NCBI GenBank assembly: GCA_949299455.1 | Contig: CASGAN010000004.1 | Location: 1-64,000, forward strand | DNA length: 64,000 bases | Direction: 5' to 3' | Source: an uncultured Oscillospiraceae bacterium | GTDB taxonomy: Bacteria > Bacillota > Clostridia > Oscillospirales > Ruminococcaceae | The notes under the pieces: model-generated | What the model was told of the DNA's origin: nothing | Databases searched by the model: none | What the model saw: the letters and a program-made list of their open reading frames with translations, nothing else | Shown here: piece by piece, positions 1 to 64,000 of the stretch | Position numbering within the stretch: the stretch's first letter is position 1 | How the letters are laid out: every line of letters begins with the position of its first letter | Translations under genes and position numbers: made by a program

Positions 1-19
1 TTATTGAAAGGAAAAAGTC

Positions 20-208
20 ATGTATTTTACGGAAACACCTTCCCTACGGGAAATTGAAAAGGCTATGAAAATGGTTCCGAATTTTACTCCAAGAGGACAT
101 GGCGTAGTAATTCTCTGCAAACATGAATTTGCCGAAAAGAATTGCATCGGTACTCCTCAAAAAGAAATACTTGCAAGAACTGTGTCGCGGATAAGGAAAA
201 TGTGGTAG
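20..208 (+). pseudogene. Small ORF at left edge, possible mobile-element fragment
   Basis: A 62-codon frame begins after a plausible Shine-Dalgarno (gaaagga, 8-13). Its first ~43 residues look like real protein (TETPSLREIEKAM, PNFTPRGHGV, then spaced Cys). I recall similar N-termini on small Cys-containing proteins of conjugative elements, but cannot confirm this. The last third (after about 150) overlaps, in another frame, the DNA that becomes FeoB-like at 184. It therefore reads as a gene start joined to unrelated sequence. It could also be a short chance ORF. No function is proposed. Confidence 0.3.
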
Positions 209-657
209 GTACTTTGGCAGTTTGCTTTGTAGGACTGGAAAACCTGATCGATGCCGATGAACTCGCTTTGATCGAAGGTGCAGGCGCAGAGGCGGCAAGC
301 ATTATCGCCATCACCAAAGTTGCAGCGCTGGCTTACCTGATGTTTAACCTTTACACACCGCCTTGCTTTGCGGCGATCGGTGCGATGAACTCCGAAATGA
401 AGAGCAGCAAATGGGTTTGGGGCGCAATTGGTTTACAGCTGGGCGTCGGCTATACCGTAGGCTATGCGGTTTACACCATTGGAACTCTTATCACTGCTCC
501 GGAAACCTTGAATGTCGGTGCAGCTCTTGCAGGACTTGCAGCAGTGGCTGTGTTTGCGGCTGTTATCATCGGTTTGATCCGCAATACCAATAAAAAGCTG
601 AAAACAGAATATGCTTTGAATAATGCAGGCAAAGCGTATGCTGCAAGCAAATCATAA
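184..657 (+). pseudogene. feoB: C-terminal fragment of ferrous iron transporter FeoB
   Basis: The frame from 184 begins VADKENVVGTL, which matches the conserved 'AKENVV' segment late in the FeoB membrane domain. It continues through the last membrane helices (LAYLMFNLYTPPCFAAIGAM, then WVWGAIGLQLGVGYTVGY) to a normal C-terminus. FeoB is normally 600-800 residues, with an N-terminal GTPase that takes ferrous iron through the inner membrane; only about 157 residues remain. The frame opens at an ATG at 142 that has no Shine-Dalgarno, and sequence before 184 is not FeoB-like. The gene is truncated at its 5' side and should be inactive. Its stop overlaps the start of the FeoB-associated peptide, as in intact feo operons. 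Confidence 0.75.
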
Positions 658-824
658 TGAAAAATTTGATTATCATTTTGATTCTTGCGATTATCGTAGG
701 AGGCATTCTGGTTTATCTGTATAAAGCAAAGAAACGCGGCGAAAGCTGTATTGGCTGTCCTTATGCAAAACAGTGTGCTTCGAAAGGAAAATGCGATCAC
801 CGGGAAAAGGATCGCAATCAATAA
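657..824 (+). CDS. FeoB-associated Cys-rich membrane protein
   Basis: A 55-residue gene whose ATG overlaps the feoB stop (TAATG). It has one N-terminal membrane helix (residues 2-22, IIILILAIIVGGILVYLY), then a short cytoplasmic tail with four cysteines arranged CIGCPYAKQC and KGKC. This is the layout of the small FeoB-associated Cys-rich proteins encoded just after feoB in Clostridia, whose role in Fe(II) uptake is not settled. The reading frame is intact although the transporter before it is truncated. A strong hairpin terminator follows at once. Confidence 0.8.
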   Translation: MKNLIIILILAIIVGGILVYLYKAKKRGESCIGCPYAKQCASKGKCDHREKDRNQ

Positions 825-875
825 AAGCAAATGATGCGGGGTGCGGACATAGAACCGCGCCCCGCATTTGCTTTT
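823..875. terminator. Strong hairpin terminator after the feo remnant
   Basis: A long inverted repeat: AAAAGCAAATG near 823-833 pairs with CATTTGCTTTT at 865-875. The inner arms are GCGGGG/CCCCGC and GCGG/CCGC, with an ACATAGAA loop. A-rich and T-rich flanks let it act in both directions. It separates the feo remnant from the regulator at 896. Confidence 0.8.
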
Positions 876-895
876 AAATGCCAGGAGAGCTGTGT

Positions 896-1273
896 ATGAA
901 AAAGCATGCGGAATTAACTGCTTCTCAGATACGATATTTGATTGCGATAAAGAGATTATATGAGAGACAGGGAAGTGTACGCGGAGCAGATATTGCCAGG
1001 GAACTAAAAGTTTCAAAAGCCAGTGTGCATCGTATGATGGATTTTTTTGAGCAGGTGCAGTATGTAAAGAGAGATTGTGGTAAACATATTGTACTCACTG
1101 ATGATGGAATGGGAAAGGCTTTGGAATATGAAAAGTACAGTATGGAATTGAATAAGCGGCTATTTCATTCAGAGCTATGTGACAACATAGAAGAAACAGC
1201 AATTTGTTATTTTCTGGCAAATTTATCTGAAGAAAAACTTGCCTGTCTCTTTCCGAAGGAAGCAGGTATTTAA
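896..1273 (+). CDS. MntR/DtxR-like metal-dependent regulator, short form
   Basis: A 125-residue protein with an N-terminal winged helix: LTASQIRYLIAIKRLYERQG, then GADIARELKVSKASVHRMM, then a wing ending KHIVLTDDGM. This is the typical DNA-binding half of the MntR/DtxR/IdeR family, which represses metal-uptake genes when loaded with Mn or Fe. The start at 896 is preferred over the in-frame ATG at 878 because AGGAGA lies 7 nt before it. In the dimerisation helix the usual Cys-x-x-Glu-His ligand cluster reads CYFLANLSEE, so metal binding may be altered. Its place beside an feo remnant suggests it once controlled iron uptake. Confidence 0.7.
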   Translation: MKKHAELTASQIRYLIAIKRLYERQGSVRGADIARELKVSKASVHRMMDFFEQVQYVKRDCGKHIVLTDDGMGKALEYEKYSMELNKRLFHSELCDNIEETAICYFLANLSEEKLACLFPKEAGI

Positions 1274-1319
1274 AAGATGGATAGGTTGAATCGTTTACAT
1301 CATTCTAACACAACCGGAT

Positions 1320-2042
1320 ATGATGTATTTCCCGTTAGAACACTATCATGGTATTACGATTCATATTGATGTGGATCAAGCTCCGAAATGCTTGTCTTGC
1401 TTTTTGGAAGATGTTTCGGTACAGCCCGAAAGGATAAAACAAAAATTCAGCGGCTTTCAACCACGCTTTATCACCCGGTCAAATGCTTCCGTTGAACATA
1501 TTTTTGCAGAGTTGTACACCGTTCCGCAGGATATCAGGCTGCCTTATTTTAAAATTAAAATTTTGGAGCTGATGCTTTTTTTAAGTGTGTTCCATTTAGA
1601 AAGCGATGAGCTTTTGTGTCAAGGGGTCTCTCCTTATCAAGTGAAACTCGCCAAAGAAGTTTGTGAATACCTTACTGCGAATATGGATGAAAGGATTACT
1701 TTAGATGAAGTTTCCTCATATTTTGAGATTTCCTCGACCAAAATCAAAAATGCATTCAGACAGGTATACGGGATTCCGTTTTATGCCTTTTTGAAAGCGC
1801 ATAAAATGGAATCGGCAGCATATATGCTGGAACACACTGAGGAAAGTGTGATTGAAATTGCGAGTAAGCATGGATATGAAAATGCAAGCAAATTTGCAAG
1901 TGCTTTTAAATCAGCAAAGGGACTCTCTCCGGTACAGACAAAGGAAACATTGTTGTTTCCGGCGGAAATATTGGTGGACTCGGCAACACCGGTGCATTTT
2001 ATCTGGACGGAGAGTTTATTGTGGAACCGTCTGCCAATCTGA
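1320..2042 (+). pseudogene. AraC-family regulator, broken at both ends
   Basis: The middle is clear AraC-type sequence: a sensor part starting FPLEHYHGITIHIDVD, a linker (PYFKIKILELMLFLS), and two helix-turn-helix units (ITLDEVSSYFEISSTKIKNAFRQ; ESVIEIASKHGYENASKFASAFK) ending KGLSPVQ. Relatives of this subgroup have about 100 more residues before FPL.HYHG. Here that part is missing and the start has no Shine-Dalgarno. After KGLSPVQ the expected short tail is replaced by unrelated residues, because the DNA there belongs to a surface-protein gene in another frame. The junction is at about 1932-1940. This is a remnant, not a working regulator. Confidence 0.7.
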
Positions 2043-2602
2043 TTCTTCGCATAGAGGCAAATGACGAATTGATTGATGTATTTGAAACATGGGGACTTGC
2101 ATGGGAAGACTATCCGCAGGCAGCAAAAGAATTTTTAGAGGTACAGGAGAATAACGCAGAAGGAATCGACGGTTCTCCCTTTACACAAAAAACAGTCATT
2201 CCAAAAGAGATCGTAACCAGTTGGAAAAGCTTTTTCTGCTCCACTCAAAAAGTGACTCCGGTCACCTATACGCTCACCTTTGAAACCAACGGCGGCAGCA
2301 GCATCGCTCCGCTGACGGCTGAGGAGGGCACAGTCATTGATCTTTCGCAGTATACACCGAAAAAAGACGGTTTCAGCTTTACAGGCTGGTATACAGATGA
2401 TGCATTGACAACAAAGGCTTCCTCTATTACACTTGACGGCAATAAAACGGTATATGCCGGTTGGACAGTAGAGAAAACGCCGGAAGAACCCTCTCCCGAC
2501 ACCGGTGACAACAATGCGATGCTGATGTTAAGTGCTGTGCTGCTGATGTCCGGCGCTGTGCTCAGCGTAGTGACATACAGGAAAAAGAAACAATTGAACT
2601 AA
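1937..2602 (+). pseudogene. 3' part of a wall-anchored surface protein with an InlB-type repeat
   Basis: Coding character in this frame starts before the first ATG (2021): DKGNIVVSGGNIGGLGNTG leads straight into the ORF, so the true N-terminus is lost. The remnant contains one InlB B-repeat (Listeria-Bacteroides repeat), from YTLTFETNGG through GFSFTGWYTDDA to KTVYAGWTV. A proline-rich SPDTGDNN motif, a membrane helix (MLMLSAVLLMSGAVLSVVTY) and a basic tail RKKKQ follow. This resembles a sortase signal with Ser in place of Leu in LPxTG. Without a signal peptide or start it is probably not made. It is joined upstream to the AraC remnant. Confidence 0.65.
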
Positions 2603-2623
2603 ACACTTGGCAACTTCAATGAG

Positions 2624-2660
2624 GCGGCAGCAGACTTAAAAAAGTCTGCTGCCGCTTTTT
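2624..2660 (+). terminator. Rho-independent terminator
   Basis: A perfect 14-bp stem (2624-2637 with 2642-2655, GCGGCAGCAGACTT arm) with an AAAA loop, followed by TTTTT. It ends the surface-protein remnant. Confidence 0.9.
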
Positions 2661-2688
2661 GAAAAAGAGATTGTCACGAAGTTTGCGG

Positions 2689-2716
2689 TTGCGTTTTTAT
2701 AAAAATGCGCTATAAT
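2689..2716 (+). promoter_or_regulatory. Promoter for the MATE gene
   Basis: TTGCGT (2689-2694), 16-nt spacer, TATAAT (2711-2716). Transcription would start near 2723, leaving a leader of about 140 nt before the GTG at 2861. Confidence 0.7.
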
Positions 2717-2737
2717 GATTGTGTTGGTTTTCGTTCA

Positions 2738-2817
2738 GAGACCTAATCAATTACATAGTATACTGCCACCGGGTAGAGAGATGATCACAGCATCTTGTTT
2801 TTGCGGCGTTAGGTCTT
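2738..2817 (+). ncRNA. Candidate structured leader RNA upstream of the MATE exporter
   Basis: A closing stem pairs AGACCTAA (2739-2746) with TTAGGTCT (2809-2816), with one more G-U pair. Inside it, AGATG/CATCT (2779-2783 with 2791-2795) forms a hairpin, and TGCC/GGCG (2764-2767 with 2805-2808) can pair. The conserved-looking single strands ACCGGGTAGAG and TTGTTTTTG lie between. No run of T follows, so control of translation or a small-molecule aptamer is more likely than termination. I could not match it to a riboswitch class I know. It may be a riboswitch or only a stable leader. Confidence 0.4.
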
Positions 2818-2860
2818 AGAAGTTGCAAAAATGGGGTGCTGTATTTTTGGAGGTACACAA

Positions 2861-4207
2861 GTGAAAAGACAGCTGATCCGATATATTGTCCCAAATATTT
2901 TGGCGATGACGGGAACATCCTGCTATGTGCTGGCCGACACTTTTTTCATTTCGATTGCTGAAGGTGCAAACGGCATCACCGCCTTAAATCTGGTTTTGCC
3001 TGTATATGGCTTAATTTATGCGCTCGGTTCGATGATCGGCGTGGGCTCTGCCACACGATACACGCTCAGCAAAGCGACAGGACAGGATTCTGCCGGCGAT
3101 TTCTTTTCCAATTCGGTTTGGTGGACGCTTCTTCTCAGCAGCATGTTTGTGCTGACGGGACTCTGTTTCCCCGGCGAGTTCCTCGCCCTCTTGGGCGCAG
3201 ACGAACAAATTGCAGTCATCGGTGTGCCGTATCTGCAAATCGTTTTGTTATTTGCGCCGTTTTTTATGCTCAATTACACATTTACAGCATTTGTCCGCAA
3301 CGATTATGCACCGAAACTTGCAATGCTCGCCACACTGCTCAGCGGTCTTTTCAACATTGTGTTTGACTACATTTTCATGTTCCCGATGGGGATGGGAATG
3401 ATCGGCGCAGCACTGGCGACCGGCATATCGCCCATTGTCAGCATGAGCATCTGCATGGTGCATTATCTGTCGAAAAACAGCTCCATCGTTTTCACAAAAA
3501 AACGTCCGTCACTGCACAAGCTGTTTGCTTCGTGCAGCTTAGGCGTGGTGGCGTTTGTCGGAGAATTGTCCAGCGGCATCACAACACTTGTCTTTAATTT
3601 TATCCTTCTGAGCATCTCCGGAAACACTGCCGTTGCGGCATATGGCGTGATTGCAAATATTGCACTGGTCGGCACCGCACTGCTCAACGGCGTTTCTCTG
3701 GGTCTGCAGCCTGTCGCAAGCGCGATGCACGGACGAACAGGCGCAAAAGAAGAACGCCGCATCTATGCACACGCGCTCATGATCGCAGAGATGATTGCCA
3801 TCATGGCAGCTGCAGCTGCAGTGTTGTTCGGTGATCAGCTGATCGCCGTCTTCAACAGTGAACGCTCCGCAGAACTGGCTTCTTATGCGGCGCCGGGCAT
3901 TCGGGTGTATTTTGCCGGCTTTTTGATTGCCGCGGTCAATATCGTAAAATCCGGATTTTACAGCGCGATTGGAAAAGCGGCACAATCATCTGCCATCGCA
4001 CTGTCGAGAGGTGTTATCACGATTTCTGTACTGGCGTTTCTGCTTTCCGCCATATTCGGCGTCATGGGCGTATGGATGGCTTTCCCCGCATCGGAACTTG
4101 TGACCTGGATTCTTTCTCTTGTGATGAATGCCGTTCGAAAAACAAATGATATACAGATAAAACCGGATGCACCCGGTAAAGATGCAGACAGGAGGGACAT
4201 GATATGA
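2861..4207 (+). CDS. MATE-family multidrug/cation exporter
   Basis: A 448-residue membrane protein with about twelve hydrophobic helices in two similar halves. The MATE hallmarks are an early LADTFFISIAEGANGITALNL segment (the 'D.. F.g..lG..alaa' region) and PVYGLIYALGSMIGVGSATRY. MATE proteins export drugs or metabolites in exchange for Na+ or H+. The GTG start at 2861 is chosen because GGAGG lies 7 nt upstream; the ATG at 2831 has no such site. A promoter and a structured leader precede it. The stop overlaps the next ATG (ATGA), so it is translationally coupled to the protein of unknown function that follows. The substrate is unknown. Confidence 0.85.
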   Translation: MKRQLIRYIVPNILAMTGTSCYVLADTFFISIAEGANGITALNLVLPVYGLIYALGSMIGVGSATRYTLSKATGQDSAGDFFSNSVWWTLLLSSMFVLTGLCFPGEFLALLGADEQIAVIGVPYLQIVLLFAPFFMLNYTFTAFVRNDYAPKLAMLATLLSGLFNIVFDYIFMFPMGMGMIGAALATGISPIVSMSICMVHYLSKNSSIVFTKKRPSLHKLFASCSLGVVAFVGELSSGITTLVFNFILLSISGNTAVAAYGVIANIALVGTALLNGVSLGLQPVASAMHGRTGAKEERRIYAHALMIAEMIAIMAAAAAVLFGDQLIAVFNSERSAELASYAAPGIRVYFAGFLIAAVNIVKSGFYSAIGKAAQSSAIALSRGVITISVLAFLLSAIFGVMGVWMAFPASELVTWILSLVMNAVRKTNDIQIKPDAPGKDADRRDMI

Positions 4208-5307
4208 TCAGTGAACAAGAGAAAAAACAAATCAGACGATATTGTCTGCTCCCAAGCATAGCTGCCGCATGTCTTGCTGTGTCCATTCTCATCGGTATTC
4301 CATGGATTGTGCTTATCATGATCAACGATATCGTGTGGGAAGGGGGATTTTACGGTCTTGGCCTGTATACATATCTGGCAATCGCCGCGGTATCTCTGAC
4401 TGGATTTGTGGTATGTTTTTTGATTCCCCGTATCGGCATGAGAAAAGAAAAATGGATGCGGATTGCCGAACAGGCAAACGTCATGCTGTCAACCAACGAC
4501 TATTCGGCACAGCTGGCGGCTTCGATGGGTGCCCGTGCAATGGGAACCCTGCTGCGTCATACAAACCGCGAGGATGCTTCCTCGATGGGGGATGCATTCA
4601 ACGCACTGGCGGCTGTCGGCACGCTTGCCACCGTCACACAGATGACAAACGAGATTCGCCGGAATGCAAAATGTATTGCGGCGATTTGCGGTGTCAAAGT
4701 TCCAAAAGCGAGAAATTATGTGCTGGCGATTGTTCTGATTCCGGTTTTGCTGCTGATTGGCGTGTATATCCCGCAGTTTGTATCGGCAAAGCAAAACGCA
4801 GATGCCGGCATTGCACAGGCGTCGAAATCGGTCTATGCGCTGGAAAATGCATTTGAAACCGACTGCGACCATGTGTCGATTGACGATCCCAAAGAAGGAT
4901 ACAACGGCGGCGGCTATGATGTGACCGGTTACTTGTACGCCTACGACGAGCCGTATCAGTCTTATATCTGGGTCACAGTGGGAAACGACGGACAAATCTG
5001 CGAAGTCATCTATTCCATTGACGTCGATGTCCATGCATCCAAAGAAGAAACACTCGAAAAAGCATCGCTTGACCTGCTCAAATTAAACGTGATGATGAAC
5101 GATTCCAATGTAAAGGCCGTTTCCGAACAACTGCTTTCGGAATACACACTGCCAGAAACGTTTGTCGAGCAATTTGCCGATCATTCGTACTACGAAAATC
5201 TGAGAGTTTCCGTCAATGAATCATACGCTGTTTCCTATGTGACAGAACCGGAAGAGGAATACGACGAATCGAGTGAATCGTACATCTACATCACACTGGA
5301 AGCATAA
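4204..5307 (+). CDS. Membrane protein of unknown function with exported C-terminal domain
   Basis: 367 residues, not assigned to a family. There are two hydrophobic helices near the start (about 14-40 and 54-75), then a helical cytoplasmic stretch with many Ala, Gly and Met (about 95-160). A third helix follows (about 172-194), then an acidic domain (195-367) that should lie outside the cell. Cysteines are few (C214 region), and the C-terminal part is rich in Tyr, Glu and Asp. It overlaps the MATE stop by 4 nt, so the two are probably made together. It might be an accessory protein or simply an operon partner. Confidence 0.65.
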   Translation: MISEQEKKQIRRYCLLPSIAAACLAVSILIGIPWIVLIMINDIVWEGGFYGLGLYTYLAIAAVSLTGFVVCFLIPRIGMRKEKWMRIAEQANVMLSTNDYSAQLAASMGARAMGTLLRHTNREDASSMGDAFNALAAVGTLATVTQMTNEIRRNAKCIAAICGVKVPKARNYVLAIVLIPVLLLIGVYIPQFVSAKQNADAGIAQASKSVYALENAFETDCDHVSIDDPKEGYNGGGYDVTGYLYAYDEPYQSYIWVTVGNDGQICEVIYSIDVDVHASKEETLEKASLDLLKLNVMMNDSNVKAVSEQLLSEYTLPETFVEQFADHSYYENLRVSVNESYAVSYVTEPEEEYDESSESYIYITLEA

Positions 5308-5339
5308 AAAAGGGACATCGATTCAAAGGAGAACACAGG

Positions 5340-5645
5340 ATGTTTCGGTTTCAAAAGAAAGCATGCACAAAAGAAACGATGGGCACTGTGATCAAAAAGC
5401 GCTGGAACGGCGACACATGGTTTTTGACGGTATCCTACACGGTTGAGGGTGTGCCGTACAAACGCACCGAGCAGCTGCGGTATCAGCCGGTCAAAACGTA
5501 TCGCATAATGGGCGTTCCCGTTGGCATGCGGTCAAGCGCATCGCTTGGACGTGTGCAGGTAGGGGATGCTGTCCGCGTATGTTACAATCCCCAGAAGCCA
5601 AAACGGGCGTATCTGCCCGATAATGAAGGCTTTTTGTTCACATAA
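5340..5645 (+). CDS. Small DUF3592-like beta protein
   Basis: A 101-residue protein preceded by AAAGGAG. It has alternating short beta segments: TMGTVIKKRWNGDTWFLTVSY, VPYKRTEQLRY, GDAVRVCYNPQKPKRAYL. The pattern 'G.V.......Y.V.G..Y........ G..V.V.YNP..P..A.L' is that of DUF3592-type domains. Those proteins usually carry membrane helices, which are absent here. It lies 32 nt after the previous gene in the MATE operon and ends just before a hairpin terminator. Its role is unknown. Confidence 0.6.
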   Translation: MFRFQKKACTKETMGTVIKKRWNGDTWFLTVSYTVEGVPYKRTEQLRYQPVKTYRIMGVPVGMRSSASLGRVQVGDAVRVCYNPQKPKRAYLPDNEGFLFT

Positions 5646-5654
5646 TGAAAAGCA

Positions 5655-5697
5655 CGCACAAAAAAACGGTCTTGACAGTTTGTCAAGGCCGTTTTCA
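5655..5697. terminator. Bidirectional terminator, left copy of a 43-44 bp repeat
   Basis: AAAACGGTCTTGACA (5663-5677) pairs with TGTCAAGGCCGTTTT (5681-5695) around a GTT loop, flanked by A and T runs. It serves two convergent genes (stops at 5645 and 5720). The block from CGCACA (5655) to GTTTTCA (5697) recurs at 6693-6736 with one extra G and one substitution. Confidence 0.85.
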
Positions 5698-5719
5698 TCT
5701 TTACGAAAAATTCTTTTGG

Positions 5720-6361
5720 CTAGTCCAGCTGTTTTTCTTGTTCCTCGAAACCAGTTCCGTCAATTTTAAACGTATACTGCGTACCGCTATTACCGCCCAA
5801 AGCCTGATCTAATTGCTCAATGGTATCGCCTACAATAATATTGCAAGAAACAGTCTGACCTTCCCGCATCGCTTTCAGCAAAGCCTCCCAGACAACATCT
5901 CTTTCATTTGTTTCAATGCATGAACTTTCTATATACTTTGAGGGAAGTATCTTCCAGAATTTTAAATCTCCGCTAAAAGGATCTGGGAAAAGCTGTGTTG
6001 TATAAACACTCCCGTCAATTTTTAAATTTAAACACATAAATTCATCCGAATCATATGTAGCTGAACTGCTTCCATATTCACGCAACCTGAAAGAGAAATA
6101 GGCATCGACACTGGTCGGATCATCATAAAAAACAACAGTTTCTAATTGACTGCCTGTTTCTGCTCCATGGCTGAAAGTTCCTTGAAATACTCCCCTGAGA
6201 TACACATCATCTGTCGAATCGCCGAAATCATCTGTATACGAATCAACTGTCCAGCATGAAGGCTTTTTTGTAACTTCAGACTCAGTTGTGACAGAATTTG
6301 AACATCCAGCAACTCCAATAAGCAGTGTTAAGGTTAAAAAAAATACGCATAGTTTTTTCAT
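5720..6361 (-). CDS. Lipoprotein of unknown function
   Basis: 213 residues. It starts MKKLCVFFLTLTLLIG and has a lipobox (GVAGC) with the lipidated Cys near residue 20, so it should be an outer-face membrane lipoprotein. The mature part is acidic, with many Ser, Asp and Tyr, and no domain that I recognise. The start at 6361 is preferred to an in-frame codon at 6403 because AGGAGG sits just upstream of 6361. The promoter (6409-6437) overlaps a perfect palindrome. The gene is visibly AT-richer than its neighbours. It lies with a small HTH gene between two copies of a terminator repeat. Confidence 0.75.
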   Translation of the reverse strand: MKKLCVFFLTLTLLIGVAGCSNSVTTESEVTKKPSCWTVDSYTDDFGDSTDDVYLRGVFQGTFSHGAETGSQLETVVFYDDPTSVDAYFSFRLREYGSSSATYDSDEFMCLNLKIDGSVYTTQLFPDPFSGDLKFWKILPSKYIESSCIETNERDVVWEALLKAMREGQTVSCNIIVGDTIEQLDQALGGNSGTQYTFKIDGTGFEEQEKQLD

Positions 6362-6383
6362 TCGTTTTTCCTCCTTTTTATTC

Positions 6384-6403
6384 TTGAGGCTAATACACCT
6401 CAA
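6384..6403. promoter_or_regulatory. Inverted repeat in the lipoprotein leader
   Basis: TTGAGG (6384-6389) and CCTCAA (6398-6403) are a perfect 6-bp inverted repeat with an 8-nt spacer. They lie between the lipoprotein promoter and its ribosome site. This could be a leader hairpin or a second protein-binding site. Confidence 0.4.
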
Positions 6404-6406
6404 AGG

Positions 6407-6437
6407 TTATTTTACATGCTTGTAAAATAAAAGTCAA
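6407..6437 (-). promoter_or_regulatory. Lipoprotein promoter overlapped by a palindromic operator
   Basis: On the minus strand: TTGACT (6437-6432), 17-nt spacer, TAAAAT (6414-6409). The palindrome TTATTTTACA-TGCT-TGTAAAATAA (6407-6430) is perfect over 10 bp per arm and covers the -10 box and most of the spacer. This is a classic repressor position. The HTH gene beside it (6452-6681) is the obvious candidate to bind here. Confidence 0.65.
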
Positions 6438-6451
6438 TAGGGGGGATCCCA

Positions 6452-6681
6452 ATGGGACTAAAACTGTAGGAGTTGTTATTAAGCGTTTTCGCGAAAAACA
6501 ACGGCTTTCACAAGAAGTATTAAGCGGTCTCGCAAATATTGATCGAAGTCATTTAAGCAAAATTGAACTGGGATTGCGAAGTCCTACCGTCAATGTTCTA
6601 TACAAAATTGCAGATGCACTGAACATCAAGGCAAGCGATATTTTAATTGAAGCAGAAAAAGAAGAAAACCAAGAGGAATAA
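6452..6681 (+). pseudogene. Small XRE-family HTH regulator with a frameshift at its start
   Basis: The body is a clean HTH_3 domain: VVIKRFREKQRLSQEVLSG, then IDRSHLSKIELGLRSPTVNV, then LYKIADALNIKASDIL, ending in an acidic tail at 6681. No ATG, GTG or TTG lies in frame before it. A well-placed start does exist: ATG at 6452 with AGGGGGG 6 nt upstream. It is one frame off and runs into TAG after five codons. A single-base insertion (or 2-base loss) between 6455 and 6466 would explain this. It is therefore a recently broken gene or a sequencing indel. When intact it probably repressed the divergent lipoprotein gene through the palindrome at 6407-6430. Confidence 0.65.
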
Positions 6682-6692
6682 GCAGAGAAGTC

Positions 6693-6736
6693 CGCACAGA
6701 AAAAACGGTCTTGACAGTTTGTCAAGACCGTTTTCA
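6693..6736. terminator. Bidirectional terminator, right copy of a 43-44 bp repeat
   Basis: AAAACGGTCTTGACA (6702-6716) pairs perfectly with TGTCAAGACCGTTTT (6720-6734) around a GTT loop. It sits between the convergent HTH gene and the GHL10 gene. It is nearly identical to the hairpin at 5655-5697. Confidence 0.85.
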
Positions 6737-6748
6737 CGTTAAAATAAG

Positions 6749-9700
6749 TTATCTGGCATTTCTGCGTCTGCGCGCAGTCCATACAGCCGCCGACAGCGCT
6801 GCACTCATGATCAGAGATACGAACACGAAAACAAGTGCGTTCGAATCATTCGTATCCGGCACATCGGTATCGCCGCCGTCCGGATCAGTCGGTTCTGAAT
6901 AATAAAGTGTCATCGTCTGTGCTTTTGTCGAGAATCCCTCCGGCGAACGTCCAAAGTAGGTGATGGTCATGGTTTCCGTCACAGCTTCTTTGATGTTCAC
7001 AGAGAACATACCGTCTTCTGCAACAACTGCTTCAAACGATTTGCCGTTTATGTCGAGCACCACGGTGTGACCTGCTTCGCCTGTTCCGGCAAGGGTGACA
7101 TCTTGATCTGTCACGGTGTCGCCGTCTTTGTGGCTTGTGATGACCGGTGCCGTTACATAGTCCGTATCATAGTCCGGATATTCGTTCACGGCTTCTGCAA
7201 ACGAAACGATGAATGTAAATGTACGATCTTCCGGCACTGCCGACAGCTTGAATGCGTCGGTGAGCTTTACGGTAACCGTTGCCGGTTTGTCATCTAAGAA
7301 GGTGACATTGCCTGCATCGTCAAATGCAATATTGTCGCTGTGCGAAACGACGGCAAACTGATTGTTCATCAAATCCATACCCGCAGAATAGCCGTCGCGC
7401 AGAATATCCGCACGCATGGTAAACGGGGAAGCTTCGCCGACTTTTGCATCGCTTTCAAGGAGCAGCGACAGGCGATAGACTTCCTGTTCGCTCAAAAATG
7501 TCAGTCGGTTTGCATGAACCCGCAGCAAATACGATGCACGGTCAAGATCGGTGCGGATTGCCTCTTTTGCGTTTTCATCAATCGAAGCCGCTTCGACCTG
7601 CTCTGCCAACGCGGAGAGCTCAGACAGGAATGCTTTGGTCTCTATTGCATCAAATGCAGCACCGTCCATTTTGTCGATTACGCGTTCGATTGCCGCATAC
7701 GGATAAGCAGACACCTCGTCCGTGCTCTGGACGGTATAGATCGTATCGATTTTGCGCAGAATCTCACGCAGGATCATCGGAATGGATTCCTCCACATCCT
7801 CCGGCATGACTTCCGCTTCTTCTTTATAGATGCTCTCACCAATCAGCGGACCCATGTTGTTTTGTTTTAAGTCGGTCAGCGAGAACACCGCGCTTCCTGC
7901 CGCATTCTGAGCGCGGACGATGCTCAGCTGTTTGATAATCATATCAATCGGAATGCCCAAATACGAGCCGATACCGGTCGATGCAAACGCCATTTCATTG
8001 ATTTTTTCCTGTGACATGGCAGCGTCTTTTGCAACGAGATCCTCTGTGACATAGTAGGACATCGTAAAGACCTCATCGATGTATCCTTTTTCGACCCAGT
8101 CGAGCGTTTCCTGATATTTGATAAACGGTGCAACCTCATAATCCGGAACAACTGCCGCCGAAATCTTCAAATCGTTGTCAATCGATTTTAATTCGGAAGT
8201 TGTACGGTAAATGAAGGTGTTGATGAGCTCTGCGCGGAAATGACACCACTGTGCCCATTCCTCATGATCCTCGGTGATTGTATACGGATCGGTGCCGTAT
8301 TTTTCTTTGTATGCGTTTACGATGTTTTCGTTGTAGCCGAAATCGTTGAGCACACCGCCTTCACCGCGGCCGTCCGCCTCCGGGAAGCGGCAGTAGTCAT
8401 AGTTGATGCCGGCAATATCGTATTTTGTGACAAGCTCTTTGTAAATATCGGAGACAAGGTCACGCACGCCCTGCTCCATCGGGTTAAAGAAGAAGAATTC
8501 CAGATGGTACGTCTGCTCAGACAAAGACGTATCACCGAACCGGCTCTTTAACAGCCATTCCGGATGCTGTGCCGGCAGGGAGTATTCCGGCGGTGTTGTC
8601 TGCGGGAATGCACCGACAAAAAATGTTTCGACCCATGCGTGAATCTCAATGCCCATCTCCTTGCCGATCCGGGTATACGCCTCCATGGCGTCAAAGCCAT
8701 TTAATGACGGATACATCGGAATACCCGGAATGTCCGATTTCCAGATGGTATGTCCCTCAATCCAGGACTCGAGATAGATTGCATTAAAGCCTGCATCTTT
8801 GACATATTGCAGGGTATTGCGCACTTCTTGTTCGTTTTTCTCGACCGGACGATACCAAACGGCACGTTTTTCAACCTTCAGATTCGGCAGCACCGCATTT
8901 GCAGCTTCTTTGACAACTGCCAGAATGGATGATGCTTCTGCGGTCAGTCCGTCGAAATCGAGCGCTTCGATATACGCGTCAAGTCCGTCTGCACGCACTT
9001 TCTGCTCGTTTAACCGCGTGATCATCGTGTCGAGTGCTTCGTAATCCACGTCAAGCATGGATGTTTTCGTATTTTCACACAGCGTAATCGCCGCATCAAT
9101 CTGCTCTTTGACCGACTGCGTCAAAAATTCCGGTGTTTCAATCAGTGTGATCGTACCGTTTTGACGGTTTAAGGTAATGAGCACGCTCGAAATGTCAATC
9201 TTCTGCAAGAACTCGGACATTTTTCCGTGGCCGGACAGTACAAACGTGCCTTCTTCAATCGGACTGTTGCCGCCCTGTTTCGTCAGAACGCGGCCTGTTT
9301 TTTCGTCAACGGTCAGCTCCGTGCCCCAGGTATTTGTTTCCGTGGACACTTTGCCGTACGCCTGATCGTATACAATGAGCTGATCGGTGCCGCGCATACC
9401 CGGATACGGCTCGCCGGTGTCCGGATCAAAGCCTGCCGGGTTGTCCTCTTTTTTGGTCGGGCTGAGTGCATCGTATTTGATGGTTTCGGCAGTGTAGTAT
9501 TTGGGTGTCTCCAAAACGACGGTAAACGGATCGCCCGGTTTTAAATGACCGTAATCTCTGGCGATCTGGCCGTCAATCGAATCGTGAATCGAAACAACAC
9601 AGCCATTATCGGGAATCGGTGCGTTGCCGCCGGTGCCCGACAATGTGATGGCGGTAATTTTACCGTCCACAACGGTGATTTCTGCGCCCCATTCCGAGGT

Positions 9701-10228
9701 GTTGGTGCTGTCGCCGTATTCCGGCGTATAGACGATGACTTCGTCCGCGCCGCGGCTGCGGTTTACACCGGAAATCGCCTTTTTAATCTCGGTACCCTCC
9801 GGACCTGTATAGCGGATGTAGTTTTCGTCGAGCGGCGGAATCGTCACGTTTTGAAGTGTGATCGTGTCGCCGATCGAAAGCGCTTTTACTTTTTCAGAAA
9901 GTGCACCGCTTGCCGACAGGACAAATCCGTTTGTCGGAATGTAGGTCCCTTTCTCCGGCTGACCTTTTGCAACAACGATGTTGTTGACAATCAGCACCTC
10001 TGCTGTCTTTGCTGCGTCAAACGGTGCGGTGGTCTGATGCTCCGCATCCGGCAGCACATAGGAAAATCCATCCGGCCGCGCATCACTTTGCACAATCGGA
10101 TATTCGCTTGCATCCGGCAGGACAATCGTCTGCTCTCCCTGTGCCAGAACAACCGCATTCCACGGCATGCAGAGCACGATCAAAAGCAGTGCGAGCCACG
10201 CCGCTAACAAACGTTTGCTTCGTTTCAT
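6749..10228 (-). CDS. Secreted GHL10-type glycosidase-like surface protein
   Basis: 1,159 residues. A signal peptide spans 1 to about 29 (KRSKRLLAAWLALLLIVLC, cut near AQG). Next is a beta-rich region with repeated 'GGN.PI..' units, and a helical linker at about 390-445. The GHL10 (DUF187) TIM-barrel domain runs from about 450 to 785, with motifs EKRAVWYRP, AGFNAIYLESW, IEIHAWVETFFVGAF and GINYDYCRFPE. Related enzymes act on glycans outside the cell. After further helices comes an Ig-like domain (about 1026-1108), then VPDTNDSN, a membrane helix and RRRRNAR, resembling a degenerate sortase signal. The start at 10228 has GGAGAG upstream and removes a non-coding-looking extension to 10531. An AraC regulator is divergent from it. 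Confidence 0.8.
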   Translation of the reverse strand: MKRSKRLLAAWLALLLIVLCMPWNAVVLAQGEQTIVLPDASEYPIVQSDARPDGFSYVLPDAEHQTTAPFDAAKTAEVLIVNNIVVAKGQPEKGTYIPTNGFVLSASGALSEKVKALSIGDTITLQNVTIPPLDENYIRYTGPEGTEIKKAISGVNRSRGADEVIVYTPEYGDSTNTSEWGAEITVVDGKITAITLSGTGGNAPIPDNGCVVSIHDSIDGQIARDYGHLKPGDPFTVVLETPKYYTAETIKYDALSPTKKEDNPAGFDPDTGEPYPGMRGTDQLIVYDQAYGKVSTETNTWGTELTVDEKTGRVLTKQGGNSPIEEGTFVLSGHGKMSEFLQKIDISSVLITLNRQNGTITLIETPEFLTQSVKEQIDAAITLCENTKTSMLDVDYEALDTMITRLNEQKVRADGLDAYIEALDFDGLTAEASSILAVVKEAANAVLPNLKVEKRAVWYRPVEKNEQEVRNTLQYVKDAGFNAIYLESWIEGHTIWKSDIPGIPMYPSLNGFDAMEAYTRIGKEMGIEIHAWVETFFVGAFPQTTPPEYSLPAQHPEWLLKSRFGDTSLSEQTYHLEFFFFNPMEQGVRDLVSDIYKELVTKYDIAGINYDYCRFPEADGRGEGGVLNDFGYNENIVNAYKEKYGTDPYTITEDHEEWAQWCHFRAELINTFIYRTTSELKSIDNDLKISAAVVPDYEVAPFIKYQETLDWVEKGYIDEVFTMSYYVTEDLVAKDAAMSQEKINEMAFASTGIGSYLGIPIDMIIKQLSIVRAQNAAGSAVFSLTDLKQNNMGPLIGESIYKEEAEVMPEDVEESIPMILREILRKIDTIYTVQSTDEVSAYPYAAIERVIDKMDGAAFDAIETKAFLSELSALAEQVEAASIDENAKEAIRTDLDRASYLLRVHANRLTFLSEQEVYRLSLLLESDAKVGEASPFTMRADILRDGYSAGMDLMNNQFAVVSHSDNIAFDDAGNVTFLDDKPATVTVKLTDAFKLSAVPEDRTFTFIVSFAEAVNEYPDYDTDYVTAPVITSHKDGDTVTDQDVTLAGTGEAGHTVVLDINGKSFEAVVAEDGMFSVNIKEAVTETMTITYFGRSPEGFSTKAQTMTLYYSEPTDPDGGDTDVPDTNDSNALVFVFVSLIMSAALSAAVWTARRRRNAR

Positions 10229-10290
10229 TTCATTCTCTCCTTTTTCTTTGATATTTCCGTAAGACAAATCGTTTTCCAAATATTTTCGTG

Positions 10291-10319
10291 TTGAAAACAA
10301 TTCGTTCTTTCTATATAAT
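10291..10319 (+). promoter_or_regulatory. Promoter of the AraC gene at 10409
   Basis: TTGAAA (10291-10296), 17-nt spacer, TATAAT (10314-10319). The gap to the GHL10 gene is 180 bp and should also hold that gene's minus-strand promoter, which I could not place with confidence. Confidence 0.65.
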
Positions 10320-10408
10320 ATATCACAACACATCGGTTTGAAAATAAACAAATTTAACAGATACCAGCACAAAATTGATGAGTTTGCTGGAAATAAGAAG
10401 GTGCTCCC

Positions 10409-11257
10409 ATGGACGCGGTCCAAAATCGCGCATATCATGAAATCATTGAGATCAAGGCAGAAGAAGTGCCCATCATGCTTGCTTTTCACGAAAAAAACGC
10501 GCAAAAAAATATCTTCGAGCTGCACTGGCACGAAGAACCTGAATTTTTATATATTCGCTCCGGTGAAATGGAGGTGCATTGCGGTGAAAGCACGTTTCAT
10601 GTGACGCCGGGGGAGATTGTGTTTGTAAACCCTGCCGAACAGCACGCGGGCGTATGCTTAAGCGGCAGCTGCGAATACGTTTGGCTTGCCGTCAAGACAA
10701 TCTTTTTAAAAAGCGCACTGCTGAGCGGCAGTGATCTGTATTTCAGCTCTTTGGAAAAAAAGCGTTTGAAAATCCGCAACCAGATCGGAAACAATCCGCA
10801 GATTGCCGCATTGATCGAACACATCATTGACGATCATATCAATCGTCCGCCTTATTATGAGCTTGAAATCAAAGCGTCGCTATTGCGTCTGTTCCGGCTG
10901 CTTTTGATCGGCTACACGGCCGAAATCACTCCTCATGAATCGGAAATTCCGCCCTCTTTGCAGCCGGTGCTCGCCTATATTGACACCCATTTTCACGAGG
11001 AAATTTCATCCGCACAGCTTGCAAAAATGGGATCGTTTTCCGCGCCCTATTTTTGCCGCATTTTCAAGGAAACCACCGGCTATTCCCCAATTGAATACAC
11101 AAACCGGCTGCGCATCCGCAAGGCATATGAACTGATTTCTTCGACAAGCGAAAGCTTTTCTTCGATTGCACAGGCAGTCGGATTTTCAAACTTCGGTTAT
11201 TTTTCAAAACTGTTCTTTAAATACACCGGGAAACGGCTCTCGCAGGTGCGCAAATAG
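10409..11257 (+). CDS. AraC-family regulator with cupin sensor
   Basis: 282 residues. The N-terminal cupin sugar-sensor domain (about 25-100) has HWHEEPEFLYIRSGEMEVHCG and PGEIVFVNPAEQHAG. The C-terminal pair of helix-turn-helix motifs (about 185-282) reads ISSAQLAKMGSFSAPYFCRIF and SFSSIAQAVGFSNFGYFSKLF, ending YTGKRLSQVRK. Such proteins usually activate carbohydrate genes when bound to a sugar. AAGGTG lies 6 nt before the ATG. The gene is divergent from the GHL10 gene, its likely target, and converges on another AraC gene with only 5 bp between stop codons. Confidence 0.85.
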   Translation: MDAVQNRAYHEIIEIKAEEVPIMLAFHEKNAQKNIFELHWHEEPEFLYIRSGEMEVHCGESTFHVTPGEIVFVNPAEQHAGVCLSGSCEYVWLAVKTIFLKSALLSGSDLYFSSLEKKRLKIRNQIGNNPQIAALIEHIIDDHINRPPYYELEIKASLLRLFRLLLIGYTAEITPHESEIPPSLQPVLAYIDTHFHEEISSAQLAKMGSFSAPYFCRIFKETTGYSPIEYTNRLRIRKAYELISSTSESFSSIAQAVGFSNFGYFSKLFFKYTGKRLSQVRK

Positions 11258-11262
11258 GTGTA

Positions 11263-12102
11263 TCATCGTTTTGCCATGCAATGCCGTTTGAACACGGCGG
11301 GCGTCATGCCGGTTTTCTGCACGAATGATTTATAAAAGCTCGAATATTCATTGAATCCTGCCTGCATACAGGCATCCGATGCGGTCATGCCCTCGCGGAT
11401 ACACTGGCGCGCAAAGCTGATGCGCTTCGTCACGATATAGTCATGCACCGTGGCGTTCGTATACGCTTTGAACCGGCGCAGAAGATGAAATTTGCTCACG
11501 AAAAACTGTGCGCACAATGTGTCAAGTGTGAGCGGTTCGGTGTAGTGCGCGTCGATATAGCGAAGCACCTGTGCCATCAGAGAATCGGCAGCGGGTGCGG
11601 GCTGTTCGGCTGCGGCGGCACAGCGGGCGGCTTCATTTAAAAACAGGGTGATGGCAGCGCCGGAGGTTTGCTTGAACGAATCGTCCGTCATGCGCTCAAA
11701 CAGTGCTTTGCAAAACGAAAGCGATTCCTCCGACAGATGAATCCGGTGGATTCCATGTGCGGACAGCGCAGAAAGCGACAAAAACACATCGTTTGTTTCA
11801 CACAGCGCATGCACATACGGCACGCTGAGCCATAAAACCATCCGGTCATACGGTGCGGTCTCGTCTGCAAGCACAGGACGGTGCATCCGTCCCGGCGGAA
11901 TGAGCAGCAGATCACCCGGAATCAGCGGATAGACACGGTCTTCGATATAATATGTCACATCGCCGCCCAAGAACAAAAAGCACTCAAAAAATTCGTGCGT
12001 ATGAAAATCGAGCGTTTTCGAATACGGCTCACAGTAGTGATACGCCTCAAAATCGCCGGCGATCATCACCTGAGAAGAATTGAATTTTGCAATCTGTGCC
12101 AT
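11263..12102 (-). CDS. AraC-family regulator of the hexuronate operon
   Basis: 279 residues. A cupin domain comes first (FHTHEFFECFLFLGGDVTYYI, then PGDLLLIPPGRMHRPVL). The C-terminal double HTH follows (LTLDTLCAQFFVSKFHLLRRF; TASDACMQAGFNEYSSFYKSF). The start at 12102 is chosen for its GAGGTG site 6 nt upstream; two earlier in-frame ATGs lack one. It is divergent from uxaC, and its promoter shares a 14-bp palindrome with the uxaC promoter. This arrangement implies control of itself and of the uronate operon. The ligand is probably a hexuronate or an operon intermediate (inference). Confidence 0.85.
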   Translation of the reverse strand: MAQIAKFNSSQVMIAGDFEAYHYCEPYSKTLDFHTHEFFECFLFLGGDVTYYIEDRVYPLIPGDLLLIPPGRMHRPVLADETAPYDRMVLWLSVPYVHALCETNDVFLSLSALSAHGIHRIHLSEESLSFCKALFERMTDDSFKQTSGAAITLFLNEAARCAAAAEQPAPAADSLMAQVLRYIDAHYTEPLTLDTLCAQFFVSKFHLLRRFKAYTNATVHDYIVTKRISFARQCIREGMTASDACMQAGFNEYSSFYKSFVQKTGMTPAVFKRHCMAKR

Positions 12103-12121
12103 GCACTTCACCTCAGTTTTT

Positions 12122-12150
12122 AGCATATCGCAATTTTTGCAATGTTTCAA
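12122..12150 (-). promoter_or_regulatory. Promoter of the uronate AraC gene
   Basis: On the minus strand: TTGAAA (12150-12145), 17-nt spacer, TATGCT (12127-12122). The palindrome arm at 12127-12140 lies in its spacer. Confidence 0.65.
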
Positions 12151-12164
12151 GCAAAAATTGCGAT
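12127..12164. promoter_or_regulatory. Perfect 14-bp palindrome, operator between AraC gene and uxaC
   Basis: ATCGCAATTTTTGC (12127-12140) and GCAAAAATTGCGAT (12151-12164) are perfect inverted repeats around AATGTTTCAA. A second outer pair, TAGCATAT (12121-12128) and ATATGCTA (12180-12187), coincides with the two -10 regions. Both divergent promoters overlap the palindrome. Confidence 0.75.
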
Positions 12165-12186
12165 TTTTTTTGCAAATCAATATGCT
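12158..12186 (+). promoter_or_regulatory. Promoter of the uxaC operon
   Basis: TTGCGA (12158-12163), 17-nt spacer, TATGCT (12181-12186). The -35 box lies inside the right arm of the palindrome at 12151-12164. Confidence 0.6.
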
Positions 12187-12212
12187 ATGCTAACATCAAG
12201 GAGGTGGGAACT

Positions 12213-13586
12213 TTGCAGGAATCACTCTTTTTGACCACATCGGCTGCAAAGCGGCTGTACGAAACCGCAAAAACGCTGCCGATTGCTGATTATCACTGCC
12301 ATCTTTCCCCGAAAGAATTGTTCGAAAACCGCCCGTTCCAATGCCTTGCATCCCTTTGGCTCTCGGGCGATCATTACAAATGGCGCTTGATGCGCGCCTG
12401 CGGTATTGATGAATCACTCATCACCGGGCCTCAATCGTTTGACGAGCGGTGCAAAGCGTATCTTTCTTGTGTGACACAGTCGCCCGGCAACCCGCTTTAC
12501 ACCTGGACCGCCATGGAGCTTTCGTTTTTGATCGGAAAACCTGTGACGCTCACGAAAGAAAACGCAATGGAACTCTATCAAGAGGCGAACGAAGCGTTAA
12601 AGAAACGGTGTCCGACGCCGCGGTCGCTCGTGCTCGCCGCAAATGTCAAAGCACTTGCCACAACGGACGATCCGACCGATTCGCTCTGCTATCACGAAGC
12701 ACTGCGCGCGGACAGCACGTTCCCCGTTTCGGTGACGCCCACGTTCCGCACCGACCGGCTGGTAAGCATCACGGCGGCTGACTATCCCGCCTACATCCAA
12801 ACGCTTTCCGAGGTATCCGGCGTAGAAGTTTCGTCGTTTGACACATTCAAGCAGGCAGTACGCGTCCGGCTCGACCGGTTCTGTGCGCTCGGATGCACGC
12901 TCGCTGACGTGGGCATTCCGTATTTTCCGCACGGAACCTGCACAGACGAACAAGCCGATCGGATTTTCCGCGATGCACTGGGTGGAAAAGACATCACCGC
13001 GTCACTCCCTGCATTTTTGACCGCATGCTACCGCTTTTTAAACGAGGAATATACAAAACGAAACATGACGTCTCAGATGCACCTGTGCGTGACCCGAAAC
13101 GCAAACGACGTGCTGTTTTCTGCACTCGGCGCTGACTGCGGCGGCGACTGTATGGGAGACACGATCCCGGTTTCCGACCTGACCGCGTTTTTCAATGAAT
13201 CAAACAACCGCGGCACACTGCCTCGCACGATTGTATACACGTTAAACCCTGCCATGTATGAACCACTCTTGTGCGCGGCAGGAAGCTTCCGGAACGTATC
13301 GCTCGGTGCGGCATGGTGGTTTAATGACCACAAAGCCGGCATCGAACAGCAGCTTTCACTGTTTGCACGCACCGGCAGTCTTGCTTCCTCGTTCGGCATG
13401 CTCACCGACAGCCGCAGCTTTTTATCATACGTCCGGCACGACTTTTTCCGCCGGATTTTGTGCGGATGGATGGGCAGATTGATCGAATCGGGCGAATTTT
13501 TGGACGAAGCCACCGCAGAGGAAATTGTCCGCGCTGTCTGCTATGAAAACAGTGCGTCACTTTTGAAAGGAGCGATACCCGCATGA
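12213..13586 (+). CDS. uxaC: Glucuronate isomerase
   Basis: 457 residues, close to the usual 460-470. UxaC converts D-glucuronate to D-fructuronate and D-galacturonate to D-tagaturonate in the cytoplasm. Family marks are IADYHCHLSPKELFE (metal-binding HxH), the WLSGDHYKWRLMRACGI segment, CHEALRAD-type text near 170, and the C-terminal GWMGRLIESGEF. The start is the TTG at 12213: AAGGAGGTG lies 6 nt before it, while the longer ORF from 12087 would run through the promoter and palindrome. It is the first gene of the uronate operon and overlaps uxuA by ATGA. Confidence 0.9.
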   Translation: MQESLFLTTSAAKRLYETAKTLPIADYHCHLSPKELFENRPFQCLASLWLSGDHYKWRLMRACGIDESLITGPQSFDERCKAYLSCVTQSPGNPLYTWTAMELSFLIGKPVTLTKENAMELYQEANEALKKRCPTPRSLVLAANVKALATTDDPTDSLCYHEALRADSTFPVSVTPTFRTDRLVSITAADYPAYIQTLSEVSGVEVSSFDTFKQAVRVRLDRFCALGCTLADVGIPYFPHGTCTDEQADRIFRDALGGKDITASLPAFLTACYRFLNEEYTKRNMTSQMHLCVTRNANDVLFSALGADCGGDCMGDTIPVSDLTAFFNESNNRGTLPRTIVYTLNPAMYEPLLCAAGSFRNVSLGAAWWFNDHKAGIEQQLSLFARTGSLASSFGMLTDSRSFLSYVRHDFFRRILCGWMGRLIESGEFLDEATAEEIVRAVCYENSASLLKGAIPA

Positions 13587-14623
13587 AAATGACATTCCGC
13601 TGGTACGGAAAAAACGATCCCGTGCCGCTTTCGTATATCCGCCAGATTCCGAACATGAGCGGGATTGTTTCGGCGGTCTATGACACGCCGCCCGGCGAGG
13701 TTTGGCCGGTAGAGCAGATTGAAGAAGTCAAACGTGCCGCCGAAGAACACGGACTTGCGTTTGAGGTCGTCGAGAGTGTTCCTGTCCATGAGGAAATCAA
13801 ATTAGGCGGCAAAGATGCGCCGCGTCTCATTGAAAATTACTGCGAAAATGTGCGCCGGCTCGGTGCGGCAGGTGTGAAAGTCATCTGCTATAACTTCATG
13901 CCGGTGTTCGACTGGGTGCGCACGACGCTTAAAAACCCGCTCCCGGACGGTTCGAACGCGCTGGCATATGACAGCCGCGAAATCGAAGCGCTCGACCCTG
14001 TTACCAAGCCGCTCTCGCTTCCCGGATGGGATGAAAGCTATACGCAAGCAGAGTGCAGTGCACTCATCCGCCGCTGGCACGAAGCCGGCGAGGAAACACT
14101 GTGGAAAAGCTTTGAAACATTCCTGCGCGCTGTGATTCCAGTTGCGGAAGAATTGGGAATCCGCATGGCGATTCATCCGGATGATCCGCCGTGGGGACTC
14201 CTTGGTCTGCCGCGCATCATCAAAGACGCCGACAGCATCCGCCGGATGCGCGAAATTATGCCGTCGCCTGCAAACGGGCTCACGCTCTGCACTGGTTCGC
14301 TCGGTGCAAATCCCGAAAACGACGTAGTGGCGCTCGCACGCGAATTTGCGCCGTACATCCCGTTTGCCCACCTGCGAAACGTTGCGTACACCGAACACGG
14401 CTTCACCGAAACAGCACATCCGTGCGGTGCACTCGATCTCTACGGCGTGGTCAAAGCACTCGTGCAAAACGGGTTCGACGGCTATGTCCGCCCGGACCAC
14501 GGCCGCATGATCTTCGGCGAAGAGGGACGCCCCGGCTATGGTCTGTTCGACCGTGCACTCGGCGCCGCTTACTTAAACGGACTGTTTGAAGCCGCACAAA
14601 AGGAGGAAGCTTCCCATGAATAA
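13583..14623 (+). CDS. uxuA: Mannonate dehydratase
   Basis: 346 residues, full length. UxuA dehydrates D-mannonate to 2-keto-3-deoxygluconate. Seen: FRWYGKNDPVPLSYIRQIP at the start, VVESVPVHEEIK, YNFMPVFDWVRT, MAIHPDDPPW (metal-binding region), FCTGS-like LTLCTGSLGA, and YVRPDHGRMI near the end. The start overlaps the uxaC stop. Together with uxaC and the reductase that follows, it takes glucuronate to KDG. KDG kinase and aldolase are not in the window. Confidence 0.9.
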   Translation: MKMTFRWYGKNDPVPLSYIRQIPNMSGIVSAVYDTPPGEVWPVEQIEEVKRAAEEHGLAFEVVESVPVHEEIKLGGKDAPRLIENYCENVRRLGAAGVKVICYNFMPVFDWVRTTLKNPLPDGSNALAYDSREIEALDPVTKPLSLPGWDESYTQAECSALIRRWHEAGEETLWKSFETFLRAVIPVAEELGIRMAIHPDDPPWGLLGLPRIIKDADSIRRMREIMPSPANGLTLCTGSLGANPENDVVALAREFAPYIPFAHLRNVAYTEHGFTETAHPCGALDLYGVVKALVQNGFDGYVRPDHGRMIFGEEGRPGYGLFDRALGAAYLNGLFEAAQKEEASHE

Positions 14624-15434
14624 ATTCATCGTCATCACCGGTGCGGGCGGCGTTCTGTGCTCCGCATTTGCAAGAGCACTCGCCGCAGACGGCCACTTTG
14701 TCGCACTGCTCGACAAAAACGAACAAGCCGTCACCGCCATTGCCGAGGAAATCAACGCTGCACAGCCCGGCCATGCGATCGCAGTCGGCGCAAACGTGCT
14801 CGACAAGGAAAATCTCATCGCGGCACGCGATACGATACTCGCCGCATTCCAAAAAATTGACGTGCTCATCAACGGCGCAGGCGGCAACCATCCGCGCGGC
14901 ACCACGACTGCCGAACGCTTGGGCGAGGAGGAAACCGCAGATGCGCGCCGGTTCTTTGATTTAAATGCGGACGATCTGTCGTTTGTGTTTGATTTAAACT
15001 GCATCGGCACGCTTTTGCCGACACAGGTGTTCTGCGAGGTCATGACCGAAAACGGCGGCTGTGTCTTAAACGTTTCATCGATGAACGCATTCCGTCCACT
15101 CACGAAAATCCCGGCATATTCCGCCGCAAAAGCCGCCGTTTCGAACCTCACGCAGTGGCTTGCCGTCCATTTTTCCAAATGCAATATCCGCGTCAACGCG
15201 ATTGCACCCGGTTTTTTTGTCACAAACCAAAACTACGCACTGCTGTTTGACGAATCAGGCGAACCGACCGCCCGCGCACAAAAAATCATTGCGCACACGC
15301 CGCTCGGCCGCTTCGGCAAGCCGGAAGAACTGCTCGGCGCGGTGCGGTTTTTACTCGACGAAACACAATCCGGCTTTTTGACCGGTGTTGTTCTCCCGAT
15401 TGACGGCGGATTCTCCGCGTATTCGGGTGTATAA
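14616..15434 (+). CDS. SDR-family mannonate oxidoreductase (fructuronate reductase)
   Basis: 272 residues. It is a classical short-chain dehydrogenase: cofactor motif TGAGGVLCSAFAR (8-20), NGAGG (86-90), catalytic Ser near 154, and Y168-SAA-K172. The tail is long, as in the SDR enzymes found in Bacillota uronate operons in place of the larger UxuB. Position after uxuA supports reduction of fructuronate to mannonate. The ATG at 14616, with AAAGGAGG before it, overlaps the uxuA stop by 8 nt. Close relatives act on other sugar acids, so the substrate is inferred. Confidence 0.75.
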   Translation: MNKFIVITGAGGVLCSAFARALAADGHFVALLDKNEQAVTAIAEEINAAQPGHAIAVGANVLDKENLIAARDTILAAFQKIDVLINGAGGNHPRGTTTAERLGEEETADARRFFDLNADDLSFVFDLNCIGTLLPTQVFCEVMTENGGCVLNVSSMNAFRPLTKIPAYSAAKAAVSNLTQWLAVHFSKCNIRVNAIAPGFFVTNQNYALLFDESGEPTARAQKIIAHTPLGRFGKPEELLGAVRFLLDETQSGFLTGVVLPIDGGFSAYSGV

Positions 15435-15455
15435 TGAAAAAAGGAGGTCATTTTC

Positions 15456-16226
15456 ATGAAAATCGGTGCACAGGGCTTTACCATCCGCGACTTTGTCAAA
15501 ACACCCGCGGACATCGAAGCTTCTTTAAAAAAACTGCATGAGATCGGCTATACATCGCTTCAGGTATCGGCATTCGGCGAGATTGAGCCCACACGTTTGC
15601 GTGCGATTGCCGACGAAAACGAACTGTCGATTATCGTGACGCACACAAACCCCGACCGCATCTTAAATGAAACGGCACAGGTCATCCGCGACCATCAGAT
15701 CTTGGGTGCAAACTTTGTCGGCATCGGCATGATGCCCGAGCGGTACTTGGGTTCGCTCGAAGGCACCCGCGCATTTCTGCGTGACTTTGCGCCTGCGGCA
15801 AAAATGCTCAAGGAAGCAGGCATGAAGCTTTGCTATCACAATCACTTTTTTGAGTATCAGCGTGAAGAGGGAAAGACGTATTTAGACATCATGGCAGAGG
15901 AAACCGATCCGAGCGAATGGAGTTTTATCCTCGACGTGTTCTGGACGCAGTTTTCCGGACGGTGCCCGGCAAAACAGATCGAGATGCTTGAAGGCCGCAT
16001 CGACGTAATCCACTTTAAAGATCTTGCCATGAACGGACGCGAACACCGCACTGCACCGGTCATGGAGGGAAATCTCTGCTGGGACGAAATTTTCGACGCA
16101 TGCAAGCGCACGAACATTCCGTATGCGATGGTCGAGCAGGACGACACCTACGGCAAAGACCCGTTTGATGAGCTTGCGCTAAGCTACAAAAACTTGGTCC
16201 GCGCCGGCATGATCGGGGAGGAATGA
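15456..16226 (+). CDS. Sugar phosphate isomerase/epimerase (TIM barrel)
   Basis: 256 residues of the xylose-isomerase-like/AP-endonuclease-2 fold. Likely metal ligands are in LCYHNHFFEY (His), SFILDVFWTQFSG (Asp), IDVIHFKDL (His) and YAMVEQDDTYG (Glu). Such proteins isomerise or epimerise keto sugars or inositols. GGAGGT precedes the ATG. It lies 21 nt after the SDR gene and overlaps the next gene, so it belongs to the uronate operon. The exact substrate is not visible. Confidence 0.75.
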   Translation: MKIGAQGFTIRDFVKTPADIEASLKKLHEIGYTSLQVSAFGEIEPTRLRAIADENELSIIVTHTNPDRILNETAQVIRDHQILGANFVGIGMMPERYLGSLEGTRAFLRDFAPAAKMLKEAGMKLCYHNHFFEYQREEGKTYLDIMAEETDPSEWSFILDVFWTQFSGRCPAKQIEMLEGRIDVIHFKDLAMNGREHRTAPVMEGNLCWDEIFDACKRTNIPYAMVEQDDTYGKDPFDELALSYKNLVRAGMIGEE

Positions 16227-16228
16227 GC

Positions 16229-17086
16229 ATGGCGATGTTTGTTCTCTCCGCATTCACGGATGAATCGTCGTCGTCGCTGTCCGGTCAGATCGATGCCGCT
16301 GTCCGCAACGGCCTTTCCCACATTGAACTGCGGCAGTTGGACGGCAAACAGGCCATCGAACAACCGGCAGACAAATTAAAGGAAGCGGCACATATCCTCG
16401 CAGAATCGGGGATTTCGGTGTCGGCACTCGGTTCGCCGATCGGAAAAGTCGACATTGACGCTCCGTTTGCGCAGCACTTAGAACAGTTTTACCGCGCAGT
16501 GGAAGCCGCACACCTGCTCGGCACCGATCGTATCCGGATGTTCAGCTTTTTTATGCCAAAAGGCAAAGACCCGATGGTATATGCATCGCTTGTTGCCGAG
16601 CGGCTGAATCAAATGTGCGATTACGCAAAACGCGAGGGTGTGCTCTGCTGTCATGAAAACGAAAAGGACATCTTCGGCGACAATGCGGCACGCAGTGCGT
16701 ATCTTTTGCAAAACGTGCCCGATCTTTCGTTTGTATTTGACCCTGCCAACTGCGTACAGTGCGGGGAAGTGCCGCAGACGCTTTACGACGCTGTTTTGCC
16801 GAAGCTTTCGTATTTCCATGCAAAGGACGCACGCAAAGACGGCAGTGTGACGCCCTGCGGCGACGGTGACGGCGATGTGTCCGCACTGATTGACCGGTAT
16901 GCACAGACGAATGCGCCGCGCATTCTGTCGGTCGAGCCGCATCTGTTTGATTTTTCGGGCCTTTCGTCGCTCCAGACGGAAGCGCTTACCCATACCACAC
17001 ACGACAAAACACCCGAAGCCGCATTTGACCGCGCCGTTCGTGCGCTCAAAGCGCTTTTAGATGAGAAAGGATATTCGTATGAATGA
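16229..17086 (+). CDS. Second sugar phosphate isomerase/epimerase (TIM barrel)
   Basis: 285 residues, same superfamily as the gene before it but only distantly similar. It opens FVLSAFTDESSSSLSGQID; barrel motifs are LCCHENEKDIFGD, LSFVFDPANCVQ, LSYFHAKDAR and ILSVEPHLFDF, giving the usual Glu/Asp/His/Glu metal set. The start at 16229 is favoured because GGGGAGG is 7 nt away; the ATG at 16223 is too close to it. Overlapping ends with both neighbours mark it as part of the operon. Pairs of such isomerases with a Gfo/Idh enzyme often form keto-sugar interconversion routes. Confidence 0.75.
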   Translation: MAMFVLSAFTDESSSSLSGQIDAAVRNGLSHIELRQLDGKQAIEQPADKLKEAAHILAESGISVSALGSPIGKVDIDAPFAQHLEQFYRAVEAAHLLGTDRIRMFSFFMPKGKDPMVYASLVAERLNQMCDYAKREGVLCCHENEKDIFGDNAARSAYLLQNVPDLSFVFDPANCVQCGEVPQTLYDAVLPKLSYFHAKDARKDGSVTPCGDGDGDVSALIDRYAQTNAPRILSVEPHLFDFSGLSSLQTEALTHTTHDKTPEAAFDRAVRALKALLDEKGYSYE

Positions 17087-18254
17087 AGTACGCATCGGTA
17101 TCGTGGGCATCGGCAACATGGGCAGTGCTCACGCAAAAAGCATTTTAGCAGGAAACGTTGCACGGCTGACACTCGGTGCAGTCTGCGACATTGCACCCAA
17201 AAAACTCTTCTGGGCGAGCGAAAATCTCCCCGGTGTGCCGCAGTTTTCCGACTATCACGAGATGTTTGCAAGCGGCCTGATTGACGCAGTGCTCATTGCA
17301 ACGCCGCATTATCTCCATCCGACGATCGCCATCGACGGCTTCTCCGCCGGACTTCACGTGCTGACCGAAAAACCGGCAGGCGTTTACACAAATCAGGTCC
17401 AGCAGATGAACGACGCCGCAAAAGCGTCCGATCGTGTGTTTGGCATCATGTACAACCAGCGCACCAACCCGCAGTTCCAGAAAATTCGCGAGATCATCAA
17501 GAGCGGCCGCTTGGGCGAATGCAAACGCTTTATTTGGATCATCACGAACTGGTACCGCACCCAGGCGTACTATGATTCGGGCACATGGCGTGCCACCTGG
17601 GCAGGCGAGGGCGGCGGCGTGCTGATTAACCAGTGCCCGCACAACCTGGATTTGTGGCAGTGGATGTTCGGCATGCCGACCCGCGTGCGTGCAACATGCC
17701 ACTACGGCAAATGGCACAACATCGAGGTTGAGGACGAAGTGACGGCATATGCCGAATACGCAAACGGTGCAAGCGCCGTATTCATCACAACGACCGGCGA
17801 AGCACCCGGCACAAACCGTCTGGAAGTAACCGGCGACCGCGGCAAGCTCGTCTGGGAGGAAGGCAAGCTCACCTTTTACGAGCTGTCAGTTCCGGAGCGT
17901 GAAACATGCTTTACGAGCAAAGAGGGCTTTGTGACACCGGAGATGACGGTGCACGACGTCCCGGTTGAAGGCGAGGAAACGGCACACAACGGCATCCTCT
18001 TAAACTTCACAAACGCCATTTTGGACGGAGAAGAACTGCTCGCACCGGGCGAAGAGGGCATCTGCGGCCTGACCGTATCAAATGCCATTCACCTCTCCGA
18101 CTGGACAAACGACTGGGTCACACTCCCGATCGACAGCGATAAATTTGAAGCGATGCTCAATGAACGGCGCAAAAATTCCCATGTAAAAGAACACGCAGTG
18201 AGCGAAATTGCCGACCTGCGCGGCACATACAACAGCCGCTGGAGCGTGCGCTGA
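17079..18254 (+). CDS. Gfo/Idh/MocA-family oxidoreductase
   Basis: 391 residues. The N-terminal Rossmann domain has IGIVGIGNMGSAHAKSIL (GxGxxG). It is followed by the family signature VLTEKPAGVYTNQ (EKP) and a C-terminal substrate domain with GGGVLINQCPHNLDLWQW, where the Lys of EKP and the Asn/His pair are the likely catalytic residues. Members oxidise or reduce sugars and inositols with NAD(P). The start at 17079 overlaps the previous stop. It is the last gene of the uronate operon, before the terminator at 18267. Confidence 0.85.
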   Translation: MNEVRIGIVGIGNMGSAHAKSILAGNVARLTLGAVCDIAPKKLFWASENLPGVPQFSDYHEMFASGLIDAVLIATPHYLHPTIAIDGFSAGLHVLTEKPAGVYTNQVQQMNDAAKASDRVFGIMYNQRTNPQFQKIREIIKSGRLGECKRFIWIITNWYRTQAYYDSGTWRATWAGEGGGVLINQCPHNLDLWQWMFGMPTRVRATCHYGKWHNIEVEDEVTAYAEYANGASAVFITTTGEAPGTNRLEVTGDRGKLVWEEGKLTFYELSVPERETCFTSKEGFVTPEMTVHDVPVEGEETAHNGILLNFTNAILDGEELLAPGEEGICGLTVSNAIHLSDWTNDWVTLPIDSDKFEAMLNERRKNSHVKEHAVSEIADLRGTYNSRWSVR

Positions 18255-18266
18255 GCATTTTAAAGC

Positions 18267-18308
18267 AAACAAAAAGACGAACGGAAAAAATCGTTCGTCT
18301 TTTTGTTT
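18267..18308. terminator. Bidirectional terminator between uronate operon and permease gene
   Basis: AAACAAAAAGACGAACG (18267-18283) pairs with CGTTCGTCTTTTTGTTT (18292-18308). A-rich and T-rich ends suit both converging genes. Confidence 0.9.
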
Positions 18309-18313
18309 GTGGT

Positions 18314-19612
18314 TTATTTTTTATCGTCTGCCTCTTTTTCAATCGGCGGTTCGGGCGCGCCCTCTTCGGGAATGCCGTCTGACGGCCAATAGACGATTTT
18401 TTCGTCCACAGTGATATGGTCGATCGACTCATAGACCTTTGTGCTCACCGGCATATCACGCTGTGTAAGCCGGTCTTTTGCAATCTCAGCTGCCAGCGAA
18501 TAGATGAGCGCAAACAGCGGCACACCGATGATCATACCGCCAAGGCCAAAGAATCCGCCGAACACCATGATCGAAAAGATGACCCAGAATGCCGACAATC
18601 CGGTCGATTCGCCGACCACCTTCGGACCGATGAAGTTTGCGTCGATCTGCAAGAGAACAAACGCAAAAATGACGAAATACAGCGCCGTCATCGGATTAAC
18701 GACAAGAATCAGCACCGCAGACGGAATGACGCCGATGAACGGACCGAAAAACGGAATGATGTTCGTGACCGCCACAATGACCGAAATGAGCATTGCAAAC
18801 GGCATATTGAACACCGACATGCCGACAAACATCAGCACCCAGACGATTACGGCTTCAATCAGCTTTCCTTTGACAAACGAGCCGAACACACGATCTGCCC
18901 GCCGCGTTACACGAAGCATCTGATTCGTCGCTTTGATTGAAAAAATCGCATAGCAGACTTTTTTGGTCTGTGCAAAAAACGTTTCCTTGCTGAACAAAAT
19001 ATAGATCGACACAATCACGCCCACACAGATGTTCACAATCGTGCTCACCACGCCGATGATGCCGACCGTCAAGCCGCCTGCCAGGTTTGTAAGCTGCGGC
19101 AAGAGATCATTCGTCGCCCAGCTCGTAACCGTTTTGCTGATGTTTTCAAACTGTGTTTCGAGCATTGTAACAATGTTCTGATTTTCCGACGCAAAGCCGA
19201 GAATCCATTTTTCGATCCGGGAAAAATACGTCGACAGGTTTATAATAATGCCGCTGATGCTTTGGAAGAGCTGCGGAAACACCATGAAGCCGAGCGCAAA
19301 CACCACCGCAAACGCCAGCAAAAACGTGACAATCAGCGCAAATACGCGGGCAAGCTTCGGATGCACCTGCTTGTTTGTTTTAGAGATCAGCGGCTTAAAG
19401 CACCGCTTTTCGAAAAACTCCATCACCGGGTTTAAGAGATACGCGGTGACAAATCCGATCAAGAACGGTGTGGCAATCGCAATCAGAAAATTGATGACCG
19501 ACAGTACAACGTCCATACGGTTTAACAGCAGATAAAACAAAATACTTGCAACGATGACCAAAAACGCTGTAATGCCCCAATACAGATATTTTGGATTCCA
19601 TCGAAATTTCAT
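18314..19612 (-). CDS. AI-2E family transporter (UPF0118/PerM type)
   Basis: 432 residues with about eight hydrophobic helices: two pairs near the N-terminus, a loop of about 100 residues (EKWILGFASENQNIVTM...), then the conserved C-terminal cluster with INMPFA-like SVFNMPFAMLISVIVAVTN, IPFFGPFIGVIPSAV, and GLSAFWVIFSIMVFGG. This is the AI-2E/PerM layout. Family members export various small solutes, and autoinducer-2 transport is shown for only a few. GGAGGTG lies 5 nt before the ATG. The acidic tail (PEEGAPEPPIEKEADDKK) is unusual but not informative. Confidence 0.85.
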   Translation of the reverse strand: MKFRWNPKYLYWGITAFLVIVASILFYLLLNRMDVVLSVINFLIAIATPFLIGFVTAYLLNPVMEFFEKRCFKPLISKTNKQVHPKLARVFALIVTFLLAFAVVFALGFMVFPQLFQSISGIIINLSTYFSRIEKWILGFASENQNIVTMLETQFENISKTVTSWATNDLLPQLTNLAGGLTVGIIGVVSTIVNICVGVIVSIYILFSKETFFAQTKKVCYAIFSIKATNQMLRVTRRADRVFGSFVKGKLIEAVIVWVLMFVGMSVFNMPFAMLISVIVAVTNIIPFFGPFIGVIPSAVLILVVNPMTALYFVIFAFVLLQIDANFIGPKVVGESTGLSAFWVIFSIMVFGGFFGLGGMIIGVPLFALIYSLAAEIAKDRLTQRDMPVSTKVYESIDHITVDEKIVYWPSDGIPEEGAPEPPIEKEADDKK

Positions 19613-19645
19613 ACAGCACCTCCTCTTTATGATTGAATCGATGCG

Positions 19646-20278
19646 TTATCCCACATTGGTGTAGGTGGTATAAACAGGGGGAACCGGTTCTTCCATGCGG
19701 TTTCTAATTGCAAACAGGAAAAACGAGTGAATACAAAAGATTGCACCGCAGATGGAAAACGCCATCGCCGCTTTTTTCATATAGCGGCAGTAGACAGGGT
19801 AGAGGATAAAGGCTTCGAGCACCCGGTAGGCGATCTGTGCCGCCGAAAGAAGAAGCGAAAGCATTGTGCAGATCAGCTGGATCGGCATGAGCTGCATCAT
19901 GAGACGTTCAACGGCCTCTTCTCCAAGCACAGCCATCTGCAGCAGTCCGCCGAACAGCGGTACAAACCACAGCGTCACGGTAATCAGCAGCATCACCGCC
20001 GTTGCACCAATCAAAATCGCGCCCGCAATCGGATACCATTTACGCCACGAATATTTGCGGCAAAACGGCTGTTTTTCAGGCATCGAGTCCGAAAGTTCGC
20101 CCAGAAGCTGCTGTCTTGCAACCGGCACCCATGCACGCCAAAGCGCAGGTGCACCGCGCCGCTGTGCGATTTTCTGCACACCGAGCCCGCCCAAAACATA
20201 GGAAGTGATCAAAATACCCAGTGGAATCAGCATAATGAGTAAAAACAACGTAATAAGCAGTTGAATTGCGCCATCCAT
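19646..20278 (-). CDS. Polytopic membrane protein of unknown function
   Basis: 210 residues with about five hydrophobic segments: 5-30, 86-112, 115-125, 134-160 and 178-200. A basic loop lies between the first two (RRGAPALWRAWVPVARQQ, then CRKYSWRKWYP). GGAGG is 9 nt before the ATG. It lies between aspS and the AI-2E gene on the same strand and may share their transcript. No family is recognised. Confidence 0.6.
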   Translation of the reverse strand: MDGAIQLLITLFLLIMLIPLGILITSYVLGGLGVQKIAQRRGAPALWRAWVPVARQQLLGELSDSMPEKQPFCRKYSWRKWYPIAGAILIGATAVMLLITVTLWFVPLFGGLLQMAVLGEEAVERLMMQLMPIQLICTMLSLLLSAAQIAYRVLEAFILYPVYCRYMKKAAMAFSICGAIFCIHSFFLFAIRNRMEEPVPPVYTTYTNVG

Positions 20279-20321
20279 AATGAAAATGCCTCCTCTTTGT
20301 TATGGCAATAAAGCCGTCAGA

Positions 20322-22109
20322 TTATTCAGCTTCTTCCTCTAAAACCGATGCAATGTGAAGTTCTTTGAGCTGCTCAGCATCTACAACAGACGGGCATTCG
20401 CTCATCAGTTCACTTGCATTCTGAACTTTCGGGAATGCGATGACGTCACGCAGGCTGTCCGAGCCGCACATAATCATCGACAAACGGTCAAGACCGATGC
20501 CCATGCCGCCGTGCGGCGGTGCACCATAGCGGTATGCATTTACAAGGAAGCCGAATTTTGCTTCGATTTCCTCGTCGGTGAGGCCTAACGACTCGAACAT
20601 TTTCTGCTGAAGCTCAAAATCAGTAATACGGATCGAGCCGCTCGACAGCTCGGTGCCGTTTAACACCAAGTCATATGCTTTTGCACGCACAGCGCCCGGG
20701 TCGCTGTCAAGATACGGCAGGCACTCGTCAAGCGGCATCGTAAACGGATGGTGCATTGCGAGCCAGGTGTCGTTTTCCTCGTCATATTCAAAGAACGGGA
20801 ACTCGGTGATCCAGACAAAGTTGAACTGATCGGGGATAATGTCTAATTTTTTCGCAACGGTCAAGCGGATCTGACCCAGGGTCGGCAGAGTGACACGGTC
20901 GCAGTCTGCACAGAACAGTGCGACGTCGCCTTTTTCACAGCCGATGTGCGCAAGCAGTGCGGAAAGCTCTTCCTCGCTCATGAATTTCGAGAAGGAGCAC
21001 GACGGTGCGTCGTCAACCCAGCGGACAAACGCCAGACCTTTCGCGCCGATGCCGCGTGCCTGCTCGGTCAGCTTGTCGATCTCTTTGCGGGTGAGCACTT
21101 TTGCGCCGTCTTTTGCAACGATTGCGCGCACACTGCCACCAGCTGCCACTGCACCGGAGAACACACCGAAACCGCAGTCTTTCACGAGTTCAGAACAGTC
21201 AACGATCTCCATGCCGAAGCGGGTATCCGGTTTATCGGAGCCGTAGCGCTCCATTGCATCTTTGTACGTCATACGCGGAATCGGCAGTGCGATGTCCACG
21301 TCGAGCACCTCGGAAAACAGCCGTTTGATGTATCCCTCTGTCATCTCCAGGATATCCTCGACGTCGACAAAGCTCATCTCCAAGTCGATCTGTGTAAATT
21401 CCGGCTGACGGTCTGCGCGCAGGTCCTCGTCGCGGAAGCAGCGTGCCAGCTGGATATAGCGGTCATAGCCGGCGATCATCAGAAGCTGTTTGTAAATCTG
21501 CGGCGACTGCGGCAGTGCATAGAATTTGCCCGGATGCACACGCGACGGAACGAGATAGTCACGCGCACCCTCCGGCGTCGATTTCATCATCATCGGCGTT
21601 TCGATCTCCAAAAAGCCGTTTTCATAGAAATAGTCGCGGGTCACTTTTGCGATTTTATGACGCATCTGGATATTGCGCTGGAGTTTTTCGCGGCGCAGGT
21701 CCAGGTAACGGTATTTTAATGCAATTTCGTCGCCGACTTTGCCGTCGTCGTTTACATGGAACGGCGGGGTCTGTGCCGATGCCAGAATGCGAAGCTCCGA
21801 CACATACACTTCGACCATACCGGTTTTTAAGTCGGTATTGACGCTCTCGCGGCGGCGGACTTCGCCTTTTGCGATCAGCACATATTCGCTTTTTAATGAT
21901 TTTGCCTTTGCGAATACTTCGCGGTCGGTTGTATCGTCAAAGGTGAGCTGTACAATGCCGGTGCGGTCACGCAGATCGACAAAGATCAAGTTGCCCTTGT
22001 CGCGCTGACGCTGTACAAAGCCTGCAACCACGACATTGGTGCCCACATCCTGCTCGCTCACTTCGCCGCAGTAACGTGTGCGGCGCAAATTTCCCATGGA
22101 TTCTGCCAT
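20322..22109 (-). CDS. aspS: Aspartyl-tRNA synthetase
   Basis: 595 residues, the normal length of the bacterial enzyme. The N-terminal OB fold binds the anticodon (RTRYCGEVSEQDVG, VDLRDRTGIVQLTF). Class II motif 1 is around YFYENGFLEIETPMM, motif 2 is FRDEDLRADRQPEFTQIDLE, the bacterial GAD insertion lies at about 290-410, and motif 3 is GGMGIGLDRLSMIMCG. It charges tRNA-Asp; some relatives also charge tRNA-Asn. The start at 22109 has AGGAGG upstream; the 29-residue extension does not. It follows hisS by 19 nt, the common hisS-aspS pair. Confidence 0.95.
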   Translation of the reverse strand: MAESMGNLRRTRYCGEVSEQDVGTNVVVAGFVQRQRDKGNLIFVDLRDRTGIVQLTFDDTTDREVFAKAKSLKSEYVLIAKGEVRRRESVNTDLKTGMVEVYVSELRILASAQTPPFHVNDDGKVGDEIALKYRYLDLRREKLQRNIQMRHKIAKVTRDYFYENGFLEIETPMMMKSTPEGARDYLVPSRVHPGKFYALPQSPQIYKQLLMIAGYDRYIQLARCFRDEDLRADRQPEFTQIDLEMSFVDVEDILEMTEGYIKRLFSEVLDVDIALPIPRMTYKDAMERYGSDKPDTRFGMEIVDCSELVKDCGFGVFSGAVAAGGSVRAIVAKDGAKVLTRKEIDKLTEQARGIGAKGLAFVRWVDDAPSCSFSKFMSEEELSALLAHIGCEKGDVALFCADCDRVTLPTLGQIRLTVAKKLDIIPDQFNFVWITEFPFFEYDEENDTWLAMHHPFTMPLDECLPYLDSDPGAVRAKAYDLVLNGTELSSGSIRITDFELQQKMFESLGLTDEEIEAKFGFLVNAYRYGAPPHGGMGIGLDRLSMIMCGSDSLRDVIAFPKVQNASELMSECPSVVDAEQLKELHIASVLEEEAE

Positions 22110-22128
22110 TTTTGTATTTCCTCCTCTG

Positions 22129-23469
22129 TTATGCGTTTTGACCCATCTGCATAATGCGGGCAAACGCATCGCTGCCGATCTGATCGCTGATGGCATCGGC
22201 TTCTGCCGCCAGCGCCGCGTCGTACAGCACGTTCATAAGCTCTGTTTCAAATTCGATCTCACGCTGTTCGCCGGTTTTCATATCTTTGATGTTCGCTTTT
22301 CCGGTGACAAGCTCGTTGTCGCCTAAGATCATCGACATCGAAGCACCCAGCTTATTTGCATATTTCATCTGTGCTTTGACACTGCGGTCCATAATGTCAA
22401 ACGACACCGAGAAGCCCTCGCTGCGGAGTTTGTCGCACAGCACCATTGCCTTTTCGAGCGCCGGCGCACCGATTGCACCGATATACAAATCACAGCCGCG
22501 CGGAGCGGGCAGTTCGATGCCCTGTGCGTTCAACAACAGCAAAAACCGCTCGATGCCCATAGCGAAACCGAGCGCCGGTGTCGGTTTGCCGCCCAATTGT
22601 TCGACAAGTCCGTCATAACGGCCGCCGCCGATGATCGTGCCCTGTGCACCGATTTCGTCCGATACAAACTCAAACACGGTTTTTGTATAATAATCAAGAC
22701 CGCGGACGATTTTCGGATCAACAACATACGGAATCCCCAGCTTGTCGAGCCCGCGTTTGACTGCGGTGAAGTGTTTTTCACACTCGTCACACAAAAAGTC
22801 GGTCACGACCGGTGCAGTGCGGATGCACTCTTTATCGCCGTCGACTTTGCAGTCGAGGATACGCATCGGGTTTTTCGAAAGACGCTCTAAACATGTTTCG
22901 CACAGCTCGTCCTTGTGTGTTTCAAAGTGTGCGCGCAGTGCCGCATGATAATCCGCACGGCACGTTTTGCATCCGATCGAATTGATACGCAGCGTGATGC
23001 CTTTTACACCAAACAGGTTTAAAATATGCCAGACGAGCGAAATCAGTTCCACATCGGCAGCAGGGGAGGAGGCGCCGAACACCTCACAGCCAAACTGATG
23101 GAATTCACGCAGGCGGCCTGCCTGCGGACGCTCGTGACGGAAACACGGCGTGATATAGCATGCTTTGAGCGGGAGCACGTCGTTTAACAGACTCTGTTCA
23201 AGCGCTGCACGCACAACGCCTGCTGTACCTTCCGGTTTTAACGCAAATACATCGCGGCTTTTTTGTCCCTTGACTTCAAACATCTCTTTCTGCACCACGT
23301 CGGTCGTGTCGCCCACACCGCGCGAAAACAGCTCAATCGCTTCAAATGTGGGGGTGCGGATCTCGCGGAATCCAAACAGTGCCGCTGTTTCAAGCAGTGT
23401 ACGTTCAATAAACTGCCACTGATGGCTCTGGGCAGGCAAAACGTCCTGCGTGCCTCTTGGGGCTTTCAT
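22129..23469 (-). CDS. hisS: Histidyl-tRNA synthetase
   Basis: 446 residues. Class II marks are APRGTQDVLP at the start, FGFREIRTPTFE, CFRHERPQAGRLREFHQFG (motif 2), VRGLDYYTKTVFE and GGGRYDGLVEQLGG (HisRS signatures), and ALGFAMGIERFLLLL (motif 3). It charges tRNA-His. The start is uncertain between ATG 23469, GTG 23472 and GTG 23481; GGAG lies 14, 11 and 2 nt away respectively. I used the ATG. A short leader with two GC-rich hairpins precedes it. Confidence 0.93.
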   Translation of the reverse strand: MKAPRGTQDVLPAQSHQWQFIERTLLETAALFGFREIRTPTFEAIELFSRGVGDTTDVVQKEMFEVKGQKSRDVFALKPEGTAGVVRAALEQSLLNDVLPLKACYITPCFRHERPQAGRLREFHQFGCEVFGASSPAADVELISLVWHILNLFGVKGITLRINSIGCKTCRADYHAALRAHFETHKDELCETCLERLSKNPMRILDCKVDGDKECIRTAPVVTDFLCDECEKHFTAVKRGLDKLGIPYVVDPKIVRGLDYYTKTVFEFVSDEIGAQGTIIGGGRYDGLVEQLGGKPTPALGFAMGIERFLLLLNAQGIELPAPRGCDLYIGAIGAPALEKAMVLCDKLRSEGFSVSFDIMDRSVKAQMKYANKLGASMSMILGDNELVTGKANIKDMKTGEQREIEFETELMNVLYDAALAAEADAISDQIGSDAFARIMQMGQNA

Positions 23470-23502
23470 CACTCGGATCACTTCTCCTTTTTTGTCCTAT
23501 CG

Positions 23503-23539
23503 GGCGGTGTGTACCGCCGCATCCGGCAAAGAACGCCGG
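23503..23539 (-). promoter_or_regulatory. Two small hairpins in the hisS leader
   Basis: GGCGGT/ACCGCC (23503-23518) with a 4-nt loop, and CCGGC/GCCGG (23523-23539) with a 7-nt loop. They lie between the promoter and the ribosome site of hisS. They are too small for a T-box. Confidence 0.45.
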
Positions 23540-23562
23540 GGAAATTTTTTTCATACATCGTT

Positions 23563-23589
23563 ATTATAGCACATCCGGCTTTTTCGCAA
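23563..23589 (-). promoter_or_regulatory. Promoter of hisS-aspS
   Basis: On the minus strand a TATAAT (23568-23563) with TTGCGA (23589-23584) 15 nt upstream. The spacing is short, so the -35 assignment is uncertain. Confidence 0.5.
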
Positions 23590-23612
23590 CAGCCTTTTTG
23601 ACAAAAAAAAAC

Positions 23613-23649
23613 AAAAGAGCCTGTTCAATTTCCTTGGACAGGCTCTTTT
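23613..23649. terminator. Terminator after mgsA
   Basis: AAAAGAGCCTGT (23613-23624) pairs with ACAGGCTCTTTT (23638-23649). The inner TCAA/TTGG extends the stem to about 16 bp. Confidence 0.85.
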
Positions 23650-23662
23650 CGTTTTCGAATTT

Positions 23663-24061
23663 TCAGCGCCGGACAATCGAACGCCAGTCGAGATCGCCGC
23701 GTTCCAATCCGTGGATGAGCATTTCGCCCGTTGCAATGTTGGTTGCAATCGGAATGTTGTGCACATCACAAAGACGCAAAAGCGTCATCTCGTTCGGTTC
23801 GTGCTCCTTGACCGTATGCGGATCACGGAAAAACAACACCATATCAATCTCGTTGCAGGCAATGCGTGCGGCAATCTGCTGGTCGCCGCCCTGTGCTCCG
23901 CTCAGAAAGCGCTCCACCTTAAGTCCTGTGGCCTCAGAAACAAGCTTGCCTGTTGTTCCTGTCGCACACAGTGTATGCTTGCTCAAAATCCCGCAATATG
24001 CAATGCAGAACTGAATCATCAGCTCTTTTTTTGCATCGTGTGCAATCAATGCGATTGTCAT
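23663..24061 (-). CDS. mgsA: Methylglyoxal synthase
   Basis: 132 residues. It converts dihydroxyacetone phosphate to methylglyoxal, a bypass of lower glycolysis. Family motifs are present: [18 protein letters not shown] (phosphate loop, T-G-T-T-G-K), [15 protein letters not shown] and [17 protein letters not shown] with the catalytic Asp region. The start at 24061 has AGGAAAGGG upstream. It is 46 nt after minD in the same operon; minD-mgsA neighbourhoods are common in Clostridia. Confidence 0.92.
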
Positions 24062-24107
24062 ACCGAACACCCTTTCCTGATCATTTTCCCTCACCTGAAA
24101 ACCCTTC

Positions 24108-24830
24108 TCATACCGTTTTCAAAATCAGTGGGATATAGGAGCCGGTTAACCGCGATACGATCGCATCCGCAATCTGCATCACCTTTTTTTCGCCGGCGCC
24201 GCCTTTATTGACAAGACCTGCAGCATTTTTTACAAACGGCACCACACCCAGCAGTGCCGTTCCGCACAGGTCCATCGCTTCATCCAGATCCACAAGCCCG
24301 CCGCTTTTAACTGCATCACGGTCCACCTTGTTGAATACAAGCCGCGCAGGAACACTGAGCATCGGTGCAAGCTTCTGTGCATCCCGCACACAGATGATGT
24401 CGGGCGTGAGCACCAAAACAGCTTCGTCCGAAACACTGTTTGCAATGTCTGCACTGCAAAAAAGTCCTGCCGGAAGATCCAGCAGAATCAGATCATATCC
24501 GTTTTGAATCCCGCGCAGCAGTGCAGCCTGTTTTACAAGCGACGATTGGTCCTGCCCGCTCTGCTGCGCACAGCAAAGCGAAAGCAAAGGCAAATCGGGG
24601 TGGGGATAAATCGCCTGCTTGATGCGGATCTTTTCCTTCAGTACATCCGAAAGATCAAACACGATCTGATCCTGCATCGAAAGCAGCAGGTCAAGCGAAT
24701 GAAGCGGTGCGTCAAAATCTGCAAGCAGCACCCGTTTTCCTGCTTTTGCCGCGGCAATCCCCAAAAGCGCTGTCACCGTAGACTTTCCGGTGCCGCCTTT
24801 GCCGGAAAGAACAGAAATGATCTTTGCCAT
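24108..24830 (-). CDS. MinD/ParA-family ATPase
   Basis: 240 residues, somewhat short for MinD (about 260-270). The deviant Walker A is [10 protein letters not shown] (9-18), followed by [13 protein letters not shown] and the Walker B region LILLDLPAG. MinD works with MinC at the membrane to place the division septum. Neither minC nor minE lies next to it, and the C-terminus ([14 protein letters not shown]) is not the typical basic membrane helix. MinD is the most likely identity given the mre/mgsA context, but a MinD-like partition ATPase is possible. It has its own promoter. Confidence 0.75.
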
Positions 24831-24871
24831 CCATATCTCCTGTATTTTTGCGAAAATCGCTATGAATCTAA

Positions 24872-24900
24872 ATTATATTATATCAATAGTACACAGTCAA
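24872..24900 (-). promoter_or_regulatory. Promoter of minD-mgsA
   Basis: On the minus strand: TTGACT (24900-24895), 17-nt spacer, TATAAT (24877-24872). It lies in the 118-bp gap after the PBP2 gene. Confidence 0.8.
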
Positions 24901-24948
24901 TGCAAGAGTGAAACGAAAACCTTTTGTGCTTCTGACTGGTTTTTCGCG

Positions 24949-27180
24949 TTAATTCTGTGTGTTTTCCGTAACTTCACCCGTCTGTTCAGACGATTCTGCC
25001 GACGATTCACCGGACGATTCAGCAGACGGCTCAGACGTGCTTTCTTCCGTCTGTTCCTCGGACTGCTCCGGATAATTTTCCGGGTAGGTCGCACGGTCAT
25101 ATGCCAAAATGATATCACGCAGCAGACGCTGGGTGGTAGAACCGTCATACACAAGCACCGAAACAGCAAATTCCGGTTCACCGTTTTTCTCGACATAGGC
25201 GATAAAGCAGTGATGCGTACGGGTCGAGGTGACCTGCGGCGTACCGGTTTTTGCATACACCTTATAACCAAGTGCTTCAAGATCGGTGATCTGATAGGGC
25301 GCAGGGAAGCTCTCTGCCAGCCGGTTCATGCCGTCTGACACCTCGTTATAGGTCGATTCAGACATCGGAATTTCCGAGAGCACCGACGGGGTATACTCCT
25401 CAACGACATTGCCGCTCTCGTCCAAAAATGCGCCGAGCAGGTGTGCCGAATACCGTTTGCCGTGATTTGCAAGCGTCATTGCTTCGACCGCCATCTGAAA
25501 CGGTGTTACCTGCGTATTCATCTGGCCGATTGCCGCCTGGATGTTGTTGCCCTCCTGCCAGTTCGGGTCTTCTTTGTGGGAAAGACGGCTCTCTGCTTCC
25601 GCATTCTTGACCTCAATGCCCGTTTTTACTCCCAGACCAAAGCCTTCGGCATATTTATTGAACAAGTCAACGCCCATGCGCCGTCCGAGATCATAGAAAA
25701 ATGTGTTGCAGGAATCGAACAGCGCTGTCGAAGCATCCAGATTTGCGCCGCCCTTATGACGTGTACCGACACAGTTCGGCGTCCACTGCGGCGCATAATA
25801 GGTGTAGAAATCGCCGTTGCAGTAGGTGGTGGAATCCGGTGTGATATAGCCTTCTTCCAGACCGGCCGTTGCAACGATCGGTTTAAACGTTGAACCCGGA
25901 CGGAACAATCCGGAAAGTGCCAGGTTATTAAGTGGGCTGCCTTCCGCCGATTCGACTGCTTTGTAGTCGGTGAGATACGTTTCCATATCGTAGTACGGGT
26001 ACGAAATGCTTGTAAGCACGCCGCCCGTTTTGGCATCAAGCAGCACCATCGCACCGTTTGTCGAATGCTTCTTGCTGGTGCTGTTGTACCAGTCAATATA
26101 GTTTGCAAAAATGGTCTGCAAATCTTTTTGCAGATTGTAGTCGAGTGTCAGCTGTACCGTCTGTCCCGCAACCGGCGCACGGCTCTCCTGCACTTCGATG
26201 ATGTCGCCCTGTGCATTCTGAATGACAGTCATTGTGCCGCGCGTGCCGCGAAGCTGTTCCTCAAACGCGCCCTCAATGCCGCCGCGGCCGACCACATCAT
26301 CCAATTTGTACTGTTTTCCGGGATAATCGGCAAACAGATCTTTATATTTTTTCTCATATTCATCGCCGTAAATCTTTGTGACGTTTCCAAGCAGGTTCGA
26401 TGCCACATCGCCGTTTAAATAGACGCGCTCACTCGTTTCTGTCACAGTGACACCCGGAAGCTCATCGGACAGCTCGCGCAGCAGTGCAACCGTTGACGCC
26501 GAAACGCCCTTTGCAAACGTATAGCGCGTGTTGTATGCCGAAAAATCGGCAGACAGCATCATGTAGCGCACACCGGCAATTTTTCTTGCATATTCCTCGC
26601 TGTATCCCGCATAGGTGCAGCTGTCGTACGGCTCGCCACAGTGCGTGCAGTTGCCCTGCTCGTCGCGGTATTTTTTGATGCCGGTTTCCCGGAACAGCCA
26701 TTCCATGCAGTTTTGCGCCGTCGCATATTCGTTGACGCCGACCTTACTCTTAAGCCTTGCAATTTCCGTGTCGCTGTCGGGTAAAAATTCATACGGCGCA
26801 TTGGCGGAAACAGGCAGCTTATCCTCCCATGTTTCCGAAAGATCCTCAAACAGCCGGATCAGTGTATAAATGAGTTTGTTTGCCGCCTCGTCATCAAGCG
26901 TCAGACGGTTTTTCTTTTCCATTGCCAAAAAGTCGAACGCCACATTGTAAGACGCCGCATTATCAACAAGCACGACGCCGTTTCGGTCGACAATTTTGCC
27001 TCTTGCGGCCGGAACCTCGATCTCGGTTGTGGTGCCGCTTTTGGCCTGTTTTAAATACCCCGCCCCATCCACAATCTGATATTCAAACACCCGCATCGAT
27101 GCCGCAATGCACATCACAATGCAAAGCCCGATCAAAACAGCCGTGCGCGCGCGGTGTGTTTTCGCTTCGGAAATGATCAT
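24949..27180 (-). CDS. mrdA: Penicillin-binding protein 2 (elongation transpeptidase)
   Basis: 743 residues. One N-terminal membrane helix spans about 12-30. The dimerisation domain follows, then the transpeptidase with SxxK at 430-433 (STFK), SxN at 490-492 (SCN) and KTG at 644-646. It cross-links peptidoglycan for side-wall growth with MreBCD. Two oddities stand out: a Cys-rich insert at C178, C181 and C188 in the exported part, and a Ser/Glu-rich tail of about 45 residues after 695. It follows mreD by 21 nt. rodA, its usual glycosyltransferase partner, is not nearby. Confidence 0.9.
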   Translation of the reverse strand: MIISEAKTHRARTAVLIGLCIVMCIAASMRVFEYQIVDGAGYLKQAKSGTTTEIEVPAARGKIVDRNGVVLVDNAASYNVAFDFLAMEKKNRLTLDDEAANKLIYTLIRLFEDLSETWEDKLPVSANAPYEFLPDSDTEIARLKSKVGVNEYATAQNCMEWLFRETGIKKYRDEQGNCTHCGEPYDSCTYAGYSEEYARKIAGVRYMMLSADFSAYNTRYTFAKGVSASTVALLRELSDELPGVTVTETSERVYLNGDVASNLLGNVTKIYGDEYEKKYKDLFADYPGKQYKLDDVVGRGGIEGAFEEQLRGTRGTMTVIQNAQGDIIEVQESRAPVAGQTVQLTLDYNLQKDLQTIFANYIDWYNSTSKKHSTNGAMVLLDAKTGGVLTSISYPYYDMETYLTDYKAVESAEGSPLNNLALSGLFRPGSTFKPIVATAGLEEGYITPDSTTYCNGDFYTYYAPQWTPNCVGTRHKGGANLDASTALFDSCNTFFYDLGRRMGVDLFNKYAEGFGLGVKTGIEVKNAEAESRLSHKEDPNWQEGNNIQAAIGQMNTQVTPFQMAVEAMTLANHGKRYSAHLLGAFLDESGNVVEEYTPSVLSEIPMSESTYNEVSDGMNRLAESFPAPYQITDLEALGYKVYAKTGTPQVTSTRTHHCFIAYVEKNGEPEFAVSVLVYDGSTTQRLLRDIILAYDRATYPENYPEQSEEQTEESTSEPSAESSGESSAESSEQTGEVTENTQN

Positions 27181-27201
27181 GGGAGACTCCTTTCTTCTGT
27201 A

Positions 27202-27723
27202 TCATGCGCGCGGCGCATGGTGGAATGAAAACGCAATTTTTCGTATGAGCAGATAAATAAGCGGGAACACGGCAACCGTGTATGCCGCACAGGGGAGAAT
27301 CTGACGGTAAATCACTGAATATGCCCCGGGATACCGCCAAATAAGAAAGCAGAACAAGTAGTCAAGCACGCCCTGCACAAGCAGCGTTCCTGCACAAAAT
27401 CCGACGGCATTTAACATGCGTGTGTGCAGGAAATAGACGCATACAACCGAAATGGTGACGCCGCACAACAGCAGAATCAGTCCGTTAAAGCCAAACAGCC
27501 GGTCGGACGAGATGTCCCACAAAAGTCCTGCAATGCCGCAGAAAATACCGGACGAAAGCACGTTTTCATACATGGAAACACCGACTGCCACCGCCACCAA
27601 AAACACAGGCTTTGCGCCGAAAATCGTCAAAAAGCCGGGCATGGTCTGCAGCATATATGCCGCAAGAAGCAAAAGGGAATAGACACCCCATTTAAGAACA
27701 GCCTGCAGCTGTTTGTTTTTCAT
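27202..27723 (-). CDS. mreD: Rod shape-determining protein MreD
   Basis: 173 residues with five or six hydrophobic helices filling almost the whole chain (LLLLAAYMLQTMPG, KPVFLVAVAVGVSMYE, FNGLILLLCGVTISVV). It is the membrane partner of MreC and PBP2 in the elongation machine. The start at 27723 follows AGGGG by 8 nt. It is placed between mreC and the PBP2 gene, as is usual. Confidence 0.88.
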   Translation of the reverse strand: MKNKQLQAVLKWGVYSLLLLAAYMLQTMPGFLTIFGAKPVFLVAVAVGVSMYENVLSSGIFCGIAGLLWDISSDRLFGFNGLILLLCGVTISVVCVYFLHTRMLNAVGFCAGTLLVQGVLDYLFCFLIWRYPGAYSVIYRQILPCAAYTVAVFPLIYLLIRKIAFSFHHAPRA

Positions 27724-27741
27724 TGGTGACACCCCTTTTAT

Positions 27742-28611
27742 TTATTCTGCGTCTGCATAATCGTCAAGCCGGCTGCCCTGTCCTAAAAACGAGGTGATGA
27801 CCTGCACGGTCGACACCGACTCGATGTCAACATACGGGCGGATCACCGCATAGCGCGTGATGCCGTGTGCTTCGGTTTCGATCGACTCGATCTCGCCGAC
27901 GGCAATGCCCTTTGGATAAAGTCCCGATGAACCGGCTGTGATAATCATGCCGCCTTTTGTCATCTGCACCTCTTCCGACAAAATCGAAAGCTTCGTTTTT
28001 CCGTTTTGCGACAGCGTATAGTCGCCGCTTACAACACCGAGCTGCTCCGTATTTAACTCAATGGCGCTCACGTCGATCTCCGGACTCAAGATGGTTTTCA
28101 CCCGTGCGCTCACCGGGCCCACGTCGGTCACAATGCCGACAAGACCAGCCGACGTAATCACCGGATCGTTTTTCTCAATGCCGTGCAGCGAGCCGCGGTC
28201 AATGATAAAGGAACCGGCACGGTCTGCCGAATCACGGCTGACGACCTGGGCAGGCATCAATTCAAAATCTTCGTTTAATTCCTTGATCTGTGCCGCTTCT
28301 TTGAGCTGTTCATTTTGATCCTTGAGCGATTCATAGTCGATCATCTGACGGTTTAAATCCGCAATCTGTTCTTTGAGCCGCTCGTTTTCTTCTGCATTTT
28401 CGCGCGCATTGACAAGCGGATCAAACCAACCGCCGACCGTACTGCTCAAAAACGCACCCGCTTTTTGAAACGGGGTGGTGACCATCTGTAAAAGATTGCG
28501 CGGGATATTGGCGATTCCGTCACTCGATGCCGAATACAGCATCATGCCAAACATCACGGCCGCCGCCGCAAGGATGATTTTAAATGGTTTGCTTTTAAAA
28601 AATCCCCCCAT
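27742..28611 (-). CDS. mreC: Rod shape-determining protein MreC
   Basis: 289 residues. It has a short basic start (GGFFKSKPFK), one membrane helix (about 11-30), a coiled coil (about 70-115, NAEENERLKEQIADLNRQM) and the exported beta-barrel domain with PAQVVSRDS, GSLHGIEKNDPVI and GLVGIVTDVGP. It links MreB to wall synthases. GGAGGT precedes the start at 28611. A long hairpin lies between this gene and mreB. Confidence 0.92.
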   Translation of the reverse strand: MGGFFKSKPFKIILAAAAVMFGMMLYSASSDGIANIPRNLLQMVTTPFQKAGAFLSSTVGGWFDPLVNARENAEENERLKEQIADLNRQMIDYESLKDQNEQLKEAAQIKELNEDFELMPAQVVSRDSADRAGSFIIDRGSLHGIEKNDPVITSAGLVGIVTDVGPVSARVKTILSPEIDVSAIELNTEQLGVVSGDYTLSQNGKTKLSILSEEVQMTKGGMIITAGSSGLYPKGIAVGEIESIETEAHGITRYAVIRPYVDIESVSTVQVITSFLGQGSRLDDYADAE

Positions 28612-28662
28612 GGGACACCTCCGCCTGACAGTTTTGTCGTTTTGCGCACCGCTTCCTGTCCC

Positions 28663-28730
28663 AAAAAACAAAAAGCTCCAGTTTTCCCTTTGCCGCTTTG
28701 ATTTTTAAAAAAGGGAAAAGCGGAACTTTT
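28663..28730 (-). terminator. Long hairpin between mreB and mreC, likely partial terminator
   Basis: On the minus strand a stem of about 21 positions (28730-28710 with 28691-28671) has one mismatch and a few G-U pairs, followed by a T-rich stretch (28670-28663). It sits inside the mre operon and probably lowers mreCD-PBP2 expression relative to mreB. Confidence 0.75.
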
Positions 28731-28760
28731 GTCTGATGCGCTGTGCGCAAATTCGTTTTT

Positions 28761-29780
28761 TTAATATTTGACGTCGTCGCTCGACACAACGCTTGCAAGC
28801 TTATCCATGTGCTCTAAGATCTCGCCGGTGCCGAGTGCAACACAGTCGAGCGGATCGTTTGCCGCATAGACTTCCATGCCGGTTTCCTGTGCGATCAGTT
28901 TGTCGAGGCCGCGCAGAAGTGCGCCGCCGCCTGTTAATACGATGCCCTGGTCGATGATGTCAGCAGCCAGCTCCGGCGGTGTTTTCTCGAGTGTGACGCG
29001 CACTGCTTCGAGCACTTCCTGTAATGTGTCGATGAGTGCTTCGCGGATCTCTGTGGAGGTGACAACGATGTTCTCCGGCAGACCGGTAAGCAGGTTACGG
29101 CCTTTGATTTCGGTGGTCAGCTCCTCATCGAGCGGGAATGCGTTGCCGACGTTGATTTTGATATCCTCTGCGGTGCGCTCACCGATCAGGAGATTATATT
29201 TCTTTTTGATATAGTTGATGATATCCACGTCGAATTTATCGCCGCCGACACGCACCGATTTTGCTGCAACGATGCCGCCCAGCGAAATGACTGCGACTTC
29301 GGTTGTACCGCCGCCGATATCGACAACGATGCTGCCGGTCGGCTCTGCGACAGGCAGACCTGCACCGATTGCTGCTGCCATCGGCTCTTCAACGATGATA
29401 ACGCGTTTTGCGCCGGCACGTTCTGCCGACTCTTTGACTGCGCGGCGCTCCACCTCGGTGACGCCCGACGGAATGCAGATGACAACGCGTGCTTTCGTCA
29501 GCATCGAGTTGCCGAGCGCTTTGCGGATGAATTCCTGAAGCATGCTCGTTGTGATGTCAAAATCGGCAATAACGCCGTCTTTTAACGGACGAACAGTCAC
29601 GATCGAGCCCGGTGTTCTGCCGACCACATCTTTTGCAGCCTGGCCGACGCTTTTGACAACGTCGTTTTTGATGTCGACAGCAACGACCGAAGGCTCACGA
29701 ATGATGATGCCTTTGCCTTTCATGTAAACGAGTGTATTTGCAGTTCCAAGGTCAATTCCGATATCTTTTGTAAAAAACAT
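28761..29780 (-). CDS. mreB: Rod shape-determining protein MreB
   Basis: 339 residues, the normal length. It is actin-like: phosphate 1 loop [19 protein letters not shown], phosphate 2 [19 protein letters not shown], adenosine loop [14 protein letters not shown]. The start MFFTKDIG is typical. It forms membrane filaments that direct wall synthesis. AGGG lies upstream, and a good promoter is at 29865-29893. Confidence 0.95.
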
Positions 29781-29864
29781 AAAGCCCTCCGTATTTTCTC
29801 TGTGTTTTATGGACGAAACAGCCGCAGAGCATGCAGACTGTTTGATTTCTTCTCATTCCTTTTT

Positions 29865-29893
29865 ATTATACCCGCACGCAAACGGATTCTCAA
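29865..29893 (-). promoter_or_regulatory. Promoter of the mreB operon
   Basis: On the minus strand: TTGAGA (29893-29888), 17-nt spacer, TATAAT (29870-29865). About 80 nt of leader follows. Confidence 0.75.
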
Positions 29894-29931
29894 CCGTTAA
29901 ATTGTGAATTTTCCGACTTTTTTCGGCTTTT

Positions 29932-30486
29932 TTATTCAAAAAGCGCCCGCAATGTGCGTACAAGACGCGAAACCGGCAGTCCGACGACATTATTATAGTC
30001 GCCTTCGATCTTTTCGACGAACAAACCGCCCAGTCCCTGAATGCCGTATGCGCCCGCTTTGTCATACGGTTCGTCTGTGTCGGCATAGGCAAAAATCTCC
30101 GTGTCTGACAGCGGATAAAACCACACGCCTGTTTCACTCACAAAGGTCTGTTCGCCGGACGCGGTCTTTACGCACACGCCGGTAAACACACTGTGGCGTA
30201 CACCTGACAGCATCGAGAGCATCCGCACAGCATCTGCACGGTCTTTCGGCTTGCCGAGCGCTTCTTCACCGATGGCAACAACTGTATCGCATCCGATGAC
30301 CGTTTCCGATTCGTCTAAAAATGCGGCGCGCGCCTTTTTTTCTGCCAGCGTTTTGGCAAGTTCCCGCGGACAGCACGCCGATACTGCCGATTCGTCGATA
30401 TCAGCCGGACGAACCGAAAAGGGAAGTCCCGTCATCGAAAGCAGTTCGATGCGCCGCGGCGATTTGGACGCCAAGACAAGTTTCAT
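29932..30486 (-). CDS. maf: Maf-family nucleotide pyrophosphatase
   Basis: 184 residues. It starts KLVLASKSPRRIELL (Maf signature S-S/K-SPRR). Also seen are VIGCDTVVAIGEEALGKP, the conserved Asp/Thr cluster, and GAYGIQGLGGLFVEKIEGDYNNVVGLP. Maf proteins hydrolyse modified or canonical NTPs (dTTP, UTP, m5UTP). The ATG at 30486 is preferred over TTG at 30492. Position before mreB is common in Clostridia. Confidence 0.9.
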   Translation of the reverse strand: MKLVLASKSPRRIELLSMTGLPFSVRPADIDESAVSACCPRELAKTLAEKKARAAFLDESETVIGCDTVVAIGEEALGKPKDRADAVRMLSMLSGVRHSVFTGVCVKTASGEQTFVSETGVWFYPLSDTEIFAYADTDEPYDKAGAYGIQGLGGLFVEKIEGDYNNVVGLPVSRLVRTLRALFE

Positions 30487-30492
30487 AGCCAA

Positions 30493-30762
30493 TCAAAGCC
30501 CTTTCGAAAAAATTTTATACAGCCAAAGACAGCCGAGAATGCTCAGAATTTTGATGATGTTGACGCTTACAGAAAAGCCGAACGACACCGTTGCAATGCC
30601 GATATCGATCGTGATCGGATTCGGCACGCCGACACCGACCGTCTGGCCTGCTGTCAAGAACGAAAGCCACGGCACCGATGCGCACACGGAGGTAAGCATT
30701 GTCCCCAGTACAACGCCGCCCAATAAAAGCAGAATAAACACCAGCGTTTTTTTAAAATTCAT
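30493..30762 (-). CDS. DUF4321 membrane protein
   Basis: 89 residues with two hydrophobic helices (5-25 and 60-85). It has the pattern of DUF4321 (KTLVFILLLLGGVVLGTML, then IDIGIATVSFGFSVSVN). In Clostridia it is regularly encoded next to maf and mreB. Its function is unknown. It overlaps dut by 11 nt upstream and ends 7 nt before maf. Confidence 0.8.
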   Translation of the reverse strand: MNFKKTLVFILLLLGGVVLGTMLTSVCASVPWLSFLTAGQTVGVGVPNPITIDIGIATVSFGFSVSVNIIKILSILGCLWLYKIFSKGL

Positions 30763-31207
30763 GTGTCATTTCTCCTGTTCCCGTCGAGCCGAAGCCGCCC
30801 GCGCCGCGTGATGTTTCGTCAAGCGTTTCGCTTTCTGTAAGACTTGGCAGAAACACCGGCGCAAATACCATCTGTGCAATCCGGTCGCCCGGTTTGACCG
30901 AAAACGGCGCGCTTCCGTGATTAAATAGCGGCACCATGATTTCGCCGCGGTAGTCGCTGTCAATCACGCCCACGCAGTTTGCAGGCGACACGCCGAATTT
31001 TGATGCAATGCCGCTTCGCGCATATAAAAACGCGGCGACATCGTTTCGCGGAACAGCGATCGCAATGCCTGTTTTTACACGCTCGATGGCACCCGGCGCA
31101 ATTTCTGCTTCACAATCGGCAAAGAGGTCATAGCCGGCGCTCCCCTCGGTTGCACGCACAGGCAGGCGCGCCGTTTCGCTGAGCCGTTTTACTTGTATGG
31201 ATTCCAT
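30752..31207 (-). CDS. dut: dUTP diphosphatase
   Basis: 151 residues. All five trimeric dUTPase motifs are visible: AGYDLFAD (1), YARSGIASKFG (2), GVIDSDYRGEIMVPLFN (3), GDRIAQMVF (4) and GAGGFGSTGTG (5). It removes dUTP and supplies dUMP for dTMP. The start at 31207 has AAAGGAG upstream. Confidence 0.93.
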   Translation of the reverse strand: MESIQVKRLSETARLPVRATEGSAGYDLFADCEAEIAPGAIERVKTGIAIAVPRNDVAAFLYARSGIASKFGVSPANCVGVIDSDYRGEIMVPLFNHGSAPFSVKPGDRIAQMVFAPVFLPSLTESETLDETSRGAGGFGSTGTGEMTHEF

Positions 31208-31223
31208 GTTGTCCGCTCCTTTT

Positions 31224-33299
31224 TTATACGTTCCGGTAGTAAAGTCCGCGCGTATACGGCTTATTCGCCGGCGCTTTTTCGCAGTAATCCCGAATGACGG
31301 ACGCACACGTCTGCATATCCTCGCGCGTAAAATAGAGCAGTCCGTACGAGAGGTTTGAAAGCTCCTGCATCCGGTCTGCCATCCAAAGCGGCGTGCCGTT
31401 TAAAATCTCGGCGCCGTACGGTTTTCGGCACATCACATAAAACGGCGTATTGCGCCGGTCGGTGAGTGTCGGGCGTCCGTCACAGGAGGCACAGTTTGTC
31501 TTTGCCTGCACCGGACAGTTGCGCACGAGCATCAGCGGCAGATATCCATAAACCACTGCGCCGCAGGGCACCGGCGACTGAATCCGCACGGCATCCTGCG
31601 CGTTCATTTCAAACGAAAGCGTCACATGAGAAACCCCCATATCACTGAGCACACGCGCGCTCTCGCTGTTTGTCACATTCAAAAACACACCGCCTGCCGG
31701 CTCGAGCTGAAGCTCATTTGCGATCTGCACATGCGCGATGTTTTCGCACACAATGCGTTCAAATCCCTGCGCTTTGAGCGCAGAAAGCGTCTTCACTACC
31801 GATTCCTCGCGCGAAGCCATCATGCGCGGCAGTTCGATCAAAAGCCGTCCCTGATAGGGCTTTAACACGTCTGTGTGTGCGGACACCTCTGCAAGCGGAA
31901 GTGCAAACAGGCCGATATTCGTCATCTGGGAAAACGGCACCTGCGAAATCGTTTCAAACCGCGCAAACAAAAACGGTTCATCATTCGCCTGCCGTTTGAC
32001 CGGATGTTTCGGCACATCGGGCAGTGTGATCGCATGCGTCTGCACCGGCACGAATTGTGCGCGCTGTGCTTCGATTTCGGCACAGACGGCGCGCCGCAGT
32101 TCGTTTAATTTCGATACGGGCACCATCAGTCCTTCATCGCAGGAAACCGTGATGTCACCGGGCACAAAGATGGTACCGCCGAGTTTTTTTAAGATCCGTT
32201 CGCCCGATTCTGCCGAAAATGCCTTTTCACGTGCAATTTCGGGCGGATCGGACGTACACGATGCGGTGTGACCGTCTTTATCCGTACCGGTTAATAAGAC
32301 GGGTTCATCTTTTTTGACCGACAGCGAAAACGAAAGCGGAATCCGTCCGTTTTCCGTCTGATAGGAGTTTGCAAGCGAGCGCAGAAGCTTCGGCGTTGCA
32401 CGCACAACATCGTCGCGGCTGCGCACACCGAACATCGGCGCGCCGCGTTTTCCTGTCAGATAGCCGTCCGTAAAGCCGCTTCGTGCAAACACATCGCGCA
32501 GAAGCGATTCGTCGCCTTTGCCGCCGTCGAGCTGTTCACGGTACACCTGCGCGCACGCCGCCACATATTCCGGACGCTTCATGCGGCCTTCGATCTTAAA
32601 CGAGGTGACGCCCGCTTCGGCGAGTGTATGAAGATGCGAAAGCGCACACAAATCCTTAAGCGACAGATCATAGTCCTCTTTGTTTTTCCGATTCGAAAAC
32701 GGCAGACGGCACGTTCCGGCACAGCAGCCGCGGTTGCCGCTTCTGCCGCCGATCATTCCGCTCATATAGCACTGTCCCGAAACGGACATGCACAGTGCGC
32801 CGTGGACAAACACTTCGGTTTCAATCGGAACGCTCTGTGTGATTTCTTTGATTTCGGCAAGCGAAAGCTCCCGCGAGAGCACCACGCGTGAAAGGCCTAA
32901 CGCACGCATCGCCTCCGCGCCTTTTTTCGTGTGCACCGACATCTGCGTCGAGCCGTGAATGTGCATCTGTGGTGCAATCGAACGAATCAGCGACACGACA
33001 CCCCAGTCCTGCACAATGAATGCGTCCACCCCTGCTTCACAGCCGTCGGCAATCACGCGCGCGGCAGTCGAAAGCTCACGGTCAAAAAGCAGGGTGTTAA
33101 GCGTTTGATACACCTTAACACCCCGTGTTTTTGCATAGCGCACCGCTTCCGCCAAGTGCGTTTTATCAAAATTTGCAGCGTTTTGCCGCGCCGAAAACAA
33201 TTTTGCCCCAAGATAAACGGCGTCTGCGCCGTTCTGCACGGCCGCTTCGACCGATTCCATGTCGCCGGCAGGCAGCAAAAGCTCCGGTTTATTCGCCAT
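31224..33299 (-). CDS. U32-family peptidase/hydroxylase-type protein
   Basis: 691 residues. The N-terminal TIM-barrel U32 domain has PELLLPAGDMESVEAAVQNG, ADAVYLGA, FVHGALCMSVSGQCYMS and GNRGCCAGTCRLPF, where the cysteines match those used for cofactor binding in the RlhA/TrhP group. A DUF3656-like region follows. Family members modify rRNA or tRNA (5-hydroxylation) or were described as collagenases; an RNA-modifying role is more likely here. GGAGGA precedes the start at 33299. It overlaps zapA by 11 nt. Confidence 0.85.
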   Translation of the reverse strand: MANKPELLLPAGDMESVEAAVQNGADAVYLGAKLFSARQNAANFDKTHLAEAVRYAKTRGVKVYQTLNTLLFDRELSTAARVIADGCEAGVDAFIVQDWGVVSLIRSIAPQMHIHGSTQMSVHTKKGAEAMRALGLSRVVLSRELSLAEIKEITQSVPIETEVFVHGALCMSVSGQCYMSGMIGGRSGNRGCCAGTCRLPFSNRKNKEDYDLSLKDLCALSHLHTLAEAGVTSFKIEGRMKRPEYVAACAQVYREQLDGGKGDESLLRDVFARSGFTDGYLTGKRGAPMFGVRSRDDVVRATPKLLRSLANSYQTENGRIPLSFSLSVKKDEPVLLTGTDKDGHTASCTSDPPEIAREKAFSAESGERILKKLGGTIFVPGDITVSCDEGLMVPVSKLNELRRAVCAEIEAQRAQFVPVQTHAITLPDVPKHPVKRQANDEPFLFARFETISQVPFSQMTNIGLFALPLAEVSAHTDVLKPYQGRLLIELPRMMASREESVVKTLSALKAQGFERIVCENIAHVQIANELQLEPAGGVFLNVTNSESARVLSDMGVSHVTLSFEMNAQDAVRIQSPVPCGAVVYGYLPLMLVRNCPVQAKTNCASCDGRPTLTDRRNTPFYVMCRKPYGAEILNGTPLWMADRMQELSNLSYGLLYFTREDMQTCASVIRDYCEKAPANKPYTRGLYYRNV

Positions 33300-33672
33300 A
33301 CGTTCCTCCGTTGTCCGGTTCTTTCTGCTCAAATGTCATGAGCTTCATTTCGAGCATCGCATTTTTCTGTTTGAGCGATTCAATCTCTTTTTTAAGCTCG
33401 GTGATCTCCGTGCGCGAACGGGTTGCTTCCTCGAGATAGTCAATGACCTGTTTTCTTAGATTGTCCTTATCGCTTGCGGCTTTGATGCAGTCGTCCATCA
33501 GTCCGAGTGCGACAAGCATGCTGGCACTTGTCATCGAAAGTGCGTCGTTTTGCTGCATGAATTCTTCTATTTTTGCATCCAGCGATTCTGCAAGCTGTTT
33601 GACATAGCTTACACTTTCTTCTGTCTGGATGGTATATTCTTTTCCTGCCAGAATAATTTTAATCCGGTTCAT
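33289..33672 (-). CDS. zapA: Cell division protein ZapA
   Basis: 127 residues. The N-terminal ZapA domain (MNRIKIILAGKEYTIQTEES, then YVKQLAESLDAKIEEFM) is followed by a long coiled coil (about 78-115, ELKKEIESLKQKNAM). It bundles FtsZ filaments at the septum. The start at 33672 is preceded by GGAGG. It is the first gene of the zapA-U32-dut-DUF4321-maf run. Confidence 0.85.
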   Translation of the reverse strand: MNRIKIILAGKEYTIQTEESVSYVKQLAESLDAKIEEFMQQNDALSMTSASMLVALGLMDDCIKAASDKDNLRKQVIDYLEEATRSRTEITELKKEIESLKQKNAMLEMKLMTFEQKEPDNGGTYGE

Positions 33673-33720
33673 AGCGATCCTCCGTTTCCCGCGAACGTGC
33701 GGCTTCTTCTTTATAGAAAA

Positions 33721-33749
33721 AGTATAATACAATCCCTGCGGTTTGTAAA
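33721..33749 (-). promoter_or_regulatory. Promoter of the zapA operon
   Basis: On the minus strand: TTTACA (33749-33744), 17-nt spacer, TATACT (33726-33721). Confidence 0.75.
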
Positions 33750-33791
33750 GGAAAAAGCCCGTCAAACGAAGCTTGTTTTTCTTAATTTTCT

Positions 33792-33820
33792 TTGACAAAG
33801 GACACGCTTTCGTGTACGAT
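33792..33820 (+). promoter_or_regulatory. Promoter of the DUF1624 gene
   Basis: TTGACA (33792-33797), 17-nt spacer, TACGAT (33815-33820). It is divergent from the zapA promoter. Confidence 0.75.
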
Positions 33821-33851
33821 ACTTTTATCAGTAAAAAAAGGGGGATTTCCT

Positions 33852-34616
33852 TTGTTTCAAAAAGACATGACACACCGTGTGCACCTGATCGACGAGGTGC
33901 GCGGTTTTTCGATTTTATGCATGGTCGTCTACCACGCCGCCTATGATCTCACCGCACTGTTCGGCGTGCCGGTTCCGCTGTTTTCCTCGCCCATCATGCA
34001 GCAGTTTCTCCAGCCGCTGTTCGCGGGACTTTTCATCTTCATCTCCGGCACGGCGGCAAACTATTCCCACGCAAACCTAAAGCGCGGCGCGCTCTGTTTT
34101 GCGCTCGGCATGGTGCTCACACTCGGCACGCTGATTTTCATGCCGAGTCAGTTCATTGCGTTCGGCATTCTGCACTGTTTGGGTGTCTGCATGATGCTTG
34201 CACCTTTATTTTTGCGGCTTGCGGGTAAAATAAAACCTGCGGTGCTCATTCCTGTGTCACTGCTTTTATTCTTTTTGCTTTATTCCGTGCCGCAGGGAGA
34301 AATCGGGCTGTTTGGCGCCACTATTTCACTGCCGCGCGCGCTGTATCAGACGCCGTTTTTATTCTGGCTCGGCTTTCCGGACAGTTCGTTTTTCTCATCC
34401 GACTATTTTTCGCTTCTGCCGTGGGTGTTCGCCTTTTTGGCAGGCGTTTCGTTCGGCACGGTGATAAAAGCCGGCCGCTGTCCTGCGTTTTTCTATAAAC
34501 GCCACTGCCGGCCGCTGGCTTTCATCGGACGCCACACCATGATCGTCTATCTCCTTCATCAGCCGGTCGTATACGGCATTTTCTCACTGCTTGCGCTCCT
34601 TCTTGCACAATCTTGA
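33852..34616 (+). CDS. DUF1624 membrane protein (HGSNAT-like acyltransferase)
   Basis: 254 residues with about seven hydrophobic helices. The opening HRVHLIDEVRGFSILCMVVYH is the DUF1624 signature (D-x-x-RG). IFISGTAANYSHANLKRGA and the closing FIGRHTMIVYLLHQPV also fit. Relatives of heparan-alpha-glucosaminide N-acetyltransferase move acetyl groups across the membrane; the bacterial substrate is unknown. TTG 33852 is taken as the start, 6 nt after GGGGGA; the next ATG is at 33867. Confidence 0.8.
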   Translation: MFQKDMTHRVHLIDEVRGFSILCMVVYHAAYDLTALFGVPVPLFSSPIMQQFLQPLFAGLFIFISGTAANYSHANLKRGALCFALGMVLTLGTLIFMPSQFIAFGILHCLGVCMMLAPLFLRLAGKIKPAVLIPVSLLLFFLLYSVPQGEIGLFGATISLPRALYQTPFLFWLGFPDSSFFSSDYFSLLPWVFAFLAGVSFGTVIKAGRCPAFFYKRHCRPLAFIGRHTMIVYLLHQPVVYGIFSLLALLLAQS

Positions 34617-34646
34617 CCGTGCGGCACGATTTTTCAATAAAACCAC

Positions 34647-34675
34647 TGGAATCTCAGCCGAAAATAGTGTAGAAT
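34647..34675 (+). promoter_or_regulatory. Promoter of pyk
   Basis: TGGAAT (34647-34652), 17-nt spacer, TAGAAT (34670-34675). The -35 box is weak. Confidence 0.5.
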
Positions 34676-34741
34676 AGCAGTAGAATTTTTAATAGGTAAG
34701 AAACATAACGAGATCCCCCAAATCCAAAGGAGGTTTTTGCT

Positions 34742-36493
34742 TTGAGAAAAACAAAAATTATCTGTACGTTAGGCCCGGCTTCCGCATCGGATGACATTGT
34801 CCGCGATCTGATGCTTTCGGGCATGAACGTGGCGCGTTTTAACTTTTCCCACTCCACGCACGAAGAACACAAAAAACGGTACGATCAAGTTGACCGCATC
34901 CGCCGCGAGCTCGGTCTGCCGGTCGCGATGCTGCTCGATACAAAAGGTCCGGAAATCCGCATCGGCCTGTTTGAAAACGACCGCATCACCTTAAAAAAAG
35001 GCGACCGCTTCACACTCACCACCCGCGACGTCAAAGGCACAAACGAGATCGTTTCGATTTCGTATAAACAGCTTCCGTTTGATATTTACGACGGATGCCG
35101 CATCTTAATCGACGACGGCCTGATCGAAATGCACGTTCTTTCCCACACCGATACCGACATTGTCTGCCACGTCGACAACGGCGGCCCTGTTTCAAACCGC
35201 AAGGGCGTCAACGTCCCAGGCGTGCGTCTGTCGATGCCGTATATCAGTGAGCAGGACCGCCGGGACATTCTGTTCGGCGCAGAGACAGGCTTTGACTTCA
35301 TCGCCGCTTCGTTTGTCCGCAGTGCAGAGGACATTGAAGACGTGCGCACCATTTTGAGTACGGTCGACAGCAAAAACATCCGCATCATTGCAAAAATCGA
35401 AAACGCGGAAGGTGTCAAAAACATCGACGAGATCCTGCGCGTAGCAGACGGCATCATGGTTGCCCGCGGCGACATGGGCGTCGAAATCCCGTTCGAGGAA
35501 CTGCCGGGCATCCAGAAAAAGCTCATCAAAAAAGCGTTCAATGCCGGCAAACAGGTCATCACTGCGACCCAGATGCTCGATTCCATGATTAAAAACCCGC
35601 GTCCGACCCGTGCGGAAACGACCGACGTTGCAAACGCCATTTACGACGGGACAAGCGCCATCATGCTGTCGGGCGAAACGGCGGCTGGTCTTTATCCGGT
35701 TGAGGCGTTAAAAACAATGGCAATGATCGCAGAGCGCGCAGAACGCGAAATCGACTATGAAAAACGGTTCCGCGCAAGAGAGATGAGCGAACTGCCGAAC
35801 ATCACAAACGCAATTTCCCACGCAACCGTTACCACCGCGATGGATTTGAAAGCGGCGGCAATCTTGACCGTCACCACCGCAGGCCAGACGGCACGGATGC
35901 TCTCGAAATACCGTCCGCAGTGCCCGATCATTGCAGGCACACCGAATGAACAGGCTTGCCGTCAGCTGAACCTCTCGTGGGGTGTCACACCGATTCTCTT
36001 AGAAGAAAAACACCAGGAAGAGGAGCTTTTCTCCCACGCAGTCGACTGCGCAAAACAGCACGGCCTCATCGTGGACGGCGACTTGGTCTGCATCACGGCA
36101 GGCGTTCCGCTGGGCATCTCGGGCACGACCAACATGATGCGCGTGCACATTGTCGGCGATATCTTAATCACCGGCACCGGCATCACCGAAAATCAGGTGC
36201 ACGCGGACCTCTGCGTCTGCGATTCGGAAGAAGAAGCACGCTTGCTTTTTAAGCCGGGTCAAATCCTCGTCATCAAAAAGACCTCGAATGCCATTTTGGA
36301 TTTGATCAAAGACTGTGCCGGCATCATCACCGAACAGGACGGCGCAAATTCTCATGCGGCAATCGTCGGACTTGCACTCAACAAACCGGTGCTCGTCGGT
36401 GCAAAAGGTGCCACTGAGATCCTGCGTTCGGGTACAAACGTCACCCTCGACGCAGAGCGCGGCATCGTCTGCAATATGGCGAACAAAACCTGA
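34742..36493 (+). CDS. pyk: Pyruvate kinase with C-terminal PEP-utiliser domain
   Basis: 583 residues. The catalytic barrel shows KTKIICTLGPAS, MNVARFNFSHS, AKIENAEGVKNIDEI (active-site Lys), VARGDMGVEIPFEELP and ATQMLDSMIKNPRPTRAE. The C domain and a PEP-utiliser-like mobile domain follow (SHAAIVGLALNKPVLVGAK), as in many Bacillota. It makes pyruvate and ATP from PEP. The start is TTG 34742, with AAAGGAGG 9 nt before it. Confidence 0.95.
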   Translation: MRKTKIICTLGPASASDDIVRDLMLSGMNVARFNFSHSTHEEHKKRYDQVDRIRRELGLPVAMLLDTKGPEIRIGLFENDRITLKKGDRFTLTTRDVKGTNEIVSISYKQLPFDIYDGCRILIDDGLIEMHVLSHTDTDIVCHVDNGGPVSNRKGVNVPGVRLSMPYISEQDRRDILFGAETGFDFIAASFVRSAEDIEDVRTILSTVDSKNIRIIAKIENAEGVKNIDEILRVADGIMVARGDMGVEIPFEELPGIQKKLIKKAFNAGKQVITATQMLDSMIKNPRPTRAETTDVANAIYDGTSAIMLSGETAAGLYPVEALKTMAMIAERAEREIDYEKRFRAREMSELPNITNAISHATVTTAMDLKAAAILTVTTAGQTARMLSKYRPQCPIIAGTPNEQACRQLNLSWGVTPILLEEKHQEEELFSHAVDCAKQHGLIVDGDLVCITAGVPLGISGTTNMMRVHIVGDILITGTGITENQVHADLCVCDSEEEARLLFKPGQILVIKKTSNAILDLIKDCAGIITEQDGANSHAAIVGLALNKPVLVGAKGATEILRSGTNVTLDAERGIVCNMANKT

Positions 36494-36552
36494 ATGGATA
36501 TTTTGAAATCTGAGCGTTTTGCCGAATTGTACGCCGGTAAAATACAGATTTC

Positions 36553-36581
36553 TTGACTTTAGAAAAAAAAAAGCGTAATAT
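36553..36581 (+). promoter_or_regulatory. Promoter of guaB
   Basis: TTGACT (36553-36558), 17-nt spacer, TAATAT (36576-36581). Confidence 0.75.
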
Positions 36582-36617
36582 ATTGTGCAAAAACACGTCG
36601 AATAAGGAGCGATGACT

Positions 36618-38129
36618 ATGGCATTTTACTTTGAGGAACCGTCCCGCACATTCGGAGAATATCTGCTGGTGCCGGGCTACTCTTCCGCTGAGTGCATTCC
36701 GGCAAACGTGAGCTTAAAAACACCGGTTGTCAAATTCAAAAAAGGTGAAACCTCTGCCATCACGATGAACATTCCGCTTGTTTCCGCGATCATGCAGTCG
36801 GTTTCCGGCGAAAAAATGGCAATCGCACTCGCAAAAGAGGGCGGCATCTCGTTTATCTACGGTTCGCAGTCGGTCAAAGACGAGGCGGCAATGGTTGCAC
36901 GCGTCAAAGCGTATAAAGCCGGATTCGTCACATCGGATTCAAACATCCGTCCCGATGCAACTCTCGCAGACATCTTGGCACTCAAAGAAAAAACCGGTCA
37001 CTCCACCGTCGCTGTCACAGAGGACGGCACAGCAAACGGCCGTCTGGTCGGCATCGTCACAAGCCGTGACTACCGCGTGAGCCGCATGTCGCTCGACGAG
37101 AAAGTGTCCTCGTTCATGACACCGCTTGAAAAGCTCGTCTGCGCACCGGACACCACCACCCTCAAAGAGGCAAACGACATCATCTGGGATCACAAATTAA
37201 ACTCCCTGCCGCTCGTTGACAGCGAGGGACGCTTAAAATACATGGTGTTCCGCAAAGACTATTCGACACACAAAGAAAACGTAAACGAACTGCTCGACGC
37301 TTCCAAACGCTATGTGGTAGGCGCCGGCATCAATACAAGAGACTACGAAGAGCGTGTTCCGGCACTCGTCGAAGCAGGCGCAGACGTGCTGTGCATCGAC
37401 TCGTCCGAGGGCTTTTCCGAGTGGCAGTCCCGCACACTCGCTTGGATCCGCGAAAAATACGGCGACACCGTGAAAGTCGGCGCCGGCAACGTCGTTGACC
37501 GCGAAGGCTTTTTGTTCTTAGCCAAAGCAGGCGCAGACTTTGTCAAAGTCGGCATCGGCGGCGGCTCGATCTGCATCACCCGTGAGCAGAAGGGCATTGG
37601 CCGCGGACAGGCAACCGCACTCATCGAAGTGGCAAAAGCACGCGACGAGTACTTCGAAGAAACCGGCATCTACATTCCGGTATGCTCCGACGGCGGCATT
37701 GTTCACGATTATCACATGACACTGGCACTGGCAATGGGCGCAGACTTCCTGATGCTCGGCCGTTACTTCTCCCGTTTTGACGAGAGCCCGACAAACAAAG
37801 TCATCATCAACGGCAACTACATGAAAGAGTACTGGGGCGAAGGCTCGAGCCGTGCAAGAAACTGGCAGCGCTACGACCTGGGCGGCGACAAAAAACTGTC
37901 GTTTGAAGAGGGCGTTGACTCCTACGTTCCGTACGCCGGTTCCTTAAAAGACAACGTCGGCCAGTCGCTCGCAAAAGTGCGTTCGACCATGTGCAACTGC
38001 GGTGTGCTGACCATTCCGGATCTGCAGAAAAACGCGAAACTCACACTCGTTTCGTCCACCAGTATTGTGGAGGGCGGCGCACACGACGTTGTATTGAAAG
38101 ACAGCAACGCCGGCTATTCCGCAAAATAA
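36618..38129 (+). CDS. guaB: IMP dehydrogenase
   Basis: 503 residues. The barrel is interrupted by two CBS domains (about 103-222; [17 protein letters not shown], then [19 protein letters not shown]). The catalytic loop reads [11 protein letters not shown] with Cys at 319, where most enzymes have GIGPGSICTTR. Also seen are [19 protein letters not shown] and the flap region with SRARNW-RYD. It oxidises IMP to XMP, the first committed step to GMP. The start at 36618 is 8 nt from GGAG; the ATG at 36612 is too close. Confidence 0.92.
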
Positions 38130-38150
38130 GAAAATCCCCGCTTGGATATA

Positions 38151-38184
38151 AAAAAACAGACGATCGTTTGATCGTCTGTTTTTT
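38151..38184. terminator. Bidirectional terminator after guaB
   Basis: AAAAAACAGACGATC (38151-38165) pairs perfectly with GATCGTCTGTTTTTT (38170-38184) around GTTT. It serves guaB and the converging reductase gene. Confidence 0.95.
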
Positions 38185-38199
38185 GTTTTCTGCTCTTTT

Positions 38200-39342
38200 T
38201 TACAGCGAACGAAGCACTTCTTCGACGCGTTTTAACTCGCTGCGGATCGACAAATGCTGCGGACATTTGCGCTCGCAGTAGCCGCAGTTTACGCAGTCTT
38301 TCGACGTTGCACCCGGTGCCTGATCTTCGGTGCCGTTTTCATACGTGGAAAAATCTTTTTTCGCCGTTTCTGACAGTCCGTATACGTTATAATAGGTGTA
38401 GTCGGCAAAAATACGCGGAATATTGATGCCTTTTGGACATGGCTGGCAGTAGCCGCAGCCGGTGCAGTAAAGCTCGGAGAATTTGTGGAGCTCTTCGAGC
38501 GCCTTTGTCATGTTGTCAAAGTCCTCTTTGGTGAGGTTACCGCTCTGTTCAGCAACCGCCACGTTCTGCTCCACCATCGAAAGCGTCTGCATGCCCGAAA
38601 GTGCGCACGAAATGTTCGGATTACCGAGCACAAACCGGAATGCCAGCTCATACGTCGACAGCGACGCGTTGTTTGCGATTTTTTCGCCGAGCGCAGTCGG
38701 TGCTGCCAAACGTCCGCCGCCGACCGGTCCCATTGCCACAACGCCGACGCCGCGGCTTGCCGCAAACGCGATCATCTCCTCGTTTTTACGGTCGAGCATA
38801 TTGTACTGGACAAGCATCGTTTCCATCTCGGGCGCTTTTTCGAGGATATACTGAATCACCGACGGGTCATCGTGGAACGAAAACGAAATGTGACGGATTT
38901 TGCCCTCTGCTTTTGCTTTGAGCGCCTCGTCAATGAGCGAAAGACCCATGATTTTTTCGTCAAACACCTTTTTGTTGATCGCCCAGAAATGATAAAAGTC
39001 GATGTAGTCCGTGTCGAGTTTTCTTAAGCTGTCCTCGAGCAGACGGCGGTAGTCCTCGCGCGAATGGACATTTTCCATCGGGCATTTTGTGGAAATATAG
39101 ACCTTGTCGCGGATGGGTTTTAACGCTTTGCCGACGGCGACTTCCGAATCGGCATGGCAATAAAAATAAGCCGTGTCAAAATAGTTGACGCCAAGCTCTG
39201 CCGCACGGCGCAGCATCTCGTTTGATTTTTCATAGTCCACATGGAATGTACCGTTTTCCTCAACCTCCGGCAGACGCATGCAGCCAAAGCCGAGCGCCGA
39301 GATCGACACGCCGGTATTTCCGAATTTGCGATACTGCATCAT
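38200..39342 (-). CDS. Aldo/keto reductase with ferredoxin-type C-terminus
   Basis: 380 residues. The AKR barrel (1 to about 275) opens MQYRKFGNTGVSISALGFG and has DTAYFY (catalytic Asp/Tyr region), VYISTKCP (Lys) and IDFYHFW. Two 4Fe-4S clusters are signalled by CTGCGYCQPCP and CVNCGYCERKCP. This is a common anaerobe type that may couple ferredoxin-like centres to reduction. Its substrate is unknown. GGAGG lies 11 nt before the first ATG; the second ATG (39339) is also possible. Confidence 0.88.
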   Translation of the reverse strand: MMQYRKFGNTGVSISALGFGCMRLPEVEENGTFHVDYEKSNEMLRRAAELGVNYFDTAYFYCHADSEVAVGKALKPIRDKVYISTKCPMENVHSREDYRRLLEDSLRKLDTDYIDFYHFWAINKKVFDEKIMGLSLIDEALKAKAEGKIRHISFSFHDDPSVIQYILEKAPEMETMLVQYNMLDRKNEEMIAFAASRGVGVVAMGPVGGGRLAAPTALGEKIANNASLSTYELAFRFVLGNPNISCALSGMQTLSMVEQNVAVAEQSGNLTKEDFDNMTKALEELHKFSELYCTGCGYCQPCPKGINIPRIFADYTYYNVYGLSETAKKDFSTYENGTEDQAPGATSKDCVNCGYCERKCPQHLSIRSELKRVEEVLRSL

Positions 39343-39393
39343 AACAAAAACATCCTCCCAAAATTACGCCGCACACACGCGGCACCTGATCTC

Positions 39394-39421
39394 ATTATAT
39401 CATAAGTTTTGTTTGACGCAA
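39394..39421 (-). promoter_or_regulatory. Promoter of the aldo/keto reductase gene
   Basis: On the minus strand: TTGCGT (39421-39416), 16-nt spacer, TATAAT (39399-39394). Confidence 0.65.
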
Positions 39422-39470
39422 GCATTTGTGCAAATTCATTAAAATCCAAGATCATTTTCATGATTCTCTA

Positions 39471-39499
39471 TTGAAAACAGGAAGAACAAACGCTATAAT
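39471..39499 (+). promoter_or_regulatory. Promoter of the murQ operon
   Basis: TTGAAA (39471-39476), 17-nt spacer, TATAAT (39494-39499). Confidence 0.85.
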
Positions 39500-39538
39500 G
39501 AAACCAAAGAACCGGAAGAATACAAGGGGGATATTTTG

Positions 39539-40438
39539 ATGAAGATTGATTTTTCCGCCATGGCAACGGAACAGCGCAATCCGAACACCATGGAGATCGA
39601 CACGCTCTCGACACTCGAAATGGTAAAGCGCATCAACAACGAGGACAAAACAGTCGCACTCGCCGTCGAGCGGGAGCTTCCCACAATCGCCGAGGCGATT
39701 GACGTCATCACTGGACAGTTAAAAAAAGGCGGACGGCTGTTTTACTGCGGCGCGGGTACTTCCGGACGGCTCGGCGTGCTCGATGCAAGCGAATGCCCGC
39801 CGACCTACGGTGTTTCGCCTGATTTGGTCGTGGCACTGATTGCCGGCGGAAAAGAGGCGCTTCTTAGCGCAAGAGAGGGTGCGGAGGACGATTTTTCGCT
39901 GTGCGAAGCAGATCTGCGCGCACATGATTTTTGTAAAAACGACGTACTTGTGGGCATTGCGGCGAGCGGACGCACCCCGTATGTACTGGGCGGCATGCGC
40001 TATGCCAAGGCGTGCGGCGCACCGGTTATTTCGCTCACCTGCAATGAGGGAAGCCAGATGGCCGCGGAGGCCGACATCGCGATTTCGCCGGTTGTAGGCC
40101 CTGAGGTGGTCACCGGCTCGACCCGCATGAAAGCCGGAACCGCACAGAAGCTTGTGCTCAATATGCTCTCGACCGGCGTTATGATCAAGCGCGGCAAGGT
40201 CTATGAAAACCTGATGGTGGACGTTCAGCCGACGAACGAAAAGCTGGTTGCACGCACCCGCCGCATTGTCATGCTCGCCACAGGCGTTTCCGAGGAGGAA
40301 GCCGAAGCGGCGCTTTCTCAGTGCAGTCACCATCCGAAAACGGCAATCGTCATGATCAAACGCGGCGTGAATGCACAAAAAGCGGCGATGCTGTTACTCG
40401 ATGCCGACGGATTTGTACGGAAGGCGATTGAGTCATGA
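39539..40438 (+). CDS. murQ: N-acetylmuramic acid 6-phosphate etherase
   Basis: 299 residues. MurQ removes the lactyl ether from MurNAc-6-P to give GlcNAc-6-P. Its SIS domain has [24 protein letters not shown]-type text (the conserved [15 protein letters not shown] box), VVALIAGG and EGAEDD. The C-terminal part has [19 protein letters not shown]. The start at 39539 follows GGGGG by 8 nt. It overlaps the kinase gene by ATGA and leads an operon for recycling wall sugars. Confidence 0.95.
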
Positions 40439-41322
40439 GCCGGTATGTCATCGGCGTCGATGCCGGCGGTACGAAAACGACGGCGCAAGCGTTTTTGCTC
40501 CCGGACGGCGCACCGCTTTCAGTCACAACGGGTGCATTCGGCAATGTGACCGTTGATTTTAATGAAGGACTTGCGCATATCATCGAAACGACCGACGCGC
40601 TGATTCAACAAACCGACGGAACGTGCGCGTTTTTGTGCGTTGGCTGTGCCGGTGTGGAAACAGGCGACAAAAAAGCTCGGATGCAGGCGGCGTTAAACGC
40701 ACACTATCCGGAACTTTCCGTGTTTGTCACAAACGACGCGGCACTCGCGCTGTACGGCGCATTAAAAGGTGCGGACGGCGTGCTCGTCATTGCGGGCACC
40801 GGCTCGATCGGCTATGCAAAGGTCGGGGACGAGACGTTCCGCGCCGGCGGATGGGGACATCTTTTGGGCGACAAGGGAAGCGGCTATTCGATTGTAATTG
40901 ACGCATTCATGCACATCACCCGCGCATTTGACACGCGCCACCCTGACACGCCGCTCGTCCGTGCAGTATTCGATGCACTCGGCATCACGGAACTGCGCGC
41001 ACTCATTGATTTTACATACAAAAGCACAAAAGGCGAGATCGCCGCACTCATGCCGCTCATTGAACGGCTGGCAGATGAGGGCGACGAGGAATGCCGCAGT
41101 ATTTTAAACGATGCGGCGGATGCGCTCGCCGATCTGGCAATTTTGCTCTGCCGTCAGAACAACCTGTCCGCTGTTGCCGTTTCGGGCAGTGTACTTACAA
41201 AATGCAAGCGCGTATTTGACCGGTTTTCGCGCACACTCCACGAACAAATCGATGGTGTAACAATTATCAACGAGCCGTTTGATGCACGATGCGGCGGATA
41301 CTATTTCTATCAGACACGATAA
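40435..41322 (+). CDS. BadF/BcrA-type kinase, probable MurNAc/GlcNAc kinase
   Basis: 295 residues of the ASKHA fold. Phosphate 1 loop is [13 protein letters not shown], phosphate 2 is [13 protein letters not shown], followed by [16 protein letters not shown]. This fits the BadF/BadG group that includes MurK of Clostridium acetobutylicum, which phosphorylates both MurNAc and GlcNAc. Overlap with murQ supports that role, since MurQ needs MurNAc-6-P. Specificity cannot be read from the sequence. Confidence 0.8.
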
Positions 41323-41364
41323 CTTGATTTATCATCACTGTGTTACCATAAAAGGAGGATTCTC

Positions 41365-42339
41365 ATGATCGAACCACTCATTCTGCATGAAGACGCCGCG
41401 CAGGCGGCCGCACTGTTTGCACGCACAACCGGCGGTGAAACGGTATACCGCCCGCTCAATGAAGAAGAATTTTACCAGACATTCATCCGGAGCACCGATA
41501 CGGTCACAAAGGTAAACGTCTGCGAAAAAGAAGGCGACACCGTTTTGGGCTTTGCAAGCGGTGCCATCAATGCCGGAAAAGCAGTCGGCTATATCACGAT
41601 GATCGTCGTTGACCGCGCACACCGCCGCGACGGCATGGGTACCCGTCTTCTTGCCGCACTCGAAACAGAACTTCACAAAGCGGCGCCGATTCAGTCGTAT
41701 GAAATCACGTTCTTTAACCCGGTGAACCTCACCTGGATTGTGCCGGGCACACCGGGACACGACCACCCGAACGCACCGGGCATTGACGTGGCGTCGGACG
41801 GCTATCTGTTCTTCAAAAACAACGGATATTTGGACACCGTGTATCAAAACTCGTTCTATCAGCCGCTTGCAGGCTTTGCAATCAAACCAAAAATTCAAGC
41901 CCGCATCGACGGCCTGCGTGCGCACGACTTAGCGGTCGGCTACTACGACAAGGAGCGCCATTTCGGCATGGAAGAGCTGTTTGACGATTTGGGCAATCCG
42001 CTTTGGAAAACCGAAATTTTAGGAAACATCGCACGCGAGGACGGCGGCGACCCGGTCATCATCGCGCATCGGGGCGGAAAAGCGGTCGGCTTCACGGGTC
42101 CCATTCATGTGCAGGAGAGCGGCCGCGGCTATTTTGCAGGCATCGGCATTCACTCCGACTACCGCGCATACGGGCTTGGCAGTGTGCTGTTTTCGGTGCT
42201 GTGCCGCTCGCTAAAAGAGATCGGCGCGTCCTACATGACACTGTTTACCGGAGAGACAAATCCGGCACGGTATATCTATCAGTCGGCAGGGTTTAAAATC
42301 GTGAAAACCTGGGCGGACATGGAGAAAAAAATTAAATAA
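41365..42339 (+). CDS. Tandem GNAT acetyltransferase
   Basis: 324 residues with two GNAT-like domains. The first (about 1-150) has ITMIVVDRAHRRDGMGTRLL (acetyl-CoA loop R-x-x-G-x-G/A). The second (about 175-324) has GIGIHSDYRAYGLGSVLF and IYQSAGFKI. Such proteins acetylate amino groups on small molecules, sugars or proteins. AAAGGAGG precedes it. Location between a MurNAc kinase and a deacetylase suggests an amino-sugar or muropeptide substrate (inference). Confidence 0.75.
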   Translation: MIEPLILHEDAAQAAALFARTTGGETVYRPLNEEEFYQTFIRSTDTVTKVNVCEKEGDTVLGFASGAINAGKAVGYITMIVVDRAHRRDGMGTRLLAALETELHKAAPIQSYEITFFNPVNLTWIVPGTPGHDHPNAPGIDVASDGYLFFKNNGYLDTVYQNSFYQPLAGFAIKPKIQARIDGLRAHDLAVGYYDKERHFGMEELFDDLGNPLWKTEILGNIAREDGGDPVIIAHRGGKAVGFTGPIHVQESGRGYFAGIGIHSDYRAYGLGSVLFSVLCRSLKEIGASYMTLFTGETNPARYIYQSAGFKIVKTWADMEKKIK

Positions 42340-42364
42340 GCAAAACGAAAGGGGATTTTTTGAG

Positions 42365-43069
42365 ATGGAAGGAAACAAAAAGGTCATTATGGCAATCGGT
42401 GGTCATATCGGCGATATGGAACTGACAGCAGGCGGCGTGCTTGCGACCATGGCATTAAAAGGCTATAAAATCGTGACAGTGGCGCTGACTGCCGGCGAAC
42501 GCGGATGCCCGCCGCACATGACTGTGCCGGAATACCGCAAGCAAAAGGTGGAGGAAGCGCGGATTTTTGCCGAAATGCTCGGCGGCGAAAGCGTTGTCTG
42601 GGACTATCCGGACTGCGAACTGCCTGTAAACGACGAAACGCGCTTTAAGCTGTGCGACGAAATCCGCAAATACAAAGCGGATGTGCTCTTGACCCACTGG
42701 AAAGGCTCGATTCACAAAGACCACATTGCAACCCAGCAGCTTGTATTTGACGCACAGCTTTTGGCAGGACTGCCGTCGGTTGAGCGCGAATATCCCGCAC
42801 AGTTTGCAAAAGAACTTTACTACTGCGAAAACTGGGAAGATCCGTACAATTTCGCACGCGACACCTATTTTGAAGTGAGCGATGAGGGCTTTGCACTGTG
42901 GGAAAAAGCGATTTCGCATCACTGGTTCACCGTAAACTCGAAGGATTTTAAATACAAGGATTACTACACCCATTTGATGCGCGTACGCGGCATTGAAATG
43001 CGCAAAACATATGCACAGGCATTTGCCCGCGAGGAGATGGATCGCCGCGTATACCGCACAGAATTTTAA
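42365..43069 (+). CDS. PIG-L (LmbE) family deacetylase
   Basis: 234 residues. The metal site of this family is visible: GGHIGDMELTAGG near the start (variant of AHPDDxE), LTAGERGCP, and THWKGSIHKDH (HxxxH region). PIG-L enzymes remove acetyl groups from GlcNAc-containing substrates. The first motif is a variant, with GGHIGDME in place of the usual HPDD.E. It is placed in the MurNAc recycling operon 25 nt after the GNAT gene. Confidence 0.8.
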   Translation: MEGNKKVIMAIGGHIGDMELTAGGVLATMALKGYKIVTVALTAGERGCPPHMTVPEYRKQKVEEARIFAEMLGGESVVWDYPDCELPVNDETRFKLCDEIRKYKADVLLTHWKGSIHKDHIATQQLVFDAQLLAGLPSVEREYPAQFAKELYYCENWEDPYNFARDTYFEVSDEGFALWEKAISHHWFTVNSKDFKYKDYYTHLMRVRGIEMRKTYAQAFAREEMDRRVYRTEF

Positions 43070-43083
43070 CAGGGAGGCATACG

Positions 43084-44130
43084 ATGCAGTTTGATACTGT
43101 TCAGTCCCTGTTAGGCGACGGGATGTATCACCGGGCGTTTCCGGGATACTGCGCCATTATCGGCACGAAAAACGGCGCAGTGTTCACGTCCTACGGCGGC
43201 ATGCGCCAGATCTTCCCCGAAGAAGAACCGATGACCGCAGACACGCGCTTTGACTTGGCGTCGCTTTCGAAGGTGGTCGGCACCACGATGGCCGCTCTGC
43301 GTGCAATCGATCAGGGAAAACTCTCGCTCTATGACACCCTTTCGGACTTTTTCCCTGCATGCTACGGCAGGGAGGATGTCCCTGTTATCGCACTCATGAC
43401 GCATACTTCCGGCATTGCGGCACACCTGCCGCTTTATACGATGCAGATCACCCGCGACGAAGCCGCTGATGCAATCCTGCGTTCAGAGCCTGTTTGTAAA
43501 TGCGGCGAACAGACGGTATACAGCTGTATGGGATATATCCTGCTCGGCAAAATCCTCGAACAGGTGTATGACATGCCGCTCGATCAGCTCGTCAAGCAGG
43601 AAGTGTTCGACCCGCTCGGCATGAAATACGCAAGCTACTGCCCAAACGACTATCTGCCGTTTGCCGCAACGGAGCTTGACCCGATCACAAACCGCTACAT
43701 CTGCGGCGAAGTGCACGACGAAAACGCCCGCTTTTTAAACGGTGTTTCCGGAAACGCCGGCATTTTTGCGACGATGGACGACATGAAAGCGTTTGCGCAG
43801 ATGCTCGCAAACGGCGGCAAGGGATATCTTTCAAACCGCGTTTTTGAACTCGCGCTAAGCGATTTTACGCCGCATTGCACCGAAAGCCGCGGTCTTGGAT
43901 TTTATCTGTATACGCCGGGCAAGCCATATCCGGGCGGCGAGCTGTTTTCGCCCGGCAGTTTCGGGCACACAGGCTTTACGGGCACGTCGCTGTTTGTCGA
44001 CCGCAAAACGGGGTTTTATGGTCTTTTGCTCACAAACCGCGTCCACTACGGCCGCGAAAATCAGAAAATTCACGCGTTCCGCCGCCGGTTTTATAACGCG
44101 GTGTGCAGTGCAATGGAGGGAAGCAAATGA
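43084..44130 (+). CDS. Serine hydrolase, beta-lactamase class C / penicillin-binding type
   Basis: 348 residues, no signal peptide. The catalytic S-x-x-K is S60-LS-K63, and GHTGFTGTS is the HTG motif. The second motif, normally YxN, reads Y146-S-C148. Relatives include AmpH/EstB-type esterases and D-aminopeptidases. A cytoplasmic location and the murQ operon hint at action on muropeptides or esters from wall turnover. Its stop overlaps the next start (ATGA). Confidence 0.82.
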   Translation: MQFDTVQSLLGDGMYHRAFPGYCAIIGTKNGAVFTSYGGMRQIFPEEEPMTADTRFDLASLSKVVGTTMAALRAIDQGKLSLYDTLSDFFPACYGREDVPVIALMTHTSGIAAHLPLYTMQITRDEAADAILRSEPVCKCGEQTVYSCMGYILLGKILEQVYDMPLDQLVKQEVFDPLGMKYASYCPNDYLPFAATELDPITNRYICGEVHDENARFLNGVSGNAGIFATMDDMKAFAQMLANGGKGYLSNRVFELALSDFTPHCTESRGLGFYLYTPGKPYPGGELFSPGSFGHTGFTGTSLFVDRKTGFYGLLLTNRVHYGRENQKIHAFRRRFYNAVCSAMEGSK

Positions 44131-45266
44131 AACAAACTGTTTTGTGCGGCATTGACCGTCCCGACCGGATTGCCGCAGTTCTTTCAGGCGCACGGGCGGG
44201 ACTTATCACCAATCCGACCGGCATTGACCGCCGTTTCCGCGCTACGATTGACCGGCTTACCACGGTGTGCACCTTGTGCTGTCTGTTTTCGCCGGAGCAC
44301 GGTGTGCGCGGAGAAAAACAGGCGGGCGACCACGTCGAATGCTACACGGACGATTCGACCGGTCTGCCGGTATACAGCCTTTACGGTGATTCGCCGCATA
44401 TTTCCGAAGAAATTTTGTCCGGATTGGACGTGATCGTGTTCGATATTCAGGACGTCGGCGCACGGTTTTACACGTACTTATACACGCTCTCCTATGCAAT
44501 GGCAGACTGTGCCGCGGCAAACAAGCGGCTCGTTGTGCTTGACCGCATTAACCCAATCGGACGCAGAATCGAGGGTACCGTGCTCGACCCGGCGTTTCGT
44601 TCGTTTGTGGGACGGTTCCCGATTGCGACACGCTATGGGCTTACAATCGGCGAATATGCACGCTATATCAACGACACCGAGCACATCGGCTGTGACCTGA
44701 CAGTTGTGAGCGCTGAAGGCTGGAACGGCTGTTATTACGACGAAACCGACCTTGCGTGGGTGATGCCGTCGCCGAATCTGCCGACGATTGATTCGTGCCT
44801 TTGCTATATCGGCACGTGCTTGGCGGAGGGTACCAATCTTTCCGAGGGACGCGGCACCACAAAGCCGTTCGAGCTCATCGGTGCGCCGTGGCTTTCTGCA
44901 AAGCGGATTGCCGACGAACTGAATGAACGGAATCTGCCGGGCGTGCGGCTTCGGAGCTGTTATTTCACACCGACGTTTTCAAAGCATGCAGGCGAGCTCT
45001 GCCGCGGTGTGGCGCTTCACATCACTGACCGTGACGCGTTCCGCCCGTTTGAAACGGCCATTCGGCTGTTCGATCTCATCCGCAAAACGCATCCGGACTT
45101 TTCGTTTTTGCCGCCGGTCAAAGCACATAACCCGCCGTTTATTGACCTGCTCTTAGGCACCGACGATTTTCGGAGCGAATCGTTTGACGCAGACCGGTTT
45201 TTATCGGAATGCGCACGCGCATGCAGCGATTATGCAGAAAAAATCCGTCCATATCAAAACACATAA
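44127..45266 (+). CDS. namZ: NamZ-type exo-beta-N-acetylmuramidase (DUF1343)
   Basis: 379 residues. DUF1343 (GH171) marks are AGLITNPTGID, LFSPEHGVRGEKQAGD, PVYSLYG, VIVFDIQDVGARFYTY, VVLDRINPIG and EGTNLSEGRGTTKPFE. NamZ of Bacillus subtilis releases terminal MurNAc from glycan fragments. No signal peptide is seen here, so it would act in the cytoplasm on imported fragments, feeding the kinase and MurQ. GGAGGG precedes the start at 44127. Confidence 0.85.
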   Translation: MKQTVLCGIDRPDRIAAVLSGARAGLITNPTGIDRRFRATIDRLTTVCTLCCLFSPEHGVRGEKQAGDHVECYTDDSTGLPVYSLYGDSPHISEEILSGLDVIVFDIQDVGARFYTYLYTLSYAMADCAAANKRLVVLDRINPIGRRIEGTVLDPAFRSFVGRFPIATRYGLTIGEYARYINDTEHIGCDLTVVSAEGWNGCYYDETDLAWVMPSPNLPTIDSCLCYIGTCLAEGTNLSEGRGTTKPFELIGAPWLSAKRIADELNERNLPGVRLRSCYFTPTFSKHAGELCRGVALHITDRDAFRPFETAIRLFDLIRKTHPDFSFLPPVKAHNPPFIDLLLGTDDFRSESFDADRFLSECARACSDYAEKIRPYQNT

Positions 45267-45284
45267 AGATTTACAACCTGTTTG

Positions 45285-45314
45285 TTGACCAAAGCATTAA
45301 AAATCGGGTAAGAT
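45285..45314 (+). promoter_or_regulatory. Promoter of cysK
   Basis: TTGACC (45285-45290), 18-nt spacer, TAAGAT (45309-45314). Confidence 0.6.
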
Positions 45315-45337
45315 ATTTGTATATTGGAGGGATTTTT

Positions 45338-46276
45338 ATGGCAATGCTATACTCACTGACCGAAGCAGTCGGCAAAACGCCACTTTTACTGCTTTCAAAC
45401 TATCAAAAACAAATCGGCGCGGCCGCTGAGATCGCGGCAAAGCTTGAATATTTAAATCCGGCAGGAAGCGTTAAAGACCGTGCGGCGTATTATATGATCA
45501 AAGATGCGGAAGCTTCGGGTCGCATCCGTCCGGGCGACACGCTGATTGAACCGACCTCCGGCAACACCGGCATCGGACTTGCAAGCATCGGTGTGCCGCG
45601 CGGCTACCGCGTGATTCTCACGATGCCGGAGTCGATGAGCGTCGAACGCCGGATGCTCCTTGCGGCATATGGTGCAGAGATTGTGCTGACGCCGGCATCC
45701 GAGGGCATGCAGGGTGCGGTGGACCGCGCCGATGCACTCGCAAAGGAGATTCCCGGCGCATGGATTCCGGGACAGTTTTCAAACGAATCGAACGCCCGCG
45801 CTCACTATGAAACGACGGCACCCGAAATCTTCTCGGATGCAAACGGAAAGGTGGACATCTTTGTGGCAGGCGTCGGCACCGGCGGCACGATCACCGGATG
45901 CGGACGGTTTTTCAAAGAACACTGCCCGGGCGTTAAAATCGTGGCAGTCGAACCGTTTGACTCGCCGCTTTTAAGCGAACGCCGTGCAGGCCCGCACAAG
46001 ATTCAGGGCATCGGTGCAAACTTTGTGCCGTGTCTGCTCGACAAAAAAGTGTTTGACGAGGTCATGACGGTGAAAACCGAGGAAGCGTTCGAAGCGGCAA
46101 GGCTTTTGGCAAAAACCGAGGGTGTGCTCGCCGGCATTTCGTCGGGTGCAGCGCTCGCGGCAGCTTCACGTCTTGCAAAACAGGAGGAAAACCGCGGCAA
46201 ACGCATCGTGGTACTCCTGCCGGACACGGGCGACCGCTACCTGTCGACCCCGCTGTTTGCAGGCGAAAACACATAA
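45338..46276 (+). CDS. cysK: Cysteine synthase (O-acetylserine sulfhydrylase)
   Basis: 312 residues, full length. PLP-binding Lys in NPAGSVKDRAAYYM, SGNTGIGLA (substrate loop), GTGGTITGCG (phosphate loop), and HKIQGIGANFVP. It makes cysteine from O-acetylserine and sulfide. GGAGG lies 7 nt before the ATG at 45338. It has its own promoter and terminator, so it is a single-gene unit. Confidence 0.93.
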   Translation: MAMLYSLTEAVGKTPLLLLSNYQKQIGAAAEIAAKLEYLNPAGSVKDRAAYYMIKDAEASGRIRPGDTLIEPTSGNTGIGLASIGVPRGYRVILTMPESMSVERRMLLAAYGAEIVLTPASEGMQGAVDRADALAKEIPGAWIPGQFSNESNARAHYETTAPEIFSDANGKVDIFVAGVGTGGTITGCGRFFKEHCPGVKIVAVEPFDSPLLSERRAGPHKIQGIGANFVPCLLDKKVFDEVMTVKTEEAFEAARLLAKTEGVLAGISSGAALAAASRLAKQEENRGKRIVVLLPDTGDRYLSTPLFAGENT

Positions 46277-46283
46277 GTAAAAT

Positions 46284-46319
46284 AAAACAGGACGAAGCAG
46301 ATGCTTCGTCCTGTTTTTT
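46284..46319. terminator. Bidirectional terminator after cysK
   Basis: AAAACAGGACGAAGC (46284-46298) pairs with GCTTCGTCCTGTTTT (46303-46317) around AGAT. It faces the converging comM gene. Confidence 0.93.
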
Positions 46320-46327
46320 ATCGTCAC

Positions 46328-47854
46328 TTATTTTTTGCCGAAATATTTGCGGTCAAGGCTTCGGTACTGAATCGCCTCGGCAACATGGCGGGTGTTTATC
46401 ACCTCGTCGCCGGACAGATCGGCAATCGTACGCGACACTTTTAAAATCCGGTCATATGCACGTGCGGACAGCGAAAGCTTGTCAAACGCCTTTTGAATCA
46501 TCGCTTTTGCATCGTCGGTCATGCGGCAGTCCTCCTGCAGTCTTGCAGGCGGAATTTTTGCATTTGACAAAATATTCGTCCCGCGAAACCGCTCGTGCTG
46601 AACGGCACGAGCCTTGTCCACGCGCGCTTTGATCGCCGCACTCGACTCCGCCGGTGTGTCCGACGAAATCTCCCCAAACGATACCGGAAGCACGTCAATA
46701 TGCAAATCAAGCCGGTCAAGAAGCGGCCCCGAGATACGCGAAAGATACTGTTCGACACGCTTCGGCGTACAGGTGCACTGTTTTGTGGGATGACCGTAAT
46801 AGCCGCAGGGACACGGATTCATCGCGGCAATCACCATCATCGAGCACGGATAGGTGAGTGTTCCGGACACGCGCGAAATCGTAACACAGCCGTCCTCAAC
46901 CGGCTGACGAAGCACCTCCATGGCGGCGCGCGAAAACTCGGGCAGTTCGTCCAAAAACAACACACCGTTGTGTGCAAGTGAAATTTCGCCCGGACGAACA
47001 ATCGATCCGCCGCCCGAAAGTCCCGGTGCGGAAATCGTATGGTGCGGCGAGCGGAACGGCCGCGTTGTAATGAGCGGTGCATCGCGGTCAATGAGTCCCG
47101 CCACCGAATGAATCATTGTCGTTTCGATCGATTCCTCAAACGTCATATCGGGTAAAATCGAGCCGATTCGCTTTGCGAGCATGCTTTTGCCCGCACCGGG
47201 TGCGCCGATCATCAAAGCGTTATGACCGCCTGCCGCCGCAATCTCGAGCGCACGCCTTGCGCCCTGCTGACCCTTGACCTCGCAGAAGTCCGGCACAAAC
47301 GGCACGGGCTGATTCTTGGGTGACACATATGCCGTCGGGGACAGTGATGTTTTATCTTCAAAAAAGGCGAGCAGTGTTTTTACATGCGGCACGCCGTAGA
47401 CGGTAATGCCCGGCACAACAGCGGCTTCCTTTGCGTTTTCTTCCGGAACAAACACCGCCTTGCATCCCGCGCCGCGCGCACTCAGTACCATCGGCAGCAC
47501 ACCCACGACCGGACGCAGTGCACCAGACAAGGAAAGCTCGCCGACAAACATGCATTTCGATAAATTTAAAGCAATCTGTCCGCTCGATAAAAGAAGCGAC
47601 AGAAAAATCGGCAGATCATACACAGGTCCCGCTTTTTTTAAGTCGGCGGGCGCCAAGTTGACCGTAATTTTTGCCGCCGGCAGAGTATAGCCGCAGTTTT
47701 TGATTGCCGCACACACGCGGTCGCGGCTTTCCCGCACAGCAGTATCCGGCAGTCCGACAATATCAAACCGCGGCAGTCCCGGCGCAAAATCGGTTTCCAC
47801 CTCCACAAGATAGCCCGCCAAGCCGAAAAGTCCCGCACTTTTTACACTGTTCAT
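46328..47854 (-). CDS. comM: YifB/ComM-family Mg-chelatase-like AAA ATPase
   Basis: 508 residues. The N-terminal ChlI-like domain has PRFDIVGLPDTAVRESRDRV and AKITVNLAPADLKK. The AAA domain has Walker A GAPGAGKSMLAKR and Walker B FLDELPEF. A Cys-rich stretch follows (MNPCPCGYYGHPTKQCTCTP), then the C-terminal Mg-chelatase domain. ComM is a branch-migration helicase in natural transformation in some bacteria. Confidence 0.92.
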   Translation of the reverse strand: MNSVKSAGLFGLAGYLVEVETDFAPGLPRFDIVGLPDTAVRESRDRVCAAIKNCGYTLPAAKITVNLAPADLKKAGPVYDLPIFLSLLLSSGQIALNLSKCMFVGELSLSGALRPVVGVLPMVLSARGAGCKAVFVPEENAKEAAVVPGITVYGVPHVKTLLAFFEDKTSLSPTAYVSPKNQPVPFVPDFCEVKGQQGARRALEIAAAGGHNALMIGAPGAGKSMLAKRIGSILPDMTFEESIETTMIHSVAGLIDRDAPLITTRPFRSPHHTISAPGLSGGGSIVRPGEISLAHNGVLFLDELPEFSRAAMEVLRQPVEDGCVTISRVSGTLTYPCSMMVIAAMNPCPCGYYGHPTKQCTCTPKRVEQYLSRISGPLLDRLDLHIDVLPVSFGEISSDTPAESSAAIKARVDKARAVQHERFRGTNILSNAKIPPARLQEDCRMTDDAKAMIQKAFDKLSLSARAYDRILKVSRTIADLSGDEVINTRHVAEAIQYRSLDRKYFGKK

Positions 47855-48011
47855 GCAAACGTCCCCTCATTTTCGCCATTTCTTTTGAGTATACTCGATT
47901 TTTAAAAAAGAAACAATATTTTCCTTTGGCGTTTTTGTTTTTTTAAAAAGTAACCAAAAAAACGCCTTGAAGTTTATGCATAATTTTCATATGCAAAATG
48001 TCGGTTTCCTC

Positions 48012-48039
48012 TTTACTTTTTCATTCGTTCGGCTATAAT
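48012..48039 (+). promoter_or_regulatory. Promoter of the ABC exporter pair
   Basis: TTTACT (48012-48017), 16-nt spacer, TATAAT (48034-48039). The rest of the 244-bp gap (47855-48098) holds AT-rich sequence with no ORF or stable hairpin that I could support. Confidence 0.7.
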
Positions 48040-48098
48040 GACACTGACATTTTCTTTTTTACAATCGTTACACCGGACAAAAGAAACGAGGGGATTTT

Positions 48099-49850
48099 AT
48101 GTTTCAGCTTCGATGGGTCTGGGCGCGCATGGAGGGCTATCACGGGCGATATATCTTTGCGCTGTTCGGCTCGGTGCTGATTGCGGCTTCACAGCTTGTG
48201 GGCTCGCTCATTACCGCACAGATCATGGACACGGTCTTTAACCCGATTCAGTTGGGCACACCGGTCACAGAACAGCTTGTTCAGACGCTCATTTTCTGGC
48301 TCATTCTGCTTGTTGGCTTTACGCTTTTGCGTACATCCTTTACATACGGCGTTGTCATGACGTATGAGCACTGCTCCCAGCAGTTAACATACCGCCTGCG
48401 CCGCGATCTTTACAAAAACATGCAGGAGCAGGACATGCGGTTTTACAGCAAAAACCGCACCGGCGATTTGATGACACGTTTAACCGGTGATATGGACATG
48501 ATCCGCCACACGGTCTGCTGGGTCATCCGTCAGCTGTTAGAGTGTGCTGTCTTGTTTTTGACAACGACGATCTGCTTTTTGATTGCCGACTGGCTGTTTG
48601 CATTGACACTCTTGGCGGTCACACCGTTTATTTTCCTCATCACAAAACGCTTTGCAAAGCGCATCGGCCCGATGTACGTCGATCTGCGCGAGCGGCTTTC
48701 GCAAATGAACACCGGCGCACAGGAAAACATCTCCGGCAACCGTGTCGTCAAAGCGTTTGCACGCGAAGATTACGAAAACGAACAGTTTGACAAGAAAAAC
48801 GAAGCGTTTAAAAAAGCAAATCTCGCCGCAACGATGACATGGCTTCGCTACAGCCCGATCTTAGATGCGCTGTCGCAGTCGCTTGCCGTTTCCGTGCTGC
48901 TGGTGGGCGGTATTTTCCTGATTACCGGCCGCATTTCCATCGGTACATTTACGCTGTTTAACTCGCTTTCCTGGACGCTCACAAACCCGATGCGCATGCT
49001 CGGCATGCACATCAACGACCTGCAGCGTTTCTTTGCGAGCGCAAGCAAAATCGTCGAACTGTTCTACGCCCGTTCGACCATCATCACCCGCACAGATGCC
49101 ACACCGGTTCTTGACCGTGTCAAAGGCAAAGTGACCTTTTCTCACGCCGGTTTAAAATTGGACGGCACACAGGTGCTTTCGGACATTGATTTGACCATCA
49201 ACCCGGGTGAAACGGTTGCCATCATGGGACCGACCGGCTCGGGCAAAACATCGCTTATTAACTTAATCCCGCGGTTTTTTGATGCCACCGAAGGCAAAGT
49301 CCTTGTAGACGACACACCGGTCGGCATGATGCCGCTTCACGACCTGCGCAGAAGCATCGGCATTGCAACACAGGATGTCTTCTTGTTCTCCGACACCGTG
49401 GACGGCAACATTGCATACGGTGATTCGACGCTTTCGGAGGAGGAAGTCAAACGATATGCAAAAATGGCATCCGTTGATTTTGCCGAAAAGCTCACCGATG
49501 GCTTTGATACGCTGATCGGCGAACGCGGCACCGGTCTTTCGGGCGGTCAGAAACAGCGTATTGCACTCGCGCGTGCGCTCGCGGTGCGTCCGTCGATCCT
49601 CATTCTCGACGATACCACCTCGGCAGTCGATCTGGAAACCGAAAAAGAAATCCAAAACGCACTCGATTCGCTCGATTTCCCCTGCACAAAGATTTTCATT
49701 GCACAGCGTATTTCCACCACCAAACGAGCGGACAAAATCGTCATTTTGGACGGCGGCCGCATTGTGCAGTACGGCACACACGACGAATTAAAGGAGCAGC
49801 CCGGCTATTACCGCGAAGTATACCTGCTCCAAAACGGCATGACGGAATAA
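48099..49850 (+). CDS. ABC exporter subunit with degenerate catalytic site
   Basis: 583 residues. A six-helix membrane domain (1 to about 320) is followed by an ATPase domain with GPTGSGKTSLINL (Walker A), LSGGQKQRIALARAL (signature) and ILILDDTTSAVD (Walker B). The residue after Walker B is Asp where active sites have Glu. That change is the usual mark of the degenerate half of heterodimeric exporters such as BmrC/TM287. It pairs with the next gene, 13 nt away. The substrate is unknown. GAGGGG precedes the ATG. Confidence 0.9.
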   Translation: MFQLRWVWARMEGYHGRYIFALFGSVLIAASQLVGSLITAQIMDTVFNPIQLGTPVTEQLVQTLIFWLILLVGFTLLRTSFTYGVVMTYEHCSQQLTYRLRRDLYKNMQEQDMRFYSKNRTGDLMTRLTGDMDMIRHTVCWVIRQLLECAVLFLTTTICFLIADWLFALTLLAVTPFIFLITKRFAKRIGPMYVDLRERLSQMNTGAQENISGNRVVKAFAREDYENEQFDKKNEAFKKANLAATMTWLRYSPILDALSQSLAVSVLLVGGIFLITGRISIGTFTLFNSLSWTLTNPMRMLGMHINDLQRFFASASKIVELFYARSTIITRTDATPVLDRVKGKVTFSHAGLKLDGTQVLSDIDLTINPGETVAIMGPTGSGKTSLINLIPRFFDATEGKVLVDDTPVGMMPLHDLRRSIGIATQDVFLFSDTVDGNIAYGDSTLSEEEVKRYAKMASVDFAEKLTDGFDTLIGERGTGLSGGQKQRIALARALAVRPSILILDDTTSAVDLETEKEIQNALDSLDFPCTKIFIAQRISTTKRADKIVILDGGRIVQYGTHDELKEQPGYYREVYLLQNGMTE

Positions 49851-49863
49851 AGGGGGAATCATC

Positions 49864-51633
49864 ATGGCAAGAAACCGATTTGACGTCGACGAAACACTCG
49901 AAACCCCATTTAACGTAAAACATTTACTGCGTGCCGGCGTGTATGTCAAACGCCACAGCAAAAAAATGATCCTGTCGCTTGTTTACTCTGCGATTTCGGC
50001 GGTCTGCGCGCTTGTGGGCCCGCTGCTTATAAGCACGGCGATCGATGTAGCTGTCCCGAACAAGGACTATATGCTGCTTGTCTGGCTCGCTGTCGCAATG
50101 GCGATTTCGATTGCACTCAGTATTCTGTTCGGCTGGATTCGTTCGAAATACATGACAATCGTCGGCCAGGAAATCATCTATGATATCCGCAAGGATTTGT
50201 TTGCACACTTACAAAAGCTGCCGTTTCAGTTTTACGACGACCGTCCGCACGGCAAGATTCTGACCCGTGTCATCAACTACGTCAACAACGTGTCGGACGC
50301 GCTCTCAAACGGCATCATCAACTTCATCTTAGAAACGTTCAACCTCATTCTGATTGCTGTGTTCATGCTTTTATGCGATGTGCGGTTAAGCCTCATCGTC
50401 ATGGCAGGCATTCCGGTATTCGTGGTGGTCGTGTTCTTCTTAAAACCGGCACAGCGCCGTGCTTGGCAGGATGTGTCGAACAAAGGCTCGAACTTAAACG
50501 CCTACCTGCATGAGAGTTTAGACGGTGCAAAAATCACACAGGCATTTGTCCGTGAGGACGAAAACGCCGAAATCTACGACAAACTAAACCGCAAATACGT
50601 CAAAAGCTGGATGAAAGCGCAATTTACCTCAAACCTTGTGTGGTATTCGGTCGACAACATCTCGACCATCGTCATTGCGGCGATGTATCTGATCGGCTTG
50701 TTTATGTTAGGGCCTGCCGTGAAAATCGGTACGCTCATTGCAATTTCCTCGTACGCATGGCGGTTCTGGCAGCCGATTTTGCAGCTTTCGAACCTGTATA
50801 ACACGTTTATCAACGCCGTCGCATACCTCGAGCGTATTTTCGAGATGATCGACGAGCCGGTCACCATCGACGATGCACCGAATGCCGGCGCGCTTCCGCC
50901 GATTGAGGGACGCGTTGACTTTAACGACGTGACCTTCTCGTATGACGGCGAGGTCAATATTTTAGAACACATGGATCTGCATGTGCGCGCAGGCGAGTCG
51001 ATTGCACTCGTCGGTCCGACCGGCGCCGGCAAAACAACGGTGGTCAACCTCATTTCGCGGTTTTATAACGTCACCGGCGGCGCTGTAACACTCGACGGTC
51101 ACGATGTGTCGAGTGTAACGCTCCATTCACTCCGTTCGCAGATGGGCATCATGCTCCAGGACAGCTTCATTTTCTCGGGCACGATTCTCGATAACATCCG
51201 CTACGGCCGGCTTGATGCAACCGACGAGGAAGTGATCGCGGCGGCAAAAACGGTTCGTGCGCACGACTTCATCATGGCGATGGAAAAAGGCTACTACACC
51301 GAGGTCAACGAGCGCGGCTCACGCCTTTCGCAGGGACAAAAACAGCTCATTGCGTTTGCACGCACACTGCTTTCGAATCCGCGGATTCTGATTCTCGACG
51401 AGGCAACCTCCTCGATCGACGCACAGACCGAGCGGCTCTTACAGGAGGGCTTAAACGCGCTCTTAAAAGGCCGGACGTCGTTCATCATCGCGCACCGGCT
51501 GTCCACGATCAAAAACTGCGACCGTATTTTGTATATCAGCAACAAGGGCATTGCCGAGAGCGGCAGCCACGACGAGCTGATGGCAAAGAAAGGACTTTAT
51601 TATCATCTGTATACCGCACAGACCGAAGGATAA
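49864..51633 (+). CDS. ABC exporter subunit with canonical catalytic site
   Basis: 589 residues. A six-helix membrane domain is followed by an ATPase with GPTGAGKTTVVNL (Walker A), LSQGQKQLIAFARTL (signature with Gln) and ILILDEATSSID, with the catalytic Glu present. An LSQGQ signature and intact Glu in one subunit, with LSGGQ and Asp in the other, is the normal division in heterodimeric type IV exporters. A multidrug or lipid-linked substrate is possible. AAGGGGG precedes the start. Confidence 0.9.
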   Translation: MARNRFDVDETLETPFNVKHLLRAGVYVKRHSKKMILSLVYSAISAVCALVGPLLISTAIDVAVPNKDYMLLVWLAVAMAISIALSILFGWIRSKYMTIVGQEIIYDIRKDLFAHLQKLPFQFYDDRPHGKILTRVINYVNNVSDALSNGIINFILETFNLILIAVFMLLCDVRLSLIVMAGIPVFVVVVFFLKPAQRRAWQDVSNKGSNLNAYLHESLDGAKITQAFVREDENAEIYDKLNRKYVKSWMKAQFTSNLVWYSVDNISTIVIAAMYLIGLFMLGPAVKIGTLIAISSYAWRFWQPILQLSNLYNTFINAVAYLERIFEMIDEPVTIDDAPNAGALPPIEGRVDFNDVTFSYDGEVNILEHMDLHVRAGESIALVGPTGAGKTTVVNLISRFYNVTGGAVTLDGHDVSSVTLHSLRSQMGIMLQDSFIFSGTILDNIRYGRLDATDEEVIAAAKTVRAHDFIMAMEKGYYTEVNERGSRLSQGQKQLIAFARTLLSNPRILILDEATSSIDAQTERLLQEGLNALLKGRTSFIIAHRLSTIKNCDRILYISNKGIAESGSHDELMAKKGLYYHLYTAQTEG

Positions 51634-51634
51634 C

Positions 51635-51668
51635 AAAAAAGAGGACTGAAGATTCAGTCCTCTTTTTT
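51635..51668. terminator. Bidirectional terminator after the ABC pair
   Basis: AAAAAAGAGGACTG pairs with CAGTCCTCTTTTTT around AAGATT. It overlaps the last codons and stop of the converging HTH gene (51654). Confidence 0.9.
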
Positions 51669-51878
51669 TCTTGGATACGGCTGTTTTTCGTCGGTCAGTC
51701 CCGCAAGATAGTCCATGCTCGTTTCGAGTGCGACTGCAAGTTTTCGGCATTGCTCGAATGTCAGATACCGTCTGCCGGTTTCGATTTTTGAATAGTCGCT
51801 TTGGTCAATACCGGTCATCATCTGGATTTTTAACTGCGTATATCCCTTTTCTTTGCGCAGTGCGCGGATTCGGTTCAT
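51654..51878 (-). CDS. Small XRE-family HTH regulator
   Basis: 74 residues, essentially one HTH_3 domain: RIRALRKEKGYTQLKIQ, MTGIDQSDYSKIETGRRYLTF, CRKLAVALETSMDYLAGL. The basic, proline-containing tail (YPRKKED) is encoded within the terminator stem. It is divergent from the zinc-ribbon gene at 51964. A short palindrome over that gene's -35 box is a candidate binding site. Confidence 0.8.
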   Translation of the reverse strand: MNRIRALRKEKGYTQLKIQMMTGIDQSDYSKIETGRRYLTFEQCRKLAVALETSMDYLAGLTDEKQPYPRKKED

Positions 51879-51911
51879 ATTGCTTCACCCATTTTAGAGT
51901 ATGGCAAATTC

Positions 51912-51945
51912 CCCTATTGAAATTAGGGTGAAATTGACCTATTAT
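51912..51945 (+). promoter_or_regulatory. Promoter with operator-like palindrome for the zinc-ribbon gene
   Basis: TTGAAA (51917-51922), 17-nt spacer, TATTAT (51940-51945). CCCTA (51912-51916) and TAGGG (51924-51928) form an inverted repeat around the -35 box. Confidence 0.55.
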
Positions 51946-51963
51946 ATATTTGAGGTGATTCTT

Positions 51964-52263
51964 ATGGCTTCCTTTTGTCTGGAATGTTGGAATAAAATAA
52001 ACAACAGAAACGACCCGCCACGCAAATATATTATTTCAAAATCATTGGATTTATGCGAAGGATGTGGTGAATGGAAACACGTTCTTGTGATGGAGCGAAA
52101 ATATTATTATTTACGCAAATTTCGATTCATTATTATTCCTGTGTATATTATATGGCGAATTATATTTTTACTCTTAAAACTCATATCATGGCCTTTTAGA
52201 AAAATATTTTCAAAGTACCGCAACAAACAGTCTGTTTGTTCTGAAACCACTTCAAAAAAGTAG
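51964..52263 (+). CDS. Small zinc-ribbon membrane protein
   Basis: 99 residues. Two Cys pairs (FCLECW at 4-7 and LCEGCGEWK at about 31-35) form a zinc ribbon, followed by a membrane helix with basic flanks (FRFIIIPVYIIWRIIFLLLKLI). It resembles small proteins seen across Clostridia with no known function. The start at 51964 is preferred, with GAGGTG 6 nt upstream, over the ORF start at 51901, which would lie inside the promoter. The gene is AT-rich compared with its flanks. Confidence 0.75.
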   Translation: MASFCLECWNKINNRNDPPRKYIISKSLDLCEGCGEWKHVLVMERKYYYLRKFRFIIIPVYIIWRIIFLLLKLISWPFRKIFSKYRNKQSVCSETTSKK

Positions 52264-52298
52264 CGCAATAATTGCGAAAAATTCATCCTCATTTCCTC

Positions 52299-52327
52299 TT
52301 TACTTTTTAAAATCCCGCCCGTATAAT
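52299..52327 (+). promoter_or_regulatory. Promoter of the GH20 gene
   Basis: TTTACT (52299-52304), 17-nt spacer, TATAAT (52322-52327). A small palindrome CGCAAT-A-ATTGCG lies just upstream at 52264-52276. Confidence 0.7.
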
Positions 52328-52379
52328 AAAGGCAGAGATTGTGTGAAAATCACACCGATTTTTTGGAGGAAGAAGACCA

Positions 52380-54260
52380 ATGCTTACTTTAAAACTTGAT
52401 GCCTCATCATCCCAATATGCACCGCAGATTGAATTGCTTTCCGCAATCGTTCCGGTGCGCCTTGCAGACGACGGGCTGACCCTTTCGTGCGAAGCCGGAA
52501 ATGATGGCATGACTGTTATGAAACAAGACGGACACGCGCACATCGTGTTCGAAAAACCGTGCGAATTTTTCCGCGGTATTTTAACTCTCATGGAGCATGA
52601 AGCAGACGACACCGTTTCGCTCCATGAAAAAGCTCAGTTTGCGTTTAACGGCCACATGATCGACAACTCCCGCAACGCTGTGTTAAACATGAAAACAGCA
52701 AAAGAAGTCATCATGTACTCCGCACTCATGGGACTCGACAACATCCTGCTTTATAACGAGGAAACGTTTGAAGTGCCGGAGCATCCGTATTTCGGCTATA
52801 TGCGCATGGGCTACACGAAAAAAGACGTCCGCGAATTAAATGATTTCGGCAAACAGTTCGGCGTGACGATCGTTCCGTGCATTCAGACACTTGCACATTT
52901 AGCACAGACACTCCGCTGGGCATGCCACCGCGACATCTGCGACGCAGGCGACACCCTGCTCGTGGAGGAGGAGAAAACATACACGCTCATTGAAGATGTC
53001 ATCCGTTCGTGGCACGACTGCGTCGACACCGCTGTGTTCCACATCGGCATGGACGAGGCATATTACTTAGGCCGCGGCCAGTACTTGAACAAACACGGCT
53101 ACAAACCGCATTTCGAGCTGATGTGCAACCATCTGCGCCGTGTGCTCGACATCTGCAAAAAATACGATTTAAAACCGATGATCTGGAGCGACATGTTCTT
53201 TAACCTCATGTTCGGCGGCCTGTACGCAGACGGCGAGCTCGACCAGAACCTGCTCGACCTCGTCCCGAAAGACGTCACCCTGGTTTACTGGGACTACTAC
53301 TCGACCTCGTATGAGCTGTATGACAAACGGTTAAAGAGCCATCTCAAATTCGACAACAAGATCGCATTTGCGGGCGGCGCTTGGAAATGGAGCAGTATCG
53401 TTCCGTCGACCGATCACAGCATGAACGTCACAAAACTCGCCCTCGATGCGTGCCGCGCAAACGGCATCGACACCGTATTTGCAACGGAGTGGGGAGATAA
53501 CGGCGGCGAGGCTTCGATCTATTCGATTCTGCCGGTGCTCTCGCTGTTCGCAGAGGAAAGCTACGGCACGCAGGACGTCGACGCACGCGTGAACAATGCC
53601 GTTTTGGCAATGACCGGCTACACCACCGAGGAGTTCTTAAAAATGTGCGACATCAACCGCACCACCAAAGTGGAGCCGATCGTACCGCACACAAACCCGG
53701 GCAAATACCTGTTCTTCCAGGATGTGCTCATGGGACTGTTCGACTGCCATGTAAACGAAACGTTCCCGGCACACTTTGCGCAGTGTGAGCGCACGCTCGC
53801 AGAGCTGGCTTCGCGCAATCTTCCGGTCTCGTATGTGTTCGACACACTTGCAAAACTCGCGCATGTGCTCGAAGTAAAATGCGACATCGGCATCCGCTTA
53901 AAAGCCGCATATGATAACGGGGACCGTGAAGCCCTTGCAAACATGGCAAACGAGGAATTTGACGAACTTCTTTGCCGCATTGAATCGTTCTATCACGCAT
54001 TCCGCACCCAGTGGTACAACGAGAACCGTCCGGGCGGCTTCGATGTGCAGGACCTCCGCATCGGCGGCTTAAAACAGCGCATTGTCACCGCAAAAGATAC
54101 CGTAAACGCATATCTTGCAGGCGATATCGACCGCATCGAGGAATTAGAAATCGAGCGTCTGCCGTTCGACTGCCGCACCCCGGGTGAAGACAAGGATGTA
54201 AACGTCGACTGCAACTTCTGGAACTACATCTCGACGCCGAATGTCAACACTCAGTATTAA
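52380..54260 (+). CDS. Family GH20 beta-N-acetylhexosaminidase-like enzyme
   Basis: 626 residues, no signal peptide. A small N-terminal alpha/beta domain (1 to about 90) precedes the GH20 barrel. Barrel motifs are HMIDNSRNAVLNMKT, LLYNEETFE, FGVTIVPCIQTLAH and HIGMDEAYYLGRG, with the D225-E226 catalytic pair; KPMIWSDMFF, VYWDYYS and FATEWGDNGGEAS follow. The C-terminal 200 residues are helical and specific to a bacterial subgroup. It would remove terminal GlcNAc or GalNAc inside the cell. Confidence 0.85.
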   Translation: MLTLKLDASSSQYAPQIELLSAIVPVRLADDGLTLSCEAGNDGMTVMKQDGHAHIVFEKPCEFFRGILTLMEHEADDTVSLHEKAQFAFNGHMIDNSRNAVLNMKTAKEVIMYSALMGLDNILLYNEETFEVPEHPYFGYMRMGYTKKDVRELNDFGKQFGVTIVPCIQTLAHLAQTLRWACHRDICDAGDTLLVEEEKTYTLIEDVIRSWHDCVDTAVFHIGMDEAYYLGRGQYLNKHGYKPHFELMCNHLRRVLDICKKYDLKPMIWSDMFFNLMFGGLYADGELDQNLLDLVPKDVTLVYWDYYSTSYELYDKRLKSHLKFDNKIAFAGGAWKWSSIVPSTDHSMNVTKLALDACRANGIDTVFATEWGDNGGEASIYSILPVLSLFAEESYGTQDVDARVNNAVLAMTGYTTEEFLKMCDINRTTKVEPIVPHTNPGKYLFFQDVLMGLFDCHVNETFPAHFAQCERTLAELASRNLPVSYVFDTLAKLAHVLEVKCDIGIRLKAAYDNGDREALANMANEEFDELLCRIESFYHAFRTQWYNENRPGGFDVQDLRIGGLKQRIVTAKDTVNAYLAGDIDRIEELEIERLPFDCRTPGEDKDVNVDCNFWNYISTPNVNTQY

Positions 54261-54274
54261 ATTATTCAAAAATT

Positions 54275-54301
54275 ACAAACCGGCGAATTTCGCCGGTTTG
54301 T
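54275..54301 (+). terminator. GC-rich hairpin after GH20, probable weak terminator
   Basis: ACAAACCGGCGAA pairs with TTCGCCGGTTTGT. No T-run follows, so read-through into the GH3 gene is likely. Confidence 0.5.
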
Positions 54302-54346
54302 GTTGCCGCCCGTGTGCGGACACATATTGAAAAAAGGAGCATTTCT

Positions 54347-56419
54347 ATGAAACAGGAACTGCATGAACTGTACTTACAAAAAGCAAAAGAGCTCGTTTCC
54401 AAGATGACAATCGAGGAGAAAACCTCTCAGCTCTGCTCGGAAGCACCGGCAATCGAGCGTCTGGGCATTCCGGCATATCACTGGTGGAACGAGGGTCTGC
54501 ACGGCGTGGCACGCGCCGGCATCGCAACCATTTTCCCGCAGTCGATCGCACTCGCCGCAACCTTTTCGCGCGAGGCACTGCGTGACTGCGGCCGCATCAC
54601 CGCACTCGAGGGCCGTATCAAATACAATGCCGCAGCCGCAAAAGGCGACCGCACGATCTACAAGGGTCTGACCTTCTGGAGCCCGAACATCAACATCTAC
54701 CGCGATCCGCGCTGGGGAAGAGGACAGGAAACCTACGGCGAAGATCCGGTGCTCACCAGTGTGTGCGGCGAGGAATACATTAAATCGCTGCAGGAGGGCG
54801 ATGACGACCGCTATCTGCATGCGGCAGCTTGTGCAAAACACTTTGCTGTACACAGCGGACCGGAGGGCGGCCGCCATGGATTCGACAGCGTAGTAAGTGA
54901 CTTTGACTTAAACGATACCTACCTCCCGGCATTCAAATGGTGCGTCGAGGAAGCCGACGTCCAGTCGGTCATGGGTGCATACAACATGATCAACGGCATT
55001 CCGTCGTGCGCACATCCGATGATTGAAGAAAAACTCCGCAAGGAATGGGGATTCACCGGCTATTTCGTTTCCGACTGCGGTGCACTGGCTGACATGCACA
55101 TGTTCTGCCTCGTGACCCACACGGCAATCGAGTCGGCAGCACTTGCATTAAAAGCCGGCTGTGACTTAAACTGCGGACAGGTTTACCTGCACGTATTGCA
55201 GGCATACAACGAGGGCCGCGTCACCGAAGAGGACATCGACCGCGCAGTCACCTGCCTGATGGCAATCCGCTATAAACTCGGCATGTTCGATCCGGAATGC
55301 AGCTACAACAAAGAAACCGATTATTCGCTCGTCGAATGCGACGCACACCGCAAACTCTCTTACGAAGCAGCAGTCCGCAGCGCCGTTCTGCTCAAAAACG
55401 ACGGTGTTCTGCCGCTCGATAAAAACACACTCAAAACCGTCGCAGTCATCGGTCCGAATGCAATCAGCACCAAAGTGCTCGAAGGCAACTACAACGGCCG
55501 TTCCGGCGACTACCGCACCGTGCTTGACGGTGTAAAACGTGTCTGCGGCGACGACGTACGTGTGCTGTATGCGGCAGGCTGTCCGCTGTGTGCACTGACT
55601 GACGAGAGCTGTGCCGGCCCGCGCGATAACTTCGCAGAGGCGCTCACTGTTGCAGAAGCGGCAGACGTTGTGATTTTGTGCATGGGTCTTGACCCGACCA
55701 TCGAGGGTGAAGAGGGCGACGCAAACAACGAATACGGCGCAGGCGACAAATCAGGCGCATTCCCGGGACTTCAGCCGGAACTCATGGAGAAAATCGCCGC
55801 ACTCGGCAAACCGACCGTTCTTATTCCGTTTGCAGGCGGTGCGCTTGACTTAAACCGCGCAAGCGAAATCATGAATGCAATCCTGTTCGCATGGTATCCG
55901 GGCGTTATGGGCGGCGACGCAATCGCTGATCTTTTATTCGGCGTACGCAACCCAAGCGGCAAAACACCGGTCACATTCTACCGTTCGCTCGACGAACTGC
56001 CGGCATTCACCGATTACACAATGGAGGGCCGCACCTACCGCTATATGAAGAACGACGCGCTCTATCCGTTCGGCTTCGGTCTTTCCTACACGACGTTCTC
56101 GTTTGGTGCACCGCGTGTGACTGCAAACGACGAGCCGGGCCGCTATACGCTCGAGGTCGATGTGACAAACACCGGCGACAAAGCAGGCGAAACGGTTGTC
56201 GAGATCTATGCGACATACGGCAAAGAGCGTTACATCACACCAAACTGCAAGCTGTGCGCATTCGACCGCGTTTCTTTGGAGGCAGGCGAAACAAAAACCG
56301 TCACACTCGAGGTAGAGCCGACATTCATTCTGCTCACCGACAAAGACGGCAGCCGCTATCTGCCGGAGCATATCACATTCCACGCGCTGCCGTATGCAAA
56401 CGCATCGTTTGGCATGTAA
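54347..56419 (+). CDS. Family GH3 beta-glycosidase
   Basis: 690 residues, no signal peptide. The GH3 barrel has YHWWNEGLHGVARAG, FSPNINIYRDPRWGRGQE-type text (FWSPNINIYRDPRWGRG), CAKHFAVHSGPE (KH) and the nucleophile D243 in GYFVSDCGAL. The alpha/beta sandwich domain follows from about 345, and a fibronectin-III-like C-terminal domain at about 590-690 (YTLEVDVTNTGDKAGETVVEIY). This resembles bacterial beta-glucosidase/beta-xylosidase enzymes. AAAGGAG precedes the ATG at 54347. Confidence 0.9.
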   Translation: MKQELHELYLQKAKELVSKMTIEEKTSQLCSEAPAIERLGIPAYHWWNEGLHGVARAGIATIFPQSIALAATFSREALRDCGRITALEGRIKYNAAAAKGDRTIYKGLTFWSPNINIYRDPRWGRGQETYGEDPVLTSVCGEEYIKSLQEGDDDRYLHAAACAKHFAVHSGPEGGRHGFDSVVSDFDLNDTYLPAFKWCVEEADVQSVMGAYNMINGIPSCAHPMIEEKLRKEWGFTGYFVSDCGALADMHMFCLVTHTAIESAALALKAGCDLNCGQVYLHVLQAYNEGRVTEEDIDRAVTCLMAIRYKLGMFDPECSYNKETDYSLVECDAHRKLSYEAAVRSAVLLKNDGVLPLDKNTLKTVAVIGPNAISTKVLEGNYNGRSGDYRTVLDGVKRVCGDDVRVLYAAGCPLCALTDESCAGPRDNFAEALTVAEAADVVILCMGLDPTIEGEEGDANNEYGAGDKSGAFPGLQPELMEKIAALGKPTVLIPFAGGALDLNRASEIMNAILFAWYPGVMGGDAIADLLFGVRNPSGKTPVTFYRSLDELPAFTDYTMEGRTYRYMKNDALYPFGFGLSYTTFSFGAPRVTANDEPGRYTLEVDVTNTGDKAGETVVEIYATYGKERYITPNCKLCAFDRVSLEAGETKTVTLEVEPTFILLTDKDGSRYLPEHITFHALPYANASFGM

Positions 56420-56441
56420 TTTTTTGATTGCACTTTATACA

Positions 56442-56488
56442 AAAAACGCCCGAATGGAGCAGGAAAACGGCTTCATTCGGGCGTTTTT
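56442..56488. terminator. Terminator after GH3
   Basis: AAAAACGCCCGAATG (56442-56455 region) pairs with CATTCGGGCGTTTTT (56474-56488), giving a stem of about 15 bp with an 18-nt loop. Confidence 0.85.
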
Positions 56489-56500
56489 GGCGTGATCGAA

Positions 56501-56529
56501 TTGACAGTGCGGCCAAAAAAGAATATAAT
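56501..56529 (+). promoter_or_regulatory. Perfect-consensus promoter of the surface-glycan operon
   Basis: TTGACA (56501-56506), 17-nt spacer, TATAAT (56524-56529). This is the only promoter in the window that I see with both boxes perfect and ideal spacing. Confidence 0.92.
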
Positions 56530-56600
56530 AAATAAAATCAGATTGTGTGTCGTTAGAAAAGAATAATATTGATTTTCCCGAATGGAATGGAGCCTGATCT

Positions 56601-57722
56601 ATGAATATAACGATTGTCGGAGGCGGAAACATCGGAACTGCAATGGCGGTGCAAATGGCCAAAAACGGTGCAGCTGTCACAATCATGACATCCAAACCAT
56701 CCAAATTTCAACCCACACTGGTCATGACAGATCTCGATACAGACGTTCAAACAACGGTTTCAGGCGTCCGTATCACAGATGACCCAAAAATCGCAGCAGA
56801 TGCACAGATTGTCTTTTTCACCGTTCCATCTTCTGTTTTCCCGCAAAGCTTTGCACAAATTGCGCCGTATCTCAAAAACGAAACGGCGGTTGGCGTTGTC
56901 CCGGGGACAGGGGGAGCGGAATTTTTTTGCCGTTCTTTCATCGAGGCAGGCGGCACGTTTTTTGGCTTTGACCGTGTGCCGTTTATCAGCCGGCTGATTG
57001 AATACGGCGCGCATGTGCGTGCGCAGAAAAAATCGTCCGTGCGCATCGCCGCATTTCCGGCAAGCCGGGCGTCATCGCTGTGCGCGGCGGTAAAAAAGCT
57101 ATTGTCGATCGACTGCACGGTGATAAAAAACTACCTCACGATCACATTCACGCCGTCAAATCCGATTCTTCACACCTCAAGGCTATATGCGATGTATGCA
57201 GGCCGTCCGATTGATGCGCTGTATGACCATAACATCCTGTTTTATGAAGAATGGGACGACGCTTCGTCCGAATTGCTGTTTGCATGCGACAGCGAACTGC
57301 AGTCGATCTGCCGCGCACTTTCCGATTTTGATTTAAGCGGTGTCATTCCGCTTTCTGTTCACTATGAATCCAAAACGCCGGCGCTGCTCACACAAAAAAT
57401 CCGCAGTATCCGCTCATTCCGCGGCATCGGATCACCGATGAAACCGGCAAACGGCGGCTATACGGTCGATCTCTCGTCGCGCTATTTCACAGAGGATTTC
57501 CCGTTCGGGCTCTGCATTCTGCGCGGCTTCGGTGAGATTGCCGGTGTCAAAACGCCGCATATGGACAAAATACTCTCGTGGTATGAATCGATCGCCGGTG
57601 TGCATTATTTAAAGGACGGCGTACTGTGCGGCGCAGACTGCGCACAAACTGCAATTCCACAGCGGTTTTCTCTTGTGAGCGCAGATGATTTATATGCATT
57701 TTATCAGACCAGTATCGTATAA
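56601..57722 (+). CDS. Octopine/opine dehydrogenase family protein
   Basis: 373 residues. The N-terminal Rossmann domain has ITIVGGGNIGTAMAVQMAK and FFTVPSSVFPQ. The C-terminal octopine-dehydrogenase domain has FTPSNPILHTSRLYAMY, with H191 in the place of the catalytic His. These enzymes reduce the imine formed between an amino group and an alpha-keto acid, making N-carboxyalkyl amino compounds. Here the gene leads a surface-glycan operon, 18 nt before a fused nucleotidyltransferase/PLP gene. An opine-like building block of the glycan is a reasonable inference. Confidence 0.82.
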   Translation: MNITIVGGGNIGTAMAVQMAKNGAAVTIMTSKPSKFQPTLVMTDLDTDVQTTVSGVRITDDPKIAADAQIVFFTVPSSVFPQSFAQIAPYLKNETAVGVVPGTGGAEFFCRSFIEAGGTFFGFDRVPFISRLIEYGAHVRAQKKSSVRIAAFPASRASSLCAAVKKLLSIDCTVIKNYLTITFTPSNPILHTSRLYAMYAGRPIDALYDHNILFYEEWDDASSELLFACDSELQSICRALSDFDLSGVIPLSVHYESKTPALLTQKIRSIRSFRGIGSPMKPANGGYTVDLSSRYFTEDFPFGLCILRGFGEIAGVKTPHMDKILSWYESIAGVHYLKDGVLCGADCAQTAIPQRFSLVSADDLYAFYQTSIV

Positions 57723-57740
57723 CGAAAGGATGACGAATCA

Positions 57741-59558
57741 ATGCAAGCGATTATTTTGGCTGCCGGAATGGGCAAACGATTAAAGGAACTGACAAACAAC
57801 GCAACCAAATGCATGGTAAAAGTAAACGGTGTCACGATGATTGAGCGGATGCTCACATCGCTTGACCGCCTCAGTTTAAACCGTATTATTCTCGTCGTCG
57901 GCTATGAGGGCGACAAGCTCAAAGAATATGTGGGAACGCTTTCGGTCAAAACACCGATCGAATTTGTCGAAAACAAGATCTATAACAAGACAAACAATAT
58001 CTACTCGCTGTATCTTGCAAAAGATCATCTTTTAAACGAGGACACACTCCTGCTCGAATCGGATCTTGTGTTCGAGGATGCCGTGCTTGACCGCATTGTA
58101 AACGACCCGCAGCCGTCTTTGGCGCTCGTTGCAAAATTTGAAAGCTGGATGGACGGCACGGTCGTCGAGCTTGACGACGAGGATAACATCGTCCGCTTCC
58201 GTTCGAAACGGGAATTCCGCTTTGAGGACATCAAAAACTATTATAAAACCGTCAACATCTATAAATTCTCAAAAGAGTTTTCGCGCTCGCACTATGTCCC
58301 GTTTTTGGAGGCATACTGCAAAGCACTCGGCAACAACGAGTATTACGAGCAGGTATTAAAAGTCATCACCCTGCTCGACAAACCGGATATCAAAGCGGTC
58401 CGCCTGCACGACGAAGCATGGTACGAAATTGACGACGTGCAGGATTTGGACATTGCAGAGTCGATCTTCACAAACGATAAAGACCGCCTCAAAAAACTTC
58501 AGAGCCGGTTCGGCGGTTATTGGCGTTATCCGCATCTGATTGATTTTTGCTATCTCGTCAATCCGTTTTATCCGTGCCAGAAGCTGATGGACGAAATCAA
58601 AGCGAATTTCGAAGTGCTTACTACCAACTATCCGTCGGGGATGCGTGTCAACAGCCTGCTTGCCGCAAAACTGTTCGGTCTGCGGGCATCGCATGTCGTT
58701 GTCGGAAACGGTGCGGCAGAGCTCATCAAATCACTCATGACCAAGCTGTCCGGTAAAATCGGCGTGATTTTCCCGACGTTTGAAGAATATCCGAACCGCA
58801 GAGATGGTGAGGAGATTGTCCCGTTTATGCCGCAAAACAGCGATTTTTCCTATACGGCGGATGATCTGATCGCGTTTTACACTGCACATCCGGTCAGTGT
58901 TTTGACGCTCATCAACCCGGACAACCCGTCGGGCAACTATATTGAAAAAGCGGATGTTCTGCGCCTTGCAAAATGGGCGGAACAGACCGGCACACGGCTG
59001 ATTGTGGACGAGTCCTTTGTCGATTTCTGCGACAAAGAGGAGTCGCCGTCGCTTCTGTCGACCGAGCTTCTGCTCTCGTATCCGCAGCTGATTGTCGTCA
59101 AGAGTATTTCGAAATCGTACGGTGTGCCGGGCGTTCGTCTTGGTATTTTAGCAAGCGCCGACGAATCGCTCATTTCGTTTATCAAACAGGATGTGGCAAT
59201 CTGGAACATCAACTCGTTCGGCGAATTTTATATGCAGATTGCGGAAAAATATCAATCGGATTATCAAGCCGCACTGCGCCGGTTCTATGACGTGCGCCGG
59301 GACTATGTATCCGCACTGCGCGAAATCAAAGGCCTGCGCGTGATTGATTCGCAGGCAAACTACCTGATGTGCGAGATTCTGCCGCCGCACACCGCCGCCG
59401 AAGTCACTGAGCATCTGCTGTGTGCACACAACATCCTCATCAAAGATCTCAGTACAAAACGCGGCTTTGACGGCGGACAGTATATCCGCATTGCCGTCAA
59501 ACGTCCCGAAGAAAACGATGTGCTCGTTCGTGCACTCAAACAGCTGTTAAGTGAGTAA
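57741..59558 (+). CDS. Fused nucleotidyltransferase / PLP-dependent enzyme
   Basis: 605 residues. Residues 1 to about 245 form a LicC-like nucleotidyltransferase: MQAIILAAGMGKRLKELT, the metal-binding LLESDLVFED (107-113), and NYYKTVNIYKF. Residues of about 265-605 form a fold-type I PLP enzyme of the HisC/CobD type: INPDNPSGNY (391-400), IVDESFVDF, and the Schiff-base Lys K458 in SISKSYGVPGVRLG. The likely product is a CDP-activated phospho-amino alcohol or phosphonate, with the PLP half acting as decarboxylase or transaminase. Neighbouring LicD and opine dehydrogenase genes support this. Exact substrates are unknown. Confidence 0.82.
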   Translation: MQAIILAAGMGKRLKELTNNATKCMVKVNGVTMIERMLTSLDRLSLNRIILVVGYEGDKLKEYVGTLSVKTPIEFVENKIYNKTNNIYSLYLAKDHLLNEDTLLLESDLVFEDAVLDRIVNDPQPSLALVAKFESWMDGTVVELDDEDNIVRFRSKREFRFEDIKNYYKTVNIYKFSKEFSRSHYVPFLEAYCKALGNNEYYEQVLKVITLLDKPDIKAVRLHDEAWYEIDDVQDLDIAESIFTNDKDRLKKLQSRFGGYWRYPHLIDFCYLVNPFYPCQKLMDEIKANFEVLTTNYPSGMRVNSLLAAKLFGLRASHVVVGNGAAELIKSLMTKLSGKIGVIFPTFEEYPNRRDGEEIVPFMPQNSDFSYTADDLIAFYTAHPVSVLTLINPDNPSGNYIEKADVLRLAKWAEQTGTRLIVDESFVDFCDKEESPSLLSTELLLSYPQLIVVKSISKSYGVPGVRLGILASADESLISFIKQDVAIWNINSFGEFYMQIAEKYQSDYQAALRRFYDVRRDYVSALREIKGLRVIDSQANYLMCEILPPHTAAEVTEHLLCAHNILIKDLSTKRGFDGGQYIRIAVKRPEENDVLVRALKQLLSE

Positions 59559-59618
59559 CAGCCGCTTGTTCGTTTGATGATTTGTTTCGTTTTATCTATT
59601 TAAAGAGGTGCCTATTAT

Positions 59619-61052
59619 TTGACTAAAGACAGCAAGATTTTTTCCGTTTGTTCCCGTATCTTCGGCACAGAAGGCTTTGTGTGCGCACTGACTGCCGTGA
59701 TGATTGCGCAGTATCTGATTATCTTCCCGCCGGCACTTTGCTCCGTGCTGAATCTCATTCTCTATGCATGGGGTGCACCGCTCATGGCAGTGCATCTTGT
59801 GCGGCAACAATCATTTTCGAAAAAAAGCAACAAGCTATGGCTGCTTTTCTACCTCATCGTGTCGTTTTTTGCCGTTTCCATGGTGAGCATTCTGATTCAT
59901 GTCCCGCAAAACATCGTGAGCAATCTTTCCGCGTGGTATTCGTGCGGCCTGCAGGTCTTTTTCTGCTGTTATGTGATTGCCTGTGCCAAAAAAGAACAGG
60001 CCCGGCGGCTGTTTTCGCTCATCATTTTAACAACAGTGCTTGTCACCCTTGCGGTCGCCGCCGCATGCCTTGTCATGCAGTTTTTGAATATCTACCCGCT
60101 CAAAGCCACGACCTCGCGCTTTACCGGACTGTTTTATAACCCAAACAACTGCTTTGTCTGTGCGATGTCCGTTCTGCTGAGCTTTTTATACTGGATGCTT
60201 TTTCATAAGCTTCGTGCGCTCATGATTGTAAACATGCTGCTGCAAGCGTCGCTTATCGGTTTGTCCGGGTCGCGGTCGCTTCTCATCCTGATGGGTGTGT
60301 TTATCGTCCTGATGCCGTGCATCTATGCGGCGCGCCGGTATCAAAAAAATCTCAAAAAAGCCGTCGGCTGTGCAGCACTGCTGATGGTTTCGGGTGTACT
60401 CGCTTTTCAAGTGATGTCATATGCCGGACAAGCGCTTCCGCAGATCGGCCACACCATTGAGACAACCGTTTCGTCCTGGTTTTCGTCCGAAGAAGGAGGT
60501 AGCTCATCCTCAAATGGAAGCGCCCAGTCACCGCCCGACACAAACCGCGCCGAAGGAAACACCGATGCGTCCGATTCGTTCCGGATGCTGCTTTTACAGT
60601 CGGGACTCAAAACATTTGCAAAATATCCGCTGTTCGGCGTAGGACCGCGCAACATTGCGGATGCTGTGCGCGCAACAGCGCCTGATGCCAACTTAAACGG
60701 TATTGACGGCGGCGGTGTGCACAACACCTATTTGCAGCTGCTCATCAGCATCGGTATTGTCGGATTTTTGATCTTTGTGCTGATTCTTGTCTATTGTTTT
60801 GCCGCTTTTACAAAAGCCATGCGTGCCCAGCAAGAAAAAGACGGCACAATCTGCTTTGAACTGCTGTTTTTGCTCGCGGCAATTCTCTGTATCGGCGTAT
60901 ACGGCGCGTTTGAATCGACGCTGTTTTTTGCAAACTCGCCGGCCGCTGTCACATTCTTCTCTATGACGGGATTTTTCCTGCACACCTGCTTTTGCCGCAC
61001 TTCACCCGCTGTTTTTACGCGCAGACTGCATGAAAAAAAGGAGGTAAGCTGA
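59619..61052 (+). CDS. O-antigen ligase/polymerase-like membrane protein
   Basis: 477 residues with 10-12 hydrophobic helices. A long exported loop rich in Ser and Gly (about 285-320) precedes FGVGPRNIADAV and GVHNTYLQLLISIGIVGF, the Wzy_C/WaaL signature region. Such proteins polymerise or ligate lipid-linked oligosaccharides outside the membrane. The start is TTG 59619, with GAGGTG 8 nt upstream. It overlaps the glycosyltransferase gene by one base. Confidence 0.82.
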   Translation: MTKDSKIFSVCSRIFGTEGFVCALTAVMIAQYLIIFPPALCSVLNLILYAWGAPLMAVHLVRQQSFSKKSNKLWLLFYLIVSFFAVSMVSILIHVPQNIVSNLSAWYSCGLQVFFCCYVIACAKKEQARRLFSLIILTTVLVTLAVAAACLVMQFLNIYPLKATTSRFTGLFYNPNNCFVCAMSVLLSFLYWMLFHKLRALMIVNMLLQASLIGLSGSRSLLILMGVFIVLMPCIYAARRYQKNLKKAVGCAALLMVSGVLAFQVMSYAGQALPQIGHTIETTVSSWFSSEEGGSSSSNGSAQSPPDTNRAEGNTDASDSFRMLLLQSGLKTFAKYPLFGVGPRNIADAVRATAPDANLNGIDGGGVHNTYLQLLISIGIVGFLIFVLILVYCFAAFTKAMRAQQEKDGTICFELLFLLAAILCIGVYGAFESTLFFANSPAAVTFFSMTGFFLHTCFCRTSPAVFTRRLHEKKEVS

Positions 61053-62044
61053 TGCTTTTCTCGATCATCGTTCCGGTCTATGGGGTGGAAGCGTATCTTG
61101 CACAGACGGTTCATTCTGTGCGCTCCCAGGATTTTCACGACTGGGAACTCATTTTGGTGGATGACGGTGCAAAAGACCGTTCGGGTCAAATCGCCGACGA
61201 ATGCGCCGCACAGGATGACCGCATCCGTGTGATCCACAAGCAAAACGGCGGCGTTTCCTCGGCGCGCAACACGGGACTATTCGCCGCTAAAGGCGAATAT
61301 ATCGTCTGGCTCGACGGCGACGACCTGCTTTTTAAAAACAGCCTCTCGCGCCTTGCACAGTATCTTGAAAAAAATCCGCACGCCGATATCATTCTGCAAA
61401 ACTATCAGACATATCAAAACAACGCAATACAGCCGGGAAGCGACTATTCGTTTGATTCTTCGAAGCTGACCGATGCAGATCACACGCTTTCCTATCTGTT
61501 TGGCACCTGGCCCGATTTCCCGTGGGCAATCTGGGCGAATGTCTACCGCAGAGAGATGCTCATCACACACAATCTGCTGTTTGACGAGACGATGAGCATG
61601 AATGAGGACGGCAACTGGCTGTTGGATGCGTTTTTGCATGCGCGTACATTCGGCGCCGCAGACAACACGATGTATCTCTACCGCATCGATGTGTCTGGCT
61701 CGCTCGTTCACCAAAAAGCAAAGCTTTCGCACTATGAAAGCAGTTACAAGATGTATACCCGCTGGTTTTCGTTTTTTGCGTCTGCTGACAATCTGCCGCT
61801 TTCATCCCCGGTGATGACCGGCCGGCTTGCACGCGGCTATGTCAATATTGCAACTTCCATTTACGACATGGACAAATGCGACCGCAAAAAAGCCATCGAG
61901 CTGTTTGCCGCACACAAAGATATCTGCGCCCATTCCGCACAGCGCACACACCGGCCGTTTCTGCCGATTCTGCGGATTTTCGGCGTGCGATGCTATCTGC
62001 GCACCATCTGCATGGCATTCCACCTGAAAGAAAAACTGCATTGA
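61052..62044 (+). CDS. Family 2 glycosyltransferase
   Basis: 330 residues. The GT-A fold opens FSIIVPVYGVEAYLAQTVHS and continues WELILVDDGAKDRSG, GVSSARNTGL and YIVWLDGDDLL, which holds the D-x-D nucleotide-sugar site. The C-terminal part has YRREMLITHNLLFDE and MNEDGNW. It adds one sugar to a lipid-linked glycan at the inner face of the membrane. The sugar is unknown. AAGGAGG lies 5 nt before the ATG. Confidence 0.88.
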   Translation: MLFSIIVPVYGVEAYLAQTVHSVRSQDFHDWELILVDDGAKDRSGQIADECAAQDDRIRVIHKQNGGVSSARNTGLFAAKGEYIVWLDGDDLLFKNSLSRLAQYLEKNPHADIILQNYQTYQNNAIQPGSDYSFDSSKLTDADHTLSYLFGTWPDFPWAIWANVYRREMLITHNLLFDETMSMNEDGNWLLDAFLHARTFGAADNTMYLYRIDVSGSLVHQKAKLSHYESSYKMYTRWFSFFASADNLPLSSPVMTGRLARGYVNIATSIYDMDKCDRKKAIELFAAHKDICAHSAQRTHRPFLPILRIFGVRCYLRTICMAFHLKEKLH

Positions 62045-62060
62045 TTCAGAAAGGAAACGT

Positions 62061-63473
62061 ATGAACGAGATCAAAAAAATTGCGAAATCGACGGTCATCT
62101 ATCTGTTCGGCAGTGTCGGCACAAAAATCATCACGTTTTTCCTTCTGCCGATTCTCACCGCAAACATTCCCGAAGCCGATTTCGGTATCTATAACACCAG
62201 CTGTTCGTATGCCACGCTCATTTCCTCCGTGCTGTTTTTGGACGTTTGGGCGGGCATCATGCGCTTTATGTTCGATTACAAAGCGAAAAAAGAACAGTAT
62301 CAGGTCATTTACAGCGGCATCGTGCTGTTTGTCTCCTCGCTTGCACTGTATATCGGCGCGTTTTTCATCTTCAATGCATTCACGCCGATGACATATCCAT
62401 GGCTCGTGCTGTTATACGGCGCGTCGCTGTGCTTCCAGAATCTTTACAGCTATATTGCCCGCGCACTCGGAAACAATTCGCTGTTTGCCGTTTCCGGCAT
62501 TGTATCAACGCTTGTCAATGCCGGTGTAACGTTTGTGCTCGTACTGCTGTTAAACTTCGATTACAGCGCGCTGTACATCGCATATGTGTTGGGTATTCTC
62601 GCTCAGTGCATCATTCTCGAAGCAAAGGTGCGCCTGTTTGCAAACTTTAAATCCGCCGGCATCAAAAAAGAACTGGTTCGTCAGATTCTGCGGTTTTCTC
62701 TGCCGCTGTGCATCAACTCCGCGTGCTACTGGATGCTAAACGGCTTCAACACGATTTTCGTCTTTGCACAGCTTGGCAGTGAACAGACCGGATATTATGG
62801 CATGGCGGGCAAATTCGCCGTCATGATCAGCCTTGTCACCTCGTGTTTTTCGATGGCATGGCAGGAGCTTGCATTCAATAAATCCGACCAGAGCAAGGAA
62901 ACCTGTGCGTTTTACTCGACGGCTGTACAGCTTTACGCAAAAGCGCTGTTTTGCGGCTATCTGCTCTTGATGCCGTTTATTTCGATCATTTTCCCGTTTT
63001 TTATCCGCGGCACATACGGTCCGGTCAAGGCCATCATTCCGCTTTATATGCTCGCGACGATTGTGAGCATCATGAGCACGTTTTTGGGCAATATTTTAAC
63101 CGCCTACAAACGAAATCAGACGATTTTTGTCTCCACACTGTGCGCCTGCACCGTAAACGTCGTGATCGCCGTTTTGCTCATTGACCTGATCGGCGTGCAG
63201 GCGGCTTCACTTGCAATGCTGTGCGGCTATTTTGTCTGCGATTTTGTCCGGATTCTGTTTATCAAACAGTCGATTCCGCTGCGGTTCGGCTGGAAGTCAC
63301 TGCTGTATATGATTCCGCTGTGCGTGCTGTTCTCTGTGGTCTATTTGTACAGCGGCATCTGGCTCGACATTCTCATGTTCTTGTTGGCCGCGGCAATTAC
63401 GCTGTTTTTGTTTAAAGACTATGTCCGCATTGCATATGCAAAGCTTATATCCATGATGAAAAAGACATCATAA
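62061..63473 (+). CDS. Oligosaccharide flippase (Wzx/MOP family)
   Basis: 470 residues with about 12-14 helices. It opens STVIYLFGSVGTKIITFFLLPILT, typical of polysaccharide flippases, followed by YNTSCSYATLISSVLFLDVWAG. It would move a lipid-linked oligosaccharide across the membrane for the Wzy/WaaL-like protein encoded two genes upstream. It follows the glycosyltransferase by 16 nt, with AGAAAGG before the ATG. Confidence 0.87.
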   Translation: MNEIKKIAKSTVIYLFGSVGTKIITFFLLPILTANIPEADFGIYNTSCSYATLISSVLFLDVWAGIMRFMFDYKAKKEQYQVIYSGIVLFVSSLALYIGAFFIFNAFTPMTYPWLVLLYGASLCFQNLYSYIARALGNNSLFAVSGIVSTLVNAGVTFVLVLLLNFDYSALYIAYVLGILAQCIILEAKVRLFANFKSAGIKKELVRQILRFSLPLCINSACYWMLNGFNTIFVFAQLGSEQTGYYGMAGKFAVMISLVTSCFSMAWQELAFNKSDQSKETCAFYSTAVQLYAKALFCGYLLLMPFISIIFPFFIRGTYGPVKAIIPLYMLATIVSIMSTFLGNILTAYKRNQTIFVSTLCACTVNVVIAVLLIDLIGVQAASLAMLCGYFVCDFVRILFIKQSIPLRFGWKSLLYMIPLCVLFSVVYLYSGIWLDILMFLLAAAITLFLFKDYVRIAYAKLISMMKKTS

Positions 63474-63499
63474 CCGGTCAGAATAGGGGAGTTTTTACC

Positions 63500-64000
63500 A
63501 TGAATCAGGCACTTACATTGGACGAATTAAAACAGATTGAGCTTGATATCCTCAAGCAGTTTCACGCGTTCTGCGAAGCGCACAATCTGCGCTATACACT
63601 GACCTACGGCACACTGCTGGGCGCTGTGCGGCATAAAGGATTCATTCCGTGGGACGATGACATCGACGTCATGATGCCGCGTCCTGACTATGAGAAATTT
63701 GTATCGCTGACGTTAAACGGATTCGGCGATCATGTTAAAACCGTCTGCCACCAAAACGACGCAAAATATCCGTATCCGTTTGCAAAGGTCATCGACACGA
63801 ACACCCGTCTGATCGAAACGCTCGTGGCACCGGGCAGTTCGCTCGGCGTCTATATCGACATTTTCCCGATTGACGGCACACTCGATCCAAACGATCCGGC
63901 ATATGCGTCGTATGAAAAAAAGATAAACCGCAACTGGATGCTCGTTCAGATGGCATCGATGAAGCTTACAAAAGGCAAGAGCCTTGCACGCACAATCGTA
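63500..64000 (+). CDS. LicD-family phosphotransferase, cut by window end
   Basis: The first 167 residues. The LicD signature is complete: LTYGTLLGAVRHKGFIPWDD, then DIDVMMPRPDYEKF, then IDIFPIDG. LicD proteins move phosphocholine, or a similar phospho-amino alcohol, from CDP to a surface sugar. It belongs to the operon starting at 56501 and is the expected partner of the fused nucleotidyltransferase. The C-terminus lies outside the window. Confidence 0.88.
   Translation, partial: MNQALTLDELKQIELDILKQFHAFCEAHNLRYTLTYGTLLGAVRHKGFIPWDDDIDVMMPRPDYEKFVSLTLNGFGDHVKTVCHQNDAKYPYPFAKVIDTNTRLIETLVAPGSSLGVYIDIFPIDGTLDPNDPAYASYEKKINRNWMLVQMASMKLTKGKSLARTIV

Follow-up and report, generated by a model that had tools for sequence, protein, structure and literature searches.

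Near the 3' end of the window, by which we mean the whole 64,000-nucleotide stretch that was analysed, from a gut bacterium, six genes on the same strand encode an opine dehydrogenase (ODH), a nucleotidyltransferase/PLP fusion (FUS), a Wzy/O-antigen-ligase-type protein, a glycosyltransferase (GT2), a Wzx-type flippase and LicD (Table 1). Both the open reading frames and their Pfam matches agree with the gene content given in the original prediction. Successive intergenic gaps are 18, 60, -1, 16 and 26 bases, and the next two large open reading frames 3' of licD are on the opposite strand. Note that licD is truncated by the window end at 64000; the part inside the window matches PF04991 at 8e-38 by itself. 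The six genes presumably share one transcript. The perfect-consensus promoter claimed for them is indeed present: it matches at all 12 hexamer positions, where chance would give about 0.004 such matches per 10 kb (3 spacings x 2 strands x 10,000/4^12, even base use assumed), and the promoter scan overall returned 8 matches against 9.1 +/- 2.8 expected, that is, no excess. Moreover, both hexamers and the 17-base spacer are found in L024, a locus from nearly the same species, and in L025, from a congener, where the hexamers are kept though the surrounding DNA differs. At the L025 site the ODH-FUS pair is retained and the four downstream genes are absent.

Table 1 Features of the opine dehydrogenase-FUS-LicD operon (window positions unless stated otherwise)
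Feature	Position	Strand	Evidence or remark
Sigma-70-type promoter, TTGACA-17-TATAAT	56501..56529	+	12/12 match
Six-gene set (ODH, FUS, Wzy, GT2, Wzx, LicD)	56601 to contig position 64315	+	all on + strand
ODH, octopine/opine dehydrogenase family, 373 aa	56601..57722	+	Pfam PF02317, 5e-32
ODH H191	57171-57173	+	aligns with octopine DH H212
ODH R294	57480-57482	+	aligns with octopine DH R324
ODH D299	57495-57497	+	aligns with octopine DH D329
FUS, 605 aa, N-terminal LicC/PntC-like NT and C-terminal CobD/Ser-P-decarboxylase-like PLP domain	57741..59558	+	
FUS nucleotidyltransferase (NT) half	57741..58490	+	motifs LAAGMGKRL and LLLESDL (E106, D108)
FUS PLP half	58512..59555	+	profile search of PDB
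FUS K458 in SISKS, presumed PLP lysine	59112-59114	+	invariant, 22/22 rows
Wzy/O-antigen-ligase-type membrane protein (Wzy_C)	59619..61052	+	PF04932, 3.6e-18
GT2, family 2 glycosyltransferase	61052..62044	+	PF00535, 6.9e-37
Wzx-type flippase	62061..63473	+	PF01943, 2.8e-14
LicD-type phosphotransferase, 271 aa	63500 to contig position 64315	+	PF04991, 3.6e-47 (whole)

In opine dehydrogenases a His-Asp pair is catalytic and an Arg binds the carboxylate. The ODH of the operon finds octopine dehydrogenase (3c7a) in the PDB at 2.8e-35, and Pfam, the PDB alignment and an AlphaFold model (pLDDT 94.1) all place a Rossmann domain plus the octopine dehydrogenase helical domain in it. The closest folds to the model are octopine dehydrogenase and CENDH, at structure-alignment identities of 26% (3c7a) and 21% (1bg6), respectively. 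The fold is thus common to all three, and octopine dehydrogenase also matches ODH in the aligned His, Arg and Asp; among the aligned ODH rows H191 and R294 are each present in 32/32 and D299 in 30/32 (Glu in the other two). ODH is predicted to join an amine to a 2-oxoacid by reductive condensation. Octopine dehydrogenase and CENDH use the amine of an amino acid, whereas the amine we propose for ODH is that of an aminoethyl phosphate.

FUS, the only full-length copy in its own genome, matches NTP_transf_3 (3.5e-11, residues 3-126) and Aminotran_1_2 (PF00155; 2.1e-30, residues 309-599). Its NT half finds PntC (6pd1, 6.1e-16) and LicC (1jyk, 1.8e-15) in the PDB, and E106, D108 and E203 are invariant in 22/22 rows. 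The LLLESDL motif is identical in PntC, with E106 aligned to Glu104, a residue described in passages of PMC6697681 as positioned to contact the primary amine; LicC has Asp there. As judged by alignment, the NT half is PntC-like at the amine-contacting residue. The earlier label "LicC-like" agrees with the 1jyk match, except at this position, where E106 replaces the LicC Asp.

The fusion of the NT to a PLP domain was likewise found as described, and it is the assignment of that domain as HisC/CobD-like that needs refinement. FUS scores far below the NCBIfam equivalog cut-offs of both CobD (165.4 bits, cut-off 290.55), its best NCBIfam match, and HisC (137.4 bits, cut-off 276.55). In the profile search the PLP half matched 6oux best (1.4e-62, 215 bits), followed by 3ftb, named HisC (5.2e-46, 161 bits), and more weakly by CobD 1lc5 (1.4e-35, 126 bits) and other HisC entries (8e-31 and weaker). 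The PDB title of 6oux is "Threonine phosphate decarboxylase-like enzyme", and we take this entry to be SMUL_1544, an L-serine-O-phosphate decarboxylase. A table in PMC7755780 gives threonine phosphate decarboxylase-like enzyme as the product name of SMUL_1544, and "norcobamide biosynthesis serine-O-phosphate decarboxylase" is the annotation of a Sulfurospirillum protein that shares 33% identity with the FUS PLP half. Excerpts of PMC12409886 describe Cj1436, encoded in a capsule locus, as decarboxylating serine-phosphate to ethanolamine phosphate. SMUL_1544 and Cj1436 are stand-alone enzymes, in contrast to the FUS PLP half with its fused cytidylyltransferase. The PLP half looks like an enzyme of the phosphoserine-decarboxylase type, though the low CobD and HisC scores and a runner-up named HisC leave room for another substrate.

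To place the operon among its relatives we surveyed the neighbourhoods of the best 80 of 180 FUS loci, using HMMs to count ODH and the OCD/mu-crystallin family, which is unrelated to ODH and of imine-reductase type (OCD; rows beyond L028 and L118 with an HMM built here). ODH occurs in 32/80 loci, OCD in 17/80, both in 0/80 and neither in 31/80; FUS thus works without either. (One weak ODH match of 31 bits, in L101, counts as an ODH in a total of 33 and as none in the total of 32, in the tree and in the distances.) ODH lies within 150 bp of FUS in 31/80 loci and 3.6 kb off in one more; OCD lies within 150 bp in 16/80 and 3.3 kb off in one more. In 47 of 49 cases the enzyme gene is therefore FUS-adjacent, with ODH preceding FUS in 4 and following it in 27. 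The mutual avoidance of ODH and OCD (33 and 17 loci) has a hypergeometric value of 2.7e-5, which is no true probability because the loci are related: they are not independent, L024 being nearly the window's own species and several pairs near copies. In two lineages (L029/L030 and, in Akkermansia, L071/L049) the swap is gene-exact, and in a quick FUS tree 13 is the fewest ODH/OCD changes. Judged by gene content, ODH is interchangeable with OCD at FUS loci, although such a gene-for-gene swap can also mean another product (a serotype change) instead of the same function. The pair is not exclusive everywhere, since in one genome (G063) ODH and OCD stand side by side. OCD matches PF02423 at 3e-30 in L028 and 7.1e-29 in L118, and the best PDB matches of the one OCD compared (L028) are mostly imine reductases.

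LicD lies within 3 kb in 26/37 ODH/OCD loci with full flanks (none in the other 11/37), compared to 6/17 loci with neither enzyme. The expectation that ODH, FUS and licD would be found together in relatives was thus mostly borne out, with 32/80 loci carrying ODH, and falls short at the 31 with neither enzyme. Other CDP-alcohol-using families near FUS are PF04464 and the CDP-alcohol phosphatidyltransferases, the latter seen in two distant relatives. Among the neighbours in ODH/OCD-less loci, Pfam searches (76 hand-picked of 158, plus 19 more; the 25 commonest of 118 families of the 76 were inspected) gave no common substitute enzyme: glycosyltransferases, LicD and PF04464 were commonest, with short-chain dehydrogenases at 2/76. 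The genomes with FUS loci include the gut commensals Akkermansia and Alistipes, Butyrivibrio, and Merdimmobilis relatives. A side observation is a DUF1015 gene after FUS in four loci (L026, L027, L034 and L123); that it encodes a free-serine kinase is a guess, and we found no DUF1015 relative in the PDB at E <= 0.01 and no literature link between DUF1015 and serine kinase.

Starting instead from ODH, we found it in 8/391 genomes of the host's class, FUS-adjacent in 4/8 (three of one genus); three of these genomes, G112, G825 and G715, are apparently those of loci L025, L024 and L052. In the seven ODH genomes checked genome-wide, the other four had no full-length FUS, and three of those four have PEP mutase, against a background of 34/382. 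In one FUS-less genome ODH sits inside a cluster that reads LicD-ODH-TPP decarboxylase-class V transaminase-PEP mutase-NT and is, by gene content, of the 2-aminoethylphosphonate (AEP) type; ODH and the PEP mutase genes are on separate contigs in G063 and G621. In G827, no evident glycan genes surround the ODH, a full-length FUS is missing and nothing reaches the cut-off for PEP mutase. In a tree, the FUS-linked ODHs enclose those of G848 and G621, and that of G063 forms a long branch of unsure placement. The presence of ODH inside an AEP-type cluster makes a 2-aminoethyl-P group the likely shared substrate, a group that FUS and phosphonate clusters would have in common.

Several characterized systems resemble parts of the operon. 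FrbH is an NT-PLP decarboxylase fusion, with N-modification following on the CMP-linked amine; it serves a phosphonate antibiotic, whereas the operon would serve a glycan, and we liken the two by description only. Passages of PMC6697681 attribute to FrbH, in FR-900098 biosynthesis, cytidylyltransfer to an amino acid phosphonate, and to PntC of Treponema denticola the activation of a small primary amine by cytidylyl transfer, presumably with a cell surface as its destination. PntC (6pd1) is also a two-domain NT-PLP fusion, but the PLP half of FUS is CobD/HisC-like rather than class V, and the window's own genome has no PEP mutase match. In the Lic-1 phosphocholine pathway, a phospho-amino alcohol is first activated by a CTP-transferase, after which LicD places it on a glycan (passages of PMC10434233). 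The operon shares the LicC-type cytidylyltransferase and LicD with Lic-1 and differs in the fused PLP domain, the E106 in place of Asp and the additional ODH; Pfam found neither the LicA choline kinase nor the LicB permease among the six genes.

We propose, as a probable reading, that the six genes serve to synthesise an N-carboxyalkylated phosphoethanolamine and to attach it to a surface sugar. FUS would decarboxylate O-phospho-L-serine and cytidylylate it with CTP, in either order, to give CDP-ethanolamine, a product in which we have high confidence. ODH would then couple a 2-oxoacid, for which pyruvate is the best candidate, to the free amine of CDP-ethanolamine (or of phosphoethanolamine) and use NAD(P)H to reduce the imine, yielding an N-(1-carboxyethyl)-type opine. 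That ODH and OCD act on the 2-aminoethyl group is likely; for pyruvate as the oxoacid we see an even chance. LicD, which is quite probably the transferase in this operon, would move the modified phosphoethanolamine onto a sugar of a repeat unit that GT2 builds, Wzx flips and Wzy polymerises. In relatives OCD would replace ODH, perhaps with opposite stereochemistry, and the ODH subfamily could act for 2-aminoethylphosphonate instead. What was observed is the gene content, the conservation of catalytic residues, the linkage, the exchange of one gene for another and the phosphonate-type context; from these we infer the substrates, oxoacid, stereochemistry and acceptor sugar.

The proposed product is a group known from Proteus. 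The original prediction pointed to N-(1-carboxyethyl) phosphoethanolamine on some Proteus O-antigens, and a figure legend and the glossary of PMC9630907, which reviews Proteus and Klebsiella, include N-[(R)-1-carboxyethyl]ethanolamine phosphate, a group of Proteus O-polysaccharide. Together with the occurrence of the ODH subfamily in an AEP-type cluster with LicD, this strengthens the case for N-carboxyalkyl chemistry. We found no gene assigned to this group in the literature, including sections of PMC5560731 and PMC9630907; a search of the available text of PMC5080321 on the group's gene cluster gave no match, and in the portions of the literature covered we found no such ODH/FUS/LicD gene cluster.

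Alternatively, FUS might supply LicD with plain CDP-ethanolamine, and ODH might act elsewhere in the glycan, for instance on an amino sugar or an amidated amino acid, giving alanopine- or carboxyethyl-lysine-type decorations. Such groups occur (Providencia alcalifaciens O35 carries alanopine and P. rustigianii O14 carries N-epsilon-(1-carboxyethyl)-lysine, according to excerpts of PMC10609480), and the 31 loci with FUS alone would fit; however, the tight adjacency of 47 of 49 ODH/OCD genes to FUS, the ODH-FUS pair kept in L025 without glycan genes and the ODH inside the AEP-type cluster make this unlikely. An unrelated metabolic dehydrogenase next by chance to a plain phosphoethanolamine- or phosphocholine-type LicD operon is contradicted by the neighbourhood counts. 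The ODH family does have many substrates, and G827 carries its ODH outside any evident glycan locus, but with recurrent adjacency in several phyla, same-site exchange for OCD and conserved catalytic residues we give this explanation hardly any credence. (Plain phosphocholine is disfavoured by the PntC-like E106 and the fused PLP half.)

The remaining alternatives concern what FUS makes. It might be PntC-like and produce CMP-2-aminoethylphosphonate, so that the decoration is C-P bonded, given that its NT half is equally close to PntC and LicC, that its architecture is that of 6pd1, that an AEP-type cluster contains a member of the ODH subfamily and that a distant split FUS relative (Bradyrhizobium) adjoins PEP mutase. 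The PLP half, however, is Aminotran_1_2/CobD-like rather than a class V AEP transaminase, and PEP mutase had 0 matches at E <= 0.001 in the window's own genome (99.76% complete), none in G112 and G825, and one of 21 bits (cut-off 31.5) in G715. We reject this reading for the window because its own genome has no PEP mutase match, and consider it very improbable. Use of another phospho-amino acid or alcohol by FUS, with ODH acting on the resulting amine, is rather improbable. Threonine-phosphate would give 1-amino-2-propanol phosphate, in line with CobD, a threonine-phosphate decarboxylase, as the best NCBIfam match; a transaminase route would give serinol phosphate, which is used in a C. jejuni capsule (passages of PMC12409886). 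Yet the PLP half prefers 6oux to 3ftb and CobD by bit score, and in the AEP-type cluster with which the ODH subfamily pairs the amine would be plain 2-aminoethyl.

Phosphocholine, phosphoethanolamine and aminoethylphosphonate are small bacterial surface groups that matter for host interaction. If the favoured reading, N-carboxyalkylation of phosphoethanolamine, is true, the step from amine to opine would alter surface charge and recognition, and its genes occur in many gut commensals; the enzymes themselves seem to be soluble. Opine chemistry would then reach nucleotide-activated building blocks, beyond small metabolites and metal carriers, and a decoration whose chemistry is known from Proteus would become accessible to genetics. 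More tentatively, and a little short of an even chance, ODH and OCD, two unrelated families that replace each other at the same site, may belong to a general tailoring module for 2-aminoethyl-P groups of bacterial glycans, N-carboxyalkylating either CDP-ethanolamine or CMP-aminoethylphosphonate. Such a module would replace zwitterionic groups by anionic opines, with stereochemistry possibly opposite between ODH and OCD, and would supply the genes behind N-(1-carboxyethyl)ethanolamine phosphate; it would be spread over Bacillota, Bacteroidota, Verrucomicrobiota and Spirochaetota.

Analysis of ORFs and Pfam families bore out the original description of six genes at the operon, namely those for an octopine/opine dehydrogenase family protein (ODH), a nucleotidyltransferase (NT)/PLP fusion protein (FUS), Wzy, GT2, Wzx and LicD; the large ORFs next after licD lie on the opposite strand. 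The predicted perfect-consensus promoter also held (12/12 match), and promoter and spacing are kept in a congener (genome G112) despite differing surrounding DNA. (Note that in G112 the promoter, ODH and FUS are kept and the four assembly genes are absent at that place; LicD and Wzx genes, 36-39% identical, are on a different contig.) The window's own genome, a close relative of Merdimmobilis hominis, contains one full-length FUS and one ODH, and the FUS of the compared locus with the window's arrangement (L024) is 98% identical to that of the window. Farther along the contig lies a second licD gene, whose surroundings, read by eye, appear to be a polysaccharide cluster of their own, containing epimerase and glycosyltransferase genes.

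Positions of features on the window's contig and in compared loci
Stretch	Position	Strand	Feature
Window	56445-56488		Inverted repeat then T's, just before the operon promoter; likely terminator of the upstream gene (read in the printed sequence)
Contig	end at 64315		LicD, truncated at the window end (ORF scan beyond the window)
Contig (L002)	84360-85010		Second LicD gene, ~20 kb past the window
L004	4274-5164	-	Same second LicD gene
L026	2144-3187		DUF1015 protein right after FUS; ODH/OCD absent
L027	11860-12954		As L026
L034	12144-13190		As L026
L123	10820-11866		As L026
L037	4990-7155		Single 722-aa protein with Wzy_C and LicD domains
L129 (Gloeothece plasmid)	7977-11436		FUS relative, then SAM methyltransferase, then LicD
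L126 (Priestia megaterium plasmid)	7992-11638		DXP reductoisomerase homologue adjoining FUS relative
L138 (G848)	3414-9684	one strand	LicD, ODH, TPP decarboxylase, class V transaminase, [CTP_transf_like + PEP mutase], LicC/PntC-like NT
L118 (G063)	6623-11350		Two LicD beside class V transaminase, OCD, ODH, and TagD-type cytidylyltransferase fused to GFO_IDH oxidoreductase

ODH belongs to the octopine dehydrogenase family by Pfam and by PDB sequence search (3c7a, 2.8e-35), and the top Foldseek matches of its predicted model (pLDDT 94.1) were octopine dehydrogenase and CENDH. Residues H212, R324 and D329 of octopine dehydrogenase, which we take to have catalytic or binding roles, align with H191, R294 and D299 of ODH; the first two are kept in 32/32 aligned rows and D299 in 30/32 (E in two).

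The N-terminal half of FUS matched PntC (6pd1, 6.1e-16) and LicC (1jyk, 1.8e-15) about equally well. Its LLLESDL stretch is the same as in PntC, whose Glu104 aligns with E106. According to PMC6697681, Glu104 is positioned to touch the primary amine, and LicC has Asp there. By our reading, E203 fits PntC Glu196 only after a one-residue shift of the printed alignment. The match at E106, together with the invariance of E106 and E203 in 22/22 aligned rows, points away from choline and towards a small primary amine. With a profile built from the 22 rows, the best PDB match of the C-terminal half was 6oux (1.4e-62), ahead of 3ftb (named histidinol-phosphate aminotransferase; 5.2e-46), CobD (1.4e-35) and other HisC entries (8e-31 and weaker); FUS fell below both the CobD and the HisC cut-offs of NCBIfam. 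We take 6oux to be SMUL_1544, which presumably converts serine phosphate to ethanolamine phosphate, and this assignment is supported by a Sulfurospirillum protein in plasmid records that is annotated as 'serine-O-phosphate decarboxylase' and is 33% identical to the PLP half of FUS. The molecule name of 6oux is that given to SMUL_1544 in PMC7755780, and Cj1436, a capsule-locus enzyme that decarboxylates serine-phosphate (PMC12409886), provides a precedent. The simplest reading is that FUS would be a fused enzyme taking phosphoserine and CTP to CDP-ethanolamine.

A scan of a genome collection (84,980 species) yielded 180 FUS relatives, the best 80 of which were retained for neighbourhood counts. 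Bacillota and Bacteroidota supplied most of these; two loci were from Akkermansia and two were of the Treponema type. Using HMMs built from the loci, we found ODH in 33 of these 80, an OCD/mu-crystallin family gene (OCD) in 17, and both in none. (The ODH count includes one weak 31-bit hit, excluded below.) Among these best 80, ODH lies within 150 bp of FUS in 31/32 loci and OCD in 16/17, 15 of these 16 on the FUS strand. A representative OCD (L028) belongs to PF02423, and its nearest solved relatives are mostly C=N reductases, with cyclodeaminases weaker; the matches were pyrroline-2-carboxylate reductase, ketimine reductase, mu-crystallin, alanine dehydrogenase, iminosuccinate reductase and 4m54, presumably an SbnB-type protein. 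The two genes exchange in place. In loci L029 and L030, 74-85% alike in DNA on both flanks, similarity ends near the end of FUS and returns inside LicD, and one has OCD and the other ODH in between; in two Akkermansia loci (83-91%), it ends near the end of FUS and returns just past the exchanged gene. On a quick FUS tree, the minimum number of changes was 29 for three states and 13 for ODH versus OCD alone. Among full-flank loci, LicD lies within 3 kb in 18/24 with ODH, 8/13 with OCD and 6/17 others (Fisher p 0.02, the rows being related; L024, with LicD 3.9 kb away, was scored as a miss).

In loci with neither ODH nor OCD, 6 of 76 scanned neighbour proteins were LicD and four were PF04464 CDP-glycerol-type phosphotransferases, which fits a CDP-alcohol product. 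Four such loci have a DUF1015 protein after FUS; its ADGHHR stretch in L026 resembles, we presume, ParB/Srx serine kinases, and it could supply O-phosphoserine.

Of 47 plasmid records matching FUS, nine did so across most of the query; eight were examined, and none of the seven stretches carrying a FUS-type pair had ODH or OCD. A FUS-like protein of Fusobacterium vincentii (49%) has LicD near and DUF1015 immediately after, with neither ODH nor OCD found in 19.8 kb. The Gloeothece layout resembles the FUS-LicD arrangement in an N-methylating form, possibly a de novo route to methylated phosphoethanolamine or phosphocholine. A CDP-alcohol phosphatidyltransferase comes next in Rahnella and Erwinia, the neighbours in Pseudonocardia were uninformative, and the Sulfurospirillum relative has the PLP half only. 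In Priestia, the adjoining homologue could be a self-resistance gene for a fosmidomycin-like product. The Bradyrhizobium relative is split and adjoins the phosphonate marker PEP mutase; thus, distant FUS kin can serve phosphonates, and caution is warranted in assigning substrates.

Searching from the ODH alignment, we obtained matches in 7/398 genomes of the phylum (E <= 1e-30; only the window's own and G063 strong) and 8/391 of the class (E <= 1e-60). Four of these eight adjoin FUS (the window's own, congeners G112 and G825, and G715), and the other four genomes (G848, G063, G621 and G827) had matches to one half of FUS only, with no full-length FUS. The G848 cluster is, by its Pfam families and gene order, a 2-aminoethylphosphonate tailoring cluster. 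In G063, PEP mutase is on a contig other than that of ODH; in G621, ODH adjoins a flippase and a PF04464 gene, and PEP mutase is on a separate contig with LicD ~7 kb on and, by our ORF reading, a transaminase and a decarboxylase. Genes within ~7 kb of the G827 ODH appeared to us unrelated to glycans, and in that genome no match to PEP mutase passed the cut-off. Against a background of 34/382 class genomes (E <= 1e-40), PEP mutase in three of four ODH genomes lacking FUS is above expectation (~0.003 by our arithmetic, post hoc and on small numbers); G000 (the window's own), G112 and G825 had zero matches, and G715 one under the cut-off. In the tree, the G848 and G621 ODHs fall within the FUS-linked ODHs, on starred branches, and the G063 ODH sits on a long branch whose position is uncertain. 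The feature that FUS and phosphonate pathways would share, a 2-aminoethyl group on phosphorus, is therefore likely to be the ODH substrate.

Given the established gene content, domains, conserved residues, linkage, ODH/OCD exchange and phosphonate-type context, FUS would convert phosphoserine to CDP-ethanolamine, ODH or OCD would carry out reductive N-carboxyalkylation, probably with pyruvate, LicD would perform the transfer step, and GT2, Wzx and Wzy would produce the polymer. The proposed group, N-[(R)-1-carboxyethyl]ethanolamine phosphate, appears in a legend and the glossary of PMC9630907; among the open-licence papers listed by literature searches, we found none naming genes for it. The observation behind the original prediction was right, and its suggestion that the operon may make and attach an opine-type phospho-amino decoration is a prediction that stands as the best-supported reading, with independent genomic support beyond what was then at hand.
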